51,511 nucleotides of DNA, from positions 1-51,511 of the forward strand of contig JACPBX010000011.1 of the NCBI GenBank assembly GCA_016180085.1, in the 5' to 3' direction. This stretch comes from Candidatus Woesearchaeota archaeon (GTDB lineage Archaea > Nanobdellota > Nanobdellia > Woesearchaeales > UBA10216). This document shows, piece by piece, positions 1 to 51,511 of this stretch. Made by a program: the position numbers and the translations under genes. Numbering within the stretch: the first letter of the stretch is position 1; each line of letters begins with the position of its first letter. The notes beneath the pieces are model-generated. The model had not been told where the DNA came from. It did not search any database and was given only the letters and a program-made list of their open reading frames with translations.

Positions 1-2
1 CT

Positions 3-344
3 GCTGGTGTGGGGCTGAGCGGGCTGCTGATACTCTATTACGACTTTTTCCATCTCCTGCCCAAGAGGTTCGCTTTCACCATCTCCTCATCGCTTGCTGT
101 CAACCTTACAGCTTACCTGGCAATAGTGTTTATCTACACGAACCTGGCAATAGACTGGTACACGCTATTTGCATCGCTTATGCTTTTCCTGATTGCAGCG
201 GCTTTCTTTGCCGTAATTCGCAGGATAGAGCCAAAGCCTGCAGAGCGTTACTACATAAGCAGAGCCGAGCGCATAGTCAGCTCAGTATTGAGGCCGCTTG
301 AGAAGGAGCAGGAAAAGAAAAAATGGAAAGGCAAAAAGAAGTAA
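3..344 (+). CDS. C-terminal part of a multi-pass membrane protein (5' end outside window)
   Basis: The reading frame is open from the first bases of the window. A GTG at position 9 could be a start, but the frame continues upstream, so this is probably a 3' fragment. It shows two or three hydrophobic segments (roughly residues 1-17, 24-47 and 50-70) and then a strongly basic cytoplasmic tail rich in K and E, ending in KKWKGKKK. It could be the tail of a transporter or polysaccharide-type membrane protein, but no family is recognisable from what is visible. It converges with the minus-strand ThiF gene. Confidence 0.55.
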   Translation, partial: AGVGLSGLLILYYDFFHLLPKRFAFTISSSLAVNLTAYLAIVFIYTNLAIDWYTLFASLMLFLIAAAFFAVIRRIEPKPAERYYISRAERIVSSVLRPLEKEQEKKKWKGKKK

Positions 345-361
345 GGCGTTCACATCACAGC

Positions 362-1363
362 TTATGAACCAGCATACCTTGAATAAGCCGCTTTTGCCTC
401 TTCGGCAGAGCCAGCTTTTACAATCGCCCTTCCGTCCTTGAAGAAAGTGATGTTCCTGAAGCTTACGCACTCTCCAAAGTCAGTGATATTCTCTCCTATC
501 CGCTGCAGCCGTTTCTTCAGCTTTTCCAAGTCAACTGGCTTACCTTTTATCTGGTAAGAATTCCTTCCGCACAGGGTTATGATTTTTGAGCCTTTTTTTC
601 CACTCAGATATTCATAGCTGCTGTTGCTGTTGCAACTGCTGCAGTAGGGATTCTTTTTAACTTGCAATTCAATTAAGTTTGGCTGCCACAAGTTAAGCCG
701 CAGCAACGTGCTTGTTGTTTTTTCTCCGGTAATTATTTTAAGGGCTTCAGTCGCCTGCATTGCCGCTATCGTAATTGTAGCTGAGGCAAGCACCCCGACG
801 GTATCGCATGTTTCTTCAGCAGCTGATTTTCCAAAGACGCATGCGAAACAGGGCGCATTTTTGTTGCCGTTGCTACCGCGAAAATCAAAAGTCATCAGTT
901 GCGCCGTTTCCCTTATTGCTGCGGCATGAATCCACTGCAGCTTGTTTTTCAGGCAATATTCATTTAGCAGGAATCGCGTTTCAAGGTTGTCGGTGCAGTC
1001 CAGCACAACATCAGGAGTTCCAATGAGCTTTGCAATATTTTTGCAGTCAATATCCGCGGCAGCAGCCACAATCTTTATTCCAGAATTTATTTTTCCCAAT
1101 CTCTCGGCAGCAGCCGATGCTTTTGGCTTGCCAACATCACTTTCGTCATACAGCAGCTGGCGTTGCAAGTCAGTCAATTCAACGATATCCCTGTCAATAA
1201 TAACGAGTTTGCCCACGCCGCTGCGTGCCAGAATCTCAGCAGCCACTGTGCCGAGGGCGCCCATTCCAACAATGACTGCCGCGCTTTTCAATAGTTGTTG
1301 CTGCCCTCTTTTGCCGATAAAAGGGAGCAATTCCTGCCTGTTGTAGCGTGAAATTTCTGCCAT
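362..1363 (-). CDS. ThiF/MoeB/HesA-type E1-like adenylyltransferase
   Basis: This is a ubiquitin-E1-like enzyme that would adenylate the C-terminal glycine of a small beta-grasp sulfur carrier (MoaD/ThiS/SAMP type) for molybdopterin, thiamine or tRNA thiolation. The sequence shows a Rossmann nucleotide motif (VGMGALGTVAAE), the acidic strand IIDRDIVE, the LQRQLLY and DVGKPKA motifs of ATP binding, and two zinc-type CxxC pairs (CFAC and CSSC). A C-terminal extension of about 80 residues ends in AKAAYSRYAG. The frame extends upstream to 1417, but that start would lie inside the nop5 promoter. ATG at 1363 begins with the family-typical ISRYNRQ and gives 333 residues. The exact carrier substrate cannot be told from sequence. 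Confidence 0.88.
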   Translation of the reverse strand: MAEISRYNRQELLPFIGKRGQQQLLKSAAVIVGMGALGTVAAEILARSGVGKLVIIDRDIVELTDLQRQLLYDESDVGKPKASAAAERLGKINSGIKIVAAAADIDCKNIAKLIGTPDVVLDCTDNLETRFLLNEYCLKNKLQWIHAAAIRETAQLMTFDFRGSNGNKNAPCFACVFGKSAAEETCDTVGVLASATITIAAMQATEALKIITGEKTTSTLLRLNLWQPNLIELQVKKNPYCSSCNSNSSYEYLSGKKGSKIITLCGRNSYQIKGKPVDLEKLKKRLQRIGENITDFGECVSFRNITFFKDGRAIVKAGSAEEAKAAYSRYAGS

Positions 1364-1387
1364 TTCAGGGCGTGGAGGTTGCAAACA

Positions 1388-1395
1388 TTTATTAA
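1388..1395 (+). promoter_or_regulatory. TATA box of nop5
   Basis: TTTATTAA is centred about 27 nt before the nop5 ATG. This is the archaeal spacing for transcription starting at the start codon, so a leaderless mRNA is implied. It also argues that the divergent ThiF gene starts at 1363 rather than 1417. Confidence 0.6.
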
Positions 1396-1418
1396 CCTTC
1401 TCAGTTTGCCTCTTCACA

Positions 1419-2330
1419 ATGAACTCCCGTATAGTGCAGCATGCGAAAGCGCCGGCAGAAAAGGCTGAAACACCTAAAGAAGCCGTATTTCTCTACTCTG
1501 TCCCAACTGCCGTGTTCCTGTTTGACGCCAATATCAAGCTGCTCCAGAAAATGAAGGTCGCCAGCCCGGAAGCCGCTGTTGCCGCCCTCACAAAAGGAGC
1601 GTGGCTCCCTGAGGAAACCGCAGCAATCAAAAAAATCGTGGCAGAAGGAAAAACAGCAATTGTTCTTGGCTTCAAGAAGGAAAGGATGGCTGAGGTTTCA
1701 TTCTCCCAGGACGCAAGGAAGCTGGCAGCAGCCTCTGCTGCAGCAGAAGAAGAGTTCAAAAAGCTGCGCGATATTGTCATAAGCTTCACAAAAAAAGCTG
1801 TTGCTGCATCTGTAAGCGATGACAACCTCATCATACAGGCGTCATCGGCAATTTCCGAGATTAACAAGGCAGCGAACATGCTTGTCAAGCGGCTCAGGGA
1901 GTGGTATGAGCTCTACTGCCCTGAAATTTCTAAGGACATGACAGAGCACGAAGCTTTTGTAAGCGAGATTCTTGGCAGCAGCAAAGCAGAGCTTCTAAAA
2001 AAGCTGAAAATAAGCGAAAAGGAAAGCATGGGCGCCAGTATCGGCAAAAGCGATACAGATAAAATTCTCGCCTTCGCCGCAGCGGTAAAGCAGCTTTACG
2101 AAAAAAGGAAAGACTTGGCCGATTATTTGGCCGTTGTTATGAAAAGGCACTGCCCCAACATTGCGGCAGTTGCAGGCCCTTCCACAGGCGCAGAGCTCAT
2201 GGTTCAGGCAGGCTCGCTCCAGAGGCTGGCGATGCTGCCTTCCTCAACAATACAGCTTCTCCTAAGGCAGGCGTGCTTCACAGCCACCCATTCGTTACAG
2301 CAGCGCCGAGGCAGCAGCAGGGAAGGATAG
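1419..2330 (+). CDS. nop5: Nop5 (Nop56/58 homolog), N-terminal and central part; gene frame-disrupted
   Basis: Nop5 is the scaffold of the archaeal C/D box sRNP. It joins fibrillarin to the L7Ae-bound guide RNA for 2'-O-methylation. The N-terminal fibrillarin-binding domain, the long coiled coil (about residues 95-220) and the start of the NOP domain (AGPSTGAELMVQAGSL, then LPSSTIQLL) are all visible. After STIQLL the frame leaves the family and runs to a stop at 2330 with unrelated residues. The real C-terminus resumes in another frame (2273-2473). Comparison with the family suggests that about 15-17 residues (the GAEKALFRHL region) are missing at roughly position 2258, and that the lost length is not a multiple of three. 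Either the gene is broken or the assembly is wrong here. Confidence 0.9.
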   Translation: MNSRIVQHAKAPAEKAETPKEAVFLYSVPTAVFLFDANIKLLQKMKVASPEAAVAALTKGAWLPEETAAIKKIVAEGKTAIVLGFKKERMAEVSFSQDARKLAAASAAAEEEFKKLRDIVISFTKKAVAASVSDDNLIIQASSAISEINKAANMLVKRLREWYELYCPEISKDMTEHEAFVSEILGSSKAELLKKLKISEKESMGASIGKSDTDKILAFAAAVKQLYEKRKDLADYLAVVMKRHCPNIAAVAGPSTGAELMVQAGSLQRLAMLPSSTIQLLLRQACFTATHSLQQRRGSSREG

Positions 2331-2473
2331 CAAAGCTTCTGGCAGACAAGATATCAATAGCGGCAAGGGTTGACTATTTCAAGGGCAAATTCGTTGGCGA
2401 CAAACTTCTGGATGAGTTAAAGCAAAAATTGCAGCAACAAAAGCAAAAGCACAGCAAAAGTGAGACCTCATGA
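2273..2473 (+). CDS. nop5: Nop5, C-terminal part in a shifted frame
   Basis: This is the continuation of Nop5. Reading this frame from about 2258 gives PKAGVLHSHPFVTAAPR, then GRIAKLLADKISIAARVDYF, which is the conserved end of the NOP domain that contacts the L7Ae-RNA complex, plus a basic tail rich in K and Q. The internal ATG at 2273 is probably not a real start. The stop overlaps the fibrillarin start by 4 nt (ATGA), as expected for the classical nop5-flpA operon. If the frame break is real, no intact Nop5 would be made. If it is an assembly error, the intact gene spans 1419-2473 plus roughly 46-49 lost bases. Confidence 0.85.
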   Translation: MLHSHPFVTAAPRQQQGRIAKLLADKISIAARVDYFKGKFVGDKLLDELKQKLQQQKQKHSKSETS

Positions 2474-3123
2474 AGCAAATATTCCAGGGCGTTTTCGCGG
2501 AAGGCAGGAAGCTGTACACGCTAAACAGCACGCTGCAGCAAACATTGTTTGACGAGGAACTCGCTGTGGCTGACGGGAAGGAGTACCGTGGCTGGAATCC
2601 TCTCAGGAGCAAGCTCGCGGCAGCGATAGTGAAGGGGTTAGCGCAGCTGCCAATAGCCAGGAACTCAAAAATCCTTTACCTGGGGGCTGCTCACGGCTAC
2701 ACGCCTTCATTCATTTCAGACATGGCATCAGAAGGCATTGTTTTTGCAGTTGATTTTGCGCCCAGGGTTGTCAGGGACCTGGTGTTCGTTGCCGAAAAAA
2801 GAAAAAACATAATCCCTGTGCTGGCTGATGCAAACCATCCCGAAGCATACTACAACCTTATTGGCGCTGTGGACATAGTTTACCAAGATGTTGCGCAGAA
2901 GAACCAGATTGAAATCTTTGCCAAGAACTGCGGCCTTTTCCTGAAGCCAGGCGGCTATGGCATGCTCGCATTAAAAGCCAGAAGCGTTGACGTGCTGCAG
3001 CAGCCCCAGGGCATATTCCTTACAGCCAAAAAGGAGCTTGAAAAGAAATTTGCAGTTATTGACTACCGGCTTCTTTCGCCGCTGCAGAAGGACCACGCGT
3101 TTTTTGTTTGCCAGAAAGTTTAA
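2470..3123 (+). CDS. flpA: Fibrillarin-like rRNA/tRNA 2'-O-methyltransferase
   Basis: This is the catalytic subunit of the C/D box sRNP. It transfers methyl from SAM to ribose 2'-hydroxyls chosen by the guide RNA. The 217 residues are normal for archaeal fibrillarin. Motifs in order are YRGWNPLRSKLAAAI, the SAM loop LYLGAAHGYTPSFISD, the acidic strand VFAVDFAPR, ADANHPEAY, and DVAQKNQ followed by LKPGGYGMLALKARS. The SAM loop differs from the usual GAASGTT by having H and Y at the S and first T positions. The start overlaps the end of nop5, so the two are co-transcribed and translationally coupled. Confidence 0.95.
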   Translation: MKQIFQGVFAEGRKLYTLNSTLQQTLFDEELAVADGKEYRGWNPLRSKLAAAIVKGLAQLPIARNSKILYLGAAHGYTPSFISDMASEGIVFAVDFAPRVVRDLVFVAEKRKNIIPVLADANHPEAYYNLIGAVDIVYQDVAQKNQIEIFAKNCGLFLKPGGYGMLALKARSVDVLQQPQGIFLTAKKELEKKFAVIDYRLLSPLQKDHAFFVCQKV

Positions 3124-3126
3124 AAG
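3118..3126 (+). promoter_or_regulatory. TATA box of cysS
   Basis: GTTTAAAAG lies at the end of flpA, centred 28 nt before the ATG at 3150. The spacing supports the 3150 start and a leaderless cysS transcript. Confidence 0.5.
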
Positions 3127-3149
3127 CAGCCGTAGCAGAGGAAATCAAG

Positions 3150-4559
3150 ATGCTGCAGCTTCACAACACGCTCACGAGGAAAACAGGGCCATTCAAGCCG
3201 CTTAAAGGCAAAAAAGTCGGGCTTTACTCTTGCGGGCCCACAACCTATAATTATCCACACATCGGCAACTACCGGGCTTATGTCTTCGTTGACCTGCTGA
3301 AGCGCTACCTTCTTTACCGCGGCTACATGGTGAAGCATATCATGAACATTACAGACGTTGATGACAAGACAATAAAAGGCTCAATGGAAGAAGGCGTAAG
3401 CCTGAGTGAGTTCACGGCAAAATACGAAAAGGCGTTCTTTGATGACCTGAAGGCACTCAACATTTTGCCAGCCAACAAATACCCTAAGGCAACCGAACAC
3501 ATCAGGGAAATGGTTGCAATAACAAAAGCGCTTATGAAAAAAGGGCTTGCCTACAAGGGCGAGGACGGCTCGATATACTACAACATCCGCAAATTCAAGG
3601 ATTACGGCAGGCTTGCCAACATAGACATCACAAAGCTGAAGGCAGGGGCATCAGGCAGGGTGAAGAAGGACGAATACACCAAGGACGACGTGCAGGATTT
3701 CGCGCTGTGGAAAGCCTATGATAAAGCTGACGGCAATGTCTTTTGGGAAACCAGTGCAGGGAAAGGGAGACCGGGCTGGCACATAGAGTGCTCAGCCATG
3801 TCAATCAAGAACCTTGGCAAAACTTTTGACATCCACTGCGGTGGTGTAGACCTAATATTCCCGCATCACCAGAACGAGATAGCCCAGTCTGAGGGCTGGA
3901 CCGGCAAGAAGTTTGTCAACTACTGGCTGCATAACGAATGGCTGCTTGTCAACGGCCAAAAGATGTCTAAAAGTCTTGGCAATTTCTTCACGCTCAGGGA
4001 TGTTTTGGCGAAGGGATTTCCTGCTGTTGCCATACGCTACCTGTTGCTGTCAACCCACTACCGCCAGCAGCTGAACTTCACTTTTGAGGGCATTGATGCA
4101 GCAAAGGCGTCTGTGGAGCGGCTGAATGAGCTGATTAGGAAGCTTGGAGGCGTTAAAGGCAGCAGCAAAAGCAGCGTTTTGATTAAAAAAGAGATTTCTG
4201 CCGCGTCAACTGCTTTTGAAAAGGCGATGGACGACGACCTCAACATCAGCGAGGCACTTGCAGCAGTATTTGAATTCGTGAGGCAGATGAACTACCACCT
4301 TGACAACAGCACGATTGACAAAATATCCGCAGCAGCCGCAATCAATTTTCTAAAAAAAGTCGATTCTGTTCTTGGCGTAATGAGCTTTGAGGCAGAGGAA
4401 AAGCTGCCAAAAGAGCTTATGAGGCTGGTTGAGCAGCGAGAAAAATTGAGAGAAGAAAAGAAATTCGCTGAGGCGGATAAAATCCGCGCTCAGCTAAGGG
4501 AGAAAGGCATCCAGCTTGACGACACGGCAGAGGGTGTGAAGTGGAAAAAGATAGTCTGA
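3150..4559 (+). CDS. cysS: Cysteinyl-tRNA synthetase
   Basis: This class I aminoacyl-tRNA synthetase charges tRNA-Cys. Its 469 residues are normal for the family. The zinc-ligand cysteine is in YSCGPTTYN (C28), the HIGH motif is PHIGN (37-41), the second zinc region is [10 protein letters not shown], and KMSKSLGN lies near residue 271. A helical anticodon-binding region follows, ending in the family-typical [14 protein letters not shown]-like segment (here [17 protein letters not shown]). The frame is open to 3108, overlapping flpA, but ATG 3150 fits both the family N-terminus ([10 protein letters not shown]) and the TATA position. Confidence 0.97.
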
Positions 4560-4565
4560 CTTTAT

Positions 4566-6359
4566 TCAATGAAGGTTTCTTTGTTTTGGCAGCGTGAAGC
4601 TGAATGTTGAGCCTTTGCCAATGCTTGAGCGCACGCCTATCTCCCCGCCATGCCGTTCTATGATGTATTTGCAGATTGAGAGGCCAAGGCCTGTGCCGCC
4701 TGTTTTCCTGTTTGACTGGCTGTCAATCTGGTAGAACTTCTGGAACAGCTTCGGAATGTCCTTCTTGGCTATGCCTATGCCGTTGTCCCTGACATCCACT
4801 TGGATGTAATCCCTTTCGTTGCTGGCTTTTAGCACAATCCTTGGCTTTGGCTGGGAAAATTTCAAGGCATTCCCAACAAGGTTCATGAACACCTGCTTTA
4901 CCTTGTCCTCGTCAGCCCTGATTACAGGCAGGTTGTCCGGGCACAATATGGCAATTATGGCGTTATTGTCCTTCTCAAGCTTCACCAACTCCTTCTTGTA
5001 GCCATTCAGGAAAGCAGTCAGGCTGAAATCCGTGAAGTTGAAAGGCATCTTTCCTGATTCAATCTTCTGGATGTCAAGCAGGTCGCTTATAAGGTCGGTA
5101 AGCCTTTCGTTTTCCTTGTTGACTATGCCGAGAAACTCCTTCTGCTGCTCGTTGACAGGGCCAACGTCTCCGTCAAGTACAAGCGAGACATAGCCTTTTA
5201 TGCTGGTCAATGGAGTCCTGAGCTCGTGCGAGACAGTGCTGACAAAATCTGATTTTATCCTGTTAAGCATTGTCAGCTCCTCATTCGCCTCTTTGAGGCT
5301 TTTCGTCGCAAGGGCTATCCTCTTTTTCAAAAGCTCATTGAAGCCGGCGATTTTGGAGTAAAGCTCGGCGTTTTTAATTGCGACAGAGGCCTGCTCGGCA
5401 AGGGCGGATGCAAAAAGAAGGTCATCGTTGTCAAAGGCATTGGGCCTGTTGCTTTCTATGTTGAAAACGCCTATGACCTTGCCCCGGTATTTTATTGGCA
5501 CGGCCATTTCTGATATGATGTTTGGGTGCTTCATTACAGGAATGTACGAAGGATGCCTGGTGACGTCGCTGATTACTGCGGGTTTGCCTGTCTTTGCGAC
5601 CCCGCCCACAATGCCCTCGCCCACTTTTGCAGAGTAGCTTCTTATCTCTTCCTTAGTCAGGCCTATGGCAGCTTTAATGAAAAGCCTGTTCCTCTTTATG
5701 GGGGATATCGTGGTGTACTCGTAATCAAGCTCCTTTGCTGCCAGCTGAAGTATGGTATTCAGAACAGTTCCCAGGTTCAGGCTTGAATTGATTGTCTTGC
5801 CTGACTCATAAAGGTTTTCCAGCCTTTTAACAGCGCTCGCTTGGGAGTTGTAAAGCCTTGCATTCTCGATTGCTATCACGAGCTGGTCTGCTATTGCAGA
5901 CATTATCCTGATATCTTCTTTGCTGAAGTCGTTCTTGGTCTTGCTTTCTATGCTGTACACGCCTATGACCCTGTTCCTCGATTTCAGGGGCACGGCTATC
6001 TCAGACTTATTGCCGGGGACTATGGTTATGTAAAAAGGGATTTTTGAAATGTCATTGATTATCAAAGGCTTCCCGCTCTTTGCAACCCTGCCTGTAACGC
6101 CTGTGCCAATTGGTATTTTGAAGTTGTGGAACTTTTTCCTGTCATAGCCGTAGCCGTCCTTTACCACGAGGCTGTTTCCCTCGACCAGCAGAAGGCTGCA
6201 GTTGTGGTAATGGAATTTCTTAATCGTGGCATTAACAACGTACTTGAGAATCTTGTCAACGTCAAAAGTCGAGTTTATCTTTTTGCCAGTCTCGTAAAGT
6301 ATGGACAGAACCTGGGACATGCTCCTGGCCATGTTTCGGTGCTGGTGGCTGCTTAGCAT
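4566..6359 (-). CDS. Soluble sensor histidine kinase with two GAF domains
   Basis: This is the sensor of a two-component system; it autophosphorylates on histidine and passes phosphate to a receiver. Domains in order are GAF 1 (about 30-165), GAF 2 (about 190-335), a coiled coil (340-365), HisKA with the H-box SHELRTPL (H378), and HATPase_c with the N-box NLVGNALKFS (N493/N497), G1 box DNGIGI (525-530) and G2 box GGTGLGLSI. There is no transmembrane segment, so it probably senses a cytoplasmic ligand through GAF. The likely partner is the stand-alone receiver at 9947-10315 on the same strand. A TATA box about 28 nt upstream supports the 6359 start; ATG 6332 is an alternative. Confidence 0.95.
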   Translation of the reverse strand: MLSSHQHRNMARSMSQVLSILYETGKKINSTFDVDKILKYVVNATIKKFHYHNCSLLLVEGNSLVVKDGYGYDRKKFHNFKIPIGTGVTGRVAKSGKPLIINDISKIPFYITIVPGNKSEIAVPLKSRNRVIGVYSIESKTKNDFSKEDIRIMSAIADQLVIAIENARLYNSQASAVKRLENLYESGKTINSSLNLGTVLNTILQLAAKELDYEYTTISPIKRNRLFIKAAIGLTKEEIRSYSAKVGEGIVGGVAKTGKPAVISDVTRHPSYIPVMKHPNIISEMAVPIKYRGKVIGVFNIESNRPNAFDNDDLLFASALAEQASVAIKNAELYSKIAGFNELLKKRIALATKSLKEANEELTMLNRIKSDFVSTVSHELRTPLTSIKGYVSLVLDGDVGPVNEQQKEFLGIVNKENERLTDLISDLLDIQKIESGKMPFNFTDFSLTAFLNGYKKELVKLEKDNNAIIAILCPDNLPVIRADEDKVKQVFMNLVGNALKFSQPKPRIVLKASNERDYIQVDVRDNGIGIAKKDIPKLFQKFYQIDSQSNRKTGGTGLGLSICKYIIERHGGEIGVRSSIGKGSTFSFTLPKQRNLH

Positions 6360-6383
6360 GCCTTCAGCAGGCTCTGCAACGAT

Positions 6384-6412
6384 TATTTAAACCCTTCGCA
6401 AAGGTTTATAAG
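6384..6412. promoter_or_regulatory. Divergent promoters for the histidine kinase and the kinase-fold gene cluster
   Basis: On the minus strand, TTTAAATA (6384-6391) is centred 28 nt before the kinase ATG at 6359. On the plus strand, TTTATAAG (6405-6412) would start transcription near 6434, 18 nt before ATG 6452. A second plus-strand TATA-like run (CTTATAAG) sits at about 6431-6438, too close to serve the 6452 start. The two transcription units are therefore fired back to back. Confidence 0.5.
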
Positions 6413-6451
6413 CAGACCCTGACTTCCACTACTTATAAGTGACATGAAAAA

Positions 6452-7621
6452 ATGACGCGGCAGTTGCAAGGCACAAGTGCACCTTTGGAGGCAAGGCTTG
6501 CCCAATTAGCGAATAGATATCTCACTAGCAGGGATATGAATCTCGGGTTAGCTCCAGTAAGCATTGCAGCTGTTTCAGCAGCCCTGCCCCAGCTGAGAAA
6601 TGACTTTATCGGGCTAAACGTCAGCGGCTCGGCCCTCAAAGGCGAGTCTTTGGAACATCTGGCTGAAGCACTGGCCCTTTTGTCCGGGGCAGGCGTTACT
6701 GTTTTCGTTCATTATGGCGCTCAGGAGCAGATTGATGAATTTGTAAGGGAAAGCCCTGAGCTGGGTGAAGAGGTAAGGCTGCTATCGGCTATAAAGGTCG
6801 GCGGGAAGCGTTACACACCCACTGAGCTAATGCCACATCTTGTTAAAATAGCTGATATGAACGGCGCAGGACTCATGAATTCTGTTTTAAGAAACGGGGG
6901 AAACGCGCAAGCTTTCGGAAGTTCACTTTTTATGGGCCGCCTTGACAAGAGCACAGAGTTTGAAGATCCGGAAACAGGACAGCCACTCGGCAATAGTTGT
7001 TACGCCACCCTGCCTGTTGACCCAAGACTGGAAGTGAAGACGGAAAAACTGCGGCAAATGACAGACTACCTTACAGGCAAACGTTATCATAATGGCAGCA
7101 GCGCAAAAGGCCGCATTGTCATCAGGACGTTTATGGTAACGTACCGAGGTCCTAATGGCGAGGAAAGGGCAGCCAATGGCGATAAGGATAACGTTGGAGA
7201 TGCCATGGCATACTGGGCGATCAGAAGGCCAATTAGTCCGGTCATGTTAGACAGTGGGGAGTACGAATTAAGGACGCCTGAACGGCTTCACGCCATTACT
7301 GTAACCCCCAGCAGCGGGTTGAGAAAAGGACCTGCGCGTTACATGCGGCTAATTGAGACAGTAACCTCTCCAGAAGACTTGAGCAGGTATAATATAGAGG
7401 ACGGGATGTATGTCAAGATGCGTTCAAAATGGCAGCTGGCTGTGCAAGCAACAAAGCGGGGAGCACGTCTCATGGCAAATGTTATCGGGGTGGAAGACTT
7501 TCTGCCTTCACTGTTTACAAGCCAGGTTGCTTTTGGCACCACAATTGCCCCTCAAGGCGTTGAAAGGCTTACCAGACAGTTTTACGGCCAAGACTTGGCC
7601 ACAGAAGTTAGATTAAGGTAA
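6452..7621 (+). CDS. Divergent amino-acid-kinase-fold protein 1 (acetylglutamate-kinase-like, degenerate)
   Basis: The first of three neighbouring proteins that look like distant relatives of N-acetylglutamate kinase (AAK fold). The N-terminal strand-loop GLNVSGSAL (54-62) sits where ArgB has its VKxGGS loop, but the usual lysine is asparagine (N55). The VHGGG loop is altered to VHYGAQ (86-91). A C-terminal SKWQLAVQATKRG resembles the ArgB segment GMIPKxxAxxxALxxG. The middle is highly divergent, with a charged insert (ERAANGDKDNVGD). The protein has 389 residues against about 300 for ArgB. The altered residues argue against normal kinase activity. No other arginine-pathway gene is nearby, so the function is unknown and the family call is by pattern only. 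Confidence 0.6.
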   Translation: MTRQLQGTSAPLEARLAQLANRYLTSRDMNLGLAPVSIAAVSAALPQLRNDFIGLNVSGSALKGESLEHLAEALALLSGAGVTVFVHYGAQEQIDEFVRESPELGEEVRLLSAIKVGGKRYTPTELMPHLVKIADMNGAGLMNSVLRNGGNAQAFGSSLFMGRLDKSTEFEDPETGQPLGNSCYATLPVDPRLEVKTEKLRQMTDYLTGKRYHNGSSAKGRIVIRTFMVTYRGPNGEERAANGDKDNVGDAMAYWAIRRPISPVMLDSGEYELRTPERLHAITVTPSSGLRKGPARYMRLIETVTSPEDLSRYNIEDGMYVKMRSKWQLAVQATKRGARLMANVIGVEDFLPSLFTSQVAFGTTIAPQGVERLTRQFYGQDLATEVRLR

Positions 7622-7651
7622 CGTTATTTACAAAGCAGCCATGATATTGTA

Positions 7652-8752
7652 ATGGGAAAGGTAAGGGAGAAGATGATGGAGGACATTAAGGATATTGGTA
7701 GCAGGCGAGTAGACGCCCTCGAGCGGATAGTTGCAAGCCATCGGGAAATAACGATGGAGTCTGCTTTGCCGATGATTCGGCGATACAGGCATCGTGTGCC
7801 GTTTGCCGTTGTTAAAATGAGTGGTGAGTACTTTGTTGAAGGAAGGATTCAACGAAGCGCCCGGGATTTGGCTGATTTATCGCTGCTGTTACCGATAATG
7901 TTGGCGCTTGGAAGCGGCGAGCCCCTCAGTGAGAGGCTTGGCTATACCAACAAATACCGCGGGATAAGGATAACAAAGCCTGAAGAGATGCCCACGGTAG
8001 TACAAGTGGCCGAAGAGCTAACGCGTGACCTTGTTCAACGAATTGAAGCTTACAACGGGAGGGCAGAGGCTGTCATTCCCACTCCCGCCAATCCCATTTT
8101 TAATTTTGACTGGCTAGAGCATATAAAGGACGATGAGGGGAGACCGTTCTACGTTGGAGAGGTTGGCATTGCGCCAATCGGAGAGGAAGCAAGGTGCATG
8201 AACGTAGAAGATGCCAGGAGCTTAGTGGCGACTGTTGGGGAAGGGCGTATGCCTGTTATCAGCCCTATCGTATACCACGCTTTAAGGTCCACGCTTGGAG
8301 TGCCTTCTAAGGTCCGCAAGCCCTTGAATCCCGACGCTGATGACATTGCACGCGTAGTTACGGACTTTACAGGGCCGGAATGGCTTGTCTTTGTGACAGA
8401 AAATGCTGGCAGCCTCAGCATAGATTTGGAGAAAGCAAAATGGTACGCCGAAAAACAATACACCATGGAGCTAATAAAACAGCTTTTTCCCGAGAGTCCT
8501 AAACTTCAGGAGCACTACAGGAACGCGGATTGGAAAGTCGAAGCAGCTATAAGTATGGCTCTGAATGGGCATAAAGTTGCAGTTGTGGACTATCAAAACT
8601 TATTGCCATTTTTGTTAAGTAGGGGTAAAAACAGTGAGCGTTATAGCCGTGCAGTCCTGAATGAAAGTTTCGGGAAGCAACTAAGACTGGCACGATTAAG
8701 GCGAGCGGAAGAAGTGAGGAGGCTGGAAACTCCCCCCTATCGTCCTCATTAG
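7652..8752 (+). CDS. Divergent amino-acid-kinase-fold protein 2
   Basis: A 366-residue paralogue of its two neighbours. LPMIRRYRHRVPFAVVKMSG (40-59) closely resembles the ArgB opening LPYIRKYRGKTxVIKYGG and keeps the lysine (K55). The second glycine loop is eroded to LGSGEPLS. Further on, MPVISPIVYHA, then LNPDADDIARVV, and LVFVTENAG correspond to the ArgB strand-loop that holds the NAD/D residues. DWKVEAAISMALNG corresponds to GMIPKxxAxxxAL, with its lysine kept. A TTATTTA element 25 nt upstream supports a leaderless start at 7652. It lies 30 nt after protein 1. The substrate is unknown, and activity is uncertain given the altered loop. Confidence 0.6.
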   Translation: MGKVREKMMEDIKDIGSRRVDALERIVASHREITMESALPMIRRYRHRVPFAVVKMSGEYFVEGRIQRSARDLADLSLLLPIMLALGSGEPLSERLGYTNKYRGIRITKPEEMPTVVQVAEELTRDLVQRIEAYNGRAEAVIPTPANPIFNFDWLEHIKDDEGRPFYVGEVGIAPIGEEARCMNVEDARSLVATVGEGRMPVISPIVYHALRSTLGVPSKVRKPLNPDADDIARVVTDFTGPEWLVFVTENAGSLSIDLEKAKWYAEKQYTMELIKQLFPESPKLQEHYRNADWKVEAAISMALNGHKVAVVDYQNLLPFLLSRGKNSERYSRAVLNESFGKQLRLARLRRAEEVRRLETPPYRPH

Positions 8753-8853
8753 TTTGGTTCAAATTTCGGGAGACAATTACCGGAAGCACAGGATTGTTGC
8801 AGATACAAGGCAAAGGTAGCTTTCACTGCCAAAACAAAAATTAAAGTGACAAA

Positions 8854-9909
8854 ATGCCGCCAAAAACCTCTCTTTCTCACAGGCCTGACTTGGAGTTTCA
8901 AGTGGCTGGTTCCCCTGCACAAACCTCACTCAGGCAGCTTGCAGGGAAGTATGACTTTGACATTCCAGCGACGGTTGATTGGCTGAATCACTACCGGAGC
9001 AAGGTTCCTGACTTTCTGCTGAAGATAAGCGGAGCCTGCCTAACACCAGACATGGCAGAGGACATAGCCCTCCTTTCAAAAGTTATTCCACTGGCAGTTG
9101 TAGTTGGAGGTGGTGATGAGATAACAGTCAGGTGTAACCAGCTTGACATTCCGGTAGAGAAGTACGGGCCATGGCGCGTTACAACAAAGAAGGTGTTGGA
9201 GGTTGTTGTCGATGTCATGACAAGGATGGCGAATTACTTTTCCGGGCTGATTAATAAGTACGGCGGCAAAGCCTTTCCGTTGGTAGGCACACCAACAAGG
9301 CCATTAATATTTGCCAACAAGCTCGAGAGATTTCCAGTAAATATAGAAGGAAAGGAAATAGAAGCAGGCTATTTCGGTGTCATTCCTGAAGCCCAGGTAA
9401 AGAAGTATTTGGGCAGCAGTTTACTCGAAAGAATAGTGAATGCCGAGCCCGATGAAGTCCCTGTTGTAGCAGCACTTGGGCATCAGTACGAGCCAGCCAT
9501 GCCTGACGGCGGTTACCAGGCTCTCAACATTGACGGTGACGATGCTGTGAAGCTGATTGCGAACCATGTCCCTGCTCAAGAGGTTTTTATTGTCACGCCA
9601 AGCGGCGGTGTGAAGGAGCAGAGGCAGGGGACGGCACCTGACATTGTGCCGCTGTTGCCATATTCCGAGTTCATGGCAAGAAGGAGCGGCTTGCTGATAG
9701 ACGAAGGGATGGACTGGAAGCTAAAAGCAGCATTCAGGATACTTAATTACGGCAGGGCAGGAGTGGCACTTTTATCTCCCGCAGATTTTGTGCCTTATCT
9801 GCTCGACAGAGATGAAAGGATGTCTTTTGATAATGTTCCCGGACTCAGAGGCTTGCCCCCTCACCGTAACGGCTTCTACGGCACAACGCTGGTCTCATCT
9901 GAAACCTAA
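8854..9909 (+). CDS. Divergent amino-acid-kinase-fold protein 3 (acetylglutamate-kinase-like)
   Basis: The least diverged of the three paralogues (351 residues). It shows FLLKISGACL (K57), AEDIALL, and an intact glycine loop VVVGGGDEI (83-90). ALNIDGDDAVKLIANHV then VFIVTPSGGV corresponds to the ArgB NxNADxxA and LTDVPGV strands, and DEGMDWKLKAAFRIL to GGMIPKVxAxxxAL. All main ATP and substrate positions are represented, so it could be an active kinase of a carboxylate or amino acid. No ArgC, ArgD or ArgE homolog is in the window, so an arginine role is not supported. About 100 nt separate it from protein 2. The three genes probably form one functional set, possibly a hetero-oligomer of active and regulatory subunits (inference). 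Confidence 0.65.
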   Translation: MPPKTSLSHRPDLEFQVAGSPAQTSLRQLAGKYDFDIPATVDWLNHYRSKVPDFLLKISGACLTPDMAEDIALLSKVIPLAVVVGGGDEITVRCNQLDIPVEKYGPWRVTTKKVLEVVVDVMTRMANYFSGLINKYGGKAFPLVGTPTRPLIFANKLERFPVNIEGKEIEAGYFGVIPEAQVKKYLGSSLLERIVNAEPDEVPVVAALGHQYEPAMPDGGYQALNIDGDDAVKLIANHVPAQEVFIVTPSGGVKEQRQGTAPDIVPLLPYSEFMARRSGLLIDEGMDWKLKAAFRILNYGRAGVALLSPADFVPYLLDRDERMSFDNVPGLRGLPPHRNGFYGTTLVSSET

Positions 9910-9946
9910 CAAGAAATACGATTGAGAAATGGTCAAAATGTATGGC

Positions 9947-10315
9947 TTACTCAAGGCACTCCTCAACCTTCTCAAGAAGCTCCTGCTTGTCAAAAGGCTT
10001 CGTAACGTAGTCCATCGCGCCAGAGTCTATGCCTTTCATCTTGTCCTCAAACTGCGCTTTGGAGCTCAGCATGAGTATTGGAATCGCCCTTGTTGCGGCA
10101 TTTGCCCTTATCTTCTTGGCAGCCTCAAACCCGTCCATCCCTGGCATCATCACGTCAAGGATTATAAGGCCCGGCTTTTCATTCTTCAGCTTTTCAAGGC
10201 ACTCTGAACCGCTGCTTGCCTCTATTGCCTCATAGCCGTTGCTTTTCAGAATGAAGGAAACAAGTTTCAGTATGTTCGGCTCATCGTCAACAACCAGAAT
10301 TTTCTTCCCAGCCAT
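9947..10315 (-). CDS. Stand-alone response regulator receiver (CheY-like)
   Basis: A 122-residue receiver domain with no output domain. It shows the acidic pair D10-D11, phospho-acceptor D54 (IILDVMMPGMDG), the conserved serine in LMLSSKA (S84) and lysine K106 in VTKPF. It would take phosphate from a histidine kinase and signal by protein contact. The nearest kinase is the GAF-GAF enzyme at 4566-6359, on the same strand across the kinase-fold cluster. The frame is open to 10351, but ATG 10315 gives the family-typical MAGKKILVVDDE start. It is preceded by a GGTGGG ribosome-binding site and a TATA box at suitable distance. Confidence 0.93.
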   Translation of the reverse strand: MAGKKILVVDDEPNILKLVSFILKSNGYEAIEASSGSECLEKLKNEKPGLIILDVMMPGMDGFEAAKKIRANAATRAIPILMLSSKAQFEDKMKGIDSGAMDYVTKPFDKQELLEKVEECLE

Positions 10316-10350
10316 AAAATCCCACCAGAAGCCAAGGCTGTCTCTTTGCA

Positions 10351-10358
10351 TATAAAAG
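10351..10358 (-). promoter_or_regulatory. TATA box of the receiver gene
   Basis: CTTTTATA on the minus strand, centred about 39 nt before ATG 10315. This predicts a leader of some 12 nt carrying the purine-rich GGTGGGA site. It is one of the few non-leaderless units in the window. Confidence 0.5.
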
Positions 10359-10389
10359 TCTTTTGCTTCGCCGCAGGATAAACAAAAAC

Positions 10390-10445
10390 ATTAATAAACC
10401 AGTCTCACTCTGGCTTGGTGAGAGGCAGGAATTAAAAAAGGGGTG
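10390..10445 (+). promoter_or_regulatory. TATA box and ribosome-binding site of the channel-like gene
   Basis: ATTAATAAAC at 10390-10399 predicts a start near 10421. GGGGTG at 10440-10445 then sits 6 nt before a TTG codon at 10452, which makes the TTG a credible start. Confidence 0.45.
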
Positions 10446-10451
10446 TAGATT

Positions 10452-10970
10452 TTGAAAAGGGTGCTGGCTGCGCTTGTTGCTGTGCTTGTTCTTGGCATAT
10501 TTGGCTATGCGCTCATAGAAAAAATGCCGTTTGCAGACGCAACGTTATCGGCAGTCTCTGTAATGACAACAACAGGAATTCCGGAGAGCCTGAGCGCGTC
10601 GGGCAAGCTTTTCACGGCAGCTCTCATTATCGCGTCAATCAGCATAGTAGTTGCTGCCTTGGTTAAGTTTTTCAGCCCGCCAGCCGGGGGCGGGGATGAT
10701 ATGCTTACGAACTTTTTTGGCTCTTCTCCACAGGACCAGGGCCTGATTATGAAGGAGGTTAAAGTCAGGAGCGGAAGCTCACTGGCCGGGCTGCAGAAGT
10801 CCCAGATTATCCAAAGGCATGGCGTGGTTGTTGTTGGCGTGAAGCACAAGGGTGGCTTTGACATAAACGCGCCGTTAAGCATGAGGGTAAAAGCAGGCTC
10901 AACAGTGCTCATTCTTGGAACTCCTGCGACGGCAATGGCTGTTGAGAGAAAAAAGAAAGCCGGCAGATAA
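10452..10970 (+). CDS. Small two-TM channel-like protein with a TrkA-C (RCK_C) domain
   Basis: The 172 residues show a first membrane helix (1-23), a re-entrant or pore-like segment with SVMTTTGIPE (about 37-46), a second helix (about 50-74) and a cytoplasmic C-terminal domain. The C-terminal part matches TrkA-C: IMKEVKVRSGSSLAGLQ, then VVVVGVKHKGG, and LILGTPA. The TTTG motif recalls the selectivity loop of potassium channels and of TrkH/KtrB. The Rossmann RCK_N domain usually found between pore and TrkA-C is absent. The likely role is a ligand-gated cation (K+) channel of the cell membrane. The TTG start is supported by a strong ribosome-binding site. Confidence 0.75.
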   Translation: MKRVLAALVAVLVLGIFGYALIEKMPFADATLSAVSVMTTTGIPESLSASGKLFTAALIIASISIVVAALVKFFSPPAGGGDDMLTNFFGSSPQDQGLIMKEVKVRSGSSLAGLQKSQIIQRHGVVVVGVKHKGGFDINAPLSMRVKAGSTVLILGTPATAMAVERKKKAGR

Positions 10971-10984
10971 AAGGTAGATAAAAG

Positions 10985-13450
10985 TCACAGGGAAGGCATT
11001 ATCTTCTGCATTGCGGCATACGATAGGGACATGTAAGCGGCAATTGCTGCCAGGGCTGACGGGAACCCGAGCAAGACTGTTGCCGGCACTGCCAACCCCG
11101 AATCTTTATAAGGCGACGGCTTCGGATGCAAAATCTCATTAATTGTTCTTTTTGGCGAGAAGCTGAGGAGAAACTCCTGCCAGTAGCTTTTCTGGGTTAT
11201 TTCGTGTCGCAGGTAAGCGATGCCTGGTATCAACAGCGGCCTTATTTCGCTCTCAAGTTGCTGTTGCTGCCCTTTCTCTTTTAGTATTGACTCGTTTTCC
11301 AAATCGGTAAGCATTTCTTCAAGCGTCTGCCTTGCTTCCCTGGCGAGGGGTTTCGGAAAAAGGCTTGGAGTGTGCCTAATTGCTTCAACCAGATGCATCC
11401 TTGCCATGAGGTGATGGTAAATCTGCGCCCTGAGGTTTTCAGGGTTTGTGGCAGTGTCCCTGCTCCTGTAGCCGACAAGCTCAAGATGCCTCAGGACAGC
11501 GGCTGCTTCATAGCGCATTTTCAGGATTTTCCTGTTGACGCGCTGATGCGTTCCTTTCTCTAACCTGCCGATAAAATACTCTGTTAACTCCTTATGAGCG
11601 ACTGGACCAATGTGTGGCCCATAGAACTCCAGAATGTTCACAAGCTCAAAAAACACAGGCAATATTCTTACCTGCTCCCAGTCAACCTTTCCGCAAAGGT
11701 TTCCATGTAAGCCACCAAATATCGGATTTCGCTGCGTCCAATCAGTATAAACAGCCCATGTTGAAGGGTCCTGCAGCAGCACGAAACCAAGGCCGGCAGT
11801 GCCCTCCAGCACGCTGTTGGCGAACTTCTCGCTGAAGTCCACGCCGTTTGAGGCCTGCACCCTCGAAATAAACAAATCAAATATTCTATGCATAAAGTAT
11901 ACTGAAAACCCCTGCGCTGTGTTGGGCTGCTCGGGATTTACCCCTTCTTTTCTGAACTGTTCGGCTACTGATGGCACGTTAGCAATAGAATATGAGTATG
12001 TCGCAGCCGCGGCTGGCTCGGCAACCTTGATCTTGCCTTCCTTCCTGAGTTTCTCTCCCGCAACAATCACTTTCACAAGCAAATCAAGGACAGCCTTTAC
12101 GTCAGAACGGCTCAAGGTGCCATTGATTGCCTTTTGCAGCATGGTTGCGCTACCCATGCTTTCAAGCTCAATGTAGTGGTACTGGCCATCAAAGCCCTGC
12201 CTGACAACCCTTGGCAGCATTCCAGGCAGCTCCCGCGAAAAAGCAATTATGTTTTCTACTTCCTCATCCAGCGATGCCTTGTTCCTGCTGCGCTTTATGT
12301 ACAGCTCCCCATCCGGGTCGACAAGCACCTCATTCCTTGATTCACCCACAGCTGCAAAAGCCAGGCTGGGGTCCTGCCTGAGAAGCCCGGAATAAATGTG
12401 CATCTCAAGATTCGCTGCAGCCTCATTTCCGGTTGCCTCAAAGAACAGCGCCCTTATCCTGCGCAGCTGCCTGTTTCTCGGCTCGGCAGCAGCCGCCTGC
12501 GCCAACAGGGAATTCGCGGCAGCCAGGTTTCCGCCAGCAAACTCGTGCATTGCCTTTTGAACCCTGGTGTAAATTCCTTCTTCAGCGCTGCTGCCACGAT
12601 AAGACCTTCTCACCTTTCTTCTAATCAGCCAGTCAGAAATCCCTCGTGAATCGTCCTGCCGGGCAGCCGCCCTCAGCATTCTCTTATAAGCGTTCATTGC
12701 CTCAGCGCTTTGCCCGGCTTTCATGTAGGCATCGCCAAGCCGCAGCAGGACTGCTTTTTCTTTTTCTTTGGAATGTGGAACATTGGCAAGGCGCTCAAGG
12801 TGGCTTATCGCCTTCCCGGGCTTCCCGGTTATTTTGTCAAATTTAACAGCCACAATATGCGCTGCAGTGGCCAGGCTTTCAGAATGCAGAAGTCTTTCCA
12901 AGCCGCTGAGCAGGACATAAGCGCCCAGGCCATTAACCACGCTGAAGGCAATCTCGGGAGTAAGGTTTGGCAGCTGCTGGAATAGTCCTGAATAAAAGCC
13001 GCTGAAGTCGCTGCTTAAATCAACCTGCCTTTTGTAGAGGTCGTAGCTGACTGAGCCTGCAAGCGCTGTTGCAAATGAGATTGCCGAAAAAACCGGCTTG
13101 AACTGGAACAGCCTGTTGTAAATTCCGGCAGCAGTCTCAGTTCCGAGGCCCTGGTGCTCTATACGCTTGTCATTCGCAGCTATTCGCGCTGCCTTGTCTG
13201 CAAGAATGTAAGTTAATGCACCGACAGCCACAGGCGTGTAAGCCGGATTTCCAGGAATGGAAAGCGCCGCATTCGCAACAGCTGCCGCAGCCGGCATTTT
13301 TTCCATAAGCCGCTGCTGAAGAGTGGGCTTTTCCTTTCCTCGCTGCCGCAAAGCAACTTGCGCAGTGTCGAAAGAAACGGTTTGCCTGAGGCTTTGCTCT
13401 ATAAGCTCTTCGAGGCTTTGGCCACCATCAGGGCTGCCTTTCTCATGCAT
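10985..13450 (-). CDS. Membrane protein with TPR repeats and a degenerate phosphotransferase/kinase-like domain
   Basis: An 821-residue protein of no recognised family. An N-terminal hydrophobic region (about 55-185) has several possible membrane helices. TPR-like helical hairpins follow (about 210-260 and 295-350; ALLRLGDAYMKAGQSAEAM). A domain resembling aminoglycoside/choline kinases comes next: GELYIKRSR (K386), an acidic helix, a hinge HYIELESMGSA (about 425-436), and HGN (582-584) followed closely by VDWE (D590). That last part looks like a shortened HGD...DWE catalytic loop with the aspartate replaced. The C-terminus has one or two membrane helices (about 785-815). The kinase match is by pattern, and catalysis is doubtful. 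A TATA box 27 nt upstream supports the start. Confidence 0.65.
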   Translation of the reverse strand: MHEKGSPDGGQSLEELIEQSLRQTVSFDTAQVALRQRGKEKPTLQQRLMEKMPAAAAVANAALSIPGNPAYTPVAVGALTYILADKAARIAANDKRIEHQGLGTETAAGIYNRLFQFKPVFSAISFATALAGSVSYDLYKRQVDLSSDFSGFYSGLFQQLPNLTPEIAFSVVNGLGAYVLLSGLERLLHSESLATAAHIVAVKFDKITGKPGKAISHLERLANVPHSKEKEKAVLLRLGDAYMKAGQSAEAMNAYKRMLRAAARQDDSRGISDWLIRRKVRRSYRGSSAEEGIYTRVQKAMHEFAGGNLAAANSLLAQAAAAEPRNRQLRRIRALFFEATGNEAAANLEMHIYSGLLRQDPSLAFAAVGESRNEVLVDPDGELYIKRSRNKASLDEEVENIIAFSRELPGMLPRVVRQGFDGQYHYIELESMGSATMLQKAINGTLSRSDVKAVLDLLVKVIVAGEKLRKEGKIKVAEPAAAATYSYSIANVPSVAEQFRKEGVNPEQPNTAQGFSVYFMHRIFDLFISRVQASNGVDFSEKFANSVLEGTAGLGFVLLQDPSTWAVYTDWTQRNPIFGGLHGNLCGKVDWEQVRILPVFFELVNILEFYGPHIGPVAHKELTEYFIGRLEKGTHQRVNRKILKMRYEAAAVLRHLELVGYRSRDTATNPENLRAQIYHHLMARMHLVEAIRHTPSLFPKPLAREARQTLEEMLTDLENESILKEKGQQQQLESEIRPLLIPGIAYLRHEITQKSYWQEFLLSFSPKRTINEILHPKPSPYKDSGLAVPATVLLGFPSALAAIAAYMSLSYAAMQKIMPSL

Positions 13451-13472
13451 GAAGCCTAAATTAAGAACTCAG

Positions 13473-13482
13473 AATAAATATT
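13473..13482 (-). promoter_or_regulatory. TATA box of the TPR/kinase-like gene
   Basis: AATATTTATT on the minus strand, centred 27 nt before ATG 13450. A leaderless transcript is predicted. Confidence 0.5.
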
Positions 13483-13507
13483 TTGCCAAACCTTATTGGT
13501 CACCGCG

Positions 13508-13894
13508 CTATTTAACGAACTCTACACCTTCCATGTCTTTAAACTGCATGTCGCCGGTGAGGAATCTGATTCCCTTTTCAACTGCAAAAATGTATCCGAC
13601 ACAATCAACATAACTAAGGTCTCTGCCCTTATTTTGGGCCTTGAACAGCATAGCTCTTTTTATTGTTGCATCGTCGACATAAATGCAAAATTCCTTATAC
13701 CTGTCATAGTAGCGTTCTGCGGCATCAATGCCGGAAGTGACAAGAAGCCGGTAATATAATTCCATAAGATTCAATCTCGTAATGGCAATACCCCTATCGG
13801 TTATGTATGGCGAGTAATTTTTGTTGCCTTTGGCGATTTCAAAAAGGGCGTAGGTATCGTAAAAGAACGCCTTTTCCTCTGCTGCTTTCGCCAT
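13508..13894 (-). CDS. PIN-domain ribonuclease toxin (VapC-like)
   Basis: A 128-residue PIN domain, probably a sequence-specific RNase that blocks translation when freed from its antitoxin. Acidic metal ligands are visible: D13 in FFYDTYALFEIAKG, E45 in LNLMELYYRLL, and two downstream aspartates in LSYVDCVGYIFA and FLTGDMQFKDM. All four are present, so it looks active. It lies 12 nt behind the AbrB-type antitoxin on the same strand, which is the usual vapBC order. Confidence 0.88.
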   Translation of the reverse strand: MAKAAEEKAFFYDTYALFEIAKGNKNYSPYITDRGIAITRLNLMELYYRLLVTSGIDAAERYYDRYKEFCIYVDDATIKRAMLFKAQNKGRDLSYVDCVGYIFAVEKGIRFLTGDMQFKDMEGVEFVK

Positions 13895-13906
13895 GCGTTA
13901 CGCCTC

Positions 13907-14125
13907 TCACGCCTCATCAGAGGAACTCTTCCATCCTTTCCTGGCAAGATTCTTGAATTCCTGGCCGGTCATCTCTGTTTTTAATTTGCCAAAAACGTCT
14001 TCTAAATTTCCCCTTTTGAACACGCTTACCACCATGTCATCGCCTTCCTTAATCCCCTGGCTCTTTACAGTATCCTTTGGGAGTATGATCCCGATTGAGT
14101 TCCCCCATTTTTTTGCAAACACCAT
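13907..14125 (-). CDS. AbrB/MazE-type antitoxin of the VapC-like toxin
   Basis: A 72-residue protein with an N-terminal swapped-hairpin AbrB DNA-binding domain (VFAKKWGNSIGIILPKDTVK, then GIKEGDDMVVSVFKRG) and a C-terminal tail that would mask the toxin. A GTG at 14137 in the same frame is possible. ATG 14125 is preferred because the TATA-like AAAGTATAAC is centred 30 nt upstream of it, whereas it would be only 18 nt from the GTG. It probably represses its own promoter through the AGTTAACT repeats upstream. Confidence 0.85.
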   Translation of the reverse strand: MVFAKKWGNSIGIILPKDTVKSQGIKEGDDMVVSVFKRGNLEDVFGKLKTEMTGQEFKNLARKGWKSSSDEA

Positions 14126-14150
14126 TCGCACAATCACCGCACCCAGTTTA

Positions 14151-14180
14151 GTTATACTTTAAGTTAACTAAAAGTTAACT
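14151..14180 (-). promoter_or_regulatory. Promoter and probable operator of the first toxin-antitoxin pair
   Basis: AAAGTATAAC (minus strand, 14151-14160) is the TATA-like box. Directly upstream, AGTTAACT occurs twice (14162-14169 and 14173-14180), each copy a perfect palindrome, 11 bp apart. A related GTTATACTTT overlaps the box. Position and spacing suggest an autoregulatory AbrB-type operator (inference). Confidence 0.5.
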
Positions 14181-14223
14181 CATATATAAATGTTGCGAAA
14201 CATCGCGCCTGCAATCACCCACA

Positions 14224-14856
14224 TCAGTTATTTGTATTCCTGCGTTGAGCATAAGATTCTATAAAACGCTGAAGGGTGTTGGAGGCTTCTGCGCCGAGCC
14301 TGCCTAAAACATGCTGCAGCGCAGCCTGGCCTGAGCTTAATACATCATCAAGCTCTGACAGCACAAGATATCTTAGCGAGACAACATTTGCCGAAATATT
14401 GCGCCAGGAGCCGTTGCTTGGCGGCACATTGGCGCCTGGTGCGAAAAACACATCCCTCTGACCTGGTGGGGTTTGTACTGTTATCTTAACAGAGTACGGC
14501 TGAGGCTCACATTCCACTTTGGCGCCAAAAAACTCCTGCACTTTTGGTATGTCTGCAACCAGCTGCCGGAAGAACGGAACCAATTGCATAGCCTTTTGCT
14601 TAGCTAGCTGCTCTTCAGCTTCAGAGCGTGGCCTCTGATAGTGCGAAGTCAAGCTTTGCACAGCTCTTTGCTCAGCCGGCTGCCCTTCTACAGCCTTTTC
14701 AAGCCCACTTCCTCCCTCTTCAATATGCTCAAGCGCCCTCTCAGCAGTGTAGTGCATTGCCGCATTTGCCACAACGAACTGTAGCACTTCCGAAGGCACA
14801 GGCGGCTGCCACAGCTTACGATGCGCTTCTGTCAACTCCGTCAATTCTGCTGCCAT
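14224..14856 (-). CDS. Hypothetical helical protein
   Basis: A 210-residue protein that I do not recognise. It is helix-rich and polar, with an E/Q-rich first half, and has no signal peptide or membrane segment. The second half contains FFGAKVECEPQPYSVKITV and PPGQRDVFFAPGANVPPSNG, which look like a small beta-rich insert between helices. The frame extends to a TTG at 14880. ATG 14856 is preferred because a minus-strand TATA (14897-14904) and an AGAGGAAG ribosome-binding site precede it. An overlapping plus-strand frame (14628-15083) is judged a shadow. Confidence 0.5.
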   Translation of the reverse strand: MAAELTELTEAHRKLWQPPVPSEVLQFVVANAAMHYTAERALEHIEEGGSGLEKAVEGQPAEQRAVQSLTSHYQRPRSEAEEQLAKQKAMQLVPFFRQLVADIPKVQEFFGAKVECEPQPYSVKITVQTPPGQRDVFFAPGANVPPSNGSWRNISANVVSLRYLVLSELDDVLSSGQAALQHVLGRLGAEASNTLQRFIESYAQRRNTNN

Positions 14857-14896
14857 CTTTAACACTTCCTCTTGCAGCAATACTGTTAGTAAGCTG

Positions 14897-14904
14897 TATT
14901 AAAG
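14897..14904 (-). promoter_or_regulatory. TATA box of the hypothetical gene at 14224-14856
   Basis: CTTTAATA on the minus strand predicts a start near 14873, leaving a short leader that contains AGAGGAAG before ATG 14856. Confidence 0.4.
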
Positions 14905-14974
14905 GATTTTTCGGCGGAAAAGCCGCAAATCTTCTCTGCGCCATTGAAAAATTTACGCCAGTGCCGGAAATCTA

Positions 14975-15163
14975 TCAAAAAACCTGCTTATTTTTGAAAA
15001 ATTTCCGAAACAACCGAAAGCTTTTTGCATTGTTTTTGGCGGGGCTTCGGCACGGCCGGGTTAGATGCCTTCCAAGATTATGATCTTTAAGACCATAATC
15101 ACCATCTGTTTCGTATCTTTTATTTATCTTCCATAAGCCCATACGGCTTATTTTCAGAGACAT
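14975..15163 (-). pseudogene. Remnant of a transposase/integrase helix-turn-helix domain
   Basis: This 62-residue frame begins with ISRMGLWKINKRYETDG followed by DYGLKDHNLGRH. This is the typical end of an insertion-sequence HTH domain (IS481/IS630-like: a recognition helix, then KRYxxxGxxGLxDxxxGR). The remainder (LTRPCRSPAKNN and on) does not continue the family, and no DDE catalytic domain follows. I read it as a decayed fragment. No terminal inverted repeats were identified, so the boundaries are those of the open frame only. Confidence 0.45.
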
Positions 15164-15201
15164 GCAAACCTTAGAAGCTGCTTAGAATAAAAACGCTAAA
15201 G

Positions 15202-15717
15202 TCACTGTTGCTTTATTGTGCAATCCGTCGGGTTTATCCCAACTGCGGCGTATAGGCGTTTAAGGAATCGGTTTATCCGTGCTGCTTCGGTGGGGTCCTC
15301 TTCAGCCTTTGTTAAAGATTGGGGAGTAGTCCAAAAGCTTTTCACAACAGCATCACACCCGCTTGTTGCTTTAAATGGCACAGAATCGTTTGTGCCCTTT
15401 TCCACGTTAAGCACAACAAAACGATATTGGGGTGGGACAACAAGGGCGCCTTTAACTCCGCTCTGCAGAAATTCGACATAATAATAGGGTATTCCATTCA
15501 CTCTAAACTCGAAATCAACTTTAGGCGTATACCCGTCACCGCTAGTTCTTTTTGTTACGCGAACATAATCCTGCTCTACAGTAGCCTCAAGCATTGGCGT
15601 TGGGATATTTGTCAGCTGTGGTGATGGTGCCTGATTTGTGCAGGCAGCAGCCACAGCTAAAGCTAACACTGCAGCTGTTGTTATGTACTTCGGCCTTAAC
15701 ATGGTTCTGATGCTCAT
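15202..15717 (-). CDS. Putative secreted lipoprotein of unknown function
   Basis: A 171-residue protein with a basic N-terminus, a hydrophobic core and a lipobox-like LAVAAAC at about 20-26. It is therefore probably exported and lipid-anchored on the cell surface. The mature part (TNQAPSPQLTNIPTP and on) starts with a P/T-rich linker and then a beta-rich domain (YYYVEFLQSGVKGALVVPP). It has two further cysteines (SGCDAVV and PTDCTIK), which could form a disulfide. No family is recognised. TATA (15743-15750) is centred 29 nt before ATG 15717, giving a leaderless mRNA. Confidence 0.65.
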   Translation of the reverse strand: MSIRTMLRPKYITTAAVLALAVAAACTNQAPSPQLTNIPTPMLEATVEQDYVRVTKRTSGDGYTPKVDFEFRVNGIPYYYVEFLQSGVKGALVVPPQYRFVVLNVEKGTNDSVPFKATSGCDAVVKSFWTTPQSLTKAEEDPTEAARINRFLKRLYAAVGINPTDCTIKQQ

Positions 15718-15742
15718 TGCATCGCAGTGTCATCTTTCTCTA

Positions 15743-15750
15743 CATATAAA
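15743..15750 (-). promoter_or_regulatory. TATA box of the lipoprotein gene
   Basis: TTTATATG on the minus strand, centred 29 nt before ATG 15717. Confidence 0.5.
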
Positions 15751-15848
15751 TCTTTTCATAGTAGTAACAAAAACGTGGTGAAGAATTGATGCAAAAGGGA
15801 TGGGCAGTTCACAACCTGCCTTCCGCCAAGCCCTGCTCGCTAAAGAGT

Positions 15849-15993
15849 AATGCTGCGATCAGGACAATCGCATAGGCTGCCCGGGGCAGGAAAGCAGGGA
15901 TGGCAATAAGTACAGCTTAGTGTCTGGAACTGTGCCTTTGGAACAAATGATAAAAGGCGGGATAGTTACTGACGTGCCGCTGCTGAAGCACTA
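15849..15993 (+). pseudogene. Possible 3' remnant of a protein gene in a gene-poor gap
   Basis: The stretch 15718-16051 holds no complete gene. One frame after a TAA near 15849 reads without interruption to TAG at 15991-15993 and ends in YSLVSGTVPLEQMIKGGIV then TDVPLLKH. It looks protein-like but has no start codon or ribosome-binding site. It may be the tail of a lost gene or chance. Nothing else was identified in the gap apart from the two promoters at its ends. Confidence 0.2.
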
Positions 15994-16021
15994 GGCGTAT
16001 TTCAGAGCTTTTTCCGAAAAA

Positions 16022-16030
16022 CTTATATAA
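16022..16030 (+). promoter_or_regulatory. TATA box at the head of the surface-protein operon
   Basis: CTTATATAA is centred about 25 nt before ATG 16052. This places the operon transcription start at the first codon of the small membrane protein. Confidence 0.6.
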
Positions 16031-16051
16031 GCACCTTCCAATAATTCTCGT

Positions 16052-16210
16052 ATGGCTTTGCCTATTGCTGTGACAGGGAAAAAAGGCACAATCATACTGT
16101 CAAAAGTGCTGATGGCGAGCGTGCTTGTCCTGGCTTCGGCAGTAATACTTTTTCTTGTAATAAGAACAGTCTTGTGCAGGACAGGAGCATGGTCTGGCGG
16201 TGTTTGCTGA
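16052..16210 (+). CDS. Small membrane protein (52 aa) with a class III-like signal, first gene of the surface operon
   Basis: A short protein of 52 residues: a basic start, TGKKGTIIL (KKG at 10-12), one hydrophobic helix (about 13-38) and a short tail with cysteines (VLCRTGAWSGGVC). The KKG before the helix matches the prepilin-peptidase-type motif shared by the following genes. ATG 16052 lies 25 nt from a clear TATA box. Its TGA stop is immediately followed by the ATG of the next gene, so coding status is well supported despite the small size. It could be a minor pilin-like or assembly subunit (inference). Confidence 0.65.
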   Translation: MALPIAVTGKKGTIILSKVLMASVLVLASAVILFLVIRTVLCRTGAWSGGVC

Positions 16211-17254
16211 ATGTCAAAACAGAAATTGACAGCGCAGGGGAAAAAAGGGCTCACCCAATCGCAGACTGTAGGGATGCTGGCTGTTTTGGGCCTTGGCATC
16301 CTGCTGCTGCAGTTTACCAAGCCGCTTGTATCAGTTGCTAACGCCCAGAGCATTATTGAGGACTGTAAGTTCAGTGTTGGCCTGTCAAGCTGGCAGCTGA
16401 ACTTCAACAACTGGGTTAAGGACATCAACGTCGTAGACAGCCCTTTCAGGCTTAATTGCAAGACAATATTTACAGAAATAACCAAAGAGAGCATAAACCG
16501 GGCAGACGACAAGATAAAGCTGAGTAACGACCCAACCGAAAGGGTTGATCAGCTAAAAGAGGCTATTATGAAAAACATGAGGGAATGCTGGTATATGTAT
16601 GGTGAAGGCAAGGTGAAAATTCAGCAGACAGGGCTTTTCGAGAACGGCGAAACATCGTGCCTTGTTTGCTCGGAGATAGTGCCAAATCAAGAGTTCATAG
16701 ACAAGTTTGGCAACAAGAATCCTCTTGATGCGATGTACACTTACGCTGTAAATTCAAGGATTCCTCCTAAGGACGAAAAAAGTTACATGAATTATTTGCT
16801 TGAAGGCGCTGATCCTAGGCCAACTGGCTATCCTGACAGATCTGTTGTGCTGGACAGGCAGTATTCTGTGGTTTTTGCTGTGCATTCCAAGGAAGACGTT
16901 GATTCTGTGGGCGAAAAGGTTACTAAGAAGGTTTTCGGGTGGGATAGCAAAGCTAATACAAGCGCAGGCATCGTTGACTGCTACGTTGGCGGTGAGGGTA
17001 AGCTTACTGGCGATGAAGCTGAGGAGATTGGCTGTGACAGCAGCGGCAATAATCCTGGCCTGATTTTCGGGAAGGTTGTTGATGGCGGCACGAATGTTGA
17101 GCTGGCAACCTGGAAAAACCTTGTTGTTGGGGTTGCGACCGGAGGGGTTGGCATTTTGATTGGCGGGGATACGTTCAGGCTTAAGACCTACCCGGAGACA
17201 GTTCGCCTTGTTCCCACTGAAAGCCTGGCCAAATACTGCAAACGGCTCTACTAG
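16211..17254 (+). CDS. Secreted/membrane-anchored protein with class III-like signal (paralogue of next gene)
   Basis: A 347-residue protein. The N-terminus has GKKGLTQSQTVGML (KKG at 11-13) followed by a hydrophobic helix to about residue 37. The large exported domain contains the signature MRECWYMYGEGKVKI followed by SCLVCSEI, which recurs in the next gene. Several other cysteines (DCKF, NCKTI, DCYVGG, GCDSSG) suggest disulfides. A second hydrophobic segment (about 298-318) lies near the C-terminus. No named family is recognised. The gene starts directly after the stop of the 52-residue gene, so it is translationally coupled. Confidence 0.7.
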   Translation: MSKQKLTAQGKKGLTQSQTVGMLAVLGLGILLLQFTKPLVSVANAQSIIEDCKFSVGLSSWQLNFNNWVKDINVVDSPFRLNCKTIFTEITKESINRADDKIKLSNDPTERVDQLKEAIMKNMRECWYMYGEGKVKIQQTGLFENGETSCLVCSEIVPNQEFIDKFGNKNPLDAMYTYAVNSRIPPKDEKSYMNYLLEGADPRPTGYPDRSVVLDRQYSVVFAVHSKEDVDSVGEKVTKKVFGWDSKANTSAGIVDCYVGGEGKLTGDEAEEIGCDSSGNNPGLIFGKVVDGGTNVELATWKNLVVGVATGGVGILIGGDTFRLKTYPETVRLVPTESLAKYCKRLY

Positions 17255-17265
17255 AACCTACGAGA

Positions 17266-18213
17266 ATGAAGCGCGCATTACATAAAAAAGGTCTTACGAA
17301 CGAAACTATTGTTCTTCTTATTCTTGTGCTGGTGGCTCTTATCTTTTCGGTGTTCCACTTCGGCAAAGGCGTTGGCGAGGCGAGCAACAAGTCTGTGGAG
17401 GTAACGGCATGCAGGGCAAGCGTTGACAGGAATGCCAGGCTGCACATAAACGGCATAGAGTTTCCAACAAGCCTGAACTGCCCGGCGCAGAAGGTGAGGA
17501 TAACAAAGGCTGGCACTGCCGAGGCGCAGGACTCTGCGAAGAAGCTGATAGCTGATGCGATGTACGACTGCTGGTACAAGTACGGCGAGGGAAAACTTAA
17601 CCTTTTCAAGGACGAGGCAACGTTCTGCTCGGTTTGCGCATTCGTCAATATTGAAACAGAGGAGCCTGTTAAGGGCTTGCCAGCTTATCTCATGACCGAG
17701 CAGTCGCCTGACAAAAGCGGGAAGCTTTACTCTGATTACCTTGCAAGCTACAAGACTTCAAAGGCAGAGCAGGTTCTTGGCGCGATAAAGGACACTCCTC
17801 TTCTTGACAGGGCTTCAGGGGCTGAGCTGAAAGGCAAAACCAACTACGCGGTGGTTTTTGTATATGCAAAAGGCAATGATGAGCTGGAAAAGCTGGCAAA
17901 CCACCTGACTGCCCAGACAACAGCAGGCAAGACAGGGCTTATCATAGGCGTTGGGGCTGGCTCGGTTGCCGGAACAACTGCCGCATTGACGCTGGTAAGC
18001 TTTGGAGTTGCCGCAGGCCCTGTCGGCTGGGCTGCTCTCGGAGTTGGTGTTTCAGTCCTGGCTGTTGTTGAGGTTGTTTCATTTTTTGCAAGCCCTGACA
18101 ATGTTCCTGAATGGGCTGCCCTTACCGCATTGAGGGAGTGGAACTCTGCAGAAACCGATAACATACTCAGGGATGACTTTGGCTGCACATATTTCCCGGC
18201 AAAGCTTGAATAG
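17266..18213 (+). CDS. Secreted/membrane-anchored protein with class III-like signal (paralogue of previous gene)
   Basis: A 315-residue protein. HKKGLTNETIVLLIL (KKG at 7-9, with glutamate in the position typical of type IV pilins) is followed by a hydrophobic helix. The exported part has YDCWYKYGEGKLNLFK and FCSVCAF, the same signature as the upstream gene. A glycine- and alanine-rich hydrophobic region (about 222-275) follows, and a cysteine lies near the end (DDFGCTYF). The signature CWY-x-YGEGK then CxxC defines a paired family of unknown role. It lies 11 nt after the previous gene in the same operon. Confidence 0.7.
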   Translation: MKRALHKKGLTNETIVLLILVLVALIFSVFHFGKGVGEASNKSVEVTACRASVDRNARLHINGIEFPTSLNCPAQKVRITKAGTAEAQDSAKKLIADAMYDCWYKYGEGKLNLFKDEATFCSVCAFVNIETEEPVKGLPAYLMTEQSPDKSGKLYSDYLASYKTSKAEQVLGAIKDTPLLDRASGAELKGKTNYAVVFVYAKGNDELEKLANHLTAQTTAGKTGLIIGVGAGSVAGTTAALTLVSFGVAAGPVGWAALGVGVSVLAVVEVVSFFASPDNVPEWAALTALREWNSAETDNILRDDFGCTYFPAKLE

Positions 18214-18240
18214 GAAGGGCTTGGGCGGCAGAGGCAGCGA

Positions 18241-18254
18241 ATAAATATAAATAG
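18241..18254 (+). promoter_or_regulatory. Internal promoter of the surface operon
   Basis: ATAAATATAAATAG is centred about 45 nt before ATG 18292. It predicts a short leader with an AAAGGTG ribosome-binding site at about 18280-18287. The giant protein can therefore be expressed separately from the first three genes. Confidence 0.45.
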
Positions 18255-18291
18255 CAGCCGTATAGGAAGATAAAAAGAAAAAGGTGTGCAT

Positions 18292-18456
18292 ATGAGTCTT
18301 ACTAGGTTTGGGAAGAAAGGGCAGGAAGCTTCGCCCTGGGGCCATCTTGGAGGCTGGATAATAGCCCTTGCCGTCCTCATCATTTTGGTGGTAGTCATGC
18401 TCTCGGCTTTCGGAATCATTAACCTTGACTTCATAAGGAATGCGAGGTTTGGATAA
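18292..18456 (+). CDS. Small membrane protein (54 aa) with class III-like signal
   Basis: A 54-residue protein: FGKKGQEASPWGHLGGW, then a long hydrophobic helix (about 21-42), then INLDFIRNARFG. KKG lies at residues 8-10. It has a good ribosome-binding site (AAAGGTG). Its TAA overlaps the ATG of the giant gene (TAATG), which indicates tight translational coupling. It could be a partner or pseudopilin-like subunit that inserts with the 2045-residue protein (inference). Confidence 0.65.
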   Translation: MSLTRFGKKGQEASPWGHLGGWIIALAVLIILVVVMLSAFGIINLDFIRNARFG

Positions 18457-21400
18457 TGCGCACAGGCTTTGGCTCTGGCAAAAGGGGTGCGGGCTGGGGT
18501 TGGCTGCTTGGCGCAGTGCTAATGGCACTTGTCATATTTACTGTTCCTGCTGTAAAAAACATAGCTTACGGTGCTCTTGAAAACACCCTCAAGATTGCCG
18601 GCATTGACATTGGGAATCCCAGGATAGGCGCTTTCTCTGCAAAGCCAGTGGACATAGGCGGTGATGGTAAAATTGAAATGAGGTTTGAATTGTCAGTAGC
18701 CGGCAACAAGGACAGCGCTTATTTGGAGATTTATGAGAGCAAGGCCAGTGATGACAAGACCGCAGCGCAGCTTGAGCCGCCTCCGGCAAAGTTTGGCGAT
18801 GATGACAGGATTTACAGTACCCGGCGAACAGAAGGCAGATTGTCCGAATTGGCTAAGAAAGGGGTTTTTAGTATAAACTGCCCCGGACATGATGAGTGCA
18901 AAGCTTTTGATTACGTGCCTAAGCCCAGGGATGAGTTCAAGCCCGGCCTGTACAGGTTCACTGCTGTTATCAGGAAAGCAAAGGACAACAAGGTTGTGTA
19001 CTCCAAGGATGTTGTTGCTGGGTTTTACGATGAGGAGTATGTTGAGCTTCTTGACAAGCCTGCCGTGGGCTGTCCTGACTGTAACGTTATTGAGTGCAAG
19101 AGAAAGCAGATGGAAACCTTGCTGGAGGAAAAAGACAAGTGCAGTGAAGGCGTTAAGATACTGTACAAGGAGTCTGGGGGAAGGGTTAACGTTGTTGACG
19201 TGAACGGATGCGCCTTCCCAATTGAGCCTGTAAAGCACACTGACCCGCTGACAAACGCAGAGTTCACAGGCTGCTTGGCTTCACAGATAAACCTCATCCA
19301 CTCCCAGACCGTGCTTTCAGCATTCTACAGGATAGCATGTGAGAAGGGAGACGGCATAGGAGCATTGACCGACCTCCCTCTGGCTGAGGACAAGCTTGCC
19401 AAAAAAGGCCTTGGCATAAGCCAGGTAAAGGAGATGGCAAAGGATTTCATGCAGTCCTGCTCAAAGAAGGCGGAAAGTTATCTCAACGGCAAGGGCTGGT
19501 TTAAGGCAGAGACGGCCCAGTCAAGAAGGGCTGCGTATGATGACAAAATAACAAGCTACCTTGATAACAAGGTCATGCCTGGCGTTACAGGCGTAAGCCT
19601 GAACAACGATCAAACCGGCCTTTTGGTCGTCAGCTGGAAAGCCCTGACTGGACAGGCCAAGGTTGGAAAGTTTGTGATAGAGCATGTTGTTACAAAGGCT
19701 ATTGACCCTGAAAGCAAAGAGGTGCAAACCTTTGGCGAGACCTTGGAGAAGCTGCCTAGCGAGCTGACGCCTGCCGTGGATGGCTTCTCTTTTACAATCA
19801 GGCCTGAAAACTCTAACCTTGCGGGCTGGCATGAGTTTATCGTGTCAGCCGTAAGCAAGGATGACCCCGGCTCGAGCTCTGTGAAGAGCTCAAGCGGAAG
19901 GGGCCTTTACAACCTGCGCTTTTTGGAGCTTTACCAGACCCACCCAAAAGGCTGCACTGACGACAAGTGCAACGTCATCAAGAAGAAGAAGGAGATGATC
20001 AAAAGCTCGCCAGGCGCTGACGAGGCTTACATGATTTGGAGTGGCAGGATAAAAAACGCAGGGTGTGTTTACGACGAGAAAAAAGGCATGGACGACTGCC
20101 CTGAGCCGGAAGCAGTTGACATAATGTACAGGGGAATAATCGGGCTCTCGCGTGTTGGTTCTGATTTTGAAAAGGCTGTTGGCATGGAATGTGGTGCCTC
20201 AAACACTCCTGAAGGCAGGGTGTGCTCTGCCAGGAAGGAATTAAAGGCAGAGCTTGAAAAGAGAGGCTGGTTCCAGGTTGTGGTCGAAACTCCGATTGTG
20301 ATAACTCCATCAAATGTCAAGGTTCAGGATTTCAAGGCTGTGGCCAGAGCCGATGGCGGTATTGACGCAGAGTTTGTTGTAAGCGGGAATGTGGCCAAGA
20401 TAAGCGGCTTTGCAGTTGAGCACAGGTTCAACAGGTTCTACCGCGATGACAGCAAGCAGTTTGTCAACCTTCTGCCTATGGAGGTTGCCAAAGACAAGAG
20501 GGAAGTGGTAATTGGACCGTTTGAGGAAAGGTTTGACGGCTATCACAAGTTCAGGCTTAAGGCGGTTGATGATTTGAGCATTGAGCTAAGCTCAAGTGCA
20601 GAAGTCGCTGCCGGTTTTTATACGCAGGGCTATCTTGACTTTTACGATGGCGATGCTGAGAACTGCAAGGGCGATGGCGGCTGCGATGTTGTTGGCAGGA
20701 AGCGGGATTACCTTAAGGAGAAGAGAGATGCTGCGATAGAAGTTTTCGCAAATGACGAGGCAGTTAGGAAAGGCTTGGAATTTTTTGGCTGTAGCATAAA
20801 TGGGCTGGACAGGTGCAGGCCGGAAGGCGTTCAGGCTTTGTTCGCTGCCGTTCTTGGAAAGTTTTACCCGAACACAGACCAGCAGAATGAGCTTTTGACA
20901 AAATGCGAAACAAAAGGGAACCCTTACGTGGATATCTGCAAAGCCAGGAAAAACCTTGAGTCAGCCTTGAAGAGCAACGGCTGGGTTGAAGTTACAAAGC
21001 CAAGAGCAGAAACAAAAGCTGCTTTGCCCACAACAACAGCAGACATCAAGACAGTGCCTGAAAGGCCATTGCCCGGGGAGCTTTTCACCCTGGTTGTGGA
21101 AGCTGCATCTTCCCATGCCATAAGATGGCTTAAGATAGCAGAAGGCAATTCAAAGGAGTGGAAGACTGTGCCTTGTGACTGGCTTAGCAAGACGTGCAAG
21201 CGCGAATGGTCAAGGCTTTACTTTGACCCAAACCCTGTCCCTATAAGAATAGCTGTGGTTGATGCGACCGAGCGTGTTTCTGAGCTTGAGCCTTTTACGC
21301 CAAGTGTTGCCTGGAGCTGCCTTGGCTCAAAAAAGGCTGGTGAAAAATGGGTTGGGTGCAAAACAAACGACCAGGAGGAAGTGCTTTACGAGTGCAACAG

Positions 21401-24400
21401 CGACGGTAGCTTTACAACGCATATTCCCGAGAAAGAGGAAGATAGAAAGCCGTCATCTTTCCTTTGCGGGGGAATAGTTGATTATGGCCAGGCAGAAACA
21501 GGAAGCCAGGGAAACTGCATCTACACATGTAAGTTTGATGCTGAGTGCAGCGCTGTTGGAGGCTCAATAGCTCCCTTTGAGTGCCCTGGCAAAAACACAG
21601 GCATGAGAGGTGTTGAGCTTAAGCAAGTGTGCTGCGAGGTTGGAGCACCGCAAGAGGTAAACCCGAAAACTGTTGGCGTCCTTTCAATCATTACAAACAT
21701 CATGAACGAGAACCTGATAGCGAACTCTGTTGGCGGTTTTTTCTTCGTTTTTGACCTCATCAACCCGGTTAAAATGTTCACGGAAAGCGAGAAAAGTAGG
21801 CAAAGGCAGGATTTGCTGGACATCATGTTAAAGCTTCAGGCTGATGCTGAGCAGGGCACTTCCCTCAGCAGCGTTGTTGGCGCAATGGGCACTTTGAAAA
21901 AGGACGAAAAAGAGAGGAAGAAGTATCTTGACCAGAAATACCAAAGCATCAGCAACCAGTTTTACAGCTACGCGGCAAAGCTGGAGATTGATGCAGGCAG
22001 CGACAACAAGGCCAAACGCGATAGGGCAAGGGCAACATTGGCAGAGCTGAACCCGGTTATTGCCAACTTTAACCTCTACACCCTTCCTCAGCGGGAGTTT
22101 GACGAGCTGGCTATTCGGCACAGCACTGATCCCCTTGTGCTTCAGATAGCAAGGTATGACGCCCTCACCTGGCTTGACGACGACAGGCAGTTTGAGGCTC
22201 TTGATGACATTTACTTCGAGGTTGGGAAAAGCCTGGAAAAAACAAAGGATGAAGGTATGGCTGTTGAGATGTATAACCTTGTGCTGGAAAACTTCCGCGA
22301 GTCTGAGCATGCGCAGGAGTCGAGGGACAGGATAGAACTCCTTCAATCATTTCGCCACAAGGCTGGAACCTTGACTCAGAGCCTCGCGATAGACATATTC
22401 GGAGACCCTACGTTTTACGTGTTTGGCGGTCCAAAAGCTTTGATAAAGGGCGGCCTTACCGCTGTGAGGGTTTTGTCAAAAACTCCGCAAATTGCAGCTC
22501 AGACAGCAAAGCAAGCCGGCAAGGTTTCAGAGCCCCTCCTGAGGGAAGCTCTTGCAAGCTCTGGCGTGAAGAGCAGGGAGATTCTGGAAAAAGCCCCGGG
22601 CATGCTTGTGAGGTCTGGAGGCAAGGTCAGCCAGGAGCTTGTGGAATTGCTTGCAAATGTTCCAAGAGTGATAAAGTCCAGGATGATAAAAACCGTTGTG
22701 GACCGGGAAGGCAGGGTATTTTTTGAAACTACGGCGCTTAAGGGCGGCCAGAAGATAAGGGTGCCTTACCTGGAGAGCTTCAAAACCGCCCTGGCTGTCA
22801 GCTCAGATAAGCTCGGCGAGTTCAAAAAAGCGTATAGGGATTTAATGATTGAGAAAGGCCATCTTTTTGGCAATCCCAACGACCAGAAGCTGGCAATAAG
22901 GCTCCTGCAGAGCGGCTTGGACAAGGATGAAGTAGTTAAGGTCCTTACAAAGGCTGACAAGATTGCTGATGACTATGATCTTCTGACAAAAGTGGTGAAC
23001 AACTTCATGGAGCCCGAGTTCGGCATTACGCAGCCAAGGCTGGTGAGAATGATTTTGGCTGCTAAAGCAACCCCGGCCTCGGTAGAGGATGCCCTGTCCA
23101 TAAAGAGGGCTGCAACCGAGGTCATACTTAAGAATCTGGGCAACAACAGGAACAGGTTCCTTGTCGCCAAAACCCCGGGAGGCCAGGACGTCAAAGTGGC
23201 CCTAAACCGCCAACTGATGAAAGGCGACTTAGCTGGGGAAGTTGAAAAGGCCGGAAGCAAGTACGCTGAAGTCATGAGCAAGTATCCAAATCTGTTGGAC
23301 AATGCCGATGACCAGAAGAGGGTTTTGGACCTTGTCCAGGCTCCTGATTTGGGTGCGGATGACATAGGGCATCTTATCACCCGTAGGGCGAACGCCGACT
23401 CTGCCATAAAGCAGGGCTTCCTTGACAGCTATGTGAAGAAGATTGCACCCACGCTTGACAGGATTAACGACGCTGACGAGATACTGAAAGCCCAGGACTT
23501 TACAGATGCCATAAGGAAGGCGAGAATAGACAGGGCCAAGGTGCTAAAGCAGGCAAACAAGCGCTTCAGGGGAATCGACATTGACATCAAAATGAATGAG
23601 CTGCTTCAGCAAAAGCTAGCCGAGGCTGCTCTTAGAAGCGGAAGGGCAGCGAAAATAGAAGGGGCCATAAGCGGGGACTCTGCTGACTTGTCAAAAACCT
23701 TTTACGGGGCATTCGGGCCAATGGCAGAAGGCAGGGGAGCCGTGGTTGTTCCTGAGCATGTCCCAACATTTTTCAACAGGCTTGTCGCCATTAAAAACAG
23801 TATTTCAGACTTCGCCATAAGTTCTGAGATTATGGCTGGAGTTGCTTCCGAGGAGGCCAAGCTGGTTGTAAAAACACTGCATGCCCATGCCATTGAATAC
23901 GGGGCGCCTGTCGTGAAGCTTGCCAGGGAAAAGGGCTTAAGGCCCCTCAATGCCATTGTTTCGTTTGATATTTCAAAAGCCAGCATGCTCAGCCCTGCCA
24001 AGTTTGCCGAGCTTGACGAAGTTGCAGGAGTTGTTGTGCCTGTGATTGCGCAGGCCCCTGACGGCACAGACGAGCTTGCCTTTGTGGTCTTTGAAAATGG
24101 CGCCATACCTGCAGAAGTCCTGCCACAGACCGACCTGTTATTTCTCCCTGACGGCTCTGCGCCGTACTGCGCATATTACGATGTGGTTGTTGAATGCACT
24201 CTTGACGATGAAGTTTCGAGAAGCGCCATGCCGACCGCTGTTTTCGGCAATAATCTGGAGAAGCAGGTGCTGATAAGCCTGAACATGCGCAACCTTGAGG
24301 GTTTTGAAACTACGAAAGATGACTGGCTTAAGGACAACATTGCTCCTTTGGCTGCAAACGTTGAGGTTAATGATGAAGCGCTTAGTGATGCTGAGGCGGA

Positions 24401-24593
24401 CGCTGCGCTCACAGAAAAGGCTGATGAGCTGCTCGGCAAGGCAGGCACTGCTTACGACACTTCAAAGCAGCTCAGGGCTAATGGCTTGAGCGATGTGGAG
24501 GTTCAGCAGTTCCTTGTTTCGGCAAAAGACTTATCAGCTTTCAATGACTTGAAAGATGTTCCTGTTGAAAGCCTGAGGGTGAGGTTAGGATGA
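18456..24593 (+). CDS. Giant modular surface protein (2045 aa) with three repeated Cys/FN3-like modules
   Basis: The N-terminus SGKRGAGWGW (KRG at 9-11) plus a hydrophobic helix (12-33) fits a class III-like signal or anchor. Residues about 60-845 contain three units. Each has a beta-sandwich, fibronectin-III-like part (for example 373-470 and 620-715) followed by a helical cysteine module. The modules open with GFYxxxYxxLxD-like segments and CNVI/CDVV-[RK]-KxxxxE cores, and close with a KxLxxxLxxxGW signature (about 347, 604 and 842). A further Cys-rich domain (about 955-1063) ends in VCCEV. The C-terminal half is mainly helical, with a TPR-like stretch (about 1240-1300). It overlaps both neighbours by a few bases. 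No named family is recognised. It is probably an extracellular stalk or adhesin (inference). Confidence 0.7.
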   Translation: MRTGFGSGKRGAGWGWLLGAVLMALVIFTVPAVKNIAYGALENTLKIAGIDIGNPRIGAFSAKPVDIGGDGKIEMRFELSVAGNKDSAYLEIYESKASDDKTAAQLEPPPAKFGDDDRIYSTRRTEGRLSELAKKGVFSINCPGHDECKAFDYVPKPRDEFKPGLYRFTAVIRKAKDNKVVYSKDVVAGFYDEEYVELLDKPAVGCPDCNVIECKRKQMETLLEEKDKCSEGVKILYKESGGRVNVVDVNGCAFPIEPVKHTDPLTNAEFTGCLASQINLIHSQTVLSAFYRIACEKGDGIGALTDLPLAEDKLAKKGLGISQVKEMAKDFMQSCSKKAESYLNGKGWFKAETAQSRRAAYDDKITSYLDNKVMPGVTGVSLNNDQTGLLVVSWKALTGQAKVGKFVIEHVVTKAIDPESKEVQTFGETLEKLPSELTPAVDGFSFTIRPENSNLAGWHEFIVSAVSKDDPGSSSVKSSSGRGLYNLRFLELYQTHPKGCTDDKCNVIKKKKEMIKSSPGADEAYMIWSGRIKNAGCVYDEKKGMDDCPEPEAVDIMYRGIIGLSRVGSDFEKAVGMECGASNTPEGRVCSARKELKAELEKRGWFQVVVETPIVITPSNVKVQDFKAVARADGGIDAEFVVSGNVAKISGFAVEHRFNRFYRDDSKQFVNLLPMEVAKDKREVVIGPFEERFDGYHKFRLKAVDDLSIELSSSAEVAAGFYTQGYLDFYDGDAENCKGDGGCDVVGRKRDYLKEKRDAAIEVFANDEAVRKGLEFFGCSINGLDRCRPEGVQALFAAVLGKFYPNTDQQNELLTKCETKGNPYVDICKARKNLESALKSNGWVEVTKPRAETKAALPTTTADIKTVPERPLPGELFTLVVEAASSHAIRWLKIAEGNSKEWKTVPCDWLSKTCKREWSRLYFDPNPVPIRIAVVDATERVSELEPFTPSVAWSCLGSKKAGEKWVGCKTNDQEEVLYECNSDGSFTTHIPEKEEDRKPSSFLCGGIVDYGQAETGSQGNCIYTCKFDAECSAVGGSIAPFECPGKNTGMRGVELKQVCCEVGAPQEVNPKTVGVLSIITNIMNENLIANSVGGFFFVFDLINPVKMFTESEKSRQRQDLLDIMLKLQADAEQGTSLSSVVGAMGTLKKDEKERKKYLDQKYQSISNQFYSYAAKLEIDAGSDNKAKRDRARATLAELNPVIANFNLYTLPQREFDELAIRHSTDPLVLQIARYDALTWLDDDRQFEALDDIYFEVGKSLEKTKDEGMAVEMYNLVLENFRESEHAQESRDRIELLQSFRHKAGTLTQSLAIDIFGDPTFYVFGGPKALIKGGLTAVRVLSKTPQIAAQTAKQAGKVSEPLLREALASSGVKSREILEKAPGMLVRSGGKVSQELVELLANVPRVIKSRMIKTVVDREGRVFFETTALKGGQKIRVPYLESFKTALAVSSDKLGEFKKAYRDLMIEKGHLFGNPNDQKLAIRLLQSGLDKDEVVKVLTKADKIADDYDLLTKVVNNFMEPEFGITQPRLVRMILAAKATPASVEDALSIKRAATEVILKNLGNNRNRFLVAKTPGGQDVKVALNRQLMKGDLAGEVEKAGSKYAEVMSKYPNLLDNADDQKRVLDLVQAPDLGADDIGHLITRRANADSAIKQGFLDSYVKKIAPTLDRINDADEILKAQDFTDAIRKARIDRAKVLKQANKRFRGIDIDIKMNELLQQKLAEAALRSGRAAKIEGAISGDSADLSKTFYGAFGPMAEGRGAVVVPEHVPTFFNRLVAIKNSISDFAISSEIMAGVASEEAKLVVKTLHAHAIEYGAPVVKLAREKGLRPLNAIVSFDISKASMLSPAKFAELDEVAGVVVPVIAQAPDGTDELAFVVFENGAIPAEVLPQTDLLFLPDGSAPYCAYYDVVVECTLDDEVSRSAMPTAVFGNNLEKQVLISLNMRNLEGFETTKDDWLKDNIAPLAANVEVNDEALSDAEADAALTEKADELLGKAGTAYDTSKQLRANGLSDVEVQQFLVSAKDLSAFNDLKDVPVESLRVRLG

Positions 24594-25345
24594 TATACGA
24601 CAGCGGTATTGAAGGCAGTTCTGCCGGTTCGCCTGGCAATCGAAGCGCAAAAGCTTTTCTGGCTGCTGCCGGCATAGTAATAGGGGTTGCTGTTGTCGTG
24701 GCTGCACTTTTCATAATATTTCAGCCTGAAGAAAAAACAATAAAGCTACCGGCTGTTGAAGAAGCCCAGCTGGTTTTTACCTCGCCAACTGACGCCGAGC
24801 AGCAAGCTATTGTAAGAAGCCTTGTTGGCTATGACTGGGCTGTGCTCCTGAACACTCCCCTTGATGACAAAAGGGCCGTGCTTGCAGTGCCTTACCTTGC
24901 AAGTTTGGAACTGGAAACTGCCATTGCGCAGCACAATCTTCTCGACAACTCAGCCAGGTATGTTGGAGCTGGGGCAGTCCAGCTTGTGAAGAATGACTCC
25001 GGCCTTAGGGGCATTTTGGAAAGCCTTGCAGCCATAGAGGATGAGTACTACCGCCTTGGGCTGCCTTCAGGGGTTGTGCATGCCGAAAGGCTCAGGCACC
25101 TTGCCAAAATGCTTGAAGTGTACGGCCCGCCTGCTGGAGAAATAAGGGATTCTGAAACCAGGCAGTTTGCCCAGGACCATCTCGGATTTTCTGTTGACTC
25201 GTACGAGGCGTGGTATACACTTATAAGTATAAGATACGGCAGTTTAATTAAAAACATTGAAAAAACAAAAGACAAAAAGTCTATACTTACTGTTAAGGAA
25301 TATCTGGGAGGAAATCCCCAGAGAAAGGAAGTTTTGACAAGGTGA
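24590..25345 (+). CDS. Membrane-anchored protein of the surface operon
   Basis: A 251-residue protein with a short cytoplasmic start (PGNRSAKAFLAAAG), one membrane helix (about 21-44), and an exported helical domain with ESLAAIEDEYYRLGLPSG and YGSLIKNIEKTKDKK. It is the only member of the operon without a clear [KR][KR]G motif; NRSAK takes its place. The start overlaps the stop of the giant gene by 4 nt (ATGA), so the two are translationally coupled and may work together. No family is recognised. The exported part lacks the cysteines of its neighbours. Confidence 0.6.
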   Translation: MIYDSGIEGSSAGSPGNRSAKAFLAAAGIVIGVAVVVAALFIIFQPEEKTIKLPAVEEAQLVFTSPTDAEQQAIVRSLVGYDWAVLLNTPLDDKRAVLAVPYLASLELETAIAQHNLLDNSARYVGAGAVQLVKNDSGLRGILESLAAIEDEYYRLGLPSGVVHAERLRHLAKMLEVYGPPAGEIRDSETRQFAQDHLGFSVDSYEAWYTLISIRYGSLIKNIEKTKDKKSILTVKEYLGGNPQRKEVLTR

Positions 25346-25351
25346 TAAAGC

Positions 25352-25654
25352 ATGGCCGGAAGCGAAAGGAGTGGAAGAAGAAGAGGTTCAAAGAGTGCAG
25401 CAGCTTTGTCGCTGGAAACAATCGCGGTTGCGGCAATAATACTTGTTGTCCTGATAATTGTCCTAGCAATCTTCACAGGAGGGTTTAACAAAGTCAGGTT
25501 TCAGATAGGGAAGGTCAATAATTGTGAGCCTGAAAATGAATGCGTTGAACCAGATGGAACATGCAATGCCGGTGAAAAGATATACGGCCTCGGCTGTGAG
25601 GAAAAATATCCGGGGACAAAAACCTACTGCTGCAAGAAGCAGCCGGATGTCTAG
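25352..25654 (+). CDS. Small pilin-like protein with a cysteine-rich exported domain
   Basis: A 100-residue protein. GRRRGSKSAAALSLETIAVA (RRG at 10-12, glutamate just inside the helix) precedes a hydrophobic helix to about residue 41. This is the best type-IV-pilin-like N-terminus in the operon. The exported part is a compact cysteine domain: NCEPENEC, GTCNAG, LGCEEKYPG, TYCCKK. Its six cysteines and CC ending recall the Cys-rich segment of the giant protein that ends in VCCEV. It lies 6 nt after the preceding gene and overlaps the possible upstream start of the next. Confidence 0.65.
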   Translation: MAGSERSGRRRGSKSAAALSLETIAVAAIILVVLIIVLAIFTGGFNKVRFQIGKVNNCEPENECVEPDGTCNAGEKIYGLGCEEKYPGTKTYCCKKQPDV

Positions 25655-25670
25655 TGGAAGGATTGGCGGA

Positions 25671-26291
25671 ATGGGAAGAATGCGGAAAAATAAGAGAGGT
25701 GCGGCACCCACTAGCCTGCTTATGGCCATAGGCTATGCTTTGGGTTTTATCCTGTTTGTTCTAATTCTGCAGATTGCAGGTGGTAAAGTGGGGCTGACTA
25801 TAGGAGGCACGGCTGAGGCAGCTACTGCCATTGACAGGGGCTTTGCCGACCTTACTAAGAAGGCGGAGGAGCTTGAGGACAGTAAGCCGCCGGTTGACTT
25901 TGCCCTGACCGTTGACAAGGACTTTTTCCTGGTAAGCTTCAACAAAGCTCCCGACGTAAAAAACGGCAATGCCGTAAGCCCGCCTGAATGTAACGGTGTA
26001 TCATGCCTTTGCGTTTGCATTGATGACAAGTGCGAGGACATTGACGTCCAAAAGAACAGGGGCAGGGACTGCAGGCCGATATACCAGTATAATGCAATAA
26101 TAGCTGAAGGGGATGACAGCTTTAAATGCAATGATGGCAGCGAGTGCAACAGGGGAGGTAAGCATACAAGCTATAAGTACGTTGATGAGTCAGGCAGTGT
26201 GTCGGATGGCTACTACTTTTACATTAAGGGCGAGAAAACGTTTTCTGCAAAGATTCGGAAAAGCAGCAGCAACCTTTACATAGGGCAGTAA
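25671..26291 (+). CDS. Class III-like signal membrane protein with Cys-rich exported domain
   Basis: A 206-residue protein. KNKRGAAPTS (KRG at 8-10) is followed by a hydrophobic helix (about 14-32). The exported part has many cysteines (PPECNGVSCLCVCIDDKCED, then DCRPIYQ, KCNDGSECN) and a C-terminal beta-rich stretch (DGYYFYIKGEKTFSAKI). The frame is open far upstream inside the previous gene. ATG 25671 is chosen because GGAAGG lies upstream and it keeps a short basic leader. ATG 25647 or 25680 are alternatives. No named family is recognised. Confidence 0.6.
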   Translation: MGRMRKNKRGAAPTSLLMAIGYALGFILFVLILQIAGGKVGLTIGGTAEAATAIDRGFADLTKKAEELEDSKPPVDFALTVDKDFFLVSFNKAPDVKNGNAVSPPECNGVSCLCVCIDDKCEDIDVQKNRGRDCRPIYQYNAIIAEGDDSFKCNDGSECNRGGKHTSYKYVDESGSVSDGYYFYIKGEKTFSAKIRKSSSNLYIGQ

Positions 26292-26316
26292 ACCCTGCCA
26301 TACTTTACCGCAACTA

Positions 26317-26324
26317 ATTTAAAT
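26317..26324 (+). promoter_or_regulatory. Second internal promoter of the surface operon
   Basis: ATTTAAAT is centred 28 nt before ATG 26349. This suggests that the last four genes can also be transcribed on their own, as a leaderless mRNA. Confidence 0.5.
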
Positions 26325-26348
26325 GCCTGTGCAGATTATCCGTTGTTG

Positions 26349-26825
26349 ATGCGGAAGCTTGTGCTGGGAAAAAGAGGGGCTGAAGCGACAACAGTCGAGG
26401 TGTGGTTTGTCGTTATCGGGCTGATACTTGCCGCGCTGGTAACCACCGGCCTTTTGAAAAAGACAGTTGACGACATCAAAGGAAAAACCCTGGAGAAGAA
26501 CTACATTGCCAGGGACATTGCCCTTGCGCTGGACGCTGTTTACGCCGCCCCCGGCGATGTGGAGTACACCTATTCCCTCAAGAAATATAAATTTGTCGTT
26601 GAGATAAAAGACTCCAAGGTTTTTGTCAAGGACTCTCTGGGAGAGAAAGACGCTACCGCCGGCATTTACGATTATTTCGGGGACCCTGACAGTAAGCTGA
26701 GCGTGAGGATAACGCCTCTGCCCGACGACCCTAGGCCAATGCTGGTTACGTTAGGCAACAGGAATGATGTTTTGCTTGTAAAAGCCGAGAATGCGTTTTT
26801 GGAAGAAGATGTGGCATTTACCTGA
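26349..26825 (+). CDS. Class III-like signal membrane protein of the surface operon
   Basis: A 158-residue protein. LGKRGAEATTVEVWFVVIG (KRG at 8-10, with glutamates at the helix start) precedes a hydrophobic helix to about residue 36. The exported domain is beta-rich (YSLKKYKFVVEIKDSKVFV). A TTG two codons upstream (26343) is possible, but ATG 26349 fits the TATA position. The pilin-like N-terminus and compact exported domain resemble minor pilins. The following gene starts inside its 3' end. Confidence 0.6.
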   Translation: MRKLVLGKRGAEATTVEVWFVVIGLILAALVTTGLLKKTVDDIKGKTLEKNYIARDIALALDAVYAAPGDVEYTYSLKKYKFVVEIKDSKVFVKDSLGEKDATAGIYDYFGDPDSKLSVRITPLPDDPRPMLVTLGNRNDVLLVKAENAFLEEDVAFT

Positions 26826-27387
26826 CAGTCTGGTTTATTTGGCTCTGCTGGCAAGGAGCAAGAGAGGCCTCGCCATATCAGACAAGATGCTGCTGTGGAT
26901 TCCAAGGTTTATTTTTACAGTGATAGTTGTCGGGCTGACTTTTTACATCATACTTTCGTTTATAATCACTAAAACAAACGTTTCCGAGGCAGAGTCAAAC
27001 ATACTTACGGACGTTGCTTACTATTCCGGTGATGGCTTCTCTTTTGTTGATAAGGATACGAACAGGGTTTATGCCGGTGTTATAGACGGGTCAAAGTTCA
27101 GCGACGCCCAGCTTGGAGCGCTGCTTAGCAATGACAAGCCGTTGCTTGTTGGCAGGTTTGTAAGGCGGCAGACTATTATTGATTACCTTTTGCATCCCCA
27201 AACAGATGCGGTAGCTTACACCGATAAAGCAAGGTATGGGCAGTGGCAGCCCATAGCGCAGCTGAAAGGGGAAGGCGAGGGAGGCAAGACGCCTTATTCA
27301 GAGGTCAGGTATGTTGCCGTGCGCAATCCGGCAACAGGCAATTCAAAAGGAGCGGTGGTCGAAACCGTTTTCATAGCTTCGAACTGA
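26809..27387 (+). CDS. Class III-like signal membrane protein of the surface operon
   Basis: A 192-residue protein. A first short hydrophobic stretch precedes ARSKRGLAISDKMLLW (KRG at 18-20) and then a long hydrophobic helix (about 28-55). The exported domain contains LTDVAYYSGDGFSFVD and GRFVRRQTIIDYLL. An earlier ATG (26791) exists. ATG 26809 has GGAAGAAG just upstream and overlaps the previous gene by 17 nt. No family is recognised. The position suggests a structural partner of the neighbouring pilin-like proteins. Confidence 0.55.
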   Translation: MWHLPDSLVYLALLARSKRGLAISDKMLLWIPRFIFTVIVVGLTFYIILSFIITKTNVSEAESNILTDVAYYSGDGFSFVDKDTNRVYAGVIDGSKFSDAQLGALLSNDKPLLVGRFVRRQTIIDYLLHPQTDAVAYTDKARYGQWQPIAQLKGEGEGGKTPYSEVRYVAVRNPATGNSKGAVVETVFIASN

Positions 27388-27397
27388 GGATGGAAAG

Positions 27398-28192
27398 ATG
27401 GTAATGTTCAGGGCAATGCTAAAAAGCAGGAAAGGGCTGGACTTTTGGGACATTTTCTTTTACCTGTTCTATTTTCTGGTAGCTTTCATAATAATATTTC
27501 TGCTTAACATTGCAGGATGCGTGATTAAGGATAAGGAAGCCAGGGCTGGAATCGGCGCTGACGTCAGCCTCGCGGCAGTCATAAGGGCTGACGCGCAGCT
27601 TGACAGCTATTTGAGGACACAGATGCCTGGCAAAGAAGAGCTGCTTGAAAAGATGGGCTGGGTGGAGAAGAATAAAAACGCGAAATACATCAAGGGCCTT
27701 GTCAAAGAGATTGACTTCAACTTTGGAAAGGTCGAGGATTTTCTCAACAAGCATCCTGAGGTTTACTCTGACAGGGACTACTCAGGCTTCATAAGCGGCC
27801 TGCACCCCTTTTACGTCTCCGGAAGCAAAAAGGACAAGGAAGATTCTGAAAGGGTTTTCAAGGCCGTAACTGCGGTTATGTTCATCAGGGCTGTGATTGA
27901 TTACCCGAAAAAGGGCGATTACATGTTCTATCTTTTGCCTTTGGGCGTTGATTTTGGCCCTTCTGACCTGAAACCGAGCAGTAAGGAAGACATGTGCAAA
28001 TCATCCTACGAATTGTGCGCGCAATACCTCCCTCCGGAAGTTGTTCCCAGCCTGAAAGACCCTTTAATCTATGTCTCGCCAGTAAGGTTTTCAAGCCAGG
28101 CCATCCAGATTATTCCTCTGGCAGACGCAACACTGGCAAAGGTTGAGTTCAGGTATTATCCGGAGTTTAAATCGAGGCTGCCGCAGCCGTGA
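27398..28192 (+). CDS. Class III-like signal membrane protein of the surface operon
   Basis: A 264-residue protein. KSRKGLDFWDIFFYLFY (RKG at 11-13) leads into a strongly hydrophobic helix (about 18-40) ending at a cysteine (NIAGCVIKD). The exported domain is mixed helical and beta, with LRTQMPGKEELLEKMGW, then YMFYLLPLGVDFGPSDL and two cysteines (MCKSSYELC). A GAGGATGGAAAG purine run precedes the ATG. It lies 10 nt after the previous gene. No named family. Confidence 0.6.
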   Translation: MVMFRAMLKSRKGLDFWDIFFYLFYFLVAFIIIFLLNIAGCVIKDKEARAGIGADVSLAAVIRADAQLDSYLRTQMPGKEELLEKMGWVEKNKNAKYIKGLVKEIDFNFGKVEDFLNKHPEVYSDRDYSGFISGLHPFYVSGSKKDKEDSERVFKAVTAVMFIRAVIDYPKKGDYMFYLLPLGVDFGPSDLKPSSKEDMCKSSYELCAQYLPPEVVPSLKDPLIYVSPVRFSSQAIQIIPLADATLAKVEFRYYPEFKSRLPQP

Positions 28193-28201
28193 GGTAAGGT
28201 T

Positions 28202-29368
28202 ATGACCACGCCAACAAAGCCGATGAAGCTGTTATCAGGAAACAAGCGGGGGATGGATTATTACGTTTTTATAGTCTCGCTTGTTGGCGTGCTTATGCTC
28301 AGCTTCATAACATTCAGCCTTTTCACCAAGCAATACAGCCTTAGCTCAGGGCTTTCTACCGGCACAGAGCAGTTCAGGGTGCTGAAAACATACGCCGCAG
28401 CCGAAAAAGCCCTGCTCTTCGCTGACGATGCTGCAAGGCTGGCTTTGGAGCAGGCTGCTTACAAGTACGGGAAAAGCGGGTTTTACTATTCGGGTGCCCC
28501 ATGCGGCAGCAATGGCGGCTACAACTATTGGGCAAAGGATGAAATTCTCCAGAAGAATGACTGCGTGCCTCAGCCAGCGAATCCTTCCGGGTGCTATCCT
28601 GACGAGCCCATGATGAAGTGGACTCTTTCAACTTTTTTCTACTACGATTTCTACAAATTCGTTTCAAAATTCAATAGCATCAGCGAGGTTAAGATTCCTT
28701 TTAATTACGAACCGTTCGGCGTAGCGACAGGCAGCACACAGATTATTGGCATATCGAAAGACCCAATAACAATAAGCATTCCTAACGTTAAGTACGAAGT
28801 CAAGCCGGGCTTCAGGGAAAGCATAAACCGGGATCTAATTGGCGATGGCAGTTCTGTTGTTGCGGTTGCCAAGCAGCTTGCCGGTAAAAGCGAGAAGGAG
28901 GCAAAGAAAATAGTTTCTTCAGCTGATAGCAGTGATGCAGGCAGCCTTGATTGGAATGAAAAGTTTGCCTACAGCAAGGCAAAAAATTCCTGCCTTTACG
29001 CCATTGGCTCATGCACATGCTGCGAAACCATTGAAACGTGCGAGGAGTATGAGTTTGACGAAGAAGGCAACCCTGTCCTGGATGATGATGGAAAAATTAT
29101 TTGCAAGAAAAAAGGCACTTCAGAGGTTCCTGTAGGTGATGGCACAGAATACAGGACAATACCTTACGACAGCTTTGACATCCCGATGAGCGTCAGGGTC
29201 AACGACCCTGCTTCAGGCACAAGCCATAAGCAGTATTTAGTTTATGATGAGGCAGCAAAAAAGGAGGTGCTGAAAGAGCTCGAGTACAACTTCGCAGTAA
29301 ACTGGATAGAGGACCACCCCGAAGACTCAACAACCTCCTGCTCCTGCGGCACAGGACATCCATGCTGA
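28202..29368 (+). CDS. Class III-like signal membrane protein with C-terminal Cys clusters, last gene of the surface operon
   Basis: A 388-residue protein. SGNKRGMDYYVFIVSLVGV (KRG at 15-17) leads into a hydrophobic helix. The exported domain includes APCGSNGGYNYW, DCVPQPANPSGCYPDEP, a cluster SCTCCETIETCEEYEFDEEG and a terminal CSCGTGHPC. The two C-terminal clusters could bind metal or form disulfides. A helical segment (QLAGKSEKEAKKIVSSADSS) lies in the middle. It starts 9 nt after the previous gene, and no further gene follows before the RPA promoter. No family is recognised. Confidence 0.6.
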   Translation: MTTPTKPMKLLSGNKRGMDYYVFIVSLVGVLMLSFITFSLFTKQYSLSSGLSTGTEQFRVLKTYAAAEKALLFADDAARLALEQAAYKYGKSGFYYSGAPCGSNGGYNYWAKDEILQKNDCVPQPANPSGCYPDEPMMKWTLSTFFYYDFYKFVSKFNSISEVKIPFNYEPFGVATGSTQIIGISKDPITISIPNVKYEVKPGFRESINRDLIGDGSSVVAVAKQLAGKSEKEAKKIVSSADSSDAGSLDWNEKFAYSKAKNSCLYAIGSCTCCETIETCEEYEFDEEGNPVLDDDGKIICKKKGTSEVPVGDGTEYRTIPYDSFDIPMSVRVNDPASGTSHKQYLVYDEAAKKEVLKELEYNFAVNWIEDHPEDSTTSCSCGTGHPC

Positions 29369-29389
29369 ACTGAAAAGCCAACAGGGTGC

Positions 29390-29446
29390 AGTCAACTCTT
29401 GTCAGGAAAGTTGACTTTATCAGTCAACAACAAACTATTTATATTA
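29390..29446 (+). promoter_or_regulatory. RPA promoter with three AGTCAAC repeats
   Basis: AGTCAAC (29390-29396), its inverse GTTGACT (29410-29416) and AGTCAAC again (29422-29428) precede the TATA-like TATTTATATTA (29436-29446). The last two form an inverted repeat with a 5-nt loop. The block sits just upstream of the TATA box, where an activator or repressor would bind. A hairpin terminator for the preceding operon is the alternative. Confidence 0.5.
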
Positions 29447-29474
29447 GCCGCTGTCGTAAGCCGTTCTGGTAAAA

Positions 29475-30554
29475 ATGATTCGCTTGTCCTACGATGAGAT
29501 TATTGCCAAGATTAAGGAGAAAAGCAGCCTGAGCGAGAGCGAGCTTTCCGGGAAAATCAGCGGCAAGATGTCTCAGCTCGCAGGTCTCGTAAGTAAGGAA
29601 GGGGCTGCTCATATTGTTGCTTCGGAGCTTGGGATAAAGCTCGTTGACCAGCTTTCCGGCAGGTTACAGATAAAAAATATCCTGAATGGAATGAGGGATG
29701 TTGAGACTGTTGGCAAGGTTATGCAGGTTTTTGACGAGCGCCAGTTCAGCAGCAACGGGAGGGAGGGGAAAGTGGCAAGTTTGCAGCTGGCTGACGAAAC
29801 CAGCTCTATAAGGGCTGTCCTGTGGAATGAGCAGGCTGCTAACGTGAAAGGCATCAACGTTGGCGATGTCGTTAAGGTCAAGAGCGCTTATGTCCGCGAA
29901 CGCAACGGATTAAAGGAGCTTCACCTTAACGACAGGAGCGTGGTAATAGTGAACCCTCCGGGCGAAACGGTGGATGTTGCTGTTCCTGCAGCGGCTGCAA
30001 CTGTAACTTCACAGCGCCAGCAGAAAGCCATTAGGAAAAAGCTGTCTGAGCTGAACGAAAGCGACGCGATGGCCGAGGTCCTTGGCACGATTGTCCAGGC
30101 GTTTGACATAAAGTTCTTCGAGGTCTGCCCTGAATGCGGCAAGAGGGCGAGGCAGTCGCAGCCTGACAGCAGCTTTGTCTGCAATGACCACGGCGCAACA
30201 GCAAAGCCTTCATACTCATACGTGCTGAACACTGTGATTGATGATGGCACTGAAACAATGAGGCTTGTCCTCTTCAGGAGGATGGTTGAAAGGCTGCTGA
30301 ACAAGACGGAACAGGAAGTGCTGGCTTACCGCTCGCAGCCTGACTCTTTCCAGCAGGTTAAGAACGACATCTTGGGGAACTTTGTGAAGGCTGTGGTGAG
30401 GGTTAACAAGAACGAGCTTTTTGACAGGCTTGAGTTAGTTGCCCAGGAGATTCATGAGGCAAACCCTGATGATGAGATAACAAGGCTTAATGGCGAGCTT
30501 GCCGCTTTGCAGAAGCCCCAGCCTGCCCGGACTGAAGAAATGAACATGCAATGA
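29475..30554 (+). CDS. Replication protein A (single-stranded DNA-binding protein) with zinc finger
   Basis: An archaeal RPA of 359 residues that coats single-stranded DNA in replication, repair and recombination. It has an N-terminal helical region (1-65), an OB fold (about 72-158; VETVGKVMQVFDERQF, then RAVLWNEQA), and a linker. A second OB fold (about 198-330) contains a zinc site CPEC...CNDH (C218, C221, C236, H239). The C-terminal tail is acidic to neutral. Co-location with RadA 1 kb downstream fits a recombination group. ATG 29475 lies about 34 nt from the TATA box, so a short leader is likely. Confidence 0.92.
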   Translation: MIRLSYDEIIAKIKEKSSLSESELSGKISGKMSQLAGLVSKEGAAHIVASELGIKLVDQLSGRLQIKNILNGMRDVETVGKVMQVFDERQFSSNGREGKVASLQLADETSSIRAVLWNEQAANVKGINVGDVVKVKSAYVRERNGLKELHLNDRSVVIVNPPGETVDVAVPAAAATVTSQRQQKAIRKKLSELNESDAMAEVLGTIVQAFDIKFFEVCPECGKRARQSQPDSSFVCNDHGATAKPSYSYVLNTVIDDGTETMRLVLFRRMVERLLNKTEQEVLAYRSQPDSFQQVKNDILGNFVKAVVRVNKNELFDRLELVAQEIHEANPDDEITRLNGELAALQKPQPARTEEMNMQ

Positions 30555-30560
30555 TGCTCA

Positions 30561-31028
30561 ATGATGTTTCTGACTCACCTCGCCGGTGGAATATTTGCGG
30601 CAGTTTATTTCGGCAACTTTTTGGGGATTAGCTACAGCAGCAATGAAAAGATTATCACAATTGTAGTGGCTGCTGTTTTTGCCCTGCTTCCGGACATCGA
30701 TATGGTAAAATCGAAATTGGGAAGGAAGCTGCAGCCGTTTTCTAACGTTCTTGCAGTGTTGTTCAGGCACCGCGGCTTCCTTCACAGCTTTATTTTTGCA
30801 GCACTTGTTTATTTTGCAATGCTGTATCTTTTTTCAACAGTTATTGCTGCAGCAGCAGTTTTAGGGTATTCCTCGCACTTGCTGCTTGACATGGCTACAA
30901 AGGAGGGTATAATGCCGCTTTCGCCGCTGTCAAAGATGAAAATAAGGGGCTTTGTAAGGACGGGCGGGATTCTGGAGAAGGCAGCCACTGCCGCGCTATT
31001 TGTTCTTATAATTCTCAAACTGGTTTGA
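30561..31028 (+). CDS. YdjM-like membrane-bound metal-dependent hydrolase
   Basis: A 155-residue membrane protein of the YdjM/DUF457 type. Conserved polar motifs sit between hydrophobic helices: FLTHLAGG, LLPDIDMVKS, FRHRGFLHS and SSHLLLDMATKEG. Histidines and aspartates are placed to bind metal at the membrane face. The family's role is poorly defined; bacterial members belong to the LexA regulon. It starts 6 nt after RPA and is likely co-transcribed, which gives it a DNA-repair neighbourhood here. Confidence 0.85.
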   Translation: MMFLTHLAGGIFAAVYFGNFLGISYSSNEKIITIVVAAVFALLPDIDMVKSKLGRKLQPFSNVLAVLFRHRGFLHSFIFAALVYFAMLYLFSTVIAAAAVLGYSSHLLLDMATKEGIMPLSPLSKMKIRGFVRTGGILEKAATAALFVLIILKLV

Positions 31029-31085
31029 AAAGTTTCCGGAAAACAGCATATGATCCACTGGACACTGGACAACTGCCCGGCTAGG

Positions 31086-31095
31086 GTATATAAAG
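31086..31095 (+). promoter_or_regulatory. TATA box of the small ssDNA-binding-like gene
   Basis: GTATATAAAG predicts a start near 31117 and a leader of about 40 nt. The leader carries a GGATAAGGTGA ribosome-binding region before ATG 31159. An ATG at 31154 opens only a two-codon frame (ATGAGATGA). Confidence 0.5.
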
Positions 31096-31158
31096 GGGAA
31101 CTTTTCTAATAGTGTACGCGCTTACGGGAGGCGACAAGAAAGGATAAGGTGAAATGAG

Positions 31159-31506
31159 ATGAATGAATTGGAAAGTGTGTATGGAAGGGATTATGGAAGC
31201 AAGGGCGTAGCAGCTGCTGGTGCTACCAGTGCGGTGGAAACTGGAGCAGAAACAAGGGCAAATGCTGCAATCCAGAACTTGCCTGACAAGAAGTTCAAGG
31301 CCGGAGGCATAACGGCAACTGTCTGGAAGGGAATTTCCCCGAAAGGCACGGCTTACTTTAATGTTCAGCTTGGCAGGAGCTACAAGGACAACAACTGGAA
31401 GAATACCAGCTCGCTGAGGGAGAATGACGTGCCAAAGGCGATGGTTCTGCTGCAGAAGGCGTATGAGTACGTTATACTGCAAACTACAAACGCTGTGCTT
31501 AATTAG
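31159..31506 (+). CDS. Small conserved protein, possible ssDNA-binding (PC4-like) protein
   Basis: A 115-residue protein: a disordered A/G/T-rich N-terminus (1-45), then a compact domain [51 protein letters not shown]. The strand pattern (basic strand, aromatic strand with RSYKD, final helix) recalls PC4/YdbC-type single-stranded nucleic-acid-binding folds. That assignment is from pattern and context only (RPA upstream, RadA downstream). Without it, the protein is a conserved hypothetical. The ribosome-binding site GGTGA is 8 nt upstream. Confidence 0.6.
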
Positions 31507-31538
31507 GCAACAGCGGCTTATGCTATTATGCAACCGAT

Positions 31539-32609
31539 ATGCAAAAAAATTTAAACAATGAGGTGATTGCGGTGAGGAGGAAACAGGAGCAGGAATCGGT
31601 TTTGGTTGGGGAAGAGAGCATAGTTGAGGGGGAAGATGCTGTGAAGTCTGCTGAGAAGCCTGTAGATGGCACTGAGAGGGGCTCTGAGCTTGAGCAGCTG
31701 CCTGGTGTTGGCGCAGCCACGGCTGAGAAGCTTGCCTTGGGTGGTTATGATACCTTGCTTGGCGTAGCGGTAGCTACCCCTGGCGAGCTTGTTGAGCTGA
31801 CTGGCGTTACCGAGCTTGCTGCCAGGAAGATGATTCAATTCGCTCGAGACAAATTAGAGATGGGATTTGTGTCTGCTGAGGATGTTTTGGTGAAAAGGCA
31901 GGGGATTGGCAAGATAAATTCAGGCAGTACTGCTCTTGACAACCTGCTTGGTGGGGGTTTTGAGACAGGAGCAATTACGGAAGCATATGGCGCGTATGGC
32001 GCCGGAAAAAGCCAGCTTGCCCATAGCCTTGCTGTTAACTGCCTAAGACAATTCCCGGATTCCTATGTTGTCTTCATCGACACAGAATCTACCTTCAGGC
32101 CCGAAAGGATAATTGACATTGCGAAAGCGCAGGGCCTTGAGCCTGAAAAAGTTCTTAAGCAGATTAAAGTGGCCCGTGCCTTTAATTCAGACCACCAGAT
32201 GCTGCTGGCTGAGAAGATTGATGACCTAATAAAGAAGCAGGGGCTTAATGTCAAGCTGGTTGTTGTTGATTCGCTCACGGCACATTTCAGGGCAGAGTTC
32301 ATCGGCCGGGGAACGCTGGCTGACAGGCAGCAAAAGATTAACAAGCACATGCACACGCTGATGCGGCTGGCTGAGCTTAACAACCTGTGCGTTTACGTTA
32401 CTAACCAGGTCATGGCGAAGCCTGACATGTTCTTTGGCGATCCCACTGAGGCAATTGGGGGGCACATCGTCGCACACGCCTCCACATACCGCCTGTATCT
32501 AAGGAGGGGCAAGAAGGGAACCAGGGTTGCGAAGATGATTGACAGCCCAAGCCTGCCGGAAGGAGAGGCAACCTTCGTGCTTGATACAGCCGGTGTCAGG
32601 GACGTGTGA
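31539..32609 (+). CDS. radA: RadA recombinase
   Basis: The archaeal RecA/Rad51 homolog that forms filaments on ssDNA for homologous pairing. The acidic N-terminal extension (1-48) is followed by a helix-hairpin-helix domain ([15 protein letters not shown]). Next come Walker [10 protein letters not shown] (151-159), Walker B region [11 protein letters not shown], and the C-terminal [20 protein letters not shown] with the ATP-cap and L2 loops. Its 356 residues are slightly longer than usual because of the N-terminus. The exact start is uncertain: ATG 31539 is used, and in-frame GTG codons at 31563 and 31572 exist. Confidence 0.96.
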
Positions 32610-32625
32610 TGTAGCCGTGCCATCG

Positions 32626-32673
32626 TGTGGGTAGAAAACTTTAAATACCCACAAATTTACTATTTTACCCACA
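32626..32673 (+). promoter_or_regulatory. Promoter and three-site operator of the second toxin-antitoxin pair
   Basis: TGTGGGTA (32626-32633), TACCCACA (32646-32653) and TACCCACA (32666-32673) are spaced exactly 20 bp start to start. The first is inverted relative to the other two. The TATA box TTTAAATA (32640-32647) lies between them, and the last half-site touches the start codon. A repressor bound here would cover both the TATA box and the transcription start. Confidence 0.65.
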
Positions 32674-32948
32674 TGAAGACCGCATATACCGATGGGAGAG
32701 GACGGATTACACTGGGCTTGAAGATGGTAAATAAACACGGCAATAAATTTGCTGTTGTCAGCCACGGGAAGGAAATTATCCTGGTGCCTATAGCCAAGGA
32801 CCCGCTTGCTGAGCTCAGGAACATTTGGAAAGGCAGCGGAATAGACAAGTATACGATTAAAGAGCTTCGGGAAATGGCGCTTAAAGAAGCTGAAAAAGAG
32901 GCAATGGGAAATGTTCGCAGACACAGACTTTCTTCTCGCCCTGATTAA
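32673..32948 (+). CDS. AbrB/SpoVT-type antitoxin
   Basis: A 91-residue protein. The N-terminal swapped-hairpin DNA-binding domain is KTAYTDGRGRITLGLKMV then KFAVVSHGKEIILVPI. A charged helical C-terminus (KELREMALKEAEKEAMGN) is expected to wrap the toxin. ATG 32673 lies 29 nt after the TATA centre, so the mRNA is leaderless. The frame is open upstream to 32625, but that would remove the operator. The 3' end overlaps the toxin start by 38 nt. Confidence 0.8.
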   Translation: MKTAYTDGRGRITLGLKMVNKHGNKFAVVSHGKEIILVPIAKDPLAELRNIWKGSGIDKYTIKELREMALKEAEKEAMGNVRRHRLSSRPD

Positions 32949-33288
32949 GAAATCAGATTGGCTAAAGCAAAATGCTCTTATAGTCTCGGAAAAGCATAAA
33001 GGCCACATACGCGCTTCTATGTCTGTCCTGATTGAACTGGCATTGCTTTGCGTTAGGATGAAAAGGCCGCTTCTATCTACATTCGCCAACATTCTTGAAT
33101 TTGCAGAGGTAGATGAAGCTACATACTCTATCTGCCTAACTGCAGGTGCATACGTGGATAAAAACAATGTTAACGTTTTTGATGCTTTCCATGCCGCTTA
33201 CTGCGGCAACGACATTATCATAAGCTCTGACGCGGCATACGACAAGTTAGGTTTGGAGAGAATAAAATTGGAGAAAGTGCCGAGTTAA
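32911..33288 (+). CDS. PIN-domain ribonuclease toxin (VapC-like)
   Basis: A 125-residue PIN domain, predicted RNase toxin. FADTDFLLALIKKSDW holds the first acidic residues, SVLIELALLC the conserved glutamate, and NVFDAFHAAYCGNDIIISSD the third and fourth aspartates. It is complete and looks active. It overlaps the AbrB-type antitoxin, so translation is coupled. It is not a close copy of the VapC-like protein at 13508-13894. Confidence 0.88.
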   Translation: MFADTDFLLALIKKSDWLKQNALIVSEKHKGHIRASMSVLIELALLCVRMKRPLLSTFANILEFAEVDEATYSICLTAGAYVDKNNVNVFDAFHAAYCGNDIIISSDAAYDKLGLERIKLEKVPS

Positions 33289-33307
33289 ACGAACCTTTTG
33301 TAGAAAC

Positions 33308-33451
33308 TTTTAAATAGACAAAAACGATTCTTGGTGTTGCTGATGCGGTTTTTTAAGGATGCAGGGATTAGAAATTGGGGTCCTCTTTCTGCATTTCTAA
33401 ACTGCAGCTTTTCAGGCAAGGCAGCGAATAAACCATATTGGAGGTAGCACT
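33308..33451 (+). promoter_or_regulatory. Promoter and long structured leader of the TRAM gene
   Basis: TTTTAAATA (33308-33316) predicts a start near 33340 and so a 110-nt leader, unusually long for this genome. Within it, TTAGAAAT (33368-33375) pairs with ATTTCTAA (33393-33400), extended by GCAG (33361-33364) with CTGC (33402-33405). A competing stem CTGCA (33389-33393) with TGCAG (33403-33407) cannot coexist with it. GGAGGT at about 33440-33445 is the ribosome-binding site. Confidence 0.5.
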
Positions 33452-33856
33452 ATGCGCAGTGGAGGGTTTGGAGGAGGAAGGGGTTTCAGGGGAGGGGGAA
33501 GCAGGGATTTTGACCAGAAGGCTGCCCCCGTCAGAGTGGGTGAGGAGGTCGACGTTACGATAGAGGCTGTTGGCGCAAAGGGCGATGGCATAGCCAAGAA
33601 AGAAGGCTTTGTCATTTTCGTGCCAAACACGAGCACCGGTGACAACGTAAAAATAAGGATAACCAAGGTTCTCAGCAACGTGGCTTTTGCCGAAGTGGCT
33701 GGCAAGGGCGGTGAAGCTTCGCAGCAAAGAAAAGAGAGGCAACAGGAAGGAAGCGGCGAAGGCGGGGAGGAAGGTGAAGGCGGCGAAGGCGTTAGCAAGC
33801 CTGAGCCTGAAGAGCAGCCTGTTGACACTGAAGACTTCGGCGAAGAGGAACGTTAA
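33452..33856 (+). CDS. TRAM-domain RNA-binding protein
   Basis: A 134-residue protein with a G/R-rich RGG-like N-terminus (SGGFGGGRGFRGGG), a TRAM beta-barrel (about 27-85; GEEVDVTIEAVGAKGDGIAK, then GFVIFVPNTSTGDNVKIRI), and an acidic G/E-rich tail. Small archaeal TRAM proteins bind tRNA and rRNA and act as RNA chaperones, some of them cold-responsive. Both tails look disordered, which could support phase separation or multivalent RNA binding (inference). Its structured leader suggests post-transcriptional control. Confidence 0.9.
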   Translation: MRSGGFGGGRGFRGGGSRDFDQKAAPVRVGEEVDVTIEAVGAKGDGIAKKEGFVIFVPNTSTGDNVKIRITKVLSNVAFAEVAGKGGEASQQRKERQQEGSGEGGEEGEGGEGVSKPEPEEQPVDTEDFGEEER

Positions 33857-33882
33857 GAGCGGTAAAGATAGTAGCAGCCGAT

Positions 33883-33912
33883 TGTTCTTTTTCTCATAAT
33901 TTTTTTATATCA
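33883..33912 (+). terminator. T-rich terminator-like tract overlapping the thpR TATA box
   Basis: Two T-rich runs (about 33886-33892 and 33900-33907) follow the TRAM stop, as in archaeal U-tract termination. The second run merges into TTTTTATATCA (33902-33912), the TATA box centred 25 nt before thpR. Confidence 0.35.
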
Positions 33913-33931
33913 GGTTGCTGTAGTCATTGGA

Positions 33932-34471
33932 ATGCGGACATTTATCGCCGTTGATTTGCCAGAGGAAGTAAAGGACGAACTTGCAAATGCGCAGAGGCAG
34001 CTTTCTTCAGCAGTTGCGGCAGCCGCAAAGATGAGCCTTGCCCACGACTTTCATCTGACTTTAAAATTTCTTGGGGAAATAACGCCCGCGAAAATGGAAG
34101 TTGTAAAGGGCTGTTTGGGCAATGTTAAATTCAAAAGCTTCTCGGCAGCTGTTTCGGGCATTGGCGTTTTCCCAAGCGAAAACTACGTCAGGGTGGTTTG
34201 GATTGGCATAGAGCCGGAAGACGGTTTTATCCGGCTGCAGAAACAGGTTGATGATGCCCTTGAAAAAGAGTTCCCGAAAGACAAGAATTTTAAGCCGCAC
34301 CTGACCTTGGCAAGGGTTAAGTTTGTTTCTGACAAAAGCGCCTTTTTACAGCAGCTGCAGCAAATACAGATAAAAAAAGTAAAATTTGCTGTTGAGAAAT
34401 TCAAGCTGAAGAAAAGCACGCTCTCAAGGGAAGGGGCTGTTTACGAGGATTTGGCGGTTTACTTTGCCTGA
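33932..34471 (+). CDS. thpR: RNA 2',3'-cyclic phosphodiesterase (2'-5' RNA ligase family)
   Basis: A 2H-family phosphoesterase that opens 2',3'-cyclic phosphates on RNA and can ligate 2'-5' in vitro. Its 179 residues are normal for the family. The two catalytic HxT motifs are HLTLKFLGE (H41, T43) and HLTLARVK (H123, T125). It starts with the family-typical RTFIAVDLP. The TATA spacing predicts a leaderless mRNA. Its 3' end overlaps the converging tyrA tail by 13 nt. Confidence 0.94.
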   Translation: MRTFIAVDLPEEVKDELANAQRQLSSAVAAAAKMSLAHDFHLTLKFLGEITPAKMEVVKGCLGNVKFKSFSAAVSGIGVFPSENYVRVVWIGIEPEDGFIRLQKQVDDALEKEFPKDKNFKPHLTLARVKFVSDKSAFLQQLQQIQIKKVKFAVEKFKLKKSTLSREGAVYEDLAVYFA

Positions 34472-34650
34472 ATTGCAGCAAGTTTTGAGATTAAGCCGTC
34501 GGTTGTAACGCGGGCTTCGACTAGTTGCTGCTGCGAGAAGTGGCCACGCGCTTCTTCCAAGTGTTTTTTGTAAGTAGCTTCATCCGCCCTTGATATGCAT
34601 TCTCCTAAAGCAGCAGCTGATGTGCTGAAGACATAGTCGTGTGGTTTCAC
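34459..34650 (-). CDS. Prephenate dehydrogenase-like, C-terminal part in a shifted frame
   Basis: This frame continues the dehydrogenase at 34580-35731. From about 34656 it reads VKPHDYVFSTSAAALGECIS, then a helical, charged end (ADEATYKKHLEEARGHF) to a stop at 34459. This is the expected helical C-terminus, whereas the upstream frame degenerates after NMISNS into a cysteine-rich run. The GTG at 34650 is probably an internal valine. A one-base gain or two-base loss near 34651-34656 explains the split. Confidence 0.7.
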   Translation of the reverse strand: MKPHDYVFSTSAAALGECISRADEATYKKHLEEARGHFSQQQLVEARVTTDGLISKLAAIQAK

Positions 34651-35731
34651 TGTTGCTAATCATATTGCGAAGGAATGTTTCAAAGCCGCGACCAAACACG
34701 GCATGGGTCATAAGAGACAATATCTCGTAAGGTGGGCTTTTGAATGCCAAATTTTCGCTGGGGTTAATGCCAAGGACTGCCCACGTTATACCTTTTGCTA
34801 TTAGGCTTGTCTGCGAGTTTAAATTATCCTTAAAGTCAAGCTTTTTGCCAAACAATGCTTCAAGCGTTTCTTCCGCCTCTCTTATTTTGTCTCTTCCAAG
34901 GTAATCCCTCGGCGCTCCAGCAAAGCCTCGCAGGTGGCTTAGAGCTGCTTTGCTGTCCCTTGCCATTATTGAAAACTGCATAAGACCATGAAGCGATTCA
35001 ACGTATTCCCTAACCTGTCTTCGCGCTTCTGGATTTTCGACCGCAATGCCAGTATAAACATCAAGGTTTTGTGACAATAGGCGCTGTGTCATTAATGCTT
35101 TCAAATCATCAATAGGGTTCTGGTAAGTTGGGTGAGCGCTAGGGGTTATACCAAGCCTGCGCCACGCATCACCCATAGTAAAGAGTGTAAAGTGAGTAAG
35201 AACCTGCGTATCTGCAGTTATTTTATCATGTTCATCAGAGGAAGTTAAGTAAACAACTTTTGGGCCAAGGGGTCTTAAAAGCTCTTCCAGCTTTTTGGTT
35301 GTTGAATCCCCTTCGACTCTTACAGGCACTAGAATAAAAGTCTGGTTCTTTGGATCTAAGCTGGGGCCATGCATCGGGTGCATGCTCACTATTTGCACCC
35401 CAGAGGGGGCATACTGTTGTAATGCTGCAACCTCTTTGGTCTTAACTGAAGTAAATCCTCCAACTATAGAGCCCGGCTTGACTGCTCCAATGCATTCCTT
35501 GATGACTTGGTCAATGCTGCCAAGAGGAGTTATTGAGTAAATAAGCAAATCGCTTCTTCTGGCAACGTCCTGATTTGTTGGCATGATGACTATGTTCTGT
35601 ACCCCTTCGTAAGCCTTGTGCAGATCGCTAACATTTCTATCAGAAACAAACACGGTGTGCCCAAGAGTCGCAAAACGGCTTGCGTAAGCCTTTCCCATCC
35701 CCCCGGCCGCCCCAACAATGCCTATGTTCAT
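34580..35731 (-). CDS. Prephenate dehydrogenase-like (TyrA family), frameshifted near the 3' end
   Basis: An NAD(P)-dependent dehydrogenase of the tyrosine pathway type. The N-terminal Rossmann motif is GIVGAAGGMGKAYASRF. The catalytic-region histidine motifs SMHPMHGPS and SSDEHDKITADTQVLTHF match TyrA. The helical dimerisation domain follows. The last 25 residues of this frame are not family-like, and the true tail lies in the frame at 34459-34650. Without that tail the dimer domain is cut short. A TATA box 26 nt upstream supports the start. No other aromatic-pathway genes are nearby, so the exact substrate (prephenate or arogenate) is open. Confidence 0.82.
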   Translation of the reverse strand: MNIGIVGAAGGMGKAYASRFATLGHTVFVSDRNVSDLHKAYEGVQNIVIMPTNQDVARRSDLLIYSITPLGSIDQVIKECIGAVKPGSIVGGFTSVKTKEVAALQQYAPSGVQIVSMHPMHGPSLDPKNQTFILVPVRVEGDSTTKKLEELLRPLGPKVVYLTSSDEHDKITADTQVLTHFTLFTMGDAWRRLGITPSAHPTYQNPIDDLKALMTQRLLSQNLDVYTGIAVENPEARRQVREYVESLHGLMQFSIMARDSKAALSHLRGFAGAPRDYLGRDKIREAEETLEALFGKKLDFKDNLNSQTSLIAKGITWAVLGINPSENLAFKSPPYEILSLMTHAVFGRGFETFLRNMISNSETTRLCLQHISCCFRRMHIKGG

Positions 35732-35750
35732 AGCAAGCAGCTACAAGAGC

Positions 35751-35764
35751 ACATATATAAATTT
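35751..35764 (-). promoter_or_regulatory. TATA box of the prephenate dehydrogenase-like gene
   Basis: AAATTTATATATGT on the minus strand, centred about 26 nt before ATG 35731. A leaderless mRNA is predicted. Confidence 0.5.
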
Positions 35765-35816
35765 ATCTCTTTTTAGTAGTGAAAAACAAGGCAGCTTATT
35801 GGCTGCTACGAAAAAG

Positions 35817-35826
35817 GTTTTTAAAC
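35817..35826 (+). promoter_or_regulatory. TATA box of the DUF4013-like gene
   Basis: GTTTTTAAAC is centred 26 nt before ATG 35848. It selects that start over the upstream in-frame codon at 35779. Confidence 0.5.
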
Positions 35827-35847
35827 AAACCAAGCCACCAAAGCAGA

Positions 35848-36684
35848 ATGGTAAACTACGGCGCGGCGTTCAAGCTTCCTTTTACTAACTGGCGCAGGCT
35901 GGGTGCCCTTTTCTTATTGGTGTTAGTTGCTGGTTTGCCATCAATCCTGTTGCAGATGTTCAAAAAGGATGCCATTTCTCTGGTGTTGACTTCTGGCTGG
36001 GCAGGCTTAATTGCCTTTTACCTCGCCTTTTTTCTTGTTTCCATGTTCCTTTACATGGCAATCAGTGGCTATTCAATCAGGATAGCCAGACATGCTGCCC
36101 ATGGGAAAAACGCCCTGCCGCCTTTTGAAAAATTCCTCTCGCTGTTTGCAGCAGGGTTCAAGTACTCTGTTGCATTGTTAATCTATTCGTTACCGCTTGT
36201 CTTATTGCTCGTGTTGTCGGTATTTTTGCTTTACACCTCTTTCAGGCTTTTTGGGATTCTGTTGCTTGTTATCGCAATGCCTTTCGCGGTTTTGTGGATG
36301 TTTTTCATAATGTACTCGGGCCCTATGCTGATGGCCCATTTTGCTTACGAGAACCGCTTTGCAGCGTTTTTCGAGCTTGGCAGGATTCTCAAGTACTCTT
36401 TCACAATGGCTTATTTCGTGCCTTGGATTGTTGCTTTGGGCTATTCGATAGCGCTATTCATACCATATTTTGTCATCGTAATGATTGTGGCGCTTATTTC
36501 CTACGCCAACCCATCTAGCGCGGCAGCAAATGTTTTGATGTCGGTGTTAAGCGGGCTCTACACGGTTATTTTAACGCCTACTGTGATGAACCTTTACGGC
36601 CAGGCATACCATGATGTGAAGGCTGCTTCTCCTGCAGCGGCACCTGCAAAGGCGAAAGGGCACGCAAAAAGTAAATCTTTATAA
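35848..36684 (+). CDS. Multi-pass membrane protein, DUF4013-like
   Basis: A 278-residue integral membrane protein with about six hydrophobic helices. It starts VNYGAAFKLPFTNWRRLGAL, the amphipathic family-type opening of DUF4013 proteins, and later has GYSIRIARHAAHGKNALPPF and LMAHFAYENRFAAFF. It ends in a basic A/K-rich cytoplasmic tail. The molecular role of the family is unknown. The frame is open from 35779, but the TATA position and family N-terminus favour 35848. Confidence 0.75.
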   Translation: MVNYGAAFKLPFTNWRRLGALFLLVLVAGLPSILLQMFKKDAISLVLTSGWAGLIAFYLAFFLVSMFLYMAISGYSIRIARHAAHGKNALPPFEKFLSLFAAGFKYSVALLIYSLPLVLLLVLSVFLLYTSFRLFGILLLVIAMPFAVLWMFFIMYSGPMLMAHFAYENRFAAFFELGRILKYSFTMAYFVPWIVALGYSIALFIPYFVIVMIVALISYANPSSAAANVLMSVLSGLYTVILTPTVMNLYGQAYHDVKAASPAAAPAKAKGHAKSKSL

Positions 36685-36766
36685 GCAACCTGCTGGTTCT
36701 GCAGTGCTATTGCCCAGACACCCTATTGTGGGTGTTGTCTGCATCCGGGCGATAATAGGTTGCAGT
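36677..36766 (+). promoter_or_regulatory. Structured RNA element upstream of ribosomal protein S2
   Basis: The 36685-36875 stretch has no gene. Three nested stems are visible: GCAACCT (36685-36691) with AGGTTGC (36757-36763), ATTGCCC (36709-36715) with GGGCGAT (36747-36753), and ACACCC (36718-36723) with GGGTGT (36730-36735). A TATA-like CTTTATAAG (36677-36685) overlaps the 5' arm, so the whole fold forms only if transcripts begin upstream. It is not a tRNA: no T-loop precedes the 3' arm. Possible S2 leader regulator or small RNA. Confidence 0.45.
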
Positions 36767-36875
36767 TCAAGCGGTTTCTTGGACTGACAATTGACAAAAG
36801 TTAAAGTTCGTTTTGACAGCTGCTGCGATAATTCGTTGCTGCTGTTGCTGAAGGCGAATACGAAACGGTGATTGA

Positions 36876-37478
36876 ATGACTGAAGTGGAGCAGTTTTTGG
36901 TGCCTCAGGACTCTTACCTGAAGGCTGGGATTCACATAGGGACAAAGTTCAGGACAAAGTACATGAGCCAGTTCATTTACAAGACCAGGCCGGATGGCTT
37001 GTCTGTCCTTAACCTGCAGAAGATTGACGAAAGGATAAAGCTTGCAGCAAACTTCCTGTCAAAGTACAAGCCTGAAGACATTATTATCGTTGGGAAAAGG
37101 GAGAACAGCTGGAAGGCGATAAAGGCTTTTAACAGGTGCACCGGCATAAGGATTTTTGCCGGAAGGTACCTTCCCGGAATTCTGACAAACCCTGCTCTTG
37201 ATAGGTACATTGAGGCAAAGCTGGTGATGGTTACTGACCCGTGGCCTGACCGCAACGTCATAGATGATGCAATGATAAGGGGCATACCGGTTATTGCGCT
37301 TTGCGACACAAACAACCAGGCGAACAACATCGATCTGGTTGTGCCTTGCAACAACAAGGGAAAGAAGAGCCTGGGCCTGCTTTTCTGGATACTGGCAAGG
37401 GAATACCTGAAAAGCAGGGGCGAAGTCAAGAGCGATGAGGACTTCAAGGCGCCTTTGGAAGATTTTACGGAAGAGTAG
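36876..37478 (+). CDS. rpsB: 30S ribosomal protein S2 (uS2)
   Basis: Ribosomal protein uS2 (archaeal form, 200 residues), a component of the small-subunit head/platform side. Family motifs are GIHIGTKFRTKYMSQFIYKT, then GLSVLNLQKIDERI, GRYLPGILTNP, and DPWPDRNVIDDAMIRGIPVI, with the nuclear SA-type ending LLFWILAREYL. The ribosome-binding site GGTG lies 5-6 nt upstream. The usual archaeal neighbours (RNA polymerase N, enolase) are absent; instead it has its own long upstream region with a folded RNA. Confidence 0.95.
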   Translation: MTEVEQFLVPQDSYLKAGIHIGTKFRTKYMSQFIYKTRPDGLSVLNLQKIDERIKLAANFLSKYKPEDIIIVGKRENSWKAIKAFNRCTGIRIFAGRYLPGILTNPALDRYIEAKLVMVTDPWPDRNVIDDAMIRGIPVIALCDTNNQANNIDLVVPCNNKGKKSLGLLFWILAREYLKSRGEVKSDEDFKAPLEDFTEE

Positions 37479-37977
37479 TTCCCCCTATCGTTCGCCCGCT
37501 GGAAGCGTAAAGCACTTCATAAGGAGGAGTTGCATGGCCGCGGGCTGGGGCAGGCGCTTCAACCAAGGCATCCAAATCAGGGTCTTTTCCAGCTTCCGCC
37601 CATACCTCTTTCACAGTAATTCTCATGCTTCTTGCCAATTGCCAAATCTTGTGGTGCCCTCTAAAAAGTTTTGTGGAAGACCTGATGCCATTGTCTACGA
37701 TGAATATTCTGAGGTCGTCTCGAGTGAAATAGTTTTTCCAGTCAAGCCCGAAATACTCAGCCAAGGTTGCCACAGGACCATTTCTTGGCAAACGTGCTCT
37801 TTCCTCAAAAGGAAGCCCGCGTATCAAATCATCGAGTTCAGATGGCTCGATTTTTGGTTTTAGCTCAGAGGGACTTCTGGTTGGCGTTAACGTGTAAAGA
37901 ACTCTGCCATAGGCTATAACAGGGGTTTCTTTGGGAACCGCCGCTTCCGATGATATGTATCTGCTGGGTCTGCTCAT
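37465..37977 (-). CDS. Hypothetical protein
   Basis: A 170-residue protein of no recognised family. It has SRPSRYISSEAAVPKETPVI, then LDDLIRGLPFEERARLP, then a probable helix-turn-helix-like stretch (VATLAEYFGLDW, FTRDDLRIFIVDNGI) and KIWQLARSMRITVKEVWAEAG. It ends in a P/A-rich tail. It is soluble, without a signal peptide. ATG 37977 is chosen over 38031 because TATTTAAATT is centred 28 nt upstream. Its 3' end overlaps rpsB tail to tail by 14 nt. A DNA- or RNA-binding role is possible but unproven. Confidence 0.55.
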   Translation of the reverse strand: MSRPSRYISSEAAVPKETPVIAYGRVLYTLTPTRSPSELKPKIEPSELDDLIRGLPFEERARLPRNGPVATLAEYFGLDWKNYFTRDDLRIFIVDNGIRSSTKLFRGHHKIWQLARSMRITVKEVWAEAGKDPDLDALVEAPAPARGHATPPYEVLYASSGRTIGGTTLP

Positions 37978-38000
37978 ACGGCATTGGTATGCGATGACAG

Positions 38001-38010
38001 TATTTAAATT
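38001..38010 (-). promoter_or_regulatory. TATA box of the hypothetical gene at 37465-37977
   Basis: AATTTAAATA on the minus strand, centred 28 nt before ATG 37977. Confidence 0.5.
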
Positions 38011-38060
38011 ATGCTGCAGGAATAGTGCCAATTAATTGAAACAAGACAGAATCCGCCTGC

Positions 38061-38186
38061 TTACTCCTCAAAATCAGAGTCGTAGCCGAGCATGAATCCT
38101 TCTTCGGCCGCGTCAAGCTCGTCGTCGTCCAACAATCCCGCAACGCCGTTCTCTTCGTATACGTCCATCTCCAAGTCTTCGTCCAT
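38061..38186 (-). CDS. Very small acidic protein (41 aa)
   Basis: A 41-residue, strongly acidic protein that opens with MDEDLEMDVYEENG and continues LLDDDELDAAEEGFMLGY. It holds almost no basic residues. A TATA-like TATTAATA is centred 30 nt upstream of its ATG, giving a leaderless mRNA. The codon-level composition (all D/E, then an EEGFMxGY motif) does not look random. It is reminiscent of short acidic proteins conserved in some archaea, but I cannot assign a function. Confidence 0.6.
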   Translation of the reverse strand: MDEDLEMDVYEENGVAGLLDDDELDAAEEGFMLGYDSDFEE

Positions 38187-38212
38187 TTTGCTAATCAGTT
38201 GGAAGGGAAAAA

Positions 38213-38220
38213 TATTAATA
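38213..38220 (-). promoter_or_regulatory. TATA box of the small acidic protein gene
   Basis: TATTAATA, centred 30 nt before ATG 38186, within an A+T-rich divergent region (38197-38300) shared with the PhoU-type regulator. Confidence 0.45.
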
Positions 38221-38291
38221 TATATGCTTATGCCCTATATTTCATATATGCTATACTTTAAGGGAAAAACTATATTATTAATATTTTAAAA

Positions 38292-38346
38292 TTTATATAA
38301 ATGGTTTGGGTAAGGTCGTTTTTGATTGACCTTTTCCTAAAAGGTC
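38292..38346 (+). promoter_or_regulatory. Promoter and hairpin leader of the PhoU/AbrB regulator
   Basis: TTTATATAA (38292-38300) predicts a start near 38323. The leader then carries a perfect inverted repeat, GACCTTTT (38328-38335) and AAAAGGTC (38339-38346), with a 3-nt loop. A third copy, AAGGTC (38312-38317), can pair with GACCTT in competition. GGGTGG lies just before the TTG start. This may be an operator or an RNA hairpin for autoregulation. Confidence 0.5.
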
Positions 38347-38361
38347 ATGCGGGTGGTTTGA

Positions 38362-39315
38362 TTGACTGAATTCAGGAAGCTTATGGCGTTTGGCAACTCG
38401 TCTTACGTCGTTTCTGTGCCTAAGGCCTGGGTGGAGAAGAACAGGCTGAAGAAGGGCGACGTCCTTGTTGTTGAGGAAAGGCCGAATGAGCTGATTTTTG
38501 CTTCCAAGGATTCGGAAGAGAGGCGCAAATTCAGGGAGGCAGCTATTAGCGCTGTGAACAAGGGTGAGCAGGAGCTTAAGACAGAGGTCACATCGCTGTA
38601 CATCAACAATTTCGACATTATCACCGTTACCGATGTTGGCCATGCCGCCAGGGAGGTCAAGGGCATATTCCACAGCCTTGTTGGCATGGAGATTGTTGAG
38701 GAGACCACAACAAAGGTTGTTGCAAAGGACCTGCTGGACGTCCAGGAGGTATCCATGAGCAACATTGTCAGGAGGGTTGACATTATACTGAGGTCTATGC
38801 TTGAGGACTCAAAGGCTTTTTCCGGCAGTGAGGCTGAGAGCGTTTACGAGAGGGATAAGGAAGTGAACAGGCTTACGCTTCTTGGCTTCAGGACGGCAAG
38901 GGCTGCTGCCGATAACCCCAGGCTGCTTCGCCTGTTTGGGACAACCTACTGGAACATCATGGTATCCAAGCAGATTTTGTCGCATCTTGAGAGGCTTGGC
39001 GACCAGCTTAAGAGGCTTCTGAGGTTTGCGAAGGAAAAGGAAAAAGGTACTGAGCTTAACAGGTTCAAGGAGTTCAAGGGGCTTTTCGCTGACATTGCAA
39101 GGCATTATGAGTCTGTTATGAAGATTTACTACAACAGGGACAAAAGCCAGGCTTTCAAGACCGAGACAAACTCGAAAAACCTGCTCAAGGAATGCGACCG
39201 CCTGCTTGAAAAGTATAATTCTGTCGCGGCAGCGAGGATGATTGAGTACTTCAAGTACATGATAATCTCAGTCAGCGGAATCCTGAGGAACAGCATGGAG
39301 CAGGAGGAGCAGTAA
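38362..39315 (+). CDS. PhoU-domain regulator with N-terminal AbrB DNA-binding domain
   Basis: A 317-residue archaeal PhoU-type regulator. The N-terminal AbrB hairpin (RKLMAFGNSSYVVSVPKAWV, then KGDVLVVEERPNELIFAS) is followed by a linker domain and two helical PhoU repeats (about 110-205 and 215-310), with acidic metal-binding segments. Such proteins link phosphate transport or storage to transcription. The start is TTG 38362, supported by GGGTGG at 8-10 nt. No phosphate transporter is in the window. Its stop overlaps the next ATG (TAATG). Confidence 0.88.
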   Translation: MTEFRKLMAFGNSSYVVSVPKAWVEKNRLKKGDVLVVEERPNELIFASKDSEERRKFREAAISAVNKGEQELKTEVTSLYINNFDIITVTDVGHAAREVKGIFHSLVGMEIVEETTTKVVAKDLLDVQEVSMSNIVRRVDIILRSMLEDSKAFSGSEAESVYERDKEVNRLTLLGFRTARAAADNPRLLRLFGTTYWNIMVSKQILSHLERLGDQLKRLLRFAKEKEKGTELNRFKEFKGLFADIARHYESVMKIYYNRDKSQAFKTETNSKNLLKECDRLLEKYNSVAAARMIEYFKYMIISVSGILRNSMEQEEQ

Positions 39316-39854
39316 TGTTTTGGAGTGACTCTGACAGGTGGGACTTTTTGGCTGATGCCGAAAGTCGGATTGCTCGTAGTGAGGTAAAGGAACTCAGGGC
39401 TCTTGTGAATGCTGCGCGCATGCTTCCTGATTGGCACACCAAACTGTCAAGGAATCGAACAGCTGACCAGGACTCTTATGTGCCCCAGGCTATACGTATA
39501 CTTGAAATGGCCGTAAGGCTTGTAAAGGGCGCGAGGCAGTATGAGGATGGGATAAGAAAACGCGCAAAGTCTGTTCTCGATGTAATGGAGCGGTCTAAGA
39601 TTGTTGTGAGTGAAGATGATGCGCTTATGCTCGGGGAGGCGCAAAAAATTGAGGGAAAGCTAACGCAAATAATTACGCTGCTTGAAAGTGTAAAAAAATA
39701 TTGCAAGGACGCATTAGATGGCAAGCGACGTATTGATGTTGGTGTGGTGCATGATAAAGGTGTGTCGAAGGCGTGGATGGAAATCAAGGGGATTATTCGG
39801 GAAACTGCTTACCTTATTCATTTAGAAATGCTGTTAGAGCAAAGAAGGTTATAG
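39315..39854 (+). CDS. Hypothetical helical protein coupled to the PhoU-type regulator
   Basis: A 179-residue, almost entirely helical soluble protein of unknown family. It includes DRWDFLADAESRIARSEVKE, SYVPQAIRILEMAVRLVKGA and ETAYLIHLEMLLEQRRL. Its ATG overlaps the stop of the regulator gene, so it is translationally coupled and probably acts with it. The helical bundle could be another PhoU-like or HEPN-like domain, but key motifs are not evident. It converges with radB. Confidence 0.6.
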   Translation: MFWSDSDRWDFLADAESRIARSEVKELRALVNAARMLPDWHTKLSRNRTADQDSYVPQAIRILEMAVRLVKGARQYEDGIRKRAKSVLDVMERSKIVVSEDDALMLGEAQKIEGKLTQIITLLESVKKYCKDALDGKRRIDVGVVHDKGVSKAWMEIKGIIRETAYLIHLEMLLEQRRL

Positions 39855-39891
39855 CAGTTTTGGCTTGCGTGGCGCAAATTTGCAACTGAAG

Positions 39892-40578
39892 CTAAACCTC
39901 TTCAAAACCCCCTTTTTTTATCCTGAAGGTGATTTCTGTATTTGGGATGCTGCGGTGCTTGGTGAGCATCGCGGTCCTTGTCCCGTTGCCGTTGATTTTC
40001 AGCTCAACAAGGCATTTGCTGCTGTATCTCAGGATATCCCCGCCCACTATTTTAATTTTGGTTTTGTCTGCGAAGTCTGAGTATACAGGTGTTGTCACGA
40101 CAACCGGGATGTCCTTTGTCCGGGCGATTGCCAGAAGGGTGGAAAGCTGCTTTCCCAGTTCCCGGTTGAGGCTGGCGTTGTCCTCGCCTCTTTCAACCCT
40201 GTAAAGGGATGATATCGTGTCGCATATGATGAGGCATATCTTTGCGCTTATCTGCTCTGCCAGGGTTTCAAGGGCTTTTTTCTGCTCCGTAAAGTTTGTG
40301 ACTTTGAGCAGCATTATCCTTTCAAGGACCTTTTTTGCTTCTTTATCATCGCCGACCAGCTGCTGCAGCCTCTCGGTTGAGAATCCGCCCTCTGTGTCGA
40401 TGAATACGACTTTTTTATCCCTGTTTTCCTTTGCTGTTGCTGCACTGACTGCTGCGAGAAGGCAGGTTGTTGTCTTGCCAGAGCCGGCAGGGCCGTAAAT
40501 GGCTGTTATGACATCTGTCTCATAGCCCCCTTCCAGCAACTTGTCAAGGACGTCTGAGCCGCTGCCAACCTTCGCCAT
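39892..40578 (-). CDS. radB: RadB recombinase paralogue
   Basis: The archaeal RadB, a short RecA-fold paralogue that assists RadA as a mediator. Its 228 residues lack the N-terminal HhH domain. It has Walker A GPAGSGKTT (29-37), the conserved VVFIDTEGGFSTERL, Walker B-region LIICDTISSLYRVE, and the C-terminal LRYSSKCLVELKI then AMLTKHRSIPNTEI. The TATA position 28 nt upstream supports the start at 40578. Confidence 0.94.
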   Translation of the reverse strand: MAKVGSGSDVLDKLLEGGYETDVITAIYGPAGSGKTTTCLLAAVSAATAKENRDKKVVFIDTEGGFSTERLQQLVGDDKEAKKVLERIMLLKVTNFTEQKKALETLAEQISAKICLIICDTISSLYRVERGEDNASLNRELGKQLSTLLAIARTKDIPVVVTTPVYSDFADKTKIKIVGGDILRYSSKCLVELKINGNGTRTAMLTKHRSIPNTEITFRIKKGGFEEV

Positions 40579-40601
40579 GCTGGGCAGCTGTTCGCTTGCA
40601 T

Positions 40602-40646
40602 TATTTAAAGGTTTTATCCTAAACTAAGTGCGAAACGTTTTTAAAG
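40602..40646. promoter_or_regulatory. Divergent promoters of radB and the A-type ATPase operon
   Basis: On the minus strand, CTTTAAATA (40602-40610) is 28 nt from the radB start. On the plus strand, GTTTTTAAAG (40637-40646) predicts a start near 40667 and a leader of about 25 nt with GGTGGAAATG before ATG 40692. The ATPase operon head is therefore led, unlike most single genes here. Confidence 0.5.
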
Positions 40647-40691
40647 CGCCTTCCAAACCTTTTGCGTGTTTCTGTGGACGGTGGAAATGTT

Positions 40692-41018
40692 ATGGAAACT
40701 GTGCTTGATGAGATAAAGGGCGCCGAAAAAGAGGCTGACAGGTTAGTTGAAGAGGCTGAAAGGCAGAAGCAGAAAATAATGGCGGATTCCAGGCTGAGGG
40801 CAGCGCAGTTTCTTAAGGACCGGGAAGCCGAGTTGGCTGAGGGCAAGGTTCAGGCGGTTGAGCGCCAGAAAGAGAAGATTGCGGCTGGCAGGGAGAAAAT
40901 TCTGGGAGAGGGCGTGAGTGAGCTTAAGTCAATAAGGAGAAATGCCGAGAAGAGGGCTAACGACGCCATCGATTTGGTCCTTGAGGCGTTTGAGAAAGAG
41001 ATTTTGCAGATGCGGTAA
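40692..41018 (+). CDS. ahaH: A-type ATP synthase subunit H
   Basis: A 108-residue coiled-coil peripheral-stalk subunit that pairs with subunit E. The whole protein is charged heptad helix (VLDEIKGAEKEADRLVEEAE, then AEGKVQAVERQKEKIAAGRE), as in AhaH. The frame is open from 40662, but ATG 40692 has the GGTGG ribosome-binding site and the family-like start. It is the first gene of the operon H-I-K-E-C-F-A-B-D, 3 nt before subunit I. Confidence 0.85.
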   Translation: METVLDEIKGAEKEADRLVEEAERQKQKIMADSRLRAAQFLKDREAELAEGKVQAVERQKEKIAAGREKILGEGVSELKSIRRNAEKRANDAIDLVLEAFEKEILQMR

Positions 41019-41021
41019 AAA

Positions 41022-42905
41022 TTGAAAATGTTTGCTCCTGAAAGGATGAAGAGGGTGACAGTAGTAGGGCCAATGTCTGTTATGGACAGGGCTGTAAAGG
41101 AGCTTTACGGGCTGAAGGCTGTTCACATCACCGACCATTCAAGGGGCGATCTTGAGCTTGACATTGGCAGCCCTTTAGAGAGGGCTGACAGGCTTTCAGA
41201 GCTTCTGGTAACTGTCAGGGCGATTTCCTCGGCGCTTGGCGTTTCTGGCAAAAAGGAGCTTATGAACGGCTTCAGGGCTGTCGGCATGAAAAACCTGGCC
41301 GGGCTTAACAAGGCAATTAAAAGGCTTAACTTGGAAGTCAACACCATTCTGGCTGATTTGAAGGAAGCTGAGGAAAAGTTGAAAAAGCTCGGCATGAAGA
41401 AAAGCCAGCTGGAATTTGTTCAGAAACTCGGCCTTGGCCTTGATGCCTTTTTTGATTACAGGTCACTGGCTTGTTTTGTTGGCACAGTTAAGGACGCCCA
41501 GAAGCTGAGGAAGGCTCTTCTTGTGGTAACGGACAAGTTTGAGCTTTTCTCTGCCGAGGAGAAGGAAAAGTCCGGCTTTATTGTTGCGCTGTTCGTTGAA
41601 TCAGGTAAAAAAGCCGAGGCTGCAGAGGTTCTGGCTTCAGCTGGGTTTGCCGAGATGCCGTTGGCAGAGGTGAAGGGGCTGAGCAACCCCGTATCTACTG
41701 CTATTGAGGCAGCGAATAAGGAAAAAAGCAGGCTTGAAAAGCGGATTGAGACAGACGGGAAGGCTCTGGCAAGGCTTAGCGTGAAGTGGAATGATTTTCT
41801 GCTGTTGAGCGAGCAGCTTCTTGCTGTTGAGCTTGAGAAGGCCGAAGCTCCATTGAGGTTTGCCGTGAGCAAAAGCGCTTTTGTAATTCGGGGGTGGGTC
41901 CCTGCAGGCGAGGTCGAAACGCTTGAGGTGACGTTGAACAAGGCGACAGGGGAGAGGATTTTTGTCGGGGCAGAGCCCCCCCACCACAGCGAGAAGGTGC
42001 CTGTGAAGCTTGCAAACCCCAAGCCCGCAAAGCCATTCGAGTTTTTTATGAGGCTTTACTCCCTGCCCAGGTATGATGAGATTGACCCGACAGTGTTCAC
42101 GTTCATAACATTTCCCTTGTTTTTCGGTTTCATCCTGGGCGATGTCGGCTATGGCCTTGTCACATTTTTCCTGCTGTTCTGGCTTAAGGAAAAATTTCCT
42201 TCCGCCTCAAGGCTTGTTAATGTCCTGATACCGGCTGCGGTCTCTTCAATTATTTTCGGGTTTCTTTTCGGAGAGGTTTTCGGTTTCGAGGCAGCGTTTG
42301 GCATGGAGTTCCCAAGGCTGATTGGCAGGGCTCATGCTGTTAATGAGATGATGATTATTGCTGTGATTATCGGCATGGTTCACATCAACCTTGGCTTTGT
42401 GCTTGGCTTCCTGAATGAGCTTCACCACAAGGGCTTTTTCAAGGCGTTCAGCGCAAAGCTCAGCTGGATCGCCCTGGAGCTCAGCGCAGCCCTTGCTGCC
42501 CTGTCATTCACGGGAAAAATCAGTCTGCCTGTTTATGTTGGCGGTGTTGCAGCGGCTTTTTTCGCTGCCATGATAACAATGGCTGAAGGATTCAGGGGCC
42601 CTATAGAGATACCCGGGCTTTTGAGCAACTTCATGTCTTATGCAAGGCTGGCAGCTGTGGGGCTTTCCTCAGTAATCCTTGCTGTTGTTGTCAATGACCT
42701 GGCCAAGGAAATGGCAGGCTCAGGGATTGTTGGGATGGCTGGTGCGGTGATTACCCTTTTCGTGGGGCACACGATAAACCTTGCCCTTGGCCTGCTGGGC
42801 GGCTTCCTGCACAGCCTTAGGCTGCACTATGTTGAGTTTTTTACAAAGTTTTTTGAAGGGGGGGCGATTCCATTCAGGCCGTTTGGTTCAAAAACGCAGG
42901 AGTAA
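41022..42905 (+). CDS. atpI: A-type ATP synthase subunit I (a subunit)
   Basis: The membrane stator subunit that forms the ion half-channels against the c ring. Its 627 residues comprise a cytoplasmic N-terminal half with coiled coils and two alpha/beta lobes (1-345). Seven or eight membrane helices follow (about 360-610). FPLFFGFILGDVGYG marks the first helices, and the essential arginine lies in the end segment LHSLRLHYVEFFTKFFEGG. It may start at TTG 41022 or ATG 41028. It is nearly contiguous with subunit H. Confidence 0.94.
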   Translation: MKMFAPERMKRVTVVGPMSVMDRAVKELYGLKAVHITDHSRGDLELDIGSPLERADRLSELLVTVRAISSALGVSGKKELMNGFRAVGMKNLAGLNKAIKRLNLEVNTILADLKEAEEKLKKLGMKKSQLEFVQKLGLGLDAFFDYRSLACFVGTVKDAQKLRKALLVVTDKFELFSAEEKEKSGFIVALFVESGKKAEAAEVLASAGFAEMPLAEVKGLSNPVSTAIEAANKEKSRLEKRIETDGKALARLSVKWNDFLLLSEQLLAVELEKAEAPLRFAVSKSAFVIRGWVPAGEVETLEVTLNKATGERIFVGAEPPHHSEKVPVKLANPKPAKPFEFFMRLYSLPRYDEIDPTVFTFITFPLFFGFILGDVGYGLVTFFLLFWLKEKFPSASRLVNVLIPAAVSSIIFGFLFGEVFGFEAAFGMEFPRLIGRAHAVNEMMIIAVIIGMVHINLGFVLGFLNELHHKGFFKAFSAKLSWIALELSAALAALSFTGKISLPVYVGGVAAAFFAAMITMAEGFRGPIEIPGLLSNFMSYARLAAVGLSSVILAVVVNDLAKEMAGSGIVGMAGAVITLFVGHTINLALGLLGGFLHSLRLHYVEFFTKFFEGGAIPFRPFGSKTQE

Positions 42906-42963
42906 TTATTGATAATGGTGAGCTAAATAAAGGCAAAAAATGAAAATCAGGAGGTAAGGAAAA

Positions 42964-43185
42964 ATGGCAGAAGTAGGTTTGGTTGCGATTGGCGCAGGGC
43001 TGGCAATAGGTTTAACCGCCATAGCAGCGGGAATTGCTGAGAAGGAGATAGGCTCGGCTGCTGTTGGTGCAATGGCTGAGAAGGAGGAGGTTTTCGGCAA
43101 GGGCCTTATACTGACGGTAATTCCGGAAACGCTTGTAATCTTCGGCCTCGTTGTTGCAATCCTGATACTGGGCTTGGCAAAGTAA
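42964..43185 (+). CDS. atpK: A-type ATP synthase subunit K (c-ring proteolipid)
   Basis: A 73-residue proteolipid with two membrane helices and a glycine/alanine-rich first helix (AIGAGLAIGLTAIAAGIAE). The ion-binding glutamate is E55 in VIPETLVIFGL on the second helix. One hairpin per subunit is the small form, so the ring contains single-hairpin protomers. GGAGG lies 10 nt upstream. Whether H+ or Na+ is carried cannot be settled from this alone. Confidence 0.93.
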   Translation: MAEVGLVAIGAGLAIGLTAIAAGIAEKEIGSAAVGAMAEKEEVFGKGLILTVIPETLVIFGLVVAILILGLAK

Positions 43186-43260
43186 ATTGCTGGGCGGGGC
43201 AGTAGTGGCAGCGGCAATGAATGTGCATCATTAAGATACTGCTTTGTAAGGTAGGCTTGG

Positions 43261-43842
43261 ATGGGACTTGAAAAGGTTAAGCAGGAAATACTGGAGAAAG
43301 CCGGGAAAGCTGCTGCGGGGATTGTTGCTGAAGCCCAGGCAGAGGCGAAGGCTGTGATGAGGGCTGCTGAGAAGCAGATGCAGAACTACGAGCGCCTTGT
43401 TGAGGAGGATATCGGCAGGTCTGTTGAGCAGATGAAGAGGAGAGAGCTTGCCTCGGCAGAGCTTGAGTTGCAGAAACAGGTCCTGGCTGCAAAGAATGAG
43501 CTTATTGAAAGCGTTTTTTCGGAAACCGGGAAGAGGCTTGCCCAGCTGAGTGACAAGAGGAGGGAAGCCCACGTCAAAGCACTCCTGGATATGGCAAGGA
43601 AGGAAATGAGCGTGGCTGTTGTCCAGTGCAACAGCAAGGATGCAAGGTTTTTGGAAGGCGGCACAGGCAATAGCAATAACACAGGGGAGTTGAAAGTTAT
43701 CAAAAACGACAGCATATCCGGCGGTATAGTGGCAGAAAGCCCCGACAGGAGGCTGAAGGTTGACTACAGCTATGAATCCGTGCTCGGGCAGACAAAATCA
43801 AAGGTGTTAAGCGATGTTGCAAGGCTCTTATTCGGGAAGTAG
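43261..43842 (+). CDS. atpE: A-type ATP synthase subunit E
   Basis: A peripheral-stalk subunit of 193 residues. The long N-terminal coiled coil (about 1-95; MGLEKVKQEILEKAGKAAAG, typical family opening) is followed by a globular C-terminal domain with ISGGIVAESPDRRLKVDYSY. It forms the stalk heterodimer with subunit H. Its end overlaps a frame upstream of subunit C. Confidence 0.92.
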   Translation: MGLEKVKQEILEKAGKAAAGIVAEAQAEAKAVMRAAEKQMQNYERLVEEDIGRSVEQMKRRELASAELELQKQVLAAKNELIESVFSETGKRLAQLSDKRREAHVKALLDMARKEMSVAVVQCNSKDARFLEGGTGNSNNTGELKVIKNDSISGGIVAESPDRRLKVDYSYESVLGQTKSKVLSDVARLLFGK

Positions 43843-43870
43843 AAGCGGCAGTGGAGTGGAGGGGAAGCTC

Positions 43871-44908
43871 ATGCTTGGGAAATACCCATACACTTACGCA
43901 AGGGTCAGCGTTATGAGGTCTTCCCTGCTCAGGAAAGATGACTATAACAAGCTCATGAAGATGAACGTGAACGAAATGATAGGCTACCTTGAAAATTCTC
44001 AGTACAAAAAAGAAATTGATGAGCTGGCTGTTCAGTTTAAGGGCGTGCAGCTTATGGAACTGGCTCTTAGCCGCAACCTGGCAAACACGTGGACAAAGCT
44101 TAAGCGCATTTCGCCGCCCAGCCTGAGAGCCTTGATAGCAATATACCTGCTAAGGGTGGATGTCTGGAACGTCAAGACAATTATTAGGGCAAAATACACA
44201 AAGCTTGATGCCGCCCAGCTTCAGGCGATGCTGCTTCCTTCCGGCTTTCTCACGGAAAAAAGGCTTGCTGAGCTTGTCAAGAAGGAATCAGTGGATGACA
44301 TCCTCAAGTCGCTGGAATTTGTCGGCTTCAGCCATTTTGCAGCAGCAGTTGACAGGTTTAAGGAAACAAAATCGGTTTCGGAGATTGAAAACGCCCTTGA
44401 CAGGTTTTACTATTCTGCGATGCAGGAGTTTTCCAGGAGGCTCCCGAATGAGGGCAGGCTTTTCAGGGAGTTCCTCGAATCCGAGCTTGTGATTTCAACT
44501 GTTATAAACATTTTAAGGCTGAAAAGGGCCGGCACAGCAGCAAAGGATGTTGAGCGTTACGTTATAGTGCCGGAGTCCTGCAGGGCTCTCGCCAAAAAAA
44601 TGGTTGCTGCAGCAACAGCCGAGGACGGTGCAAAGCTGCTTGAGCAGAGCCGCTTTAAGGCGGTCGCTGAAACTGGCGTGAGGGAATTTTTGGCCAGCAG
44701 GAGCCTGATAAGGCTTGAGCTGGACCTTTACAGGCAGCTTTTGAAGCGCTCTGTCCTGCTCATACACCAGCACCCCCTGACTGTTGATGTGATACTCGGC
44801 TACATGTTCGCAAAGGAGCTTGAGGCAAGGAATCTCAAGCTGCTGCTGAAGGCAAAGCAGCTCGGCCTCGGCAATGAGTTCGTTGAGCAGCAGATAATAA
44901 CAATGTAA
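43871..44908 (+). CDS. atpC: A-type ATP synthase subunit C
   Basis: The 345-residue funnel-shaped subunit that links the central stalk to the c ring. It has YPYTYARVSVMRSSLL at the start, then VWNVKTIIRAKYTKL, and the terminal EARNLKLLLKAKQLG, all typical of V/A-type subunit C/d. The frame is open to 43814, but ATG 43871 has GGAGGGG at 6 nt spacing and the proper family start. It is helical throughout. Confidence 0.92.
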   Translation: MLGKYPYTYARVSVMRSSLLRKDDYNKLMKMNVNEMIGYLENSQYKKEIDELAVQFKGVQLMELALSRNLANTWTKLKRISPPSLRALIAIYLLRVDVWNVKTIIRAKYTKLDAAQLQAMLLPSGFLTEKRLAELVKKESVDDILKSLEFVGFSHFAAAVDRFKETKSVSEIENALDRFYYSAMQEFSRRLPNEGRLFREFLESELVISTVINILRLKRAGTAAKDVERYVIVPESCRALAKKMVAAATAEDGAKLLEQSRFKAVAETGVREFLASRSLIRLELDLYRQLLKRSVLLIHQHPLTVDVILGYMFAKELEARNLKLLLKAKQLGLGNEFVEQQIITM

Positions 44909-44957
44909 CACTAATGTAATATGTGATGCGAAGAGTAATACGAAGAAGTGATGGTGC

Positions 44958-45248
44958 ATGGAACTCGCTGTAATCGGGAAGGAGGATTTTTGCCTGGGCT
45001 TCAGCCTTGCAGGCGTGAGGAACATCTTTGAGACAGAAAGCCCGGCCGAGGCGCTGAAAAAGGTCTCAGACGACCCTGAAATAGGCGTTGTTGTTTTCGA
45101 TGAATCGCTGCTGGAAAAAGTCGACGAGTTTGAAAAGGCAAGGCTTGAAGGCAGCATCAGGCCTGTCTTCGTAACGCTCTCTCTAAAGGAAGAGAGCGAT
45201 GCCCTGAAAAAAATGATAAAGAAATCGATTGGCGTTGAGTTGTGGTAA
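44958..45248 (+). CDS. atpF: A-type ATP synthase subunit F
   Basis: The 96-residue central-stalk regulatory subunit. It has a small alpha/beta CheY-like fold (LAVIGKEDFCLGFSLAGV, then EIGVVVFDESLLEKV, and RPVFVTLS) followed by the C-terminal helix that inserts into the A3B3 head with subunit D. The usual IPGP-type motif is altered to a RPVFVTL segment. It sits between C and A, as in most archaeal operons. Confidence 0.9.
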   Translation: MELAVIGKEDFCLGFSLAGVRNIFETESPAEALKKVSDDPEIGVVVFDESLLEKVDEFEKARLEGSIRPVFVTLSLKEESDALKKMIKKSIGVELW

Positions 45249-45283
45249 GGGCCGGATTATTGTGAAAATTGTGGTGAATAATT

Positions 45284-47011
45284 ATGGTTAAGACTGGGAA
45301 AATATACCGTGTTGCCGGGCCTGTTGTTGTTGCCGAGCTTGAGGCGAGGATGTATGATGTCTGCAAGGTCGGCAGGGAAAAGCTGCTTGGTGAGGTAATC
45401 CAGATTAATGGGGGCAGGTGCACAATCCAGGTTTACGAGGACACAACAGGAATAAAGCCTGGCGAGGATGTTGAGAACACTGAGCAGCCGCTTGTTGTTG
45501 AATTGGGCCCTGGCCTTTTATCTTCGATATACGACGGCATCCAGAGGCCGCTTCAGGTTCTTAGGGGAATGACCGGCGACTTCATCATGAGGGGCGCTTC
45601 AGCGCCTGGCCTTGACAGGAAGAAGAAGTGGGATTTCAAGGCAATTGTGAAGCAGGGCGCGGTTGTAAAAGGCGGCGATGCGATTGGCACTGTCAAGGAA
45701 AGCGAGACTGTTGTGCACAAGGTTCTTGTTCCACCAAACGTTTCTGGTAAGATTGCCAGCATCACAGATGGCAGCTATACGGTCGCTGATGCTGTAGGCA
45801 GGCTTGACAACGGTACCGAGTTGAAGCTGATGCAGCTGTGGCCTGTGAGAAAGCCGAGGCCTGTTAAGGAAAAGCTGCTGCCAAAAATCCCGCTCATAAC
45901 AGGCCAGAGGGTTTTTGATTCCCTGTTCCCATTAGCAAAGGGAGGCGTGGCCGCCATACCAGGGCCGTTTGGCAGCGGGAAAACGGTTTCCCAGCAACAA
46001 TTAGCGAAATGGTCGGATGCGGATATTGTTGTTTACGTTGGCTGCGGCGAGAGAGGCAATGAAATGACCGAGGTTCTCACAGAATTCCCTGAGCTTACTG
46101 ACCCGAAAACAGGCAAGCCGCTGATGCAGCGCACTATTTTGATTGCAAACACATCGAATATGCCGGTAGCTGCAAGGGAGGCTTCTGTTTACACGGGAAT
46201 CACGCTGGCAGAGTATTACAGGGACATGGGCTACTCTGTTGCACTGATGGCTGATTCAACTTCAAGGTGGGCTGAGGCCATGAGGGAAATCTCGTCCAGG
46301 CTTGAGGAGATGCCTGGCGAGGAGGGCTATCCTGCTTACCTGTCAACAAGGCTCTCTGAGTTTTACGAACGAGCCGGAAGGGTTAACACGCTTGCCGGTT
46401 CAGAGGGCTCTGTAAGCGTCATAGGCGCGGTCTCGCCTCCGGGCGGTGACTTCTCAGAGCCTGTAACCCAGGGCACTTTGAGGGTCATAAAGACATTCTG
46501 GGCACTGGACGCCAAGTTGGCGCAAAGGAGGCACTTTCCATCAATAAACTGGCTCACATCCTATTCGCTGTACCTTGATTCGCTCTCGCAATGGTACGAG
46601 GAAAATGTTGCCCCTGACTGGGTTGAGCACATCAGCAGGACCAGGCTGATTTTGCAGGAAGAAGAGAAGCTGATGGAGATTGTGCAGCTTGTCGGCTCAG
46701 ACGCCCTGCCTGAGAGGGAGCAGGTTACTTTGCTTGTCGCGAGGATGTTCAGGGAGTCCCTTCTCCAGCAAAACGCATACCATCCGGTTGATACGTACAG
46801 CGAGCCGAGGAAGACCTATCTTATCATGAAAACAATTTTGCATTTTGCTGACCTGGCGAAGACTGCCCTGGACTCGGGAATAAGGGCACAGAGGGTTGTT
46901 GCGATGAAGTCGAAGGACAGTGTATCCCTGGTGAAGTTTGAGAAGGACTATGAAAGCTTTCTTAATGGCGTGAATAAGGACATGGAGAAGGAGTTCGCGC
47001 AGTTGAAGTGA
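45284..47011 (+). CDS. atpA: A-type ATP synthase catalytic subunit A
   Basis: The catalytic ATP-binding subunit of the A1 head. Its 575 residues are normal. It has an N-terminal beta barrel and the non-homologous insert (about 115-185). Walker A is GPFGSGKT (227-234), the Walker B region is [19 protein letters not shown], and the end has the family [13 protein letters not shown] motif. It is intact, unlike subunit B immediately downstream. No intein is present, although this gene hosts inteins in some archaea. Confidence 0.97.
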
Positions 47012-47052
47012 AAATGCAAAACGAAAAAATTGTTGCTGATGGTGACTGAGGG

Positions 47053-47568
47053 ATGAAGGAATACAAAACAATAACCAGGATTGCAGGGCCATTGATTTTT
47101 GTTGAGAAGACAGAGCCGGTTGGCTACGGTGAGCTGGTTAAGATTACGCTGCCAGATGGCGAGGTTAAGTCTGGCCAGGTCCTTGACACCAGCGGGGAAA
47201 TCGTTGTTGTGCAGGTCTTTGAAGGCACATCAGGGATTGACCTCAACTCTGGAGTGAAGTTCCTTGGTGAGACGATAAAGCTTCCTGTCTCGGAAGAGCT
47301 TTTGGGAAGGATACTGAATGGCGCTGGCAAGCCTATTGATGGCGGGCCTGATGTCGTTCCTGATGAGATGATGGAGATAACAGGCACAGCGATCAACCCT
47401 TATGCAAGAGCCAGCCCTTCTGATTTTATCCAGACCGGCATTTCCACAATTGATGGAACCAACACGCTGGTCAGGGGCCAGAAGCTGCCCTTGTTCTCAG
47501 GCTCAGGCCTGCCCCATAATGAGATAGCCTTGCAGTTATTTCAGAGTTTGAGGAAACCGGCGCTTTGA
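47053..47568 (+). CDS. atpB: A-type ATP synthase subunit B, N-terminal part; gene disrupted
   Basis: The non-catalytic nucleotide-binding subunit of the A1 head. Residues 1-158 are normal: [16 protein letters not shown], the [14 protein letters not shown] region, and [18 protein letters not shown]. After NEIALQ the frame runs ten codons ([10 protein letters not shown]) to a stop. The conserved segment IARQA...FAVVFAAMG...FF, about 33-36 residues, is absent. The rest of the protein continues in another frame from about 47531. Deletion plus frameshift suggests either a recent gene lesion or an assembly error. Confidence 0.88.
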
Positions 47569-48329
47569 AAAGGGCTGTCGTTTTCCTTAACCTTGCTGAT
47601 GACCCTGCTGTTGAAAGGCTGATTACCCCGAGGATGGCCCTGACAGCCGCAGAATACCTTGCTTTCAGGAAGGAGATGCACGTTCTTGTCATCCTCACAG
47701 ATATGACTAATTATTGCGAAAGCCTCAGGGAAATTGGGGCTGCAAGGTCTGAGATTCCTGGAAGGAGGGGCTATCCGGGTTATACTTACACCGACTTAGC
47801 CATGCTGTATGAGCGCGCAGGGATTATCAAGGGAAAGAAGGGCAGTATTACGCAGCTCCCGATACTTACAATGCCTGGCGACGACATAACCCATCCGATT
47901 CCGGACCTTACAGGCTACATCACCGAAGGGCAGATTGTCCTGAGCAGGGAGCTTCACAGCCGCAACGTATACCCGCCGATTGACGTTCTCCCGTCTCTAA
48001 GCAGGCTGATGAACCTCGGCATAGGCCCTGGCAAGACCCGGGAAGACCACAAGCAGGTTTCTGACCAGATGTATGCGCTTTATGCAGAGGGAAAAGACCT
48101 TCGCGGCCTGGTTGCGATTGTTGGCGAGGAGTCGCTCTCTGAGAGGGAAAGGAAGGTTTTGAAATTTGCAGCTGATTTTGAGGCGAGGTTTGTTAAGCAG
48201 AGCCGCAACGAGGACCGTGACATAGAAAAAACGCTTGATACGGGCTGGCACCTGCTTTCCGAGCTTCCCGAGAATGAGCTGACGAGGATAAGCCCTGAGT
48301 TCAGGAAGAAGCACTATGGCAAGCATTAA
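47565..48329 (+). CDS. atpB: A-type ATP synthase subunit B, C-terminal part in a shifted frame
   Basis: The remainder of subunit B. The frame is coding from about 47531 ([20 protein letters not shown]). It continues with [60 protein letters not shown] and the C-terminal helical domain. The codon at 47565, used here as the nominal start, is a TTG in EETGAL and is probably not a true initiator. Its end overlaps subunit D by 14 nt. Intact subunit B would be about 460 residues. Confidence 0.88.
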
Positions 48330-48942
48330 TGTTAAGCCGACAAGGTCTGAGCTTTTGCTTCTCAAGAAGAAGATAAAGCTGGCCAAGACAGGCCATAACC
48401 TGCTTAAGAAGAAGCGGGATGGCCTTATCCTTGAATTCTTTAACGTGCTGAAACTGGCAAAGGACATCAGGAAGGACCTGGTTGCAGCCTATTCGGCAGC
48501 GTTGCAGAAGGTTAACATTGCCAGGGCAATTGACGGAGACCTTGCAATCAGGTCCATCTCGCTGGCGCTCAAAAGCCTGCCTGTTGTTGAAGTCGCAACG
48601 AAAAACATCATGGGAGTAAAGGTTCCGAAAATCAGCTTTCCGGAGTTCAAAAAAAGCGTGTTCGAGAGGGGCTACGGCATTCTTTCAGCGACCTCAAAGA
48701 TAGACGAAGCGGCAATGGCCTATGAAATCGTTCTGGAGAAAGTAGTGGCGGCAGCGGAGATTGAACTTACGCTTAAAAAGCTGCTGCGGGAGATTGAAAA
48801 GACAAAGAGAAAGGTGAATGCCTTGGAGCTCCTCACCATCCCGAACCTTGAAAAAACTGCCGCATATATCAGGTTCAGGCTTGAGGAGATGGAAAGGGAG
48901 AACTTCTCAAGGCTCAAGAGGATGAAGACTATAAAGGTGTAA
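48316..48942 (+). CDS. atpD: A-type ATP synthase subunit D
   Basis: The central-stalk rotor shaft subunit of 208 residues: a long antiparallel coiled coil ([20 protein letters not shown], then RDGLILEFF, and the C-terminal [20 protein letters not shown]). The latter is the classic family signature. It forms the shaft with subunit F. It overlaps the end of subunit B and closes the operon. The A+T-rich island begins right after it. Confidence 0.94.
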
Positions 48943-48986
48943 TGGCTTTGATAGTATAGTCTGTATCTAAGATTTCCTATATTCTG

Positions 48987-49008
48987 GAACATATATGTTC
49001 TATAAAAG
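48987..49008. repeat. Perfect palindrome followed by a TATA-like element in an AT-rich gap
   Basis: GAACATATATGTTC (48987-49000) is a perfect 14-bp palindrome, followed directly by TATAAAAG (49001-49008). The gap 48943-49139 contains no convincing gene. The element could be an operator/promoter or an island boundary feature. Confidence 0.35.
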
Positions 49009-49106
49009 TAGGTGATTAGTTATTAGCTATGCTTTATTTGAGTAGCCTAAAAGTTTGACTTTCCAGGACTTCGATTACTTCTCGGACAAAATCTAATCTA
49101 TACCAA

Positions 49107-49117
49107 AATATTTAAAG
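49107..49117 (+). promoter_or_regulatory. TATA box of the RNase H-like gene
   Basis: AATATTTAAAG is centred 28 nt before ATG 49140, so a leaderless transcript is predicted. Confidence 0.5.
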
Positions 49118-49139
49118 TCGTAATTGACTGGCATAGTCC

Positions 49140-50204
49140 ATGGTTCATTATATTGGGATAGATACTCGTCGGTTCTATAGAAGTTCGATTAAATTTGATG
49201 GAACCACTGGCACTTTTGAATCTGTAATTGGCGTTGCCGCCATCACAAGTAATTTTGAAAACTTCGATAGATCGTATGTCGATGCAATAGACTACGCTTT
49301 TAAAAAAGTAGGCATTAACGTAGATTACAAGTACTATTGTTCTCACGACTTATCGAAACTTAAAGAGAAAAACCTTATTGAAGACGCTTTTATTGAGAAG
49401 ATAAGTCTTGCTCTTGATGCCGTAACAGTATTCTATACGCTATTTTCCCCGCGACAATTGAGCGACGTTAAAGTTTATGGAAGAATGTCCAAGAGACTAA
49501 AAATAGGGTTGTCTAGCCCAATTATGGATTATAGAGAACTTCTTTCCAAACATTTGACACAGTGCTTTCCTGTGATTTGTGCATGGAAATTGGCTGCATT
49601 TTATCAACCGATGACTGCCCAATTTCATCTAGACTCTTACGAAGGTCACATAAACGAGGCACAAGAGGAATTTGACCAAGCGAATTTGTCTCGGTTTATT
49701 TATCCTCATGGAGATTGTTCAAACCCTTTAATATCTACTGCCGATTTGCTAGCGAGTTCTTTAGACCGAAGACTTTTGGCAGCCAGAAAAACTTTAATTT
49801 TTGAGAACATACGGCCCGCATTTCCAGAGTTTGCTATGTTAGGCGAAAAATTCCGCGCTTTTCCAATCTTGAATCAGCATCTTCCAAAAATCACCCCGCT
49901 TGACAAGATTCCAATAGATACTTCACCATATCTTAAACATCCGGTTTTTTGGGTTTTCAAAAATGATCCAATGATTGCGCTCGAGTTTATCAAAGAAAGC
50001 GAACCCTACAGAAGACTAATCGATCTTGCAGCTTCTGCCGGAGGTGTAGTCAAAGCTTTCGATAAAAGAACTGACTACAACTATCTTCAAGCAGGCGATA
50101 GGGGTGTTTATTTTAACTCTTCGGGATTGGAAACAATCCAATCATTTAACAAATTTGGAAAAGGTTTAACTCCTTTTAAATTAGATATAATGATATCAAA
50201 ATGA
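49140..50204 (+). CDS. RNase H-like protein resembling DUF3800 (probable mobile/defence-associated)
   Basis: A 354-residue protein. The first strand YIGIDTRRFYRSSI carries D8, FHLDSYEGHI gives a central aspartate, and PLISTADLLASSLDRRL matches the DUF3800 ending with its metal-ligand aspartate. These spaced acids fit an RNase H-like nuclease fold. DUF3800 proteins often sit in defence or mobile contexts, but the function is not established. It is clearly A+T-richer than its neighbours and uses AGA/CGT for arginine rather than AGG, which suggests horizontal transfer. The C-terminal 120 residues are of unknown type. Confidence 0.6.
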   Translation: MVHYIGIDTRRFYRSSIKFDGTTGTFESVIGVAAITSNFENFDRSYVDAIDYAFKKVGINVDYKYYCSHDLSKLKEKNLIEDAFIEKISLALDAVTVFYTLFSPRQLSDVKVYGRMSKRLKIGLSSPIMDYRELLSKHLTQCFPVICAWKLAAFYQPMTAQFHLDSYEGHINEAQEEFDQANLSRFIYPHGDCSNPLISTADLLASSLDRRLLAARKTLIFENIRPAFPEFAMLGEKFRAFPILNQHLPKITPLDKIPIDTSPYLKHPVFWVFKNDPMIALEFIKESEPYRRLIDLAASAGGVVKAFDKRTDYNYLQAGDRGVYFNSSGLETIQSFNKFGKGLTPFKLDIMISK

Positions 50205-50280
50205 AACATATATAAAGAAGACTACAAATGCTTAAATACTTTATAATACTTACATAGTTTACGACATTAACCGTTAGGTT

Positions 50281-50400
50281 ATGTCTACATCGTACGCTGA
50301 TAACCTCATACTTCTACATTTTATAAAGGGAAAAAATCCCCTATATAACTATAACTCATTTGAATTAAGCGCAAATAAATCAACGATAGAGATGAATTGA
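50281..50400 (+). CDS. Possible very small protein (39 aa) in an AT-rich gap
   Basis: The gap 50205-50403 is A+T rich. One short frame starts at ATG 50281 (MSTSYADNLILLHFIKGKNP) and ends at TGA 50400. It has a TATA-like run near 50238-50250 and TAGGTT just upstream, overlapping an inverted repeat TAACC-GTTA-GGTTA. The evidence is weak and it may be non-coding. Confidence 0.25.
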   Translation: MSTSYADNLILLHFIKGKNPLYNYNSFELSANKSTIEMN

Positions 50401-50403
50401 AAA

Positions 50404-50574
50404 ATGACAACCAAATCCGGATGGGAAATTGCTTTAATTATTCTTGGAGTTATAGCTCTTATAAACACCATAGCTCCTTGGATACAATCATTAGAAAAAT
50501 CTCAAGGGCCACTAACCTCACTTATCGTCTTCGTAGTTATCTTATACCTTCTCTTTAGTAAGTGGAAAACGTAA
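50404..50574 (+). CDS. Small two-helix membrane protein (56 aa)
   Basis: A 56-residue protein with two hydrophobic helices (WEIALIILGVIALINTIAPW and PLTSLIVFVVILYLLFSKW) joined by a short polar loop with SLEKSQG. It is A+T rich like the RNase H-like gene before it and may belong to the same acquired island. No ribosome-binding site is obvious. Function unknown; a small holin-like or membrane-anchored partner is possible. Confidence 0.45.
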   Translation: MTTKSGWEIALIILGVIALINTIAPWIQSLEKSQGPLTSLIVFVVILYLLFSKWKT

Positions 50575-50590
50575 TGGCGTAATGGGCAAG

Positions 50591-50600
50591 TTTTTTATAC
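50591..50600 (+). promoter_or_regulatory. TATA box of the Sec61-beta gene
   Basis: TTTTTTATAC is centred 27 nt before ATG 50623. A leaderless mRNA is predicted. Confidence 0.5.
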
Positions 50601-50622
50601 TAAGGCGTTTCTCACCCCTCTT

Positions 50623-50775
50623 ATGGCAGACGAACGCATCAGCATGCCGGCTTCCCAGGGCGGCTTGGTTAGGTATTACAACGAGTACAAGAGCAAGATC
50701 CAGATTAAGCCAATTCACGTCGTTGCCTTTGCCATTGCGGTAATAGTTTTGGAGCTTCTCATCAGGATTTTCTGA
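50623..50775 (+). CDS. secG: Preprotein translocase subunit Sec61-beta (SecG)
   Basis: A 50-residue tail-anchored subunit of the SecYEG/Sec61 channel. It shows the conserved cytoplasmic motif MPASQGGLVRYYNEY, then KIQIKPIHVVAFAIAVIV with one membrane helix at the C-terminus. The length is normal for archaea. TATA spacing gives a leaderless start. It is followed by NAC, so two co-translational targeting factors sit side by side. Confidence 0.92.
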   Translation: MADERISMPASQGGLVRYYNEYKSKIQIKPIHVVAFAIAVIVLELLIRIF

Positions 50776-50812
50776 GCCAATGCCGATGTAAGGCACAGCA
50801 TAAAAAAGCAAC

Positions 50813-50822
50813 ATTTAATAAC
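50813..50822 (+). promoter_or_regulatory. TATA box of the NAC gene
   Basis: ATTTAATAAC is centred about 30 nt before ATG 50847. NAC thus has its own start and is not only read from the Sec61-beta promoter. Confidence 0.45.
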
Positions 50823-50846
50823 AGAATCAGCTGTCTTTTTCTTTCT

Positions 50847-51203
50847 ATGTTTCCCGGGATGGACAAAAGAGCTATGGAAGCTGCGATGCGCAAGCTGGGG
50901 GTGCAGCAGCAGCCAATTGACGCAGAGGAGGTCGTGATAAAGCTGAAAGGCAGCAACAGCGAGATAGTGATAGCCAATCCTTCGGTTACGAAAGTCAGCA
51001 TGATGGGACAGAACACGTTCCAGATTGCGGGTGAGTATGCTGAACGGCCTCAATCATCGCGGCAGCCGCAACTATTTAACGACGACGATGTGAAAACTGT
51101 TGTTGGCCAAACCGGCGCATCTGAGGCTGAGGCAAAGGCCGCCCTTGCCAGTGTAAATGGCGACTTGGCGGCAGCTATATTGTTCCTTAATGATAAAAAG
51201 TAA
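50847..51203 (+). CDS. nac: Nascent polypeptide-associated complex protein
   Basis: The archaeal NAC (118 residues), a homodimeric ribosome-associated chaperone that contacts nascent chains. It opens FPGMDKRAMEAAMRKLGV, has the NAC barrel strands VVIKLKGSNSEIVIANPSV and GQNTFQIAGEYAE, and ends in a UBA domain (VKTVVGQTGASEAEAKAAL, then GDLAAAILFL). All family parts are present. The linker between the domains is short and S/Q-rich. Confidence 0.94.
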   Translation: MFPGMDKRAMEAAMRKLGVQQQPIDAEEVVIKLKGSNSEIVIANPSVTKVSMMGQNTFQIAGEYAERPQSSRQPQLFNDDDVKTVVGQTGASEAEAKAALASVNGDLAAAILFLNDKK

Positions 51204-51259
51204 AAAAGAGGCGGTCACGGCTGTTGCCATTGTTGCCATTTGAACCGCAGTGGGTAACG

Positions 51260-51270
51260 TTTATATAATT
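51260..51270 (+). promoter_or_regulatory. TATA box of the last, partial gene
   Basis: TTTATATAATT is centred 25-26 nt before ATG 51290. Confidence 0.5.
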
Positions 51271-51289
51271 AACTCACTATACCAATCGC

Positions 51290-51511
51290 ATGGAGAGGTT
51301 CCAGGAGGAGTTGTCAGCCGGTAGGCAGCAGCTGATGACAGCAGACCACCTGGTTTCAATAACATTCCCTCTTGTGAAGGATAATAAGCTTTTGCTTACG
51401 GCCATTGAGAGCCTTTTCGCTGCGGCAAAAAGCCTGATGGCTTCGCTGCTTCATTACGAGAGCGCGTTCAAAAGGCTGCCAAGGTTCAAGGAAGATTATG
51501 ACTCAATGATT
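51290..51511 (+). CDS. Hypothetical helical protein, 3' end outside window
   Basis: The first 74 residues are visible: ERFQEELSAGRQQLMTADHL, then VKDNKLLLTAIESLFAAAKS and LLHYESAFKRLP. All are helical and amphipathic, reminiscent of HEPN-type or other archaeal helical-bundle proteins, but no diagnostic motif is complete. The start is set by the TATA box (leaderless). The gene continues past the window end, so no fuller assignment is possible. Confidence 0.6.
   Translation, partial: MERFQEELSAGRQQLMTADHLVSITFPLVKDNKLLLTAIESLFAAAKSLMASLLHYESAFKRLPRFKEDYDSMI

Follow-up and report, generated by a model that had tools for sequence, protein, structure and literature searches.

What surface structure is encoded by a run of twelve genes, nearly all of which specify a protein with a basic motif just ahead of an N-terminal hydrophobic helix? 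The genes lie in a stretch of 51,511 nucleotides (the window) that forms contig C42 of a Candidatus Woesearchaeota genome (998.6 kb, 45 contigs, 83% complete), from a phylum that we take to be Nanobdellota in GTDB. DPANN archaea are widely thought to dwell on hosts, and their means of attachment are mostly unknown. Surveys have recorded pilus motors in nanoarchaea, Nanohaloarchaeota and Undinarchaeota, the matching pilins not being identified there (PMC4858521, PMC9563170). Very probably, the operon specifies subunits dedicated to one type IV filament system, similar to archaeal pili, that Woesearchaeota share with allied orders of Nanobdellota; a peptidase encoded on contig C17 would cut the leaders, an ATPase and platform encoded on C7 would carry out assembly and one small protein, p5, would form the core.

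Operon layout and subunit properties

The operon consists of 12 consecutive plus-strand ORFs (16052-29368) that run head to tail, neighbours abutting or overlapping, as the preliminary description had it. Starts were taken from a simple codon-based gene caller and may be in error by a few codons. A/T-rich boxes, putative internal promoters, are seen in the sequence near 18238-18250 and 26312-26325. In the motifs given below, a slash marks the predicted site. The first gene, p0 (16052..16210, +), encodes a putative pilin-like subunit of 52 aa, recognized in the sequence by TGKKG/TIILS ahead of its helix; an analogue of 36 aa stands ahead of p1 in G018. The pilin-like subunit p1 (16211..17254, +; 347 aa; QGKKG/LTQS) has orthologues in five genomes (G004, G006, G018, G005, G003), and p2 (17266..18213, +; 315 aa; HKKG/LTNE), also pilin-like, resembles it, as judged by cross-matches between the two; in the p2 family alignment K8, G9 and six Cys are invariant. 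The 54-aa subunit p3 (18292..18456, +; FGKKG/QEASPWGHLGGW), which is absent from the 60-aa ORF list, has counterparts in G006, G017 and G018, and its stop shares bases with the start codon of the next gene (TAATG). That gene (18456..24593, +) encodes the giant subunit, a protein of 2045 aa (SGKRG/AGWG) with a large predicted extracytoplasmic region that matches nothing in Pfam, NCBIfam or PDB sequences. Orthologues of 1874-2090 aa occur in G004, G006 and G017, and relatives were found in 8 of 59 genomes, the window's own counted.

The conserved accessory gene p4 (24590..25345, +) specifies a protein of 251 aa with a single helix and without the motif. It is followed by p5 (25352..25654, +), a Cys-rich subunit of 100 aa, and by five larger pilin-like subunits: p6 (25671..26291, +; ∼ 206 aa; KNKRG/AAPT), p7 (26349..26825, +; 158 aa; LGKRG/AEAT; head signature ARDIALxLDAxYAAPGD), p8 (26809..27387, +; 192 aa; RSKRG/LAIS; head signature RVYPGxIDxxKF), p9 (27398..28192, +; 264 aa; KSRKG/LDFW) and p10 (28202..29368, +; 388 aa; GNKRG/MDYY), the last with conserved cysteines in its head. 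A 1338-aa p10-like protein is encoded at locus L147. Downstream stands an RPA-like OB-fold protein (29475..30554, +; Pfam tRNA_anti-codon/Rep_fac-A_C), a conserved neighbour that is only a putative member of the machine.

Searches of the larger subunits against Pfam and NCBIfam gave no real matches, and no pilin model hit any subunit tested. The structural model of p8 (pLDDT 90) has a long helix at the N terminus and, after it, a head of beta-sheet, which is the layout of a pilin; a Foldseek search with it found no significant match of the head to solved pilins, the best match to solved structures having E=0.05 and all TM values being low. The invariant cysteines in the p2 and p10 heads are consistent with an extracytoplasmic position. 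The p5 family (median 93 aa, 1-4 copies per locus; marker motif LSLNxIxIAA) has a mean pairwise identity of 0.44 in the helix versus 0.23 in the Cys-rich head, a bias that is absent in p2, p6, p7, p8 and p10. Because of its size, its multi-copy loci and a helix conserved far above the head, p5 is likely the major pilin and is the best candidate that the sequences offer. It would form the filament core, with p1, p2, p6-p10 and the giant protein as likely minor, tip or decoration subunits facing outwards.

The motif ahead of the first helix and its enrichment

KKG, KRG, RKG or RRG was confirmed at residues ∼ 8-20 in 11 of the 12 genes, p4 (24590-25345) being the sole exception. Two details of the preliminary description need qualification. 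An acidic residue at the start of the helix, said to be frequent, is present, but only in about half of the genes. The RRG of p5 (25352-25654), which had been taken as its motif, does exist; it is probably not the cleavage site, as it lies too far upstream, and the family alignment places the site at KSA/AALSLET, the KSA being aligned with KKA or KKG of homologues.

The preliminary description would have been refuted by a motif equally common ahead of the first helices of unrelated membrane proteins. We scanned ∼ 975 of the 998.6 kb of the genome (∼ 29 kb of which reads N), calling 820 genes with a codon-usage caller and scoring the first hydrophobic segment by one hydropathy rule for operon and background. 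[KR][KR]G was found in 8 of 9 scoreable operon genes versus 19 of 187 other proteins with an N-terminal helix (Fisher P=3.9e-7), an enrichment of ∼ 9-fold over the other membrane proteins of the genome; several of the 19 background genes adjoin the C29 and C35 type IV pilus machines. The comparison was extended to 27 distant loci, comprising 20 stretches of <=20 kb around p7 in other genomes and seven named loci. [KR][KR][GAS] was present in 190 of their 245 operon helices versus 31 of the 187 background proteins of the window's own genome (P=2e-38, which overstates independence because the 245 helix sequences are related).

The residue that directly follows the last K/R is restricted. Among the 245 helices it is G in 54%, A in 25% and S in 5% (84% together), the corresponding values outside the operon, in the genome of the window, being 11%, 9% and 9% (29%). 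Orthologues interchange G, A and S at this site. The site specificity of archaeal PibD is established, and a restriction of the G/A/S type is what a prepilin peptidase site requires. Restriction together with swapping fits such a site, whereas a mere positive-inside signal would not predict it, and we infer that the PibD specificity applies to the operon subunits. They carry a short basic leader ending in [KR][GAS] immediately ahead of the hydrophobic N-terminal helix; the plain FlaFind core regex matches 5 of 9 of the operon's own helices and 108 of 245 in relatives.

Peptidase, ATPase and platform

The genome yielded a single PibD-like peptidase (C17:103-987; Pfam Peptidase_A24, PF01478, 48.8 bits), and 268 of 279 genomes of the phylum contain a prepilin peptidase; its absence from the lineage would have told against the preliminary description. 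Its prediction that ATPase and platform are encoded outside the window was borne out as well. Three ATPase/platform sets are present, on C7, C29 and C35. The C7 set comprises an ATPase (C7:4812-7115; Pfam T2SSE, 51.7 bits) and a platform protein (C7:2531-4759). The machines on C29 and C35 adjoin pilin-like genes of their own; C7 has none nearby.

Relatives indicate which set belongs to the operon. Ten genomes from a different order within the class (G071, G079, G087, G090, G102, G115, G152, G166, G194, G207) encode a ∼ 720-aa membrane protein upstream of, and on one strand with, the pilin operon, from which 0-5 genes separate it; the G087 stretch covers the operon only as far as p2. A T2SSE ATPase of 750-805 aa precedes the ∼ 720-aa protein in 9 of these 10 stretches and was not seen beside it in G152. 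Five further genomes (G282, G204, G208, G142, G234) have ATPase and p8 within 10 kb on one contig and one strand, judged by coordinates only. The linked ATPases are orthologues of C7:4812-7115 (E=0, ∼ 1000 bits) and the linked platforms of C7:2531-4759 (E ∼ 1e-190, ∼ 630 bits). The machine that the preliminary description had placed elsewhere is therefore most likely the C7 set. Operon and ATPase are unlinked within the order to which the window belongs. Metagenome-assembled genomes are incomplete, which conceals linkage of operon and machine in many of them. The C7 ATPase is matched in 276 of 279 genomes, mostly over its full length and at >50% identity. The FlaI model NF058587 matches it with E=2.5e-32 and 112.3 bits, below the equivalog cut-off of 550 bits.

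By sequence, the ∼ 720-aa platform gave no match to Pfam T2SSF or to any other Pfam model, and its profile found no match in the PDB. Its AlphaFold model (22 sequences, pLDDT 76) contains two repeats of long and short helices. With Foldseek, parts of the model matched the cytoplasmic domains of OutF (5nbg, prob 1.00, target TM 0.71) and EpsF (2vmb, prob 0.99, target TM 0.69); the E-values exceed 0.8 because each match spans one domain only. A comparison with the genome's own TadC proteins in hhalign gave E=2.7e-5 and a probability of 74%. From these comparisons, the protein looks like a fused double TadC-type platform (double T2SSF, OutF/EpsF-like).

These data are consistent with a model where the short basic leader of each precursor is cut after [KR][KR][GAS] by the single PibD-type peptidase on C17, and where the mature helices would be polymerized by the FlaI/TadA-like ATPase on the double T2SSF platform of C7. 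The most likely role of the product would be attachment to, or contact with, other cells.

Conservation, alternatives and relation to known pili

The block p1-p2-small-big-p4-p5-p6-p7-p8-p9-p10 is largely syntenic in seven close relatives, where most genes bear a KKG, KRG, KKA or KKS of their own. In the 27 distant loci the order is kept and the subunits are more numerous, many loci having four extra pilin-like genes upstream; the p2 family is present in most of them. The synteny that the preliminary description had suggested checking thus extends across the phylum (seven close and 27 further loci). Of 279 genomes of the phylum, 136 are matched by a p7 profile and 210 by a wider p8 profile; named records with a p7 gene are all Candidatus Woesearchaeota. 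The RPA gene stands 0-2 genes from the last subunit in 18 of 27 loci.

The proposal that the operon encodes co-assembled pilin-like subunits is supported by the leader pattern and its conservation, by the peptidase, ATPase and platform, and by the linkage of the latter two to the operon in relatives, all of which are computational observations. The best-supported reading of them is a filament or surface complex. It is nevertheless conceivable that the products are ordinary membrane-anchored surface proteins and that KRG is a positive-inside signal with neither cleavage nor assembly: topology signals normally include basic residues ahead of a first helix, half of the subunits lack a FlaFind core match and the p8 fold has no pilin match. 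We regard this as very improbable, given the excess of G/A/S after the last K/R over the genome's own background, the swapping of these residues among orthologues and the fact that in at least ten relatives the operon is physically linked to platform and ATPase. Assembly of the subunits might also be the task of the C29 or C35 machine, or of more than one machine, instead of the C7 ATPase. Both machines exist in the same genome, and in archaea one pilin set can serve more than one ATPase/TadC pair (PMC4858521). However, each has pilin-like genes of its own nearby, while the C7-type ATPase and platform are the pair linked to the operon in another order; we have set C29 and C35 aside as cognate machines and consider their involvement improbable.

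Two further alternatives accept assembly and concern the form or purpose of the product. The product might be a short complex for secretion or contact, resembling a pseudopilus, in which the giant protein is the exposed part; this would explain why many distinct, large, single-copy heads face few small core candidates and why subunits reach 2045 aa, or 1338 aa in the p10-like protein of L147. On the other side, p5 resembles a major pilin in its size, its copy number and the conservation of its helix, and no secreted substrate was identified; the short complex appears rather unlikely. The filament might instead bind DNA, the downstream RPA and the nearby RadA handling the imported strand. The position of the RPA gene in the distant loci, a RadA/Rad51 gene in the window (31539-32609) and the pilus-mediated DNA import proposed for Undinarchaeota (PMC7414124) speak for such a role. 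Yet none of 100 genomes tested from the phylum, including that of the window, has ComEC (PF03772; archaeal controls also lack it), and RPA and RadA are housekeeping genes that may merely be old neighbours. Given the absence of ComEC from these 100 genomes, DNA uptake is kept only as a rival, and an unlikely one. Attachment to other cells would be a reasonable role of the filament in presumed episymbionts. A bolder version, which we advance tentatively and would place somewhat short of even, is that the operon encodes an ancestral, near-universal surface nanomachine of Nanobdellota, a heteropolymeric filament of ∼ 10 or more pilin-like proteins that would supply the DPANN type IV pilus ATPase with its missing cognate pilins and would serve host-cell attachment or exchange.

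Archaeal type IV pili (PMC4858521) share with this system class III-type leaders, a prepilin peptidase, a VirB11/FlaI-like ATPase and a TadC-like platform, as well as many minor pilins and large adhesin-like proteins in the locus. The Nanobdellota system differs in that ∼ 10 or more pilin-like genes form a single conserved operon, the heads are unrelated to any Pfam/NCBIfam model tested, the apparently fused double platform of ∼ 720 aa lacks a Pfam T2SSF match, the ATPase has a long N-terminal extension and an RPA gene is a conserved neighbour. The Clade 1 pili of Methanococci and Thermococci (Epd pili, EppA) are likewise encoded by a complex locus, which specifies five or more minor pilins together with two large proteins (PMC4858521), but use an EppA-type peptidase and DUF2341 adhesins, whereas here we find a PF01478 PibD-like enzyme and no DUF2341 match. 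The archaellum has a FlaI-like ATPase and archaellin-type leaders, yet the ATPase described here fails the FlaI equivalog level (112 of 550 bits). The Tad-like pili of Undinarchaeota and Nanohaloarchaeota, likewise DPANN, possess TadA/TadB/TadC and a peptidase, with a role in contact or DNA import proposed (PMC7414124, PMC9563170). No pilins are reported as annotated in either group (PMC9563170); in Nanobdellota, by contrast, subunits are identified and linked to the machine.

Searches of an open-access literature library did not turn up this operon. Systems of this kind are known; the subunit set, its many-subunit make-up and its broad distribution across the phylum appear to be undescribed. 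We would thus have a dedicated type IV filament system of DPANN archaea, with an unusually large number of subunits: a pilus-like machine common to most members of a huge phylum of tiny, probably symbiotic archaea. The operon supplies a syntenic subunit set linked to the almost ubiquitous C7-type ATPase, and hypotheses of host attachment become directly testable through this set and its marker motifs: RVYPGxID for p8, ARDIALxLD...APGD for p7 and the p5 motif given above.

Surroundings of the pilin operon and of its likely cognate ATPase

Genes for RPA, a YdjM-like membrane protein and RadA (29475-32609 of the window) lie 3' of the pilin operon, and the adjacency of RPA to the operon is conserved phylum-wide. 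Many related loci in other genomes (L157, L158, L130, L134, L135 and L147, upstream part) carry up to four additional pilin-like genes ahead of p5, the 100-residue Cys-rich subunit; these genes, which are marked by GQIFIYI.., QFNWIFV.., METIAVLFIFF.. and EIIGLAIVV.., are absent from the window operon. In relatives, the counterparts of the ATPase and platform on contig C7 of the window's genome (G000) are accompanied by conserved, unannotated genes (C7:7172-10403 in G000) for a coiled-coil protein (~149 residues), a soluble protein (~200-284 residues) and three multi-helix membrane proteins (~190 residues).

A second pilus ATPase on C29

Judged by its domain order, the second pilus ATPase of G000, on contig C29, appears to be interrupted by an intein: a T2SSE fragment is followed by an ORF (C29:42093-43961; L074:2093-3961 in the extracted stretch) with Intein_splicing, LAGLIDADG_3 and then PilB3_C domains. 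The region is assembled as two separate ORFs (40915-42063 and 42093-43961), possibly reflecting a frameshift or a split gene. Upstream of the C29 pilus cluster lies a 3882-residue secreted-type repeat protein (C29:24400-36048), which a masked 19 kb stretch adjoins.
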